Shown here in pieces: positions 1 to 33,840 of a stretch of DNA of 33,840 bases (its first letter is position 1; each line of letters opens with the position of its first letter). The position numbers were made by a program, and so were the translations under genes. The stretch is from a virus: the IMG/VR virus record IMGVR_UViG_3300020457_000040, positions 1 through 33,840 of that record; one strand, written 5' to 3'. The notes beneath the pieces were generated by a model that saw nothing but the letters and a program-made list of their open reading frames with translations, ran no database searches and was not told the origin of the DNA.

Positions 1-3000
1 ACTGCTACAGATGACGCAAACTTTGTAGAGTTATTAAGATTAAAAAATGGTATTATTCAAAACCAAGTTAGAACAACATCATACGCTGTAATAGAAGATA
101 CTTTTGCTCGTAGAACATATGACGAAAGTGGAGACTATGCAGTAAGAGATTTTGATTTAGATTTAAGAGAACATTTAATATCAGGAACAAATAGAGGTAT
201 ATATTCAGCAGGAGATGGTGGATTAGAATCTAAAATAGCTGCAGGTATGGGACCTGGTAAAGCATATGTAAGAGGTTATGAAATAGAAACTATAGGTACA
301 AAATTTGTAGATATTAATAAAACAAGAGAATTTGATACAGAAAACAATTTTAAAAGTAGATTTAATTTAGGAAATTATCTTGAAGTAAATAATGTATATG
401 GTTCTCCTGATATTGGTTTTGTTTCTGGAGATTCAGAAGCATTTAAAAATATATCTTTATATGATACAGCAACGGATGCTAGAGGTACTCCTAATGTTGG
501 TTCAGACTCAGGTATTAATCAAATAGGAAGAGCTAAAACAAGAGGATTTGAATATTCATCTGGAACAGCTGCAAGTAATATTTTTGCTAGTAATACAGCA
601 ACGTCTGCTGTTTATAAACATTATCTATTTGATATAGAAATGTTTACACACTTAAACATTTTAGAAGCACAAGCATTTACAACTGGAGAAAAAATAACTG
701 GTGGTACTTCTGGTGCTACTGCTGTACTTCAATCAGTTTCAACAACTGAAACAAGTACAATTAATAATATAACTCAAGCAAATCCAACAGTTGTTCAAGC
801 TACAGGCGCACACAACTTACAATCTGGTCAACAAGTTAAAGTTGCAGGTGTAGGAAGTGGTTGGGAAATTGATTCAAGTGTGGTAACTGGTGGAACATTT
901 ACAGTTAGAGTTGTATCAGGAACAGATTATAATTTATATAGAGAAGATGGAACAACTGCTATCAATTGTACAAATCCAGGTGCTGGTGGAACAGCAACAC
1001 ACGGAGTTGTTGTAGTTTCAAACGTACAAGGTGATTTCGTTGCAGGCGAAACAATAACAGGTGGTACTTCTGGTAATACAGCAACACTACAAGGAGACTC
1101 AATAGGATTTAAAGCAATTAGAAATTATGGACCAAGTGATATTAAACAAGTTGCAATGGCAGGTTCTCCTACATATACTTCGGATGTAAAAACAAAAGAT
1201 GTTGTCTTAACAGGAACTGTATCCAATTCAAGTGGTACAAAAGTATTTCAAGGATTTGGTACAAGATTTACAGATGAATTAAAAGTTGGAGATAAAGTTT
1301 CATATAGAACGGATAATGGATTAATAGAAACAAAAATTATAGAGTTTATAGCAAGTGATACAAGTTTCAATACAACAGCTGCTTCTGGTGCAAACGTAAC
1401 CAAATCAGATATAACTAGAGGAAGAGGTGAGTTAAAAGACGCAAACAAAAATATTTCTGTTTTTGAAATGCCAAATGAAACAATTAAAACTTTAAAAACA
1501 ACTGTTAACTCTGGTATAACAGATACAAACTTTGCAATAAGAAGACACTTTACTCAAACTTTAGGATCAAATGGTGACGCAACTATAACAGCAGGAACAA
1601 ATGAAACTTTTAGTGGATTAGTAGAAAAAGATTTTTCAGTTTCAATTATGGCTATGGGTTCTGGTTCAGCAAGTGCTGTTGGTGATGTATTAAGTTTAAC
1701 AGGCAATAATCATTTAGGTGGTGCTATATTTACATTAGCAGGTTCTCCAACAGGTAAAACTTTACAATTAGATTTTGGTACTGACTATGCAGGTCATAAA
1801 GTAAAAATTTTAGCAACAGTTAATAGAAGTGTTGCAGGTTCTAAAACTAAAACATTAACTACAGGAACTGCTTTACAAGTTACCTCACAAACAGAAATAG
1901 AAAGTGGTACAGTTGGTTTAGGAAAAGCAGATGTTTATTCAATAACTTCTGTTAAAATGGCTGCTGACTTTAGTACAAACGCAGTAGCAGGTGATACAGA
2001 TATTACAGAAAGATTTAATTTAGATACAGGAATGAGAGATAACTTCTATGATATTGGAAGACTTAAATTAAAAAATGGTGCATTAACACCAACAGGAAGA
2101 TTATTAATTACTTTTGATTATTTCTCTCACGGTTCTGGAGATTATTTTGATGTAGACTCTTATGGAGGTATTGTTGCATACGAAAATATACCTAGTTATA
2201 CTTCTGATACAACAGGAAGAAAATACGAATTAAGAGATTGTTTAGATTTCAGACCTAGAGTTGATGACGCTTCAACAATAGATAGTGGTACCCAAGACCG
2301 TTCTTTTGACGGAACAGGTGCTTCTACAACAGATGTTGTTAAGTTTGGAACAGATATTACTTCTGACTTTGAATATTACTTACCAAGAATAGATAAAATC
2401 TTTTTAGATAAAGAAGGAAACTTTAAAGTAGTTGAAGGTGCAAGTGCTTTAGAACCACAAGTACCTAAAGCATTAGAAGGTGCTATGCATTTATATACTT
2501 TAGAATTACCATCTTACACATTATCTTTAGATGATATTGCTATTAAGAAAGTTGATAATAGAAGATACACAATGAGAGATATTGGTAAATTAGAAAATAG
2601 AGTTGAGAATATGGAATACTATACTCAATTATCTTTGTTAGAGGCACAAGCACAGAATTTACAAATACAAGACGCAAATGGTTTTGATAGATTTAAAAAT
2701 GGAATCATAGTAGATAATTTTAGTGGTCATAATATAGGTGATGTAGGAAATGTAGATTACAAATCATCTATTGATATGGCAAAAGGTGAGTTAAGACCTA
2801 TGTTTAATGAGGACGCTGTTAAACTAATAGAGGCAGATGACGATGGTACTTCTATTCTTGCTTCAGATAGAGTAGCAGGAAATTATCAGAAAACTGGAGA
2901 TGGTTTAACTTTAACTTATACTGAAACTCCTTTAATAACACAACCTTTCGCAAGTAAAAGTGTTAATGTTAATCCATTTGAAGTATTTACTTGGTCAGGT

Positions 3001-5331
3001 TCAGTAGATTTAACTCCACCAAGTGATGAGTGGAAAGAAACAGAACGAGCACCAGAGTTAGTTATCAATAATGTGGGAGGTTTTGATACGCTAGTTTCTG
3101 GTCTTGGTAATGGTGCTTTAAACGGAGTAGAAATTGGAACAGTATGGAATGACTGGCAAGATTTCTGGTCAGGTTCCGTAAGAGATGTTGCAAGTAGAGA
3201 TGTTGGTGGAAGAGGCAGAAGTGGAAGAAGAGTATTCCAAAGAACAGAAATAGAAACTGCTCAATCAGTTCAACAAACAAGAACAGGAATGAGAAACAGA
3301 CTTGTTCCTCAAGTTGTAAGAAACTCTATTGGAGACAGAATAGTATCAGTTGCTTTTGTTCCATTTGTTAGAGCAAGAACAATTACTTTCAATGCTACAA
3401 GATTAAAACCAAATACAAGAATGTATCCATTCTTTGATAATATAGATGTTGCTTCATATTGTACACCAACAGGTGGTTCATTAGGAGGAAATATTGTATC
3501 AGACGCTAATGGTACGTGTTCAGGTACTTTTGCAATTCCTGATCCTACTAACAATGCAAATCCAAGATGGAGAACAGGTCAAAGAGTTTTCAGATTAACA
3601 AGTTCATCTACAAATGATTTAAGTTCAGATGTAGAAACTTCAGCAGAAGCAGATTACGTTGCTAGAGGTATATTAGAAACTGTACAAAATACAATTATTT
3701 CAACTAGAGAACCTAGACTTGTTAGAAATGCAACTACAGAAAATAGAAGTATTACAAGAACATCAACAAGAGCTTCTGATAGAACAATTGGTTGGGTTGA
3801 CCCATTAGCACAAACATTTATGATTGATGATGTTGGTGGTGTATATTTAACTTCTGTTGATTTATTCTTTGGTGCTAAAGATAGTAATATTCCAGTTACC
3901 GTTCAAATAAGAGAAGTAGTAAATGGTTATCCTGGATCAATAATATTACCTTTTAGTGAAGTAAGTTTAAATCCAAGTTCAGTTAATACAAGTACAGATG
4001 GATCAGTTGCAACTAAATTTAGTTTTGCTGCTCCTGTATATTTACAAGAGAATACAGAATATTGTTTTGTTATACTTGCAAACTCAAATGAATATACTGC
4101 TTACGTAGGAAGATTAGGAGAAACTGTATTAGGTTCAGATAGAACAATATCACAACAACCATATGCTGGTGTTATGTTTAAATCTCAAAACGGTTCAACT
4201 TGGACTGCTGAACAAAACGAAGATGTTAAATTTACATTAAACAGAGCAGAATATTCAAGTGGTATTGCTAAGATTACACTTGTTAATGAATCTTTACCAG
4301 CAAGAACACTTAAAAATAATCCAATTAGAACAACAAACGGATCAGATGTTGTTAGAGTTTACCATCCAAACCACGGGATGCACGGTACATCTAATAACGT
4401 TACCATCGCAGGAGTGCCTTCAGGAACTTACAACGGATTAGCACATAGTTCAATTAATGGAACATATACAAGTATTTCAAACGTAACCCTAGATAGTTAT
4501 GATATACAAATACCTGGTTCTACAAACGCAACTGCTTCAGGAGATATTGGAAGTAATGCGGTAACAGCTACACAAAATAGATTATTTGATGTTTTAAATT
4601 TAAATATTGCAACAATGAGTTTACCAGGAACAAATATATCTTTTAAAATGAGACCAACAACTGGTAAATCAGTACACGGTTCTGAATCAGAATTTAGTAC
4701 AACTTCTGTTGCAAATGCAAGTTCTATTGTTGCAAATGATAATATCTATATGACAGCGCCTGGTATGATTGCAAGTCAAGTTAATGAAACAAACGAAATG
4801 AATGGTAAAAAATCTTTTTATATAGATGTTGAAATGTCAACTACAAATACTAAACTATCACCATTTATAGATTTACAAAGAGCAAGTGCTTATGTAATTG
4901 CAAATAGATTAAATAGTCCAAGTTCTGGTAATACACCAGACTTTGTTGCTGATACAGCAAACACAGGTACGTCAACTGCTGGAGTTTATTTAACTAGACC
5001 TATTGTTTTAGAAAATAACTCACAGGCTCTTGATATAAGATTGTCTGCTAATATACGTTCAAGTTCAGAAATAAAAGTTTATTATAGAACGTCTGGTCCT
5101 TCTGAAACAAGAAAAATAGAAGATATAAATTGGTTACCATTTAACAATGATGGTAGCGAAGATATTGCAATTGCACCTGCTGAAGATAATGATACATTTA
5201 GAGAATACAAATATTCAGCAAGTGGATTAAATGATTTCACTTCATTCCAAATTAAAATTATAATGAAAGGTACTATATCATCATACGCACCTAGAATAAA
5301 AGATATGAGAGGAATTGCATTGGCAATATAA
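1..5331 (+). CDS. Giant virion structural protein, DUF4815-type (5' end outside window)
   Basis: The reading frame is open from base 1, so the gene begins upstream; 1776 residues are visible. The first ATG inside (247) is internal, because the preceding 82 codons continue the same protein. The N-terminal visible part, with the GKAYVRGYEIE-type motif, matches the DUF4815 family of large tail/baseplate-associated proteins in T4-like marine phages. Two copies of a glycine-rich motif (GEKITGGTSG and GETITGGTSG) lie near nt 690 and 1050. A region starting PLAQTFMIDD (about nt 3810) and the following segment with KDSNIPVTVQIR are typical of the C-terminal half of these proteins. No catalytic domain is visible. 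It ends 4 bases before the next start, so the two are probably co-transcribed. The structural role is well supported by family resemblance; the exact virion position is inferred. Confidence 0.85.
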   Translation, partial: TATDDANFVELLRLKNGIIQNQVRTTSYAVIEDTFARRTYDESGDYAVRDFDLDLREHLISGTNRGIYSAGDGGLESKIAAGMGPGKAYVRGYEIETIGTKFVDINKTREFDTENNFKSRFNLGNYLEVNNVYGSPDIGFVSGDSEAFKNISLYDTATDARGTPNVGSDSGINQIGRAKTRGFEYSSGTAASNIFASNTATSAVYKHYLFDIEMFTHLNILEAQAFTTGEKITGGTSGATAVLQSVSTTETSTINNITQANPTVVQATGAHNLQSGQQVKVAGVGSGWEIDSSVVTGGTFTVRVVSGTDYNLYREDGTTAINCTNPGAGGTATHGVVVVSNVQGDFVAGETITGGTSGNTATLQGDSIGFKAIRNYGPSDIKQVAMAGSPTYTSDVKTKDVVLTGTVSNSSGTKVFQGFGTRFTDELKVGDKVSYRTDNGLIETKIIEFIASDTSFNTTAASGANVTKSDITRGRGELKDANKNISVFEMPNETIKTLKTTVNSGITDTNFAIRRHFTQTLGSNGDATITAGTNETFSGLVEKDFSVSIMAMGSGSASAVGDVLSLTGNNHLGGAIFTLAGSPTGKTLQLDFGTDYAGHKVKILATVNRSVAGSKTKTLTTGTALQVTSQTEIESGTVGLGKADVYSITSVKMAADFSTNAVAGDTDITERFNLDTGMRDNFYDIGRLKLKNGALTPTGRLLITFDYFSHGSGDYFDVDSYGGIVAYENIPSYTSDTTGRKYELRDCLDFRPRVDDASTIDSGTQDRSFDGTGASTTDVVKFGTDITSDFEYYLPRIDKIFLDKEGNFKVVEGASALEPQVPKALEGAMHLYTLELPSYTLSLDDIAIKKVDNRRYTMRDIGKLENRVENMEYYTQLSLLEAQAQNLQIQDANGFDRFKNGIIVDNFSGHNIGDVGNVDYKSSIDMAKGELRPMFNEDAVKLIEADDDGTSILASDRVAGNYQKTGDGLTLTYTETPLITQPFASKSVNVNPFEVFTWSGSVDLTPPSDEWKETERAPELVINNVGGFDTLVSGLGNGALNGVEIGTVWNDWQDFWSGSVRDVASRDVGGRGRSGRRVFQRTEIETAQSVQQTRTGMRNRLVPQVVRNSIGDRIVSVAFVPFVRARTITFNATRLKPNTRMYPFFDNIDVASYCTPTGGSLGGNIVSDANGTCSGTFAIPDPTNNANPRWRTGQRVFRLTSSSTNDLSSDVETSAEADYVARGILETVQNTIISTREPRLVRNATTENRSITRTSTRASDRTIGWVDPLAQTFMIDDVGGVYLTSVDLFFGAKDSNIPVTVQIREVVNGYPGSIILPFSEVSLNPSSVNTSTDGSVATKFSFAAPVYLQENTEYCFVILANSNEYTAYVGRLGETVLGSDRTISQQPYAGVMFKSQNGSTWTAEQNEDVKFTLNRAEYSSGIAKITLVNESLPARTLKNNPIRTTNGSDVVRVYHPNHGMHGTSNNVTIAGVPSGTYNGLAHSSINGTYTSISNVTLDSYDIQIPGSTNATASGDIGSNAVTATQNRLFDVLNLNIATMSLPGTNISFKMRPTTGKSVHGSESEFSTTSVANASSIVANDNIYMTAPGMIASQVNETNEMNGKKSFYIDVEMSTTNTKLSPFIDLQRASAYVIANRLNSPSSGNTPDFVADTANTGTSTAGVYLTRPIVLENNSQALDIRLSANIRSSSEIKVYYRTSGPSETRKIEDINWLPFNNDGSEDIAIAPAEDNDTFREYKYSASGLNDFTSFQIKIIMKGTISSYAPRIKDMRGIALAI

Positions 5332-5335
5332 GAAA

Positions 5336-5551
5336 ATGGCTGTATTAAAAGTTGAAGGACATAGTGATTTAGTAAGAGATACACAAACAAATGCTATTGT
5401 ACGTACAAGTAATGAGTATAGTGTTTATATGAAAAGAGTTAAACAAAGAGAAATAGATGGTGATAAAATGAGAGCTGTGTGTGGAGAGATAAATATTTTA
5501 AAAGCAGAATTAAGAGAAATAAAAGATTTAATTAAAGGATTAATAAAGTAA
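5336..5551 (+). CDS. Small conserved phage protein, 71 aa
   Basis: The start is taken as the ATG at 5336, four bases after the previous stop; an in-frame ATG 21 bases upstream lies inside the giant structural gene. The protein begins MAVLKVEGHSDLVRD and has TNAIVRTSNEY, resembling short proteins that follow the large structural gene in T4-like cyanophages and carry an SDLVRD...AIxxTN pattern. The C-terminal third is Lys/Glu-rich and probably forms an amphipathic helix or coiled coil (KAELREIKDLIKGLIK). No enzyme motif is present. Position between two virion genes suggests a structural or assembly role, but the function is unknown. Confidence 0.75.
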   Translation: MAVLKVEGHSDLVRDTQTNAIVRTSNEYSVYMKRVKQREIDGDKMRAVCGEINILKAELREIKDLIKGLIK

Positions 5552-5552
5552 A

Positions 5553-6386
5553 ATGGCTGCAAGACAAATAGCAATAACAGATACACTAGAAACATTTAGA
5601 CAGGAGTTTAATGCTCTGTCTGCTCAAGATTTTGGTGATATAGGTACACTAGACGCTTCAATATCAGCAACAACCGTTATCGGTGCTGTTAATGAATTGT
5701 CTGCTCAGATTGGTGCCGCTGAAGGTTGGAGAATGGAAGATTCCTCTTCAACAGTACAGCAAGTTGGTGCAGGTCAAACAGCTAGATTTTTTGGTACATC
5801 TAATCAAATAACAGCAGTTGTATCATCACCAGATACATTGACAATTGGTTTTACAAATAATGTAACCATACCAAATAACTTAACGGTTACTGGACATATT
5901 TCAAGTGTTGGAGGAGATGTTGGTGTTGCAGGTAATCTAACAGTTTCAGGTTCTGGTACACAAACAATAGGAACAATACAAATTGCAGGTAATGAAATCA
6001 GTTCTACTGATTCAACAGAATTAAAAATTGCTGATGGTATGCAAGTTAATGGTCCTGCTAAAATGGGTGTTACCACAATTAATCCTGCAGGCTCAAACAA
6101 TATTGAATCAACATCAGGTTATACAGTATTTGGATCAGTTCCAACTATTATGAGTAAAGATATTTTATTTTCTGGAGATACAACAGGAAATAGTATTTAC
6201 ACAACTTTAAGAATGACTGATCCTACTTCAAATCAAACTATAACTTTTCCTGACGCAAGTGGAACAGTTATTTTAAGTGGTACATCTAATTATGCAACAG
6301 GAAGTATTTTTTCAACTTCGGTATCATTAACTATATACAATTCAGCGGGAGTAGCGCAAAAGACAATTGTTGGCAGTTCTACATAG
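5553..6386 (+). CDS. Fibre-like virion structural protein, 277 aa
   Basis: Starts one base after the preceding stop (TAA A ATG), with AAAGGAT about 12 bases upstream. The N-terminal segment (LETFRQEFNALSAQDFGDI) is a form common in T4-like cyanophage virion proteins. The middle is Ser/Thr/Gly-rich beta-structure with repeated 'NLTVTG', 'NLTVSG' elements, and near the C-terminus comes TITFPDASGTVILSG, a phrase recurring in trimeric fibre proteins of marine phages. Composition (low Cys, many Thr, Ser, Gly and Val) fits a beta-helical or fibrous trimer. No enzymatic motif. The role as a fibre or fibre-connector is inferred from composition and context. Confidence 0.75.
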   Translation: MAARQIAITDTLETFRQEFNALSAQDFGDIGTLDASISATTVIGAVNELSAQIGAAEGWRMEDSSSTVQQVGAGQTARFFGTSNQITAVVSSPDTLTIGFTNNVTIPNNLTVTGHISSVGGDVGVAGNLTVSGSGTQTIGTIQIAGNEISSTDSTELKIADGMQVNGPAKMGVTTINPAGSNNIESTSGYTVFGSVPTIMSKDILFSGDTTGNSIYTTLRMTDPTSNQTITFPDASGTVILSGTSNYATGSIFSTSVSLTIYNSAGVAQKTIVGSST

Positions 6387-6396
6387 GAGATAAACA

Positions 6397-7335
6397 ATGG
6401 CAGTAAGAGCTCCTTTATACTATGATGGCGGCGACTTGAAAGAAATGACAAGTGCTGAAGTAGATGAATATATCGCACAAACAATTTATCAATACTCATT
6501 AAATCCTTCAGTAATATTATCAGTTGTTGCAACTGGTGGTAATTTAGGAACAATAACTGATACAAGACAAACAGCAGGTGCTATGTCCTCAGACGCTTCA
6601 GCGTTTCCTAGTGAGGCAACAACAGATGAACCTGGTTCGGTAACTATTAGTTATGATAGATTAAGTTTATCTTCTGGAACAACAACAGCTCCATCTGATT
6701 CAGGAAAAACGTATATGTGTTATAAGAGAAGTGATGACGATATACAAGCAATGACTTTACAAGATTTTAAAGATACGTTTGTATTTCCAGCAGCTAATTT
6801 AATATCAGGTGCAGGAACAACTTCTCAACAAGCAGGTACTTATCATATTTCAACATCAACATCGGTATCAGGTTCAACGTTAGTAAGTTCAACACCTATA
6901 TTTTTAAATACTCAAGCAGATACAGCTGCTTATACATCTGGAGGTATTCCAGAAACTTTAGACCAACCAACTACAATTAATTCTTACTACTTACAAAGAA
7001 TAGATGGTGTTAATAATGCGCCTTCAAGAACACCACTTTATATTACAGGTGGAAATCATTTACAAGAATATTCTACTACAAATTTAAATACATTATTACA
7101 AGACGCTATTAGATACGAAGTACATCAAGGTGGTAACGGATATAATATAAGTTATAATTTAGGAACAACAGGTTCAGGTGTTACCAGAGGTTCTGGTATT
7201 GCAGACACAATATTAACTGGAACAGGAAATTATCAAACAAGGTTTGTAGGAACAAATGATTATAGAGCTCAAGAGTTTCCAAATGGTTCTCCTACAACAG
7301 CGAATACATATTATTTACGAATAAGTAAGAGTTAA
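6397..7335 (+). CDS. Virion structural protein, 312 aa, T4-like marine phage family
   Basis: Preceded by a good ribosome binding site (AGGAGA at 6385-6390, overlapping the previous stop codon) six bases before the ATG. The N-terminus (MAVRAPLYYDGGDLKEMTSAEVDEYIAQT) is typical of conserved structural proteins of T4-like cyano- and pelagiphages. The rest is Ser/Thr/Gly-rich with sequence suggestive of beta-sandwich structure and ends with TYYLRISKS. No catalytic residues are recognised. This is the last structural gene before the metabolic cassette; the next gene starts 21 bases after its stop. Virion assignment is by resemblance and position; the exact location in the particle is unknown. Confidence 0.75.
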   Translation: MAVRAPLYYDGGDLKEMTSAEVDEYIAQTIYQYSLNPSVILSVVATGGNLGTITDTRQTAGAMSSDASAFPSEATTDEPGSVTISYDRLSLSSGTTTAPSDSGKTYMCYKRSDDDIQAMTLQDFKDTFVFPAANLISGAGTTSQQAGTYHISTSTSVSGSTLVSSTPIFLNTQADTAAYTSGGIPETLDQPTTINSYYLQRIDGVNNAPSRTPLYITGGNHLQEYSTTNLNTLLQDAIRYEVHQGGNGYNISYNLGTTGSGVTRGSGIADTILTGTGNYQTRFVGTNDYRAQEFPNGSPTTANTYYLRISKS

Positions 7336-7343
7336 AAATGAGA

Positions 7344-7351
7344 TATAAATA
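7344..7351 (+). promoter_or_regulatory. T4-type late promoter box, zero-leader geometry
   Basis: Exact TATAAATA in the 21-base gap before the epimerase gene. In T4 late promoters this box spans -13 to -6, which would place +1 at 7357, exactly the A of the epimerase ATG. The surrounding 16 bases (TATAAATATTGTTATG) differ by one base from the block at 17964. No Shine-Dalgarno sequence is visible upstream of the ATG, so the transcript would be leaderless. It probably drives the metabolic cassette late in infection (inference). Confidence 0.6.
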
Positions 7352-7356
7352 TTGTT

Positions 7357-8103
7357 ATGAATATATTATTAACAGGTGCTGAAGGATTTATAGGTAAAAA
7401 TCTTTCTAACTTTTTTAAAGACAAACATAAAATAATTCCAATAGATAGAGATATAGGTAGTAATCTATTATCTTGTAATTTAAAATACGCTGTAGATTAT
7501 GTAATACATCTAGCAGGACTATCTGGTGTTAGAGATAGTTTTGAAAGACCTACAGATTATTGGAGACAAAACGTTATCGCAAGTCAAAGATTATTTGACC
7601 ACTTCAAAGACACAAAAATACTTTATGCAAGTTCAAGCACAGCTGCTGAACCTTGGAGAAATCCATATGCAATGAGTAAATATTCTATGGAACAAATTGC
7701 ACCAAAAAAATCAGTAGGTATGAGATTTACTACAGTATATGGTCCACAAGCAAGAGATAAAATGTTAATACCTAGAATATTAAGAAATGATGTTCCTTAT
7801 ATTAATACAAACCATTGGAGAGATTTTATTCACGTAGATGATATATGTACAGCGATTGAAACATTAATGAATCAAGAAGATAATTTAATTCCTTATGGAG
7901 ATGTAGTTGAAATAGGCACAGGAGTATCTCATAGATTAACTGATATAATAAATTATTTTTCAATTGATGTATCTAAACAACAACTAGGTGATGAAGGAGA
8001 AAGAATAGATAATAAAGCAAATGTAGAATTTTTAAATACTTTAGGTTGGAAAGCAAAAGTAGAATTGAAAGATTATATAACAAAGAATAGGATAACAAAC
8101 TAA
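7357..8103 (+). CDS. NAD(P)-dependent epimerase/dehydratase, short SDR
   Basis: Extended short-chain dehydrogenase fold acting on nucleotide sugars. The N-terminal Rossmann motif TGAEGFIG is at residues 6-13. The catalytic set is visible as S92-S93-S94 and Y104-x-x-x-K108 (YAMSK). R123-F-T-T-V-Y-G-P is the usual segment after the catalytic Lys. At 248 aa it is shorter than most GalE/RmlB/WcaG enzymes (about 310-340), mainly in the substrate-binding C-terminal part, so the substrate cannot be named. The ATG at 7357 has no Shine-Dalgarno but lies where a late promoter would start transcription. Its stop overlaps the next start (TAATG). As first gene of the cassette it most likely supplies a modified sugar nucleotide to the glycosyltransferase-like genes downstream. 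Confidence 0.85.
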   Translation: MNILLTGAEGFIGKNLSNFFKDKHKIIPIDRDIGSNLLSCNLKYAVDYVIHLAGLSGVRDSFERPTDYWRQNVIASQRLFDHFKDTKILYASSSTAAEPWRNPYAMSKYSMEQIAPKKSVGMRFTTVYGPQARDKMLIPRILRNDVPYINTNHWRDFIHVDDICTAIETLMNQEDNLIPYGDVVEIGTGVSHRLTDIINYFSIDVSKQQLGDEGERIDNKANVEFLNTLGWKAKVELKDYITKNRITN

Positions 8104-8576
8104 TGGCTGTTTTTTCTAAAAAAATAATTGAAGCATATTACTCTAATTCCGAAAATGATACTATTGAAGTTATCTATAGAGAAGGTGATAAAGCTGTTGC
8201 TTTTTATTTGCCAGTTGATTATGAGGATCAAAATTATAAAGATTTAATATCTGAATATAGTTCAGAAAAAATAGCACAGTCTACATTAAATAGAAATGCT
8301 GTTTATGCAAAACAAATTAGAGATATAGTAAATGCACAAAAAAAGGCTATAGTAAATCAAACTCATAAAACTAATATAGAAGATTTTACAAAAGGTATAA
8401 TAGAATTTAATAAAGAAGAAAAATTACATCTTGATATTATGTTCGCTTTTAAAGTTAGAATATTTGAGTTAGAACAAGTAAAGAAAAGTACAAATAATGA
8501 ATTAAAAGCAAAAATTAGAAAAGCAAAAACACCTTTAGAAATTTTAAAATATTATAGTGAGATAGTTAATGATTAA
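8103..8576 (+). CDS. Hypothetical protein, 157 aa
   Basis: Not recognised. The start overlaps the epimerase stop as TAATG, indicating translational coupling. The N-terminal 60 residues mix short beta-like stretches (DTIEVIYREGDKAVAFYLPV), and the remainder is Lys/Glu/Ile-rich and predicted helical by eye, with repeated charged residues that could form coiled coils (ELEQVKKSTNNELKAKIRKA). There is no signal peptide, membrane segment or enzyme motif. The C-terminal coding end overlaps the next gene by eight bases. Membership of the cassette is by position; a scaffold or partner role is possible but not shown. Confidence 0.7.
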   Translation: MAVFSKKIIEAYYSNSENDTIEVIYREGDKAVAFYLPVDYEDQNYKDLISEYSSEKIAQSTLNRNAVYAKQIRDIVNAQKKAIVNQTHKTNIEDFTKGIIEFNKEEKLHLDIMFAFKVRIFELEQVKKSTNNELKAKIRKAKTPLEILKYYSEIVND

Positions 8577-9180
8577 TGTTTATTGTGTAAAATGGGGAAC
8601 AAAATACGATAGAAGTTTTGTAGAAAAATTAAAATCTTCTGTTGCAAAACATCTTACAGTTCCTCATAAGTTTACTTGTTTAACAGATATGCCTGAAATG
8701 GATTATGATGAAGGATTAGAATATCCTGAATTGAAAGGTGTATGGCATAAATTATCTTTATTTGAAAAAGTAGGTAAGTGTTTATATTTTGATTTAGATA
8801 TAGAAATAAATGGCAACATTGATTTTTTAGTTTGGAATGATGAAGACTTTAATAAACTAACATTAATAAACTCTATGAATTGGAAAGCTTTAAAGTCAGA
8901 TGATAGATTTAAATTTAGAAATAATACTTTAATCAATAGTTCTATTATGCGTTGGTCTAATTCATACGATATATTTGAAAAGTTTATGGAGAAAAAAGAT
9001 TTATATTTAAGACTATATACAGGTATTGATAGATTTATTTTTAATGAAAGAAATAGATTAAGTTTAAAATATAGAACGTTTAATACAGAAGAAATATCTA
9101 GTTGGCAAGAAGATGTTAAGACAAACACAATTATGATATACAATGGAAAGTACAATGATATACGACAAGAAGACGATTAA
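8569..9180 (+). CDS. Glycosyltransferase-like protein, GT-A fold with DLD motif
   Basis: Resembles small GT-A type (GT8-like) glycosyltransferases of phage and bacterial surface-glycan loci. Seen: an N-terminal Rossmann-like strand (INVYCVKWG), a hydrophobic strand leading into D75-L76-D77 (YFDLDIEING), which would bind the metal and nucleotide-sugar, N123-S-S-I-M-R-W in the acceptor region, and G152-I-D154 where these proteins often carry GDQD. At 203 aa it is compact. It overlaps the upstream gene by eight bases and contains the next start codon. With the epimerase it suggests glycan synthesis. Donor and acceptor cannot be deduced. Confidence 0.65.
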   Translation: MINVYCVKWGTKYDRSFVEKLKSSVAKHLTVPHKFTCLTDMPEMDYDEGLEYPELKGVWHKLSLFEKVGKCLYFDLDIEINGNIDFLVWNDEDFNKLTLINSMNWKALKSDDRFKFRNNTLINSSIMRWSNSYDIFEKFMEKKDLYLRLYTGIDRFIFNERNRLSLKYRTFNTEEISSWQEDVKTNTIMIYNGKYNDIRQEDD

Positions 9181-9835
9181 TATTTTAAATAGTTTAGCGA
9201 AAAAGTATCCTGAAAGGTTTACAGACGCTTGTAATTCTTTAAATGATAATCAACAAAAAAGTAAATACTGGTTAGTTGAAAAACTAAATGAATATAAATT
9301 TGATTTTAGAGATAAGACTAGTGAAAAAGGAATTGACGCATTAGTATTAGCGGGTTGGTATGGTGTTCTTGCGTATATTTTAATAGAAGAATTTAAATTA
9401 CAAAAAATAAATAGTATTGATACACTTGACTATGATCCTTTAGCAAAGAACGTAGGAAGAATATTGTTTGCGCCTAAAGACGCAGAAAATTTAAAATCAG
9501 GTAGAGCAACTTTTGTAAATTACAAATACAAAGATATTAGAAAATTAAAGTATGATTATTTAAATAAATTTGCTTTGGTTACTTGTACCTCTTGCGAACA
9601 TTTAAATCAAAAAGATATTGACCACGTAGTAGATAGATTGCATTCGGATACACTAGTTGTTTTGCAAAGTAATAATTATAAAGATTGCAACCAACATATT
9701 AACATAAGTGAAGATATAAATGAATTTAGAAATAGATATACTGATAAGTTAGATAATGTAAGAGCATATGTAAAACCTTTTGTTAGTTATGATAGATATA
9801 TGGTAATTGGAACAAGGAGAAAGAAAAATGTCTAG
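9155..9835 (+). CDS. Class I SAM methyltransferase-like protein
   Basis: The start is chosen at 9155 because GGAAAG (9145-9150) is well placed for it; an alternative in-frame ATG lies at 9143. A strand leading into A66-G-W-Y-G70 (VLAGWYGVLAYIL) matches the SAM-binding motif I variant GGWYG of a phage methyltransferase-like family. L91-D-Y-D94 follows at the motif II position, and the C144-T-S-C-E-H149 segment matches the conserved TSCEH element of that family. Substrate unknown. It starts within the glycosyltransferase-like gene and its end overlaps the nitroreductase-like gene by eight bases, so it is part of one coupled operon. The call rests on these motifs only. Confidence 0.6.
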   Translation: MIYDKKTINILNSLAKKYPERFTDACNSLNDNQQKSKYWLVEKLNEYKFDFRDKTSEKGIDALVLAGWYGVLAYILIEEFKLQKINSIDTLDYDPLAKNVGRILFAPKDAENLKSGRATFVNYKYKDIRKLKYDYLNKFALVTCTSCEHLNQKDIDHVVDRLHSDTLVVLQSNNYKDCNQHINISEDINEFRNRYTDKLDNVRAYVKPFVSYDRYMVIGTRRKKNV

Positions 9836-10562
9836 TTTAGCAGATATAATGAAACAACGACACAATACACAATTCTTTACAGATGAAGTACCAGAAAAAT
9901 CTGTAATAGATAATATATTGCAAGAAGCACATAAATTAACTCCTCATAAAAATAACTTTTATAGATATAAAATAAATGTATGGGGTCCTGAACATAAAGA
10001 AGAAAAAAGATGGATAGGTATTTGTTCAGTAGGTGGCGAAGGTAAAGATTTCTTTAGAGAAAATCCTACAATAGAAAATTTTAGAAAATTAGAAGACATC
10101 TACGATAGGTGGACTTCAAAAGAAAATGCTAGAAAAGGTTATCCTAAAGTAGAAGATTGTAATTTTAATACACAGGTTTTAGCACCATATCTATTAGTGT
10201 ATACACATCAACCTGATTTTAAAACTAAAAGTCAATTAGAATCAACTTATAATAAATCAGGTAATCTTGAAAAAATATTTAAACAACAAAAAAGTAATAA
10301 ACAAGATATGGATTGGATTATTCAATCATCAATGCACGGTATAACAACTGCTTATTTGTGTACTGAACAAGGATTAAATGCTTCTTTCTGTAGATGTTTC
10401 TTTTATGATGAAATAATGCCTACTGATATATTGTTAAAATCTAAACAACCTAAAAAAGATATTGCATTTTTATTAGGTATTGGTTATCAAGATAAATCTC
10501 AAAGAAGACACGTAAGTTATGTATCAAAACCTAATTATAATGAAATTATAGAATGGAAATAA
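9828..10562 (+). CDS. Nitroreductase-family-like flavoprotein
   Basis: The start at 9828 follows a strong ribosome binding site, AAGGAGA at 9814-9820. The N-terminus (IMKQRHNTQFFTDEVPEKS) matches the RRSxRxF...PV pattern of FMN-dependent nitroreductases, followed by ILQEAHKLTPHKNN, the position of the family's 'AP S xxN' FMN-contact segment. Near residues 165-190 the segment MHGITTAYLCTEQGLNASFC corresponds to the conserved helix seen before the second flavin-binding strand. Length (244 aa) is normal for the family. Such enzymes reduce nitro groups or quinones, or in natural-product clusters oxidise azolines and other bonds. The substrate here is unknown. In-cassette position suggests a redox tailoring role (inference). 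Confidence 0.65.
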   Translation: MSSLADIMKQRHNTQFFTDEVPEKSVIDNILQEAHKLTPHKNNFYRYKINVWGPEHKEEKRWIGICSVGGEGKDFFRENPTIENFRKLEDIYDRWTSKENARKGYPKVEDCNFNTQVLAPYLLVYTHQPDFKTKSQLESTYNKSGNLEKIFKQQKSNKQDMDWIIQSSMHGITTAYLCTEQGLNASFCRCFFYDEIMPTDILLKSKQPKKDIAFLLGIGYQDKSQRRHVSYVSKPNYNEIIEWK

Positions 10563-11287
10563 AAGTTAAAAATAAAACTATAGATTTTTTTCAACACGAT
10601 ATATCAGAAAAAAATAAAGTAGCAGTAAGTACTTCTAGTGGAACAGATTCTAGTTTAGCACTTTACTTAACAGCATTATGTTTTCCTAATAGAAAAATTA
10701 TTCCATATCATATGGAAGAATCACAATACCCAGGTCAAAAACCTAGTTTGTTTAAAATTGTTGAGTATTTTAATTCCATTTTACCTAATAAAAATATAAC
10801 AGAACCTTTAATTGATTCAGTTGATTATTGTACAAAAGGCTCTAAATGGAAATTAGAAGCAATTAAAACGCCTGGTGATTTACCAATAAAAGAAGATGGT
10901 AATACAGGACAAGCTAAAATATTAGCAAGTAAATATTATGAAGAAAAAAGATTTGAAAATGGAGATGTTGACTATATGGTTTGTGGTTCTACTAGTAATC
11001 CTCCAATGGAAGTTTTAAAAGATTCAAATGTTGTATATGAAGAAAGAAGAAGTGGAAGATTAAATCCTTTAATAGGACCTAAACATTATTTACCTTTCTA
11101 TCATTTAGATAAGAGTTATATTGCAGAAATGTGGAAGAAATATAATTTAATGGATATATTCAAAGAAACAATTAGTTGTATAGAATATAATAATCACGGA
11201 TCAAAAAAAGAATTACCTTGTAAAAAATGTTATTGGTGTTATGAAAAGTTTTGGGCATTTGGTATGTATGATGGAGGAATTAAATGA
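10553..11287 (+). CDS. QueC/ExsB-like PP-loop ATP pyrophosphatase
   Basis: Adenine-nucleotide alpha-hydrolase-like enzyme. The PP-loop is S28-S-G-T-D-S-S34, a variant of SGGxDS, right after a beta-strand (NKVAVST). The C-terminus carries four cysteines, C209, C223, C226 and C229 (CKKCYWC), placed as in the zinc site of QueC (7-cyano-7-deazaguanine synthase). Length 244 aa is close to QueC. No queD, queE or folE homologue is visible in the window. It may therefore activate a different carboxylate with ATP to form an amide, nitrile or thio derivative. It overlaps both neighbours by several bases. The enzyme class is well supported; a queuosine or deazaguanine function is not. Confidence 0.7.
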   Translation: MEIKVKNKTIDFFQHDISEKNKVAVSTSSGTDSSLALYLTALCFPNRKIIPYHMEESQYPGQKPSLFKIVEYFNSILPNKNITEPLIDSVDYCTKGSKWKLEAIKTPGDLPIKEDGNTGQAKILASKYYEEKRFENGDVDYMVCGSTSNPPMEVLKDSNVVYEERRSGRLNPLIGPKHYLPFYHLDKSYIAEMWKKYNLMDIFKETISCIEYNNHGSKKELPCKKCYWCYEKFWAFGMYDGGIK

Positions 11288-11991
11288 AAATAGTTGCTGT
11301 TAGAATAGGTGATAAGTATGGTCCTGAATATGAAAAGTATTTAGAAAGTAAATTACCAGAACACGAATTTATATGGGTTAGAGAACCTATCAATGATAAG
11401 ATACAATTACAATGGAATAAAATGTATGCTATGAATTTAGATATAGATGAGCCTGTTGTTGTAATGGACATTGATGTTATATTAGTAAATGATTATAAAA
11501 AGTTATTTGATTATCCTATAAAGAAAGGACAATTTCTAGCAATACCTGGTTGGTGGAGAGATACAAGTGGTAAGAAACATAAGATTAATGGAGGTTTCTT
11601 TAAGTACTATCCTAAAGATTGTAAATATATTTACGATAGATTTATGCAACAACCAATATATTGGCAAAAATATTATATATCAAAAGGTATTGCAAAAGGT
11701 CCTGTTAATGGTGAACAATATTTTGTAGAGGATAGTGCCAATGAAAGATTAGAAGTAATTACTGTACCTGAAAGTTGGGTTACTAGATGGTGTGCTAAAG
11801 AAGATATAGGAGTTAAAAATTTTGATTTGATTGAATGGAAAGCAAAAATACAAAGACAATATTACGAGGTAACTGGTAATGATTATATCTATTTAGGTGG
11901 TGAGTTTCATCCTGATATAAAGATGGTACACTTTACACACTCTACAAATAAACCACACGATTGGGAAGATATAAATGACTTCTATAAGTAA
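11284..11991 (+). CDS. Glycosyltransferase-like protein, GT-A fold with DID motif
   Basis: A second compact GT-A-like protein (235 aa). VVVMDIDVILVND places D62-I-D64 at the end of a hydrophobic strand, the usual metal/nucleotide-sugar site. INGGFFKYYP (residues 101-110) and G143-E-Q145 match the mid-region GxxQ pattern of GT8-like enzymes. H216-F-T-H followed by K223-P224-H-D-W matches the HFTG...KPW ending common to that group, so the fold looks complete. Overlaps its neighbours (ATGA-type start, 17-base overlap at the end). It differs clearly from the glycosyltransferase-like protein at 8569, so the cassette may add two different sugars. Substrates unknown. Confidence 0.7.
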   Translation: MKIVAVRIGDKYGPEYEKYLESKLPEHEFIWVREPINDKIQLQWNKMYAMNLDIDEPVVVMDIDVILVNDYKKLFDYPIKKGQFLAIPGWWRDTSGKKHKINGGFFKYYPKDCKYIYDRFMQQPIYWQKYYISKGIAKGPVNGEQYFVEDSANERLEVITVPESWVTRWCAKEDIGVKNFDLIEWKAKIQRQYYEVTGNDYIYLGGEFHPDIKMVHFTHSTNKPHDWEDINDFYK

Positions 11992-12586
11992 TAATTTTGA
12001 TGAAAGATGGAGAGTAAATATTGATATATCTAATAGATGTCCTTTAGAATGCCATTCTTGTTCAAGACAAGTATGGTATAGAAATAAAGGTTTAAAGGTT
12101 CCTGGTAAAGATATGTCATTAGAAGTTTTTAATAAAATTATTAGTCATTATAAACAAGTAAATTTTTGTGGTCAAGTTTCAGATCCAATACATCATCCTA
12201 AATTAATTACTTTTTTAAATATAATGAAAGAAAAAAATATAATGGCAGTAATACATACTGCTTCAGGCTATAAATCAAAAGAATGGTTTATAAAAGCATT
12301 TAAAACAAATCCAGACGCTAGATGGTTATTTGGTATTGATGGAGTGCCAGAGGTAAGTCATACTTACAGAATTAATCAAGATGGTGTAAAGTTGTTTGAT
12401 ATAATGTTAGAAGCTAAAAAGTATTTAAATAAAAGACCTGTATGGCAATATATTCTTATGGATTTTAATTTAAAATATCTTAATGAAGCAATGAATTTAG
12501 CAACAAAACATAATTTAGAATTTAAACAAATTATAGACAGAAAAAATTTAAGTGAAGGAGGTTACATTGAGCAATTTAAAACCTAA
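11975..12586 (+). CDS. Radical SAM protein core (SPASM-like domain in separate gene)
   Basis: The [4Fe-4S]/SAM-binding motif is C22-P-L-E-C26-H-S-C29 (CX3CX2C), close to the N-terminus after the strand VNIDISN, as in SPASM-type radical SAM enzymes that modify peptides or amino acids. FCGQVSDPIHHP takes the place of the usual GGEP strand: it has the position and length but a Gln-Val-Ser-Asp variant. The protein stops at 203 aa, short of the auxiliary-cluster domain. The following gene, in the +1 frame and overlapping by 20 bases, supplies a Cys-rich SPASM-like domain. Either this is a two-gene enzyme or an ancestral fusion broken by a frameshift. Substrate unknown. Confidence 0.75.
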   Translation: MTSISNNFDERWRVNIDISNRCPLECHSCSRQVWYRNKGLKVPGKDMSLEVFNKIISHYKQVNFCGQVSDPIHHPKLITFLNIMKEKNIMAVIHTASGYKSKEWFIKAFKTNPDARWLFGIDGVPEVSHTYRINQDGVKLFDIMLEAKKYLNKRPVWQYILMDFNLKYLNEAMNLATKHNLEFKQIIDRKNLSEGGYIEQFKT

Positions 12587-12884
12587 ATGTTTTGGTAGAA
12601 TGGAAGCTGCTGTTAATGCTCAAGGGTTTTTATTACCTTGTTGTTGGTGTGACCAACCTCCAACTTTAGAAGATAAAAATTTTAAAAAATTAATTAAAGA
12701 TAAATTTCATTTAGATAATGTTGAAAAGATTAGTGATGTAATTTATTCAGATGAATGGCAAGAGTTTAAAAAAGATTTAAAAGAAAGTAATTATGAAAAA
12801 CTACCACCTATATGTAAAATAAAATGTGAAGGTGATAAGATTAATGTTATTAAAAAATATCCAGAAGGAACAATTAAATCATAA
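12567..12884 (+). CDS. SPASM-like Cys-rich domain protein, partner of upstream radical SAM core
   Basis: In-frame starts are limited: a stop lies at 12549-12551, leaving GTG at 12552 or TTG at 12567. TTG is preferred because a perfect Shine-Dalgarno (AAGGAGG, 12555-12561) lies five bases before it. The protein is about 105 aa. The segment NAQGFLLPCCWCDQ has the G-x-x-x-P-C-C pattern of SPASM auxiliary iron-sulfur domains, with further Cys at the start (PKCFG) and near the C-terminus (ICKIKC). It overlaps the radical SAM core gene by 20 bases, and its stop overlaps the next start (TAATG). Alone it has no radical SAM motif, so it probably works with the upstream product. Confidence 0.65.
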   Translation: MSNLKPKCFGRMEAAVNAQGFLLPCCWCDQPPTLEDKNFKKLIKDKFHLDNVEKISDVIYSDEWQEFKKDLKESNYEKLPPICKIKCEGDKINVIKKYPEGTIKS

Positions 12885-14026
12885 TGAATAAAACTTATTG
12901 TCCTGTATTATTTGATACAATTTATAGTAGCAATGCTGATGATTGTTATAATCTATGTTGTTTTGCTGAAAGAGGACATCCATTAGATAAAAAATATAAA
13001 CAAAAGACACACGAACCTTTTGAGTTCTTTTTATCAAAAGAGATGGACGAAATAAGAGATAAGTCTTTAAAAGGAGAAAACATTGCTCAATGCAAAAGAT
13101 GTTATAAAGAAGAAAAAGAAACAGGCTATTCAAATAGAAATAGATATATTTACGAAAGAAGATTTGAAACATTACCTGTTAAGGTTGAGAAAGTAAGATT
13201 TAAGTTAAGACATTTTGGTAACCATTGTAATCTAGGTTGTTTGATGTGTCATCCTTATAACTCAACAACTAGAACAAAAGAATTAAAAGATATAGGTTTA
13301 TATAAAGACCTTTATGCTAGTTATAATAATCCTGTGTATGAGAATTTAGATTATAAATCTTATCAATTATTTAAAAATAATATTATTGAGAATATAGAAA
13401 GAATAAGTCAGATACAAATTACAGGAGGAGAGCCATTTCAAATACCTAAAGTTTGGCAGTTTTTAGTTGATGATATACCAAAAGAATATGCTAAAAATAT
13501 TAATTTAGTATTTGATACTAACTTGACTAATTTAAATTATAAGAAATATACTTATGAACATTTATTAGAAAAATATAAAAAGATTAGATTAAATGTATCT
13601 TGCGACCATATAAAAGATAAATTAGGATTTATTAGATATCCTATAGACGTAGATTTATTTGAAAAAAATTTAGAAAAGTATAAAGATAATGTTAATAGAG
13701 TTAATGTTACCGTTCAACTTTTAAATATATTTGATTTAGATATTATAAAACAATATTATAAAGGCTATGATGTGTGTACAGAATCTTATGTAGACCATCC
13801 TAAATTTTTATCAGTTAGAAATTTAAAAAATGAATATAAGAAACAATTACAAGATAACTATACTGGTTATGAAGACCGTAATAAATTATTCTTTACAGAA
13901 TTTACTAGAGAACCTTTAAGAGTTAAACAAAAGATTATAGATTATCTGAATAGTTTATCTAAACATAGAAAGTTAGATTGGACAAAAATATGGAATAAAG
14001 ATTTAATGGAGTGTTTATATGATTGA
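12884..14026 (+). CDS. Radical SAM protein with N-terminal Cys-rich domain (twitch/SPASM-like)
   Basis: A 380-aa protein with the radical SAM motif displaced inward: C115-N-L-G-C119-L-M-C122, followed by a GGEPF motif (residues about 180-185), which contacts SAM in this superfamily. The first 75 residues contain C6, C21, C25, C26, C70 and C73, in the pattern CPVLF...CYNLCCFAE...CKRCY, likely to hold one auxiliary iron-sulfur cluster. This arrangement (Cys-rich part before the radical SAM core) occurs in uncharacterised 'twitch-domain' radical SAM proteins of phages. The start overlaps the upstream stop (TAATG), and the end overlaps the next gene by eight bases. Reaction unknown; class assignment is firm. 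Confidence 0.8.
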   Translation: MNKTYCPVLFDTIYSSNADDCYNLCCFAERGHPLDKKYKQKTHEPFEFFLSKEMDEIRDKSLKGENIAQCKRCYKEEKETGYSNRNRYIYERRFETLPVKVEKVRFKLRHFGNHCNLGCLMCHPYNSTTRTKELKDIGLYKDLYASYNNPVYENLDYKSYQLFKNNIIENIERISQIQITGGEPFQIPKVWQFLVDDIPKEYAKNINLVFDTNLTNLNYKKYTYEHLLEKYKKIRLNVSCDHIKDKLGFIRYPIDVDLFEKNLEKYKDNVNRVNVTVQLLNIFDLDIIKQYYKGYDVCTESYVDHPKFLSVRNLKNEYKKQLQDNYTGYEDRNKLFFTEFTREPLRVKQKIIDYLNSLSKHRKLDWTKIWNKDLMECLYD

Positions 14027-14462
14027 AAAATTATTAAAAGACAATGGTAAAAAATATATCAAAAAAACTTTTGATTATAAAGGCGAAGACAATTTTGCTT
14101 TTTTGAAAAATGAAGTCTTTTGGTTAAACTATTTAAAGAGTAAGTGGGTACCTGAATTAGAAGAAGTTGGAGATAACTATGTTATCACACGATACTATGG
14201 TCCAGATTTAATGACATCAAAAATAAAACCTGATACTCAACAAGTAATAGATATGTACAAATTTTTTAAAGAGAAAAATGTATATAAATTAAATGGTGCA
14301 TTAAGTAATATGACAATGAATGGTAATCAATTAATTGCGTTTGATTGGAAATGGGCTAGATTTAGAACAGATAAATATAAAGACTATGAAATATTTAGTT
14401 ATGAAAAATGGTTATCTAAAATAGATATTGAATTGGTTGAAAAATTAAAATGTATGATTTGA
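14019..14462 (+). CDS. Small protein-kinase-like/phosphotransferase-like protein, probably degenerate
   Basis: 147 aa. It shows a compressed version of the kinase-like fold used by RIO, Bud32 and sugar or LPS kinases: K15/K16 on an early strand, E32 in a helix (KNEVFWLNYL), a strand and hinge (YVITRYYGPDL), then NGALSNMTMNGNQLIAFDWKWAR, in which N97 and D109 (FDW) fit the catalytic-loop Asn and metal-binding Asp. The usual catalytic HGD is replaced by L91-N-G-A, so the general-base Asp is missing. It may be a pseudokinase or use another residue. It overlaps both neighbours. Family assignment is moderate; activity is doubtful. Confidence 0.5.
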   Translation: MIEKLLKDNGKKYIKKTFDYKGEDNFAFLKNEVFWLNYLKSKWVPELEEVGDNYVITRYYGPDLMTSKIKPDTQQVIDMYKFFKEKNVYKLNGALSNMTMNGNQLIAFDWKWARFRTDKYKDYEIFSYEKWLSKIDIELVEKLKCMI

Positions 14463-14920
14463 ATAAAATAAAAGATGAGATAAAAACTTTACCTAAATGG
14501 GACGAACAAATTTGTCTACAAGGTACAAAAACTATCAAAGATCCTTTTGCTGGTATTGGTAAGGCAATAGACTTACCTGAAAAAGAAATAGAATTTACAT
14601 ATCCTTTATTTGATATACCTTATATAAACTCTATTATTAAAGAACACGATTTATATAGAGTTAGATTAATGAATCTAAAAAGAAAAACTTGTTATACCTA
14701 CCATAGAGACCAAGGTAAAAGATTTCATATACCTATTATCACCAACGAAAATTGTTTTTTTATAGTTGATGAAGAGCTTATTAGATATCCTGCAGATGGA
14801 AATTATTATATAGTTAATACTTCTAAAAAACATACAGCTATTAATGCTTCTAGGGAAGATAGAATACATTTAATTGGTAATATAAAAAAGAAAGATAATA
14901 GTTGGGGTATACTATTATGA
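14450..14920 (+). CDS. Aspartyl/asparaginyl beta-hydroxylase-like 2OG-Fe(II) oxygenase
   Basis: The iron triad of the Asp/Asn hydroxylase family is visible: H85-R-D87 (YTYHRDQGKRFHIPI) and H128 (KKHTAINAS), with R138 in DRIHLIG as the likely 2-oxoglutarate anchor. The spacing (about 41 residues between HxD and the distal His) and the phrase RFHIPIxTNENC match the family closely. Length 156 aa is the bare catalytic core. It would hydroxylate a beta-carbon of an amino-acid side chain or a related substrate, using O2 and 2-oxoglutarate. It overlaps the kinase-like gene (13 bases), and its stop overlaps the next start (ATGA). The substrate, protein or small molecule, is unknown. Confidence 0.75.
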   Translation: MYDLNKIKDEIKTLPKWDEQICLQGTKTIKDPFAGIGKAIDLPEKEIEFTYPLFDIPYINSIIKEHDLYRVRLMNLKRKTCYTYHRDQGKRFHIPIITNENCFFIVDEELIRYPADGNYYIVNTSKKHTAINASREDRIHLIGNIKKKDNSWGILL

Positions 14921-15348
14921 TAATAAAAGAGATAACACACGAACAAGCATTAGAATGGGTATCAAAACAAGACGTGGAAGATACTTGGCATAAAGATTTT
15001 AATGAGTGGAAAAAACATTTACTTTTAGCTGCAAAGTATTGGCCTTGGGTTAAAAAGTTTTATAGAGGTAAGAATAAATGGTTAGGTGCTTTTGATGATG
15101 AGTTATGTGGTGTTTATTGGTATACAATAGTTGACAATGAAATGTATGATGGTTTTTTAATATCAAAAAAACACGGTGCAGGAATAAAATTAGCAAGAGA
15201 GTTAGTTAAGATTACTAAAGGACAATGGAGATATAATTGGACAATGTGTAGTAAAGAATATTTAAAGTTTAATAACAGATTAGGATTTCAAGGAACAAGT
15301 TATGCAAATATAACACCTTGGGACGAGGTGTATTTACTATGGCGATAA
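14917..15348 (+). CDS. Putative GNAT-like acyltransferase, 143 aa
   Basis: The start at 14917 overlaps the preceding TGA stop (ATGA), typical of coupled genes. The middle has alternating strands (WLGAFDDELCGVYWYTIVDNEMYDG) as in the N-terminal sheet of GNAT proteins. HGAGIKLARELVKI is where the pyrophosphate-binding loop and helix would be, but it lacks a full Q/RxxGxG/A. C-terminally, CSKEYLKFNNRLGF matches the motif-B 'N...LYxKxGF' ending. The family call is therefore tentative. Its last ten bases overlap the aminotransferase-like gene. Confidence 0.5.
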   Translation: MIIKEITHEQALEWVSKQDVEDTWHKDFNEWKKHLLLAAKYWPWVKKFYRGKNKWLGAFDDELCGVYWYTIVDNEMYDGFLISKKHGAGIKLARELVKITKGQWRYNWTMCSKEYLKFNNRLGFQGTSYANITPWDEVYLLWR

Positions 15349-16436
15349 AAGAGATATTAAGTTTTAGTAAAATATATTCAGGTGCTGAAACAGTAATTAC
15401 TGGTAAGTATGATGAATTATTAATGAGTGATGGAAAGATTTATAAAGATACAATGTCAGGTCTTTGGAATGTTTCTTTAGGTTATTCTAACGATATGATA
15501 AAACAAGAAATGATTAATCAATTAGTTAAGTTACCTTATACAAGTAATTTCTCTGGTTATCATAGTAAGACTACAGAAGAATACGCAAATGAGATTTGTA
15601 AAAGAACAAATATGAGTAGAGTATATTTTACAAATAGTGGAAGTGCTGCTGTTGAAACAGCAATTAAATTATCAGGTAAGAATATAGCAGTATGTGGAAA
15701 ACATAGTTATCACGGTTCTACAATATTAAGTGCTAATGCAAGTGACCAAGATATTAATAAATTTTGGAAGATACAAAATCCTATGAGTGTTCATAAGTTT
15801 GAAACTGTTGATGACTTAATACAAATATCAAATGGATTATTTGATTTATCTTTTGTAATTATAGAACCAGTTGTAGGTGCAGGTGGTGTGTATGAATGGC
15901 AACCTGAAATATGGAAAGTATTAGAAGAGTATCAACAAAGAGGTGGTGTTCTTATATTAGACGAAACGGTTACAGGTTTTGGTAAACTAGGTACTATGTT
16001 TGCTTTTGAAAAGTATAATATAAAACCTGATATGATAGTTTTAGGAAAAGGTATTACTAATGGTTATTTTCCTATGGGTGCGTGTCTAATAAATGAAAGA
16101 ATAGAAAAGTCAGTTAAAATGTTTAATCACGGATTTACTTATTCAGGACATCCTGTTGGTTGTGCAGCTGCTTTACAAACAATTAAAGAAATTGATAAGT
16201 TAGATTTAAAACATCAGCAAATAAAAGGTATTACAAGACAATATGGTTGTATGGGTGCAATTGATTTTGAAACACCAAAACAATCATTAACTTTTATTAA
16301 AAAAATGAGAGAGAAAGGTTACATCTTGGAAGATGGATCAGAAAACGTATCAACTGCTGTATTTTGTTTACCATATATTTTTCAAGACCATAATGAATTT
16401 GAGGAGGCAATAAAATGTACCATAACGGATATATAG
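15339..16436 (+). CDS. Class III PLP-dependent aminotransferase-like protein
   Basis: Fold-type I, class III (GSA-aminotransferase/omega-aminotransferase branch). Seen in order: S100-G-S102 (NSGSAAVETAIKL) for phosphate binding, Y124-H125-G126 stacking on PLP, E176-P (IIEPVVG), D208-E (LILDETVTGFGK) for the pyridine nitrogen, and K237 (LGKGITNGYFPMGA) as Schiff-base lysine. Length 365 aa is shorter than the usual 420-450, mainly in the C-terminal small domain. The start at 15339 overlaps the GNAT-like gene's end; an upstream in-frame ATG at 15318 is less likely. It probably adds or moves an amino group on a keto sugar or keto acid, or acts as an aminomutase. Substrate unknown. Confidence 0.85.
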   Translation: MAIKEILSFSKIYSGAETVITGKYDELLMSDGKIYKDTMSGLWNVSLGYSNDMIKQEMINQLVKLPYTSNFSGYHSKTTEEYANEICKRTNMSRVYFTNSGSAAVETAIKLSGKNIAVCGKHSYHGSTILSANASDQDINKFWKIQNPMSVHKFETVDDLIQISNGLFDLSFVIIEPVVGAGGVYEWQPEIWKVLEEYQQRGGVLILDETVTGFGKLGTMFAFEKYNIKPDMIVLGKGITNGYFPMGACLINERIEKSVKMFNHGFTYSGHPVGCAAALQTIKEIDKLDLKHQQIKGITRQYGCMGAIDFETPKQSLTFIKKMREKGYILEDGSENVSTAVFCLPYIFQDHNEFEEAIKCTITDI

Positions 16437-17239
16437 AAACATTACCTGTACAATTACCAGAAGTACAAGATAAGATAAAAGAATATTTTGAATTTATCTA
16501 TAATCATAATGACTTAACGGTAAATAAGAAAACTATTTGTGATGACTTTAAAGCAAAATTTATACCTTGGTTGAATCAAGGACATATTAAATTTAAAGGA
16601 TTAGAAAAGTTTCCATATGTTTATATTGTAAATGGTGTTTCAGAATTTATACCTACAGTTATGACTGAACATAGTTTAAGACCTTTATGTGTAGAAGGAG
16701 AGTATATTGCTTATCCAGCATATGCAAGAGTATTATTAAAATCAGGTATTAAGTTAGATAATAAAATAGATGTTATCAGTTTACCTTTTTGTAGAACAGG
16801 AGATATACATCCTGAAACTTGCAACATATTAGAAAAACCATCTTTAGTTGACCTTGCGTGGGCAGGCAATAGTGGTGTAAAAGAAACTTTTGATTTAAGT
16901 AAAGTTAAATATGTAGCCTTTAGTTTTAGTAAATGTTTTGGTGTACAATATCATAGAATTGGTATTGCATATAGTAAAGTGCCTATTAAAACACTAGAAT
17001 TAGAAGCAGGTTTTACATATGTCAATATGGTAGGTGTAGACTTAATGAGATATTTAATGTCCATACCACCCCACCAGTTGTATGATAAATATAAGAACAT
17101 AGCTAATAAGTTATGTAAAGATAACGGAATAGAACCAACCAAACACTTATGGATTGGATTAAAGGACGGTAAAAGGCATTCACTATTAGAATATTGGATG
17201 AATTATTTAAATGAGAACGGAAAACCAAGAGTTTCATAA
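16415..17239 (+). CDS. Short class I/II-like PLP aminotransferase
   Basis: Has the signature of fold-type I class I/II aminotransferases: D146-L-A-W149 (pyridine-nitrogen Asp and following aromatic) and S170-F-S-K173-C-F-G with R181-I-G, i.e. the SxSKxxG...RIG block with K173 as Schiff-base lysine. YIAYPAYARVLLKSG (about 97-111) matches the substrate-side 'P.Y..Y......G' segment. At 274 aa it lacks much of the C-terminal small domain of typical members (about 370-400 aa), so it is reduced or works in a complex. An excellent ribosome binding site, GAGGAGG (16401-16407), lies seven bases upstream, inside the preceding aminotransferase-like gene. Its 3' end overlaps the next gene by 29 bases. 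Confidence 0.7.
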   Translation: MYHNGYIETLPVQLPEVQDKIKEYFEFIYNHNDLTVNKKTICDDFKAKFIPWLNQGHIKFKGLEKFPYVYIVNGVSEFIPTVMTEHSLRPLCVEGEYIAYPAYARVLLKSGIKLDNKIDVISLPFCRTGDIHPETCNILEKPSLVDLAWAGNSGVKETFDLSKVKYVAFSFSKCFGVQYHRIGIAYSKVPIKTLELEAGFTYVNMVGVDLMRYLMSIPPHQLYDKYKNIANKLCKDNGIEPTKHLWIGLKDGKRHSLLEYWMNYLNENGKPRVS

Positions 17240-17990
17240 CTTACTTAAATCAGTAGACTTTGCTGATGTATCTAATTTTTGGCAGGTACCATACAAAGAA
17301 ATACTTGAAGAAGTAAAAGAGATACCAGAAGACAAGTGGCGAAAACCATTTGACGCTGATTATAAGAGAGAAGGACTAAATGACCTTGAAAGTAATATTT
17401 ACTATCCAGGTTCTAAAGGAGATTTAGTTCCTGCAAGAGGTTGGAGAAGTGTAACCGCTTTAAATGAAACTGGTGATTATAGAGACCAAATATCTAAATT
17501 TACTCCTGTATTTAATACTGAAAATGAATACAGAAATAAAGTAAAAGAAGTTAGAGAGAAAAGTCAATGGACTGATATCTCACACTATCTTCCAACATTA
17601 CAAAAGTTTTTTGAAGATAGAATATTTCCTTATATGTATGTAGGTCATATTTACGTTAGTGCTTTAGACGCTGGTGGGATAGTGACCGAACATAATGATA
17701 TACCAGACGATTCAAGACCTATGTTAGAGAGTGATAGAGTACATAGTTTTAATGTTCTTAACACATTTAATATGGTTTTAAATCACGTTAAGTCTTGTTA
17801 TTCTTGTTTTAATGGTAAGATATTACCCGCTTATGATGGTGCAATCAGATGGACTAATACAGGAAAACAACATTGGGTAGTCAATATGAATAAGGAATCT
17901 CAATATCAAATTATATGGCAAGGGCTATATAAAAAATCATTTAGAAAATTAGTTAAGGAGAAATATAAATATAGTTATGGCAATAATTAA
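17211..17990 (+). CDS. 2OG-Fe(II) oxygenase-like protein (Asp/Asn hydroxylase-type triad)
   Basis: Putative non-haem iron oxygenase. H161-N-D163 (GGIVTEHNDIPDD) and H221 (GKQHWVVNMN) give an HxD...H triad with about 58 residues between, and the HWVVN phrase after the beta-sheet is typical of Asp/Asn hydroxylase-related proteins; the following QYQIIWQG strand would carry the 2OG side. The N-terminal 110 residues have no recognisable motif. It starts inside the aminotransferase gene, and its last 14 bases overlap the next gene. The end of its coding sequence (KYKYSYGNN) also encodes the late-promoter-like box at 17964. Family call moderate; substrate unknown. Confidence 0.65.
   Translation: MRTENQEFHNLLKSVDFADVSNFWQVPYKEILEEVKEIPEDKWRKPFDADYKREGLNDLESNIYYPGSKGDLVPARGWRSVTALNETGDYRDQISKFTPVFNTENEYRNKVKEVREKSQWTDISHYLPTLQKFFEDRIFPYMYVGHIYVSALDAGGIVTEHNDIPDDSRPMLESDRVHSFNVLNTFNMVLNHVKSCYSCFNGKILPAYDGAIRWTNTGKQHWVVNMNKESQYQIIWQGLYKKSFRKLVKEKYKYSYGNN
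17964..17971 (+). promoter_or_regulatory. T4-type late promoter box inside coding sequence, zero-leader geometry
   Basis: Exact TATAAATA, embedded in the codons Tyr-Lys-Tyr at the end of the 2OG-oxygenase-like gene. The predicted +1 (six bases after the box) falls at 17977, the A of the next ATG. Fifteen of sixteen bases match the block at 7344 (TATAAATAT A/T GTTATG). The only Shine-Dalgarno-like sequence, AAGGAG at 17955-17960, is 16 bases from the ATG, too far for good use. It may give a second, internal late transcript for the last three cassette genes. Confidence 0.5.
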
Positions 17991-18645
17991 TAAACATAGT
18001 AAAATAAATTTAGACGCAGATTTTCAAGAAAAACATAAAGAATTATTTAAAGTATTTTCTGATAATAGTTTAGATGTAGAAATCAATGAAGATTTTGACG
18101 GATTAAAATCATTTTTAACTTCATTATCAAAAGACGATTATCCTTATGATTTTGATGGTACTTTTGATGGTATAAGTGATACAACAAACTCTTTCGCATT
18201 ATTATTAAAATCAGGTGATACAATAGTTTCTACATATGCAGCTATGAAGATAGATTATAATAACTTTGTTAATGATATGAAAGCTTATTATAAAGGTACA
18301 TATGAAGATGTAGGTATTGATTCAGGTAATCAACTTTATAGTTCTTGTCAATGGGTATCAAAAGACCATAGAGGTAAAAAATTAGGTATGTGTTTAGACC
18401 ATTTAAAAAAGAATATTGTTTTTGATATTTTAAATGGCGATGTTAACTATGCAATACATAAAGAAGCATTTAAAAGTTATCATAATGATGGTTTAAAGTA
18501 TGATACAAGTTCAAAACTTGCGACAATACCTGAAGGTGATGTCGGTGGTGCAGGTGAAAAAATAGATAAAATTTATAACGTAACCTGGACAACTAAATCA
18601 TCTTGGGCAAGTAAACAAGATGATGTTAAAAAGTTATATAGTTAA
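17977..18645 (+). CDS. GNAT-family acyltransferase-like protein, 222 aa
   Basis: QWVSKDHRGKKLGMCLDHL contains R132-G-K-K-L-G137, the acetyl-CoA pyrophosphate loop (Q/RxxGxG/A) of GNAT motif A, followed by a helix and then VNYAIHKEAFKSYHNDGLKY, fitting the motif-B 'A.xxS...Y...G' region. The N-terminal 110 residues include a sheet (NSFALLLKSGDTIVSTYAAM). Acyl donor and acceptor are unknown. The start is only weakly supported by the ribosome binding site, AAGGAG at 17955-17960 being too distant, but coincides with the predicted +1 of a late promoter. It overlaps the upstream gene by 14 bases and the downstream one by 26. Confidence 0.7.
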   Translation: MAIINKHSKINLDADFQEKHKELFKVFSDNSLDVEINEDFDGLKSFLTSLSKDDYPYDFDGTFDGISDTTNSFALLLKSGDTIVSTYAAMKIDYNNFVNDMKAYYKGTYEDVGIDSGNQLYSSCQWVSKDHRGKKLGMCLDHLKKNIVFDILNGDVNYAIHKEAFKSYHNDGLKYDTSSKLATIPEGDVGGAGEKIDKIYNVTWTTKSSWASKQDDVKKLYS

Positions 18646-19222
18646 AAATTTTTTATCTGAAACAGAATTAAACTCTTTTACATATAATAAAAAAGAAGAG
18701 TTTAAATCCTCATCAGGAAATTTAATTTTATATTATCAAAAGTTATTAACTTCAATTTCAATTAAAATACAAAAACATATAGGAGATTTTTCTTTAAGGG
18801 ACGCTCACGTTTACGATTTAAAACAACCTTATAGATTACATTGTGATAGTGGTAAAACAAATAAATCAAATTATACTATAATTGTTCCTTTAGATAAAGA
18901 ACCACAAGGTGGACTTTTTATAATGAATCAATGGGCAGATAAAGCATATAGTTTAGATGATTATTACACACAGGATTTTCAATCAGTATTATCTTTTGAA
19001 GAAAGAAAAGAAAAGATAAAAGAATTTAATCCAGATGTATCACTTCCAGATACAATTGACTTTAAACATATAAAAGATAAAAGAGGATTTACAGTTCAAG
19101 ATTATATTGAATATGAATATAATACAGCGATTATGTATCCTAGTAAGTTTTTTCATTGTAGTCAAAATGTAGAAAATTTTACAAACAAAAAATCATTAGC
19201 GATATTTACAGATGTTAGATAG
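18620..19222 (+). CDS. 2OG-Fe(II) oxygenase-like protein, prolyl-hydroxylase-like
   Basis: HxD...H pattern of the 2OG-Fe(II) superfamily: H74-C-D76 (YRLHCDSGK), then a strand and turn TIIVPLDKEPQGGLFIM as in the double-stranded beta-helix (typical 'L...W.GG.L' position), and H179 in IMYPSKFFHCSQNV, matching 'fP....H.v..v', the distal His. A Lys-rich KKSLAIFTDV follows where Arg/Lys binds 2-oxoglutarate. Two successive ATG codons (18620, 18623) are possible starts. Overlaps both neighbours. It is the third such oxygenase-like gene in the cassette, and the sequence differs enough from the others to suggest a distinct substrate. Confidence 0.7.
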   Translation: MMLKSYIVKNFLSETELNSFTYNKKEEFKSSSGNLILYYQKLLTSISIKIQKHIGDFSLRDAHVYDLKQPYRLHCDSGKTNKSNYTIIVPLDKEPQGGLFIMNQWADKAYSLDDYYTQDFQSVLSFEERKEKIKEFNPDVSLPDTIDFKHIKDKRGFTVQDYIEYEYNTAIMYPSKFFHCSQNVENFTNKKSLAIFTDVR

Positions 19223-19766
19223 TTATACTTTTAAACCAAGCGAATTGCCAGAAATATATCGTATTCAAATTAACAATATTATTAAAGATGTTGTTGATAC
19301 TAAATCAGATTTATATTGGAAGAATTATACAAAGTTTAATATAGATGAACAAATTGCTATATCTGTAAGTTGTGAAGGAGATGATGTAAAAGTTATATCT
19401 TCAATATACAATAGAGAGTTTTATGGCGAAGGTGTATATAGATTATGGAATAGATTTCTATATTCTAAAGATTTTAGAGAAACAGGTGGGTCTAAAAAGA
19501 GAGCTGGAGAACATATAAATCATCCTGTATTAGCACAGCAGATAAACTTTGTTGAAGACCTTAATCCCAAATTTTATTTTATAAGTAGACAAAGAACAAA
19601 TACTAGATGGTTGAAGTATTACTTTGATAATTTCAATAAGGATTATAATAGAAATTTGATAGTAAGTGACCAACAATATTGGGTATGTAATGGAGATAAA
19701 GAGGGATGTGTTCAGACAATTATCCACCCAAAAAATATGGAAGTACCTTTGAAATCTTATAAATAG
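19212..19766 (+). CDS. Hypothetical protein, 184 aa, last gene of cassette
   Basis: Not recognised with confidence. It overlaps the preceding gene by 11 bases. A central region (DEQIAISVSCEGDDVKVISS) looks like paired beta-strands, followed by NREFYGEGVYRLWNRFLYS and a basic RQRTNTRWLKYYFDNF segment. A similar alternation appears in uncharacterised, possibly GNAT-like proteins of T4-like marine phages, but no acetyl-CoA motif is visible. The last codons (TCT TAT AAA TAG) also form the late promoter box at 19758 for the structural genes that follow, so the cassette abuts the structural block without spacer. Confidence 0.65.
   Translation: MLDSYTFKPSELPEIYRIQINNIIKDVVDTKSDLYWKNYTKFNIDEQIAISVSCEGDDVKVISSIYNREFYGEGVYRLWNRFLYSKDFRETGGSKKRAGEHINHPVLAQQINFVEDLNPKFYFISRQRTNTRWLKYYFDNFNKDYNRNLIVSDQQYWVCNGDKEGCVQTIIHPKNMEVPLKSYK
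19758..19765 (+). promoter_or_regulatory. T4-type late promoter box
   Basis: Exact TATAAATA overlapping the end of the last cassette gene. The predicted +1 is near 19771, giving a 27-base leader before the ATG at 19798, with TGGAGA as ribosome binding site. A near match (TATAAATT) follows at 19770. It probably drives the second structural block. Confidence 0.7.
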
Positions 19767-19797
19767 TACTATAAATTAATGAAATGGAGAATAGTCA

Positions 19798-19998
19798 ATG
19801 ATTACAATTGATGGAAAAGAATATGACGAAACAAAGTTTAGTCCTGAATTGCAGAATTATATTGCTATAAGGCAAGAGATTCAGATAAGTAAGACTAGAC
19901 ACTTGATTGAAATTGAAAAGATAGATGTTTTAACCAAGTTTTATAACGAAAAAATAGTCAATTTGATTAAAAAAGAAGTACCAAAAGAAAAGAAGTAA
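19798..19998 (+). CDS. Small conserved phage protein, 66 aa (DUF6447-like)
   Basis: Begins MITIDGKEYDETKFSPELQNYI, a start shared by short proteins of T4-like marine phages in which TI(D/E)GKEYD is followed by a single helix; this resembles DUF6447. The remainder is a long Lys/Glu/Ile-rich helix (TRHLIEIEKIDVLTKFYNEK) probably forming a coiled coil. It follows the late promoter at 19758 with a TGGAGA ribosome binding site. Function unknown; late expression and neighbours suggest a virion or assembly role. Confidence 0.7.
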   Translation: MITIDGKEYDETKFSPELQNYIAIRQEIQISKTRHLIEIEKIDVLTKFYNEKIVNLIKKEVPKEKK

Positions 19999-20002
19999 AT
20001 AG

Positions 20003-20338
20003 ATGGCCGCTATAGCTAACCTAACGATAGACCAAGGAGCTACTTTTAGTTCCGACGTTACCGTAAAAGACGCAAATAATCAACCTTTTAACCTATCAGG
20101 ATATACAGGTGCAGCCAAAATGGCAAAAGGATATGCGTCAACTAGAACAAGAACAAACTTTACGGTTACTATGCCTACAGATCCTGCTACAGGAGTTGTA
20201 ACCTTATCATTAACATCAGCGCAATCAGCTGCTTTAGACGCAGAAAGATACGTCTATGACCTTGAAATCACTAAAGGTACAGAAGTAACCCGAGTCATTG
20301 AAGGATTAATCACAGTAAGACCTCAAGTTACCACTTAA
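20003..20338 (+). CDS. Virion structural protein, 111 aa, beta-sandwich-like
   Basis: Starts five bases after the previous gene. The order of motifs, NLTIDQGATFSSDVTV, then LSGYTGAAKMAK, VTLSLTSAQSA, then AERYVYDLEIT and a final IEGLITVRPQVTT, is that of a small structural protein common in T4-like cyano- and pelagiphages, with an immunoglobulin-like or fibronectin-like beta-sandwich look. No catalytic motif. Probably decorates or connects tail or baseplate parts (inference). Confidence 0.75.
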   Translation: MAAIANLTIDQGATFSSDVTVKDANNQPFNLSGYTGAAKMAKGYASTRTRTNFTVTMPTDPATGVVTLSLTSAQSAALDAERYVYDLEITKGTEVTRVIEGLITVRPQVTT

Positions 20339-20354
20339 TCAAACTTATTTTTGT

Positions 20355-20362
20355 TATAAATA
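20355..20362 (+). promoter_or_regulatory. T4-type late promoter box
   Basis: Exact TATAAATA in the 45-base gap before 20384. The predicted +1 is at about 20368, giving a 16-base leader that contains the ribosome binding site GGGAGAGAG. No -35 element is needed or seen, as in gp55-dependent late promoters. Confidence 0.75.
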
Positions 20363-20383
20363 GTAGTATAATAGGGAGAGAGA

Positions 20384-20632
20384 ATGCCTGATATTACAGC
20401 AAAGATAAATGTAAACACACAATCTGGACCACAAGCAGTTTCGGTAACATTACCGTCTGGTCAGGCTGCTCAAAATACACAATTAAAATTTGCCCTACTT
20501 GGAGATGTAGACACCACAACTTTAGAAGATGGTGCTATGATTCAATATAGAGCAAGTGATGGTAAGTTCGTAACCAGAACGGAGATAGTTACCACTACAG
20601 GAACATTATTATTCAATTGTGGAACTTTTTAA
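20384..20632 (+). CDS. Small virion structural protein, 82 aa
   Basis: The segment LLGDVDTTTLEDGAMIQYR followed by DGKFV is a recurring element of marine T4-like virion proteins ('LGDVD...L.dG.vL.Y....KFv'), often found at the junction of fibre-like proteins. Here it makes up most of a free-standing small protein. It is preceded by a late promoter and the ribosome binding site GGGAGAGAG. It ends ten bases before the next fibre gene, with AAGGATAAC between them. Virion assignment by resemblance. Confidence 0.7.
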   Translation: MPDITAKINVNTQSGPQAVSVTLPSGQAAQNTQLKFALLGDVDTTTLEDGAMIQYRASDGKFVTRTEIVTTTGTLLFNCGTF

Positions 20633-20642
20633 AGGATAACAA

Positions 20643-22355
20643 ATGGCAACAGTAATACAGATAAAAAGAAGTTCGGCTACATCAGCACCAGCAACATTAA
20701 AATTAGGTGAATTAGCATATACATATGGAACAGGAACGCAAGGTAACCTAGGAGATAGAATCTTTATAGGTGAAGGTGGAGTAGACGGTAACGGAGACGC
20801 AAACAATATTTCAGTAATTGGTGGACAATACTTTATGGATATGTTAGACCACGTACAAGGTACTAACACAGCAAACGGTGCAGTAATAGTAGACGCCAAT
20901 AAAGCAATAGATGAATTCATTGTAGGTAATAGTACTACAGCAGGTGGACAAGTTAAATTTAACGAAGGAACTAATAACGGTTCAGCGTTTATTGGACTTA
21001 AAGCACCTAATAACGTAACCACAACAACAACATTTACATTACCTGATGGAGATGGTACTGCTGGACAGTTTATGAAAACTGACGGTTCAGGAAACTTATC
21101 TTTCTCAACTGTTAATCAATACATTGATTTAGCAGGTGATACTGGAACAGACCAATACAATACAGCTGAAACATTAACTTTTGCTGGTGGCGCTGGAATG
21201 GAAACAGATGTTACCGATAACAACGTAGAAATTAAAGCAACAGCATTAACAAATGCTAACTTATCTGGTACTGCCGCTATTTCAAATGCAAATTTAGAAA
21301 ATCCTACTACAACATTAGGTAGTTCAGTATTAACTTTAGGTTCTACACAAACAGATGTTGCAGGATTAACTTCAATAGTAATTGATGACATAACAATTGA
21401 TGGACAATCTATTACTACAACAGCTGCAAATAAAAATATTAATATAACACCACACGGAACTGGTACAATTATAGTACCTAGTGGTTACGAAGATAGAGCT
21501 GGTTTCCAAAACCAATCTCTTGCTAACAAAGCATACGTTGACCAAGTTGCTCAAGGTTTAGATACTAAACCATCTTGTAGAGTTGGTACAACTGCTGACT
21601 TATCAGCAACATATAACAATGGTACTGCTGGTGTTGGTGCAACTTTAACTGCTACATCAAACGGTGCATTATCACTTGACGGTATTTCACCAGTTGTTAA
21701 TGATAGAGTTTTAGTTAAAAATCAAACAACAGCTTCTGAAAACGGTATTTACGTGGTGACAACTGTTGGTGATGGATCAACTGCTTTTGTATTAACAAGA
21801 GCAACTCCAGAAGACCAACCAGCAGAATTATCTGGTGGTGCTTTCGTATTCGTTGAAGAAGGAACTTTAAATGCTAACAATGGTTATACATTTACACATA
21901 CAGGTGCTCCTACTTTTGGAACAACTGATTTAGATGTTGCTCAGTTTTCTGGTGCTGGTCAAATTACTGCTGGTGCAGGATTAGTAAAAGATGGTAATAC
22001 TATTGATACAAATCCTGATAATAGTTCAATTGAAGTTAGTGGTGACCAATTAAGAGTTAAAGCGTCTGGTATTACAGACGCTATGTTAGGTGGTTCAATT
22101 TCAACTTCTAAATTAGCAAATCCAGTAATATACTTTACAGATGAATCTTCATCTCAAGGACAAGTTTCTATTGAAGGAACTTTTGAGTTTACTGCTGGTG
22201 AAGGTATCAATACAATTATTTCAGGTAATGGATTAAAAATTGCAGGTGAATTAGCGAGTACATCAAATATAGGAGTTGCTTCGTTTTCTTCTGACAACTT
22301 TACAGTTACCTCTGGTGATGTAGAAGTTTCAACAGTTGACGGAGGAACATTCTAA
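20643..22355 (+). CDS. Tail-fibre-like protein, 570 aa
   Basis: The N-terminus (MATVIQIKRSSATSAPATL followed by LGELAYT) is the common attachment-type start of marine myovirus fibres, describing an 'Ixx KRSxxxxxPxxLxxGELA' pattern. The centre (about residues 305-440) contains the conserved LDTKPSCRVGTTADL, then DRVLVKNQTTASENGIYVV block found in cyanophage fibre or structural proteins. The rest is Ser/Thr/Asn/Gly-rich beta-repeat sequence (SGTAAISNANLENP; ITDAMLGGSISTSKL). No enzymatic motif. It has the ribosome binding site AAGGATAAC just upstream, and its stop overlaps the next start (TAATG). Probably one of several fibres in this block. Confidence 0.75.
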   Translation: MATVIQIKRSSATSAPATLKLGELAYTYGTGTQGNLGDRIFIGEGGVDGNGDANNISVIGGQYFMDMLDHVQGTNTANGAVIVDANKAIDEFIVGNSTTAGGQVKFNEGTNNGSAFIGLKAPNNVTTTTTFTLPDGDGTAGQFMKTDGSGNLSFSTVNQYIDLAGDTGTDQYNTAETLTFAGGAGMETDVTDNNVEIKATALTNANLSGTAAISNANLENPTTTLGSSVLTLGSTQTDVAGLTSIVIDDITIDGQSITTTAANKNINITPHGTGTIIVPSGYEDRAGFQNQSLANKAYVDQVAQGLDTKPSCRVGTTADLSATYNNGTAGVGATLTATSNGALSLDGISPVVNDRVLVKNQTTASENGIYVVTTVGDGSTAFVLTRATPEDQPAELSGGAFVFVEEGTLNANNGYTFTHTGAPTFGTTDLDVAQFSGAGQITAGAGLVKDGNTIDTNPDNSSIEVSGDQLRVKASGITDAMLGGSISTSKLANPVIYFTDESSSQGQVSIEGTFEFTAGEGINTIISGNGLKIAGELASTSNIGVASFSSDNFTVTSGDVEVSTVDGGTF

Positions 22356-22555
22356 TGTTTGGATGGTGCAAAAAGTTTTTTAAAAGATTTAAAAAACCTA
22401 AAGTAGAAACTATATCATTAAAAGAATTACAAACAAGAACAAAAAAACAATTAGAGTCTATTGGAAGAAAAATGGGAATTGAATTAGATAGACGATTAAC
22501 AAAAACAAAATTAATTAACAAAATCAAGTTTAGAGCTAAATTAAGAAAGAGATAA
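22355..22555 (+). CDS. Small basic SAP/Rho-N-like protein, 66 aa
   Basis: Very basic protein starting MFGWCKKFFKRFKKPK. Residues about 20-53 (SLKELQTRTKKQLESIGRKM then GIELDRRLTKTKLINKI) resemble the helix-extended-helix SAP or Rho N-terminal domain, including the 'L..iGr..GieLDRRltK..LI' pattern. Those domains commonly bind nucleic acid. Start and previous stop overlap (TAATG), so translation is coupled to the fibre gene, and the next gene starts two bases later. Its placement among fibre genes is odd for a DNA-binding protein. Function unknown. Confidence 0.6.
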   Translation: MFGWCKKFFKRFKKPKVETISLKELQTRTKKQLESIGRKMGIELDRRLTKTKLINKIKFRAKLRKR

Positions 22556-22557
22556 TA

Positions 22558-22938
22558 ATGGCAACTAAAATTAAACCTTATCGTACAGAAGTAGCAACTA
22601 GAATACCATCAGCAGGTAATTTAGAAACTGGTGAGTTGGCTGTGAATATACAAGATGGTAAGTTTTTTACAAAAACATCATCAGGATTAATTAAAGAGTT
22701 GGGAGGTGCAGGTTCTGTATCTCTACAAGACGTTACCTCTAATGCTTCTATAACTGACCAAAATATTACAATGAACGGAAGTCATTTTATATTTGAAGGT
22801 AATTTAGAAAACGCTTTTGAAACAATATTAAAGGTTGAAGAACCTACAGCGGATAACATTTTAAAATTACCTAATGCTTCAGGTACTATTGGTACCCAAG
22901 ATGACGCATTGGCTTATTCTGTAGTATTTGGTTCGTAA
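22558..22938 (+). CDS. Fibre-like virion structural protein, 126 aa
   Basis: Begins two bases after the preceding stop. MATKIKPYRTEVATRIPSAGN, then LETGELAVNIQDGKFF is the short version of the 'KRS...P...L..GELA.N...gk.f' fibre N-terminus seen in many marine phage proteins. A short Ser/Asn-rich stretch follows and the protein ends with ILKLPNASGTIGTQDD, similar to fibre-repeat ends. It may be a reduced fibre or an adaptor between larger fibres. Confidence 0.7.
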   Translation: MATKIKPYRTEVATRIPSAGNLETGELAVNIQDGKFFTKTSSGLIKELGGAGSVSLQDVTSNASITDQNITMNGSHFIFEGNLENAFETILKVEEPTADNILKLPNASGTIGTQDDALAYSVVFGS

Positions 22939-22949
22939 GGTGATAAATT

Positions 22950-23297
22950 ATGGCAAGTACATTTAAAAATTCAGGAATAACAGTTCCAGTTGTAGACACT
23001 ACTGATGGAGACATATACACAGCAGGTGGTTCTGAAACTGCTGTTATTCACGCATTATATATTTCAAATAATAGTGCTTCTAGTGTAGCTAGGGTTAACG
23101 TAAAAGTAACCGTAGATGGTGGAACTACATTTAAATATGTAGGTAAAAATTTAGAGGTTCCTGTAGGGAATACATTAACACTAGATAAACCAATAAATTT
23201 AGAAAACAACGATAAATTGAGAGTGGTCGCTGACCCTTCTCCTGATTCAACTGCTGTTGAGGTTGAGGCAGTAGCCAGTATTTTGGCAATAACATAA
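22950..23297 (+). CDS. Virion structural protein, 115 aa
   Basis: Preceded by AAGGTGATAA as ribosome binding site. The sequence has the order ETAVIHALYISNNS, VNVKVTVDGG, VPVGNTLTLDKPINLENND and VEAVASILAI, recognisable from a family of small beta-rich structural proteins in T4-like marine phages (a jelly-roll-like or beta-sandwich fold is likely). No enzymatic residue. It is the last gene of the unit before a new late promoter. Confidence 0.7.
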   Translation: MASTFKNSGITVPVVDTTDGDIYTAGGSETAVIHALYISNNSASSVARVNVKVTVDGGTTFKYVGKNLEVPVGNTLTLDKPINLENNDKLRVVADPSPDSTAVEVEAVASILAIT

Positions 23298-23304
23298 TGG
23301 AAAT

Positions 23305-23312
23305 TATAAATA
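23305..23312 (+). promoter_or_regulatory. T4-type late promoter box
   Basis: Exact TATAAATA in the 35-base gap upstream of 23333. The predicted +1 is near 23318, leaving a short leader with AGAGAGAAAT as the ribosome-binding purine run. Confidence 0.7.
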
Positions 23313-23332
23313 TAGCAATTAGAGAGAAATAG

Positions 23333-23959
23333 ATGTCTTACGTAGTACCTGGTTTAACTGGAATAGATAAAAAGAAAAAATTTAATGGTATCAGACGTAC
23401 CAAAGAAGGTATGGCGTACCTTACATCTATCAATCCTAATATAGGTACTGGAGAAATATCTGTATCAAAATATTACGAAGATGGTAAGTCAGATAACGTT
23501 GGAAGAGACCAAACAGATTACGTTGAAGAAAGATTAGAAATGTTTGATGTTCAATATTTTACAGGTGATGGATCAACATACACCTTTACACTTACAACTC
23601 CAGTTTTAAATGAAACAAGAATAGCACTATTTTTAGATGGTGTTAGACAAAAAGCATACGAAGATTATACATTATCAGGTGGGAATAATGTCAATTTCAC
23701 ACTAATTCCAAAGACTGGATTAAGTATTGTAGTAGGACAATTGAAAAGAAGATATTACAATAATGATAGCGATAAATTTCAACAAATTAATTATTCAGAT
23801 GATTTAAGTACTACTTTCTTTATAAATAGTACTAGTGGAGATTTAGTTAAACGAACAAACCAAATAGTATCAAGGTCTGAATTAGGTACCGATGATTTTG
23901 ACACTTTTGAAAGTACAACGGCAAGTGTTGCTACAACAACTTACCAAAGTGCTGTATAA
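23333..23959 (+). CDS. Virion structural protein, 208 aa
   Basis: MSYVVPGLTGIDKKKK opens the protein. FDVQYFTGDGSTYTFTLTT, with LFLDGVRQKAYEDYTLSGG further on, is the 'F.GdGs...F.L......e..i.vfldGv.q...dYt..g..i.F' pattern common to structural proteins of marine myoviruses and probably a beta-sandwich. The first 60 residues are basic. A second TATAAATA lies inside the coding sequence at 23821. Virion role by family; exact position unknown. Confidence 0.7.
   Translation: MSYVVPGLTGIDKKKKFNGIRRTKEGMAYLTSINPNIGTGEISVSKYYEDGKSDNVGRDQTDYVEERLEMFDVQYFTGDGSTYTFTLTTPVLNETRIALFLDGVRQKAYEDYTLSGGNNVNFTLIPKTGLSIVVGQLKRRYYNNDSDKFQQINYSDDLSTTFFINSTSGDLVKRTNQIVSRSELGTDDFDTFESTTASVATTTYQSAV
23821..23828 (+). 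promoter_or_regulatory. Possible internal late promoter box
   Basis: Exact TATAAATA within the gene at 23333, about 160 bases upstream of the giant fibre gene, which has no box in its own 27-base leader. It could serve that gene with a long leader, but is the one exact match found away from a start codon and may be chance in an AT-rich region. Confidence 0.3.
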
Positions 23960-23986
23960 CAGATGAATTAAGGAAAAAGAGAGCAA

Positions 23987-26900
23987 ATGGCAGATTTTAA
24001 ACTAGGACGTATTAAATTTAAATGGAGAGGTGATTGGGCCGTATCAACTGGATACGTTATTGACGATATAGCTAAGTATGGTGGTAATACATATGTGTGT
24101 ATTCAAAATCACACTTCACCTGCTAACGAAAATGTATTTTATACTGATCCTGGAACATATACAAATTATTGGCAACTACACGGTGAGTCGCTTTTCTTCA
24201 AAGGCGATTACGCAAACGCAACTTGGTACAAATTAAACGACCTAGTTAAATACGGTGGTAAACAATATAGATGTACTACAGCTCATACATCATCAAGCAC
24301 AGTTTTAAATCAATCTAATTTTGAAGCATTAGTAGATGGATTAACATTTACAGGTGATTACGCTTCTTCAACTCAATACAAATTAAATGATATTGTTAAA
24401 TATGGTGGAAGACAATACCGTGTTACCACAGAGCATACATCAGCTGCTGGCGGTGACGCAAATATAGATTTATCAAAATTTACTCTTTATTCAGAAGGTT
24501 TAGCTTTTAGAGGCGACTTCCAAGTTTCAACATATTACAGATTAGATGACGTTGTTAAGTATGGTGCATATCAATATAAATGTTCTACTGCTCACACGTC
24601 TGGTGCTGCTCTATCAGATTTCGCAGAAGCTAACTTTACAGTTTATTCAGAAGGTTTACAATTTGAAGATAGTTATAACTCCGCAACAGTTTACTCAAAA
24701 GGTGATGTTGTAACCTACGGAGGATATTCTTACGTTTATATCAATTCAGCTGAAGCTGCAGGACAAACTCCTGCTGACAATGCTTATTGGGATGTTGTAA
24801 CCACAGGTTTCAATGCAACTGGTGTTTATTCACACGGTACATTATACAAAACTGGAGACACAGTTCAGTATGGTGGTAATTCTTACGTCTGTATATTAGA
24901 CGCACAAAACCAAAGACCAACAGCTGCAAATGGTACTGTTAACTCAACATACTGGAAAGGTGTTGTAGAAGGATTTAAATGGAGAGGAACTTACGATAGT
25001 TCAACAACTTATGAAATTGGTGATACAGTAAGATATAGTTCAAGTTCTTATGTACAAGTACAAGACCAGGTTACTGGTGTTCAACCAGGAACAGATTCAA
25101 CAAAATGGCAAGTACTTGCTCAAGGTGATACAGCTGCTGTATTAACTACAAGAGGTGATTTACTTTACCAAGATGTAGGTGGTGCTGCTAGATTACCTTT
25201 AGGACTTCCTGGTTCTGTTTTAACAAACGATGGAACAGATATTGTATGGAGTGGTATTTCAGGCAAAAACGTATTATGGGTTTCTCCTAGTGGTGTTGAT
25301 GGTTCAGCAGGAACAGAATCAATGCCTTATCAAACTCTTGCTTATGCATTAAAGAAAGCTAAGAAAGCTTCTATTAGAGAAGTTGAAACAATTTCAGGTG
25401 GTACTGGTGGAACATCAGGAACTTATGATGGTGCAAGAGGTATCTCATATAAAGAATTTACGGTTGCAACTACACCAACAACAACATCATTTACAATTAA
25501 TTTAGCAACATCAGCTTATGCTCATACTTATGTTGATGGTGGTTCAATTAGAAAATCAGATGACTCAACGTTAACGGTTACAAATGCACCTTACGATAAT
25601 AGTACAGGTATCATCACGATTACAACTTCAAACGTACACGGTTTATCAGCAACTGATAAAGTAAGAATTAGAGGTATGAATTATACTTGCGCTTTAGGTG
25701 CTAAAGTATATCCAGAAACTGGAAGTGATTCATACTATAGAGTAAATACTGCTACATCGCCAGTAACCGTTGAAATTGTAAACGGTGGATCGGATCACAC
25801 AGCAGGAGACAAAATTAGAGTTGATGGATCATTAATTGGTTCTGCTACAACTGCTTTAACTTTTGATGTTAAGAGTGTTGCAGGAGATATTGTTAGACTT
25901 AAAAATGGTACTTTCAAAGAAAAATTACCTTTAAGAGTTAAAGATGGTGTTTCAATTATCGGTGAATCATTAAGAAATACTAGAGTACAACCAAAAACTG
26001 GTACAGGTTCTCAAATCAAAACGGTTAAGGTAACAAAACAATTAGTTGGTGCAACAAACGGAATTTACAAATATTTACACGCTGATAAAGTTGAAAAATC
26101 ATTTACAGTTGCAAGTGTTACCAACTCAACAACTTTCGTTGTTAGTTTAGGAACTTCTGATTTTGTACATACATACATTGATGGTGGAACAGTTAGAGAT
26201 TCTAGCTATTCTCAATTTGATATATCAGACGCTCCTTATAATAACTCAACAGGTGATTTAACAATTACAACATCAATTAACCACGGATTATCTGCTAGTG
26301 ATGTTGTTAAGATTTCAGGAATTAGATATAGTTGTACAGAAGGAGAAAAAGTTTATCCAGAAGTTGGAAGTGGTGCAGTATTCAGCGTATTTGTATCAGG
26401 AAATATCGCAAAAGAAATTACAACATATCACGGTGGTGCAGGATATAATGTTAATGATGTAATTACATTAAAAGCTGCTGACGTTGGTAATGGTGGAGAT
26501 TTAGTATTAACTGTTGGATCATTAGAAGACAACAAAGCTTCAAACGAATTTTTATGTAATGATAGTAATAACATTAGAAATATGACATTAACAGGTCTTA
26601 CAGGAACTAAACTTTCTGGAGGATTATATCAAGCAACGGTAACAAGTTCAAACTCATTTACAGTACCTACTGAAACATCAGCACACGCTCACAATTATGT
26701 TAGTGGTGGTCACGTTATAGTAGAAGGTGCTGAAGGAACTACAGTTGCATTATCAAATTGTGCTTATGCTCACGCTACTGGAGAATTAACGGTAACAACT
26801 GGAACTAACCACGGATTAACAACAGGTGATTGGGTTACTCTAGGAAGAATGAAATGGAATATTACAGATGTAGGTGAAAGAGTTATACCAAAAGGTAATA

Positions 26901-28651
26901 TAATGGCTGCAGTTGCGTCATTAGACCCAGCAGGTAACATTAAAACTACTTCACCATATATACAAAACTGTACTTCTATAAATGCTGGTGCTTGTGGAGT
27001 ACAAGTTGACGGAAATTTACACGCAAAAACTCATACATCATCTTACAAGTCAATGCTACTTAATGACTTTACACAAATTAACAATGATGGTATGGGTATT
27101 CACATCTTAGGAAAAGGACGTTGTGAGGCAGTATCAGTATTCGTTTATTATGCAGAAAAAGCTATTTACGCTGAATCAGGTGGATTTATTAGAGGTCTAA
27201 ACTGCTCTCACGCATATGGAGAAAAAGCTTGTGTATCTTCTGGTACAGACGAAGACGAATCACCAGTAAGTATACGAACAAGAGGAATGATGTTGAAATA
27301 TGACGCAACAGGATTCCAAGGTGGTGCTACGGTTGCAGACATAGAGAATTCAATATCAACGCAAGGTCAAGGTACTGCTACAATAGAAGGTGCAAGTTCT
27401 GGTGCTACTGCTAGACTTTTCAGATTTAACGTATCACTACAATATTTACATATAGATAATATTAGTGGTGGTTTCATAGATAACGAAATTATTACAATTA
27501 CAAAAGAAGATTCATCAACATTCCAAGTACAATTATTTGAAAACTTTGGAGATAGTTCAAATGCTCAAGAAGGTCAAAGAGGACCTCTAATTGCAGTTAA
27601 ATCAGGATCTACAACGTTAAATGCTACAGGCATTATCAAATTAGCTTCTAACGTTAAATTTGCTGGTGATACAAAATACTATAGAGTTGGATTAGTATCA
27701 GAAGAAGATACTACAAACGGAACTGCTGTTGTTAGATTAACAGAAGACGTTGGAACAAGTAAAGCGAAAGATGAAAACGTGGTAACTGAAACAAGTTCAG
27801 GTTTCTCTAACATTCGTTTAACTGGTCACGATTTCTTATCAATTGGTACTGGTGATGTTATAACTACAAATTATCCAGGAACACCTTCTCAACCTGCTGA
27901 CCAATCAGATGAAGTTATTGAAGAAGATGGTGGTCGTGTATATTGGGTATCAACCGACCAACAAGGGGACTTTAGAGTTGGAGAATTATTTAAAATTGAA
28001 CAGGCAACTGGTTCAGCAACTCTTAACGCAGACGCCTTTAACCTTTCAGGATTAAGTGAATTAAGACTTGGTTCTATTGGTGCCGAATTAGGTGCTGCTA
28101 TCAACGAATTTAGTACAGATGAAACATTAGGCGGAAACTCAAACAACGCTGTACCTACTGAAAATGCTATGTTAGGATATATGACAAGAGATAAAGCAGG
28201 TACTGGAGGTTGGGTTCCACCAACAGGAACAACAGCACAAAGACCTGTAGGAGGTTCTTTATTTGCTGGTCAATTAAGATACAATACATCTTTAGTTGCT
28301 TGGGAAGGTTATAACGGATCATCTTGGACAGGTTTAGGAGGCGGAACTCCTTGGTCAACAATTACTGGTGATGGTTCAACTACAACTACAGCAGAAAGTA
28401 ATCAAAGATTTTTAGTAGATACTACTTCATATGAAACTACAATTAATTTACCTGCTAGTCCACTAGTTGGAGATTCAGTTGTATTTTTAGATTTAGCAGG
28501 AACGTTCCAAAGCAATAAATTAACCGTTGGCAGAAATGGTAAGAAAATTATGAACCTTACAGAAGATATGACTGCTGAAACGAATCACGCAGGATTCACT
28601 TTAGTATATACTGGTCCTACGTACGGTTGGAAATTAGTAGAGGTTGCGTAA
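23987..28651 (+). CDS. Giant tail-fibre-like protein, 1554 aa, with CBM-like repeats and beta-rich modules
   Basis: Preceded by AAGGAAAAAGAGAGC as ribosome binding site. Residues 11-379 hold seven repeats of about 50 aa with the pattern G.y...t.Y..nD.V.YgG..Y.c...HTS, resembling CBM5/12 chitin-binding-like modules. A segment near 380-420 (TTRGDLLYQD) leads to a long Ser/Thr/Gly-rich beta region. That region holds three copies of an 80-aa module (nt about 25486, 26131 and 26656) with HTYVDGG or HNYVSGG starts and NHGLSA or NHGLTT cores. Later, residues around 980-1100 (NCTSINAGACGVQVDGNLHA) look like a right-handed beta-helix rung set. The C-terminal domain (SNKLTVGRNGKKIM and on) is shared with the protein at 30180. 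Most likely a receptor-binding fibre. Confidence 0.8.
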   Translation: MADFKLGRIKFKWRGDWAVSTGYVIDDIAKYGGNTYVCIQNHTSPANENVFYTDPGTYTNYWQLHGESLFFKGDYANATWYKLNDLVKYGGKQYRCTTAHTSSSTVLNQSNFEALVDGLTFTGDYASSTQYKLNDIVKYGGRQYRVTTEHTSAAGGDANIDLSKFTLYSEGLAFRGDFQVSTYYRLDDVVKYGAYQYKCSTAHTSGAALSDFAEANFTVYSEGLQFEDSYNSATVYSKGDVVTYGGYSYVYINSAEAAGQTPADNAYWDVVTTGFNATGVYSHGTLYKTGDTVQYGGNSYVCILDAQNQRPTAANGTVNSTYWKGVVEGFKWRGTYDSSTTYEIGDTVRYSSSSYVQVQDQVTGVQPGTDSTKWQVLAQGDTAAVLTTRGDLLYQDVGGAARLPLGLPGSVLTNDGTDIVWSGISGKNVLWVSPSGVDGSAGTESMPYQTLAYALKKAKKASIREVETISGGTGGTSGTYDGARGISYKEFTVATTPTTTSFTINLATSAYAHTYVDGGSIRKSDDSTLTVTNAPYDNSTGIITITTSNVHGLSATDKVRIRGMNYTCALGAKVYPETGSDSYYRVNTATSPVTVEIVNGGSDHTAGDKIRVDGSLIGSATTALTFDVKSVAGDIVRLKNGTFKEKLPLRVKDGVSIIGESLRNTRVQPKTGTGSQIKTVKVTKQLVGATNGIYKYLHADKVEKSFTVASVTNSTTFVVSLGTSDFVHTYIDGGTVRDSSYSQFDISDAPYNNSTGDLTITTSINHGLSASDVVKISGIRYSCTEGEKVYPEVGSGAVFSVFVSGNIAKEITTYHGGAGYNVNDVITLKAADVGNGGDLVLTVGSLEDNKASNEFLCNDSNNIRNMTLTGLTGTKLSGGLYQATVTSSNSFTVPTETSAHAHNYVSGGHVIVEGAEGTTVALSNCAYAHATGELTVTTGTNHGLTTGDWVTLGRMKWNITDVGERVIPKGNIMAAVASLDPAGNIKTTSPYIQNCTSINAGACGVQVDGNLHAKTHTSSYKSMLLNDFTQINNDGMGIHILGKGRCEAVSVFVYYAEKAIYAESGGFIRGLNCSHAYGEKACVSSGTDEDESPVSIRTRGMMLKYDATGFQGGATVADIENSISTQGQGTATIEGASSGATARLFRFNVSLQYLHIDNISGGFIDNEIITITKEDSSTFQVQLFENFGDSSNAQEGQRGPLIAVKSGSTTLNATGIIKLASNVKFAGDTKYYRVGLVSEEDTTNGTAVVRLTEDVGTSKAKDENVVTETSSGFSNIRLTGHDFLSIGTGDVITTNYPGTPSQPADQSDEVIEEDGGRVYWVSTDQQGDFRVGELFKIEQATGSATLNADAFNLSGLSELRLGSIGAELGAAINEFSTDETLGGNSNNAVPTENAMLGYMTRDKAGTGGWVPPTGTTAQRPVGGSLFAGQLRYNTSLVAWEGYNGSSWTGLGGGTPWSTITGDGSTTTTAESNQRFLVDTTSYETTINLPASPLVGDSVVFLDLAGTFQSNKLTVGRNGKKIMNLTEDMTAETNHAGFTLVYTGPTYGWKLVEVA
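24017..25123 (+). repeat. Seven tandem CBM5/12-like coding repeats
   Basis: Seven diverged protein-level repeats of about 50 residues at the N-terminus of the giant fibre. Invariant features are a leading G/D-Y, Y..gD.V.YgG..Y.C and a following HTS. Repeats 2, 3 and 4 are closest to each other; 5-7 are more diverged and lose the HTS. A single diverged copy occurs in the protein at 30180. They may bind a polysaccharide or act as stalk beads. Confidence 0.75.
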
Positions 28652-28654
28652 TAA

Positions 28655-28662
28655 TATAAATA
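28655..28662 (+). promoter_or_regulatory. T4-type late promoter box
   Basis: Exact TATAAATA in the 29-base gap after the giant fibre gene. The predicted +1 is near 28668, giving a 13-base leader with AGAGATTAATC before the ATG at 28681. Confidence 0.7.
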
Positions 28663-28680
28663 TAGGATAGAGATTAATCA

Positions 28681-30120
28681 ATGAGTAAACTAACACAATT
28701 TACAGTAACAGGAAAAGAAAAAGATGACTTCTATGGATTTCATAGAGTTGCTCCTTCACAAACTATAAACAGAACCGTAAAAAAAGTTAACGGTAACGAA
28801 GCTGTTTTTGAATATTCTTTAGGTACAGCATATACAGTTTCAACTGCTACTTTTATAGACGCATATTCTATTCAAGATGACACAGGTGGTAATGCTTCTT
28901 GTATGAAATTTAATAACAACGGTACAAAAATGTATATCGTTGATACAGAATTACAAAAAATAAGTGAATACGAATTAGGAACTGCTTATGATGTTTCTAC
29001 AGCATATTGGAGAACACACAAATTTGTAAAAAGTGAAGATTTAGCACCAACTGGATTTGCTTTTAATGGTGATGGAACAAAAATGTATGTTGTAGGTACT
29101 GGTGGTAATGCAGAAGCAGGTATCGCAGCTAACCAAGTTAATGAATATGCTCTATCTTCAGCTTATCAAGTTGAAACAGCAACTTGGACAGACAGATTTT
29201 CAGTTAACGGACAAGACACACAACCAAGAGATATATATTTCAATAACGTTGCTAGAGGTGCAGTAAATCCAGGTGGGTTAATGTTCCTTGTAGGTCAAAA
29301 CGGTAATGATATTAATGAATATCTATTGGGAACTGAATATGACGCAAGTACAGCTTCTTTTGTAGACTCACACGATATTACTACTCAAACAACTACAGCT
29401 GTTGGATTAGGATTTGATGATGATGGAGACCGTATGTATGTTATTGGAAATGGTGATAACAAAGTACATCAATATCCATTGGTAACAAATTTTGACGTTT
29501 CTACTACACAAGCTTTAACTGCTTCATATACTTTCGCCACAAACTCAATTAATGCTAGAGGATTTGCTTTCAATAATGACGGAACTAAAATGTTTGTTGT
29601 TGGAGACGCTGGAAAATTTATTATTGACAATGGAGATGATGAATTACCTATCACTCACATAGCAAGAACAAATAATATTATGAGATTTCTTGAAGGAAAT
29701 ACATACAAATTTGATGTATCAGACAACAGTATGACAGACCAATTATTAAAATTTTCTACTACAAAAGATGGTACTATTGGAGGAGGAACTGAATATACAA
29801 CAAACGTAACCTCATCTGGAACTGCTGGTTCTGGTGGTGCATATGTTCAAATAGTTGTTCCTGCAAAAACACCAAGTCCAAATGCTGGGGATGCTGTTAG
29901 TAAGTTATTCTATTATGGTCCTGCAGGTGGTATGGGTGCTGAAATATTTACACCTGAACACAAAGGAGAGTTGCAAATTACATATACTAACGGTTCAGAC
30001 GATATAGAAACTCGTTATGAAACTCAAAATCAAGAAGATATATTTGAGGATAGTTTCTTTTTAAGAGCTGGGTTAACTTTTAGTATAGATAATGGGGATT
30101 TAAAAGTAGAATTAAATTAA
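28681..30120 (+). CDS. Fibre protein with beta-propeller-like repeats and cupredoxin-like domain, 479 aa
   Basis: Residues about 43-315 contain five repeats with two recurring phrases, 'eY.LGTaYdvSTAt' and 'NNDGTKMyVVG' (variants GTKMYIVD, GTKMYVVG, GLMFLVG, DRMYVIG, GTKMFVVG), spaced 50-60 residues as in beta-propeller blades. After this, residues about 335-430 (FLEGNTYKFDVSDNSM, GGTEYTTNVTSSGTAG, LFYYGPAGGMG) match a plastocyanin-like domain frequent in marine phage and metagenome proteins, but the usual Cys/His copper ligands are missing, so it is probably structural. The leader has a late promoter. An adhesin role is inferred. Confidence 0.65.
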   Translation: MSKLTQFTVTGKEKDDFYGFHRVAPSQTINRTVKKVNGNEAVFEYSLGTAYTVSTATFIDAYSIQDDTGGNASCMKFNNNGTKMYIVDTELQKISEYELGTAYDVSTAYWRTHKFVKSEDLAPTGFAFNGDGTKMYVVGTGGNAEAGIAANQVNEYALSSAYQVETATWTDRFSVNGQDTQPRDIYFNNVARGAVNPGGLMFLVGQNGNDINEYLLGTEYDASTASFVDSHDITTQTTTAVGLGFDDDGDRMYVIGNGDNKVHQYPLVTNFDVSTTQALTASYTFATNSINARGFAFNNDGTKMFVVGDAGKFIIDNGDDELPITHIARTNNIMRFLEGNTYKFDVSDNSMTDQLLKFSTTKDGTIGGGTEYTTNVTSSGTAGSGGAYVQIVVPAKTPSPNAGDAVSKLFYYGPAGGMGAEIFTPEHKGELQITYTNGSDDIETRYETQNQEDIFEDSFFLRAGLTFSIDNGDLKVELN

Positions 30121-30150
30121 AAAAATTATAAAAGTAGAGAGAGGAACTAT

Positions 30151-30164
30151 TATAAATATAAATA
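30151..30164 (+). promoter_or_regulatory. Two overlapping T4-type late promoter boxes
   Basis: TATAAATA at 30151-30158 and again at 30157-30164, sharing two bases, in the 59-base gap before 30180. Predicted start points lie near 30164 and 30170. The purine run AAGGAAA at 30164-30170 serves as ribosome binding site. Confidence 0.7.
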
Positions 30165-30179
30165 AGGAAACATAGAATT

Positions 30180-30806
30180 ATGGCAACGATAAATTTAGGA
30201 AGAATTAAACCAGTATTTCAAGGGGCATATAACGGCTCTACTGCTTACGTAGTAGATGACATAGTTACCTCTGGTGGTGAAACTTTTATTTGCATTTTAG
30301 CTTCAACTGGGAACGCTACTTCAAATGCAACATATTGGACAAAACTAGCAAAAAAAGGTGATGATGTAACCCAACTAACTACACACGGAGATATGCTTTT
30401 TAGAGGCGCTTCTGGTGTTGAAAGATTAGGCGCAGGTTCATCAGGACAAGTTTTACAAACAAAAGGTTCTTCTGCTGATCCTATATGGGCTTCAGCAACT
30501 GGAATTACTTGGACAACTAAAACAGCTAACTTTACTGCCGTATCTGGTGGTGCTTATATCTGTAATACAGGTGGTGGAGCATTTACTTGTACTTTACCAG
30601 CAACTCCTTCTGATAACGATTATATAATAATCGCAGATGGTATGGGAAAATGGAAAGACGCTAACTTAACAGTTGCAAGAAACGGACAAAATTTAGCAGG
30701 TGTTGCTGAAGATTTAGTTTGTGATTCTAAATATGCTACTTTAAGATTAACATACAAAACTACGCCAGATGTTACCTCATCATATATCGGATGGGTATTA
30801 ACATAA
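30180..30806 (+). CDS. Miniature fibre protein, 208 aa, sharing end domains with the giant fibre
   Basis: N-terminal MATINLGRIKPVFQGAYNGS matches the start of the giant fibre (MADFKLGRIKFKWRGDW), and it has one copy of the CBM5/12-like repeat (TAYVVDDIVTSGGETFICIL). The segment LTTHGDMLFRGASGVERLG, then GQVLQTKG, matches that region of the giant fibre (LTTRGDLLYQD...), and the C-terminal part (LTVARNGQNLAGVAEDL) matches its C-terminal LTVGRNGKKIMNLTEDM. The 1100-residue middle of the giant fibre is absent. Preceded by late promoters. It may be a short fibre or a tail-end module for exchange. Confidence 0.75.
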   Translation: MATINLGRIKPVFQGAYNGSTAYVVDDIVTSGGETFICILASTGNATSNATYWTKLAKKGDDVTQLTTHGDMLFRGASGVERLGAGSSGQVLQTKGSSADPIWASATGITWTTKTANFTAVSGGAYICNTGGGAFTCTLPATPSDNDYIIIADGMGKWKDANLTVARNGQNLAGVAEDLVCDSKYATLRLTYKTTPDVTSSYIGWVLT

Positions 30807-30831
30807 AATTAAAAATGAAGAGTTTAACTAA

Positions 30832-30839
30832 TATAAATA
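30832..30839 (+). promoter_or_regulatory. T4-type late promoter box
   Basis: Exact TATAAATA in the 69-base gap between 30806 and 30876. The predicted +1 is near 30845, giving a 31-base leader with AAGAGAGGGAA as ribosome binding site. It would drive the putative adhesin, the small protein at 32400 and possibly the heme oxygenase. Confidence 0.7.
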
Positions 30840-30875
30840 GTTTAATAGAAAATTTAAGAGAGGGAATATAAAACA

Positions 30876-32375
30876 ATGCCAAATCTATCTAATTTATTAG
30901 GTTCAAGCGGAAGCTCTATTGACCACAGAAAAGAAGGATTACCTCTTTTCGGACTATGGGGCGATAGTGGAGACCAAAACACAAATATGAACTACAGAAT
31001 CTATGATTCTGGTTACAAAAACGTCGGATCACCTTGGGGTGCTGTATGTAATAGTACAACTAACTACAGATTTGGAATTCTTGGAGACGCCTCTCACGCT
31101 TACAATATGAATGACCACGGTACAGACGTATCACACTCAAATTTAACTTCACAAAATTATTCAGACTGGACAAAATGGATATCATCAACATACCAATGTG
31201 ACCAATATCCACACGCACAGTATTACACATCTTCAAGAGATGGATTTATTTCATTCCATTCTTATCACCACATTACTAGTGGATTTGAATGGCAAGTAGG
31301 TTGGACTAAAATTAACCACGTGTTACCTGAAGGTATCAGACCTAGAAGAATGTTTTGTAATAGAAGAAACTCATTAAGAGAAATGAACATAGGAAATAAC
31401 TCTTGCGCTAACATTGACCACTATGATTACACTTCTCACAAATTAGATAACACAGATACTTACGCAATTGGAACTGGTTATAACGAATCAACTAAAATGT
31501 TAGTTATGGTTCACTCGCAAGACGAAGGTTCTTCAACTGCTAAAACAATTCACGTGTTTAAGTCTTCAAAATGCTTAAACAAAGTAGATAGAATTAAAGA
31601 TTACTTTGACAACTTAACTGGTACTGAATACTTTACTGGTACTTGGACAACAGATAACAATAGAGATATGACTGTTGTTGTTGGTAATAACAATTGGGTT
31701 GGATTTGGACACAAAAACGGTAACTCAATGAGATATGCTGCTTTTGATTGTACTATAGGTACAAGTCTTGGAACAACTGATACAGCTAGAATATTTGATA
31801 GCTGGCAAGATTTCCAAGGTTCAACAACTACATCTTACGGTGCAAACCAAGGTTCTGGATACTACACTAAATTTAATACAACTTGGGATGGTACTTGGGG
31901 AATGATTTATGCTCCATACTACTACTACGGTTGTGGAATTAACGGTTGGTGTATGTCATTGCAAAATCCTAGAAAATTCATAAGTGTAAACGAAACAAAA
32001 TCAAGTAGAAGTAATCCTTATATGGCTTGGGGAAGAACAGGTTTCCACGGAGGTTGGTCAGACAACACCGACGGAGATACTATGAGAGTTTACTCTTGGT
32101 CTTTTGATCCAACAGATTCAGACCATACAACTACTACAAAAGTTTATCAAGGTGGATCATCTGGAGATGATGTTGTAAGAAACGATAACGCTCACCAAGG
32201 TTCAGCTACGGTAACTAATAAAACTGGTAACGTTGGATTATCTGCTAACAGATGTTTCTTAACTGGAGGTTACCACTCAACTTGTTATCCAAAAATGATG
32301 CAAATAGACTGGTGGGGTAATTTTGGAAATTCAGATAGTACCTACGGTGGTAACGGTTTTAATACAGCTACTTAA
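30876..32375 (+). CDS. Putative adhesin or fibre-tip protein, 499 aa, Cys- and aromatic-rich
   Basis: Family not recognised. Composition is unlike its neighbours: ten cysteines spread through the chain, many Trp, Tyr and His, and Asn/Gly-rich loops. Examples are QYPHAQYYTSSRDGF, SYHHITSGFEWQVGW and YAPYYYYGCGINGWCMS. Tyr, Asn and His codons are mostly C-ending (for example four TAC in a row near 31918), unlike the T-ending codons of most of the window, which suggests high expression or separate origin. There is no signal peptide and no enzyme motif. It begins MPNLSNLLGSSGSSIDHRKE after a late promoter. Placed last of the fibre genes, so a receptor-binding tip is a reasonable inference. Confidence 0.6.
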   Translation: MPNLSNLLGSSGSSIDHRKEGLPLFGLWGDSGDQNTNMNYRIYDSGYKNVGSPWGAVCNSTTNYRFGILGDASHAYNMNDHGTDVSHSNLTSQNYSDWTKWISSTYQCDQYPHAQYYTSSRDGFISFHSYHHITSGFEWQVGWTKINHVLPEGIRPRRMFCNRRNSLREMNIGNNSCANIDHYDYTSHKLDNTDTYAIGTGYNESTKMLVMVHSQDEGSSTAKTIHVFKSSKCLNKVDRIKDYFDNLTGTEYFTGTWTTDNNRDMTVVVGNNNWVGFGHKNGNSMRYAAFDCTIGTSLGTTDTARIFDSWQDFQGSTTTSYGANQGSGYYTKFNTTWDGTWGMIYAPYYYYGCGINGWCMSLQNPRKFISVNETKSSRSNPYMAWGRTGFHGGWSDNTDGDTMRVYSWSFDPTDSDHTTTTKVYQGGSSGDDVVRNDNAHQGSATVTNKTGNVGLSANRCFLTGGYHSTCYPKMMQIDWWGNFGNSDSTYGGNGFNTAT

Positions 32376-32399
32376 TAAGGAATAAGGAGATAAGAAAAA

Positions 32400-32684
32400 A
32401 TGGCAACATTATATTTTAATACTGAAACAAATAAAGTTTTCTCAGCTAATGCGGTTACAGGAGACGAAGCTGTTTCACAAGGAAGAGCAATCAAAGTTGA
32501 TAGTGCTCCTGACGGAATTGAACAGTGGAGAATGACTTATAATCCTAGTACAAAAGCTGTAGATGTATACGCAGATGGACAAGACGAAGCTGCTGCTCAA
32601 GCTCAAAGACAAACAGATGACGAAACACAAGCTGCTGCTGACAAGAAAAAAATGGACGAAGAAGCGGCTGCTGCTGCTGGTTAA
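32400..32684 (+). CDS. Small structural-type protein, 94 aa, with Ala/Glu-rich C-terminus
   Basis: Starts MATLYFNTETNKVFSANAVT after the ribosome binding site AAGGAGATAAG. The first 60 residues are probably a beta-rich domain (EQWRMTYNPSTKAVDVYADG), and the last 35 form an Ala/Gln/Glu/Lys helix (DEAAAQAQRQTDDETQAAAD, then KKKMDEEAAAAAG), likely a coiled coil. It could be a fibre chaperone, adaptor or trimerising partner of the preceding adhesin, with which it shares a transcript. No homologue is recognised. Confidence 0.65.
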   Translation: MATLYFNTETNKVFSANAVTGDEAVSQGRAIKVDSAPDGIEQWRMTYNPSTKAVDVYADGQDEAAAQAQRQTDDETQAAADKKKMDEEAAAAAG

Positions 32685-32717
32685 TAGCTAGTCTAAATCG
32701 CTGGATTATATTATGTT

Positions 32718-33368
32718 ATGTATGACATTAAAGAACTAACCAAAGAAATTCATCAAAACGCAGAAAGACAAGAGTTTGTCAAAACTCTAATGTCAGGTTC
32801 AATAGAACCTAGACTTTATGCGACTTATCTTTACAATCAATTACAATGCTATTCTGTACTAGAAAAGTATGGAATGGAAAATTCTTTATTTAGAACAACT
32901 CCTAACTTACCTAGAGGAGAACATATCTTTTATGATTACAGAGCATTATGGCAAGACATAGGTGCTCCACCTCCTATAACAGAAAGCACTAAAAAATATG
33001 TTGCACATATAGAATCAATTAAAGAAGACGCTGAAAAATTATATGCACATATCTATGTAAGACATTTAGGAGATATATCTGGTGGTCAAATGATTATGAA
33101 AAAGACACCTGGTCCTAATAGATATTACATATTTAAACATAAAGAAATCAAAGAGTATAAGAATATTGTTAAAGAAACAATTAACAGTTATTTAAATGTT
33201 TATAAACTTAATATTCTTAATGAGTGTAAATTTTGCTTTGCTTCCGCCACGGAATTATTTAAAGAGATGAACGATATGGATACTTCTAAACCTTTGATAT
33301 TAACTAATGAGTATAGAGATACAGAAAACGATCCTTTTAAAGGAACAAGTATTGAAGGCAAAGATTAA
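32718..33368 (+). CDS. ho1: Heme oxygenase, biliverdin-forming
   Basis: HO-1 type enzyme that opens haem to biliverdin with release of CO and iron, using reduced ferredoxin in phage and cyanobacterial systems. Seen: H12 in a helix with HQNAER as proximal haem ligand, LYNQLQCYSVLEKYG as the conserved helix, and Y113-V-R-H-L-G118-D119-I-S-G-G-Q124 as the distal helix, with D119 at the place of the catalytic Asp (human HO-1 D140). Length 216 aa is normal. Start at 32718 with no Shine-Dalgarno; the 33-base gap upstream holds no TATAAATA. Its stop overlaps the next start (TAATG). Marine phages use it to feed bilin reductases such as pebS or pcyX, none of which is visible here. Confidence 0.85.
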   Translation: MYDIKELTKEIHQNAERQEFVKTLMSGSIEPRLYATYLYNQLQCYSVLEKYGMENSLFRTTPNLPRGEHIFYDYRALWQDIGAPPPITESTKKYVAHIESIKEDAEKLYAHIYVRHLGDISGGQMIMKKTPGPNRYYIFKHKEIKEYKNIVKETINSYLNVYKLNILNECKFCFASATELFKEMNDMDTSKPLILTNEYRDTENDPFKGTSIEGKD

Positions 33369-33840
33369 TGAAAAGTTTATCTGAGGAATGGGATAAATTT
33401 TTTAAACAACACCCTTATGGTGGACCTTGGGATTATAATAAACATACAAAAAAATTACAAGATGACCACGTTGTTGATTTTATAAAGTATTATAATTTTG
33501 AAAAAAATCTAAAGGTTTTGGATTGTGGATGTGCTGATGGTAGAAATTCTGAATATCTTATAAATGAGGAGTTTGAGGTAACAGGTATAGATTTTTCACA
33601 AACGGTTATAGAAAGAACTCAAAAGCGTTTAACAAAAGGAAAATTTCTTACTGGAGATATAAGAAAATTAGATAATATTGAATCAAATAGTTTTGATTTT
33701 CTTATTGACGCTGGTGCTTTACACGTAAATTTTCCAAAAGATATTATATCAATTATAAAAGAGTATCATAGAATATTAAAACCTTCTGGAAAAATGTTTA
33801 TTAGAGTTTTCAATAAAGATGACGATACACCTAATCCTAT
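33368..33840 (+). CDS. Class I SAM methyltransferase (3' end outside window)
   Basis: The frame starts at ATG 33368, overlapping the heme oxygenase stop, and stays open to the window end; 157 codons are visible. LKVLDCGCADGRNSEYL (about residues 47-63) is SAM motif I (hydrophobic strand then GxGxG variant, here DCGCADG), followed by FEVTGIDFS, with the acidic residue binding the ribose. SFDFLIDAGALHVNFPKD matches motif post-II/III ('D.I...g.lh...'), and a helix plus LKPSGKMFIRV gives motif III-IV. Methyl acceptor unknown. It is translationally coupled to the heme oxygenase, so it may share its pathway or be a cargo gene. Confidence 0.8.
   Translation, partial: MKSLSEEWDKFFKQHPYGGPWDYNKHTKKLQDDHVVDFIKYYNFEKNLKVLDCGCADGRNSEYLINEEFEVTGIDFSQTVIERTQKRLTKGKFLTGDIRKLDNIESNSFDFLIDAGALHVNFPKDIISIIKEYHRILKPSGKMFIRVFNKDDDTPNP

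Follow-up and report, generated by a model that had tools for sequence, protein, structure and literature searches.

The question raised by this locus is whether a phage can use a heme oxygenase without a bilin reductase to follow it. The window analysed here is the whole of a 33,840-base virus record, and so nothing 3' of position 33,840 is present in the same record. At its 3' end a heme oxygenase gene (hemO, product HO) adjoins a SAM methyltransferase gene (MT), with fibre-like genes upstream, and the open reading frames up to the record end include no bilin reductase. The original prediction described this order correctly. It went on to suggest that HO is coupled to MT instead of to a bilin reductase, while allowing that a reductase might lie beyond the window. 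We believe that the second suggestion is the right one and that the coupling to MT is incidental. The window end is very probably the 5' part of the hemO-pcyX cassette of a Mosig-like T4-type phage, into which a mobile MT has been inserted as a passenger, the whole probably being expressed with the fibre transcript. What we read from the sequence is gene order, gene families, catalytic residues, purifying selection on HO and PcyX, the mobility of MT and the pattern of promoter boxes. The features at the window end are as follows.

30832..30839, plus strand: late-promoter-like box TATAAATA, 5' of the 499-aa adhesin/fibre-like gene, from a list of exact matches; the last such box in the window
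30876..32375, plus strand: open reading frame for a 499-aa adhesin/fibre-like protein, 5' of the cassette; a probable fibre gene by its position and the original prediction
32400..32684, plus strand: 94-aa open reading frame with a strong Shine-Dalgarno (TAAGGAG) and no family match
32718..33368, plus strand: heme oxygenase (hemO, HO), 216 aa, first gene of the bilin cassette, identified by Pfam, solved heme oxygenases and residues
33368..33840, plus strand: class I SAM methyltransferase gene (MT), a putative mobile passenger, cut by the record end; about 212 aa once completed by contig L097
33840..33840, plus strand: record end; the overlapping contigs L097 and L096 carry on the sequence

The heme oxygenase

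HO matches the Pfam family Heme_oxygenase (PF01126) at 71 bits against a cut-off of 23, and it matches solved human, cyanobacterial and bacterial heme oxygenases with E values down to 1e-11. Its catalytic residues are intact, namely the proximal histidine H12, the arginine before the distal helix and the motif GDISGGQ. When aligned to solved HO-2, it has both the proximal histidine and the distal-helix GDxSGGQ with its catalytic aspartate. H12, the arginine and the tested residues of the motif are invariant in 82 of 82 aligned HO sequences. The dN/dS of HO against its relatives is about 0.09-0.23, and against close relatives about 0.09-0.14, which indicates strong purifying selection. A homologue from the freshwater phage CB_2 is active (PMC11480375). 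We infer that the HO of the window would convert haem to biliverdin IXalpha, opening the haem with release of Fe2+ and CO. The stop codon of HO overlaps the start of MT at 33368 as TAATG (GATTAATG). Repeats in the window are weak and have no bearing on HO or MT.

The reductase beyond the record end

A search of the viral collection with an exact 29-base pattern taken from the window end matched two contigs, both from other samples. The last 77 bp of the window are reproduced identically in L097, L096 is 99.7% identical to the window over 343 bp, and the two contigs are 99.96% identical to each other over 4,777 bp. Both complete MT, and a second TAATG overlap then leads into a 225-aa ferredoxin-dependent bilin reductase (FDBR), assigned by the Pfam model Fe_bilin_red. 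The FDBR is followed by a late box, a gp13-like neck gene, more structural genes and a 2OG-Fe(II) oxygenase; L097 also has the large terminase. The positions of the FDBR gene and the neck gene are these.

L097:243-920: pcyX, the FDBR gene
L097:964-1788: gp13-like neck gene (PHROG head-tail adaptor)

The FDBR is PcyX-like, scoring 392 bits to the PcyX structure 5owg against 47 bits to PcyA. The PcyX-specific catalytic aspartate is present in 81 of 81 FDBRs (position 53 in L097, 55 in Mosig), and this residue is named as Asp55 in PMC11480375. The reductase is itself under purifying selection, with a dN/dS of about 0.10-0.17. PcyX produces phycoerythrobilin from biliverdin (PMC11480375, PMC13197396), and the enzyme encoded just past the record end would do the same with electrons from ferredoxin. 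An FDBR therefore lies one gene 3' of hemO, as seen in L097 and L096 rather than in the window record. The reductase seems missing because the contig stops just 5' of the second cassette gene; its apparent absence is an accident of where the record stops. The statement that no bilin reductase is in view holds inside the window and fails past it. A pcyX or pebS gene directly downstream had been named in advance as the finding that would overturn the original prediction, and L096 and L097 supply one if a single inserted gene is allowed.

Both overlaps (343 bp and 77 bp) lie wholly within MT, a gene that is present at other sites too. We consider the risk of a wrong join to be small because HO lies 5' of the window MT and pcyX 3' of the continuing copies, which is the same slot, and because the nearest MT from another slot has only 94% DNA identity to the window copy. 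The relatives give the same picture. We surveyed 80 related viral HO loci, one of which (L050) stops inside HO, so that 79 are testable. A reductase is present in all 79, directly next to HO in 76 and behind the same MT in three (L027, L044, L079), and a profile search found an FDBR in 36/36 records tried. The exact HO-MT junction GATTAATG occurs also in L044, L079 and L093; L027 shares the gene order, with GTG as the start codon. Each of these loci runs on into pcyX. The HO-matching stretch of L079 (10001-10588) has in-frame stops in the protein search, one TGA and one TAA, and its HO reading frame seems shortened at the 3' end; a frameshift or sequencing error is a possible cause.

Two other readings of the record end have to be set against these data. 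HO might work without a bilin reductase, together with MT, and release iron (or biliverdin or CO) during infection. The absence of a reductase within the window would fit this, and iron supply has been considered as a role of cassettes like this one (PMC11480375). However, pcyX stands 3' of MT in both continuing contigs, and a reductase under purifying selection is kept at every testable related locus, so we consider a stand-alone role extremely unlikely; iron release may instead be a by-product of the HO reaction of the cassette. This removes a false lead, since nothing that we find points to a heme oxygenase acting alone in this phage. It could also be argued that the record end is an assembly chimera in which HO and MT were misjoined through the repeated MT gene. 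Related phages do have MT elsewhere in the genome, and here it sits at the very end of the record, but the recurrence of the exact junction in three other loci and of the same order in L027, all reaching pcyX, leaves a misjoin hardly credible. The preferred reading, a hemO-pcyX cassette cut short by the record end, is the one we carry forward.

Relation to known cassettes

The hemO-pcyX (or hemO-pcyA/X-alaS) cassette of pelagimyophages has been published (PMC11480375, Nat Commun 2024), and earlier work on PcyX is cited there as refs 6 and 16. The locus described here shares with that cassette an HO followed by a PcyX-type FDBR, beside gp13 neck genes in Mosig-like phages. It differs in having MT between hemO and pcyX; the main text of PMC11480375 mentions no such gene. 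The three-gene form differs in another way, since a 5-ALA synthase gene (AlaS) lies near the cassette in some relatives (2/18 related records) but is absent from L096 and L097, which reach 4.7-8.2 kb past MT. In L018 (a 177-kb record) and the L022 record, a 5-ALA synthase gene lies about 3-4 kb 3' of hemO-pcyX, which corresponds to the 'broken' three-gene cassette of PMC11480375.

The most useful comparison is with an isolate, Pelagibacter phage Mosig EXVC030M (MT647606), to which HO has 66% and the FDBR 72% amino-acid identity. The Mosig cassette occupies the same place between the fibre region and the neck genes, with HO directly before the FDBR; MT is absent from between them, and the 141-kb genome as a whole contains no homologue of it. 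The large terminase (TerL) of the window continuation is 81% identical to that of Mosig and 64% identical to that of HTVC008M. By its terminase, closest to those of isolates infecting Pelagibacter, the phage can be classed as a pelagimyophage, Mosig-like and T4-type, and its host is probably SAR11. Just 5' of its hemO, Mosig (L082:16910-17680) has a gene annotated as ferrochelatase together with several genes for 2OG-Fe(II) oxygenases, a possible link between the cassette, haem supply and iron.

The cyanophage pairs ho1-pebS and ho1-pcyA represent the same two-step pathway from haem to phycobilin. However, HO here is only about 25-32% identical to cyanophage ho1 products, and the reductase is PcyX-like rather than PebS or PcyA. 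A SAR11-type host is a non-phycobilin host. Neither the phycobiliprotein family (PF00502) nor the phytochrome PHY family (PF00360) was found in six phage records, including Mosig and the 177-kb record. The purpose of the phage bilin has been called enigmatic (PMC11480375). We regard the window end as an ordinary example of a known module, slightly varied in structure by the inserted mobile MT, and the work adds well-supported pelagimyophage bilin cassettes with an inserted gene.

The methyltransferase as a probable passenger

The original prediction called for the methyltransferase family to be identified, and this could be done only in part: MT falls among the class I SAM methyltransferases, but no specific family is reached. 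MT matches several class I methyltransferase models (Methyltransf_25, E 2.8e-17) and has the SAM motif LDCGCADGRN, but the family libraries return only generic class I matches and NCBIfam cut-offs are not reached. A fold predicted from six sequences was poor (pLDDT 67); a second prediction reached pLDDT 85 and found only generic class I methyltransferase neighbours, about 1,320 PDB chains at E<=0.001. MT shares its fold and SAM motif with the class I SAM methyltransferases 6mro, 1ve3 and the TehB-like 3cgg, at about 20% identity. With a fold match this generic, the predicted structure does not point to a substrate.

The distribution of MT is more informative. Scanned with the MT alignment, the viral contigs yielded 44 loci, and the same pattern scan of bacterial and archaeal genomes gave no loci. 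We classified 38 of the viral loci: 15 lie beside a clamp-loader gene, eight downstream of the replicative helicase, six near the ssDNA-binding protein, five in the bilin slot, three between an aminotransferase and a nucleotide-sugar epimerase, and one in the neck-terminase region (L094). MT homologues thus occupy at least six genomic slots of marine T4-like phages. Copies outside the window are found at these positions.

L094:2662-3306
L106:6001-6636
L116:6001-6639
L122:5998-6642
L129:5998-6624

Synonymous divergence tells the same story as position. The copies closest to the window MT are those in the clamp-loader slot, with a dS of 0.10 to the L106 copy (bootstrap 0.04-0.15), while the HO and FDBR from the same record as L106 stand at dS 0.82 and 1.02 from those of the window. 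Against L044, which has MT in the same slot, the values are 0.22 for MT, 1.17 for HO and 0.90 for the FDBR. The dS of MT (0.10-0.22) is about 4-10x lower than that of the flanking HO and FDBR (0.8-1.2), and a difference of this size implies that MT spread separately from them. Its dN/dS of about 0.5-0.6, window against relatives, is also much above that of HO or the FDBR. When the presence of MT is mapped on the HO tree, three changes are needed, each of which may be a gain or a loss. The simplest reading of these patterns is that MT is a gene exchanged among phage lineages and sites, which would have entered the hemO/pcyX joint more than once. In the present cassette both of its junctions are stop-start overlaps of the form TAATG. 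The survey identifies a small methyltransferase that has several fixed sites in marine T4-like phages and moves among them.

The arguments for a dedicated role of MT deserve a fair hearing. MT could be a third cassette enzyme that methylates a bilin (for example on a propionate carboxylate) or a haem intermediate, giving a new methylated bilin. Its start-stop overlaps with both neighbours would suit such a role, as would the occupation of the same slot in separate HO lineages and the presence of ChlM (Mg-protoporphyrin methyltransferase) among its many structural neighbours. ChlM is only rank 44 in a match that is generic, however, and homologues sit in at least five other slots, which are unrelated to bilins. 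Cassettes without MT at this slot make up 76 of the 79, and the isolate Mosig lacks the gene entirely. Two records, L006/L106 and L018/L116, each pair an MT-free cassette with a distant MT. With its synonymous divergence far below that of the cassette, MT is neither restricted to bilin cassettes nor co-evolving with them. We therefore think a dedicated bilin methyltransferase very unlikely, and give only a slim chance to the proposal that MT was recruited to methylate a bilin or haem intermediate, in which case some pelagimyophages would produce a previously undescribed methylated phycobilin. We infer instead that MT is a passenger whose substrate is most likely a small molecule, nucleic acid or protein unrelated to the pathway, and that it is merely co-transcribed with the cassette.

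Expression of the cassette

Boxes of the form TATAAATA lie 13-44 bp 5' of several window genes. The last is at 30832, before the adhesin gene, and no box occurs from there to the window end, so none precedes HO. The HO start has a Shine-Dalgarno core of at most 3 nt. The claim that HO has neither a Shine-Dalgarno nor a late box of its own is thus borne out, and most relatives likewise have an HO start with a weak Shine-Dalgarno or none. A box is found in the 300 bp 5' of HO in 0/76 related loci, and within 120 bp 3' of the reductase in 78 of 79. Every relative tested has the cassette as the last part of the fibre transcription unit, with no late box to itself. This conserved box pattern fits expression of the cassette with the fibre transcript, probably as its tail, up to the late box before gp13. 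As for the proposed read-through from the adhesin transcript, the layout beneath it is conserved in relatives, and read-through itself is plausible. The 499-aa adhesin/fibre-like protein has no Pfam or PHROG match. A short AT-rich palindrome (e.g. AGAAGATAGTAATATCTTCT) lies between the upstream gene and hemO in L002 (just upstream of 10001), L027 and L044 and is absent from the window; it could be a weak terminator or processing site.

Other genes of the window

We considered whether the class-III aminotransferase at 15318-16436 is a glutamate-1-semialdehyde aminomutase, which would feed haem synthesis; that family is absent from its best 25 NCBIfam matches, none of which reaches its cut-off. 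The gene belongs to a segment at 7357-19766, between blocks of structural genes, in which the genes are tightly packed and have few family matches. This segment includes a nucleotide-sugar epimerase, an Asp/Arg hydroxylase and, at 12884-14026, a twitch-domain radical SAM protein that scores over the NF033640 cut-off. It is possibly a sugar or peptide modification island.
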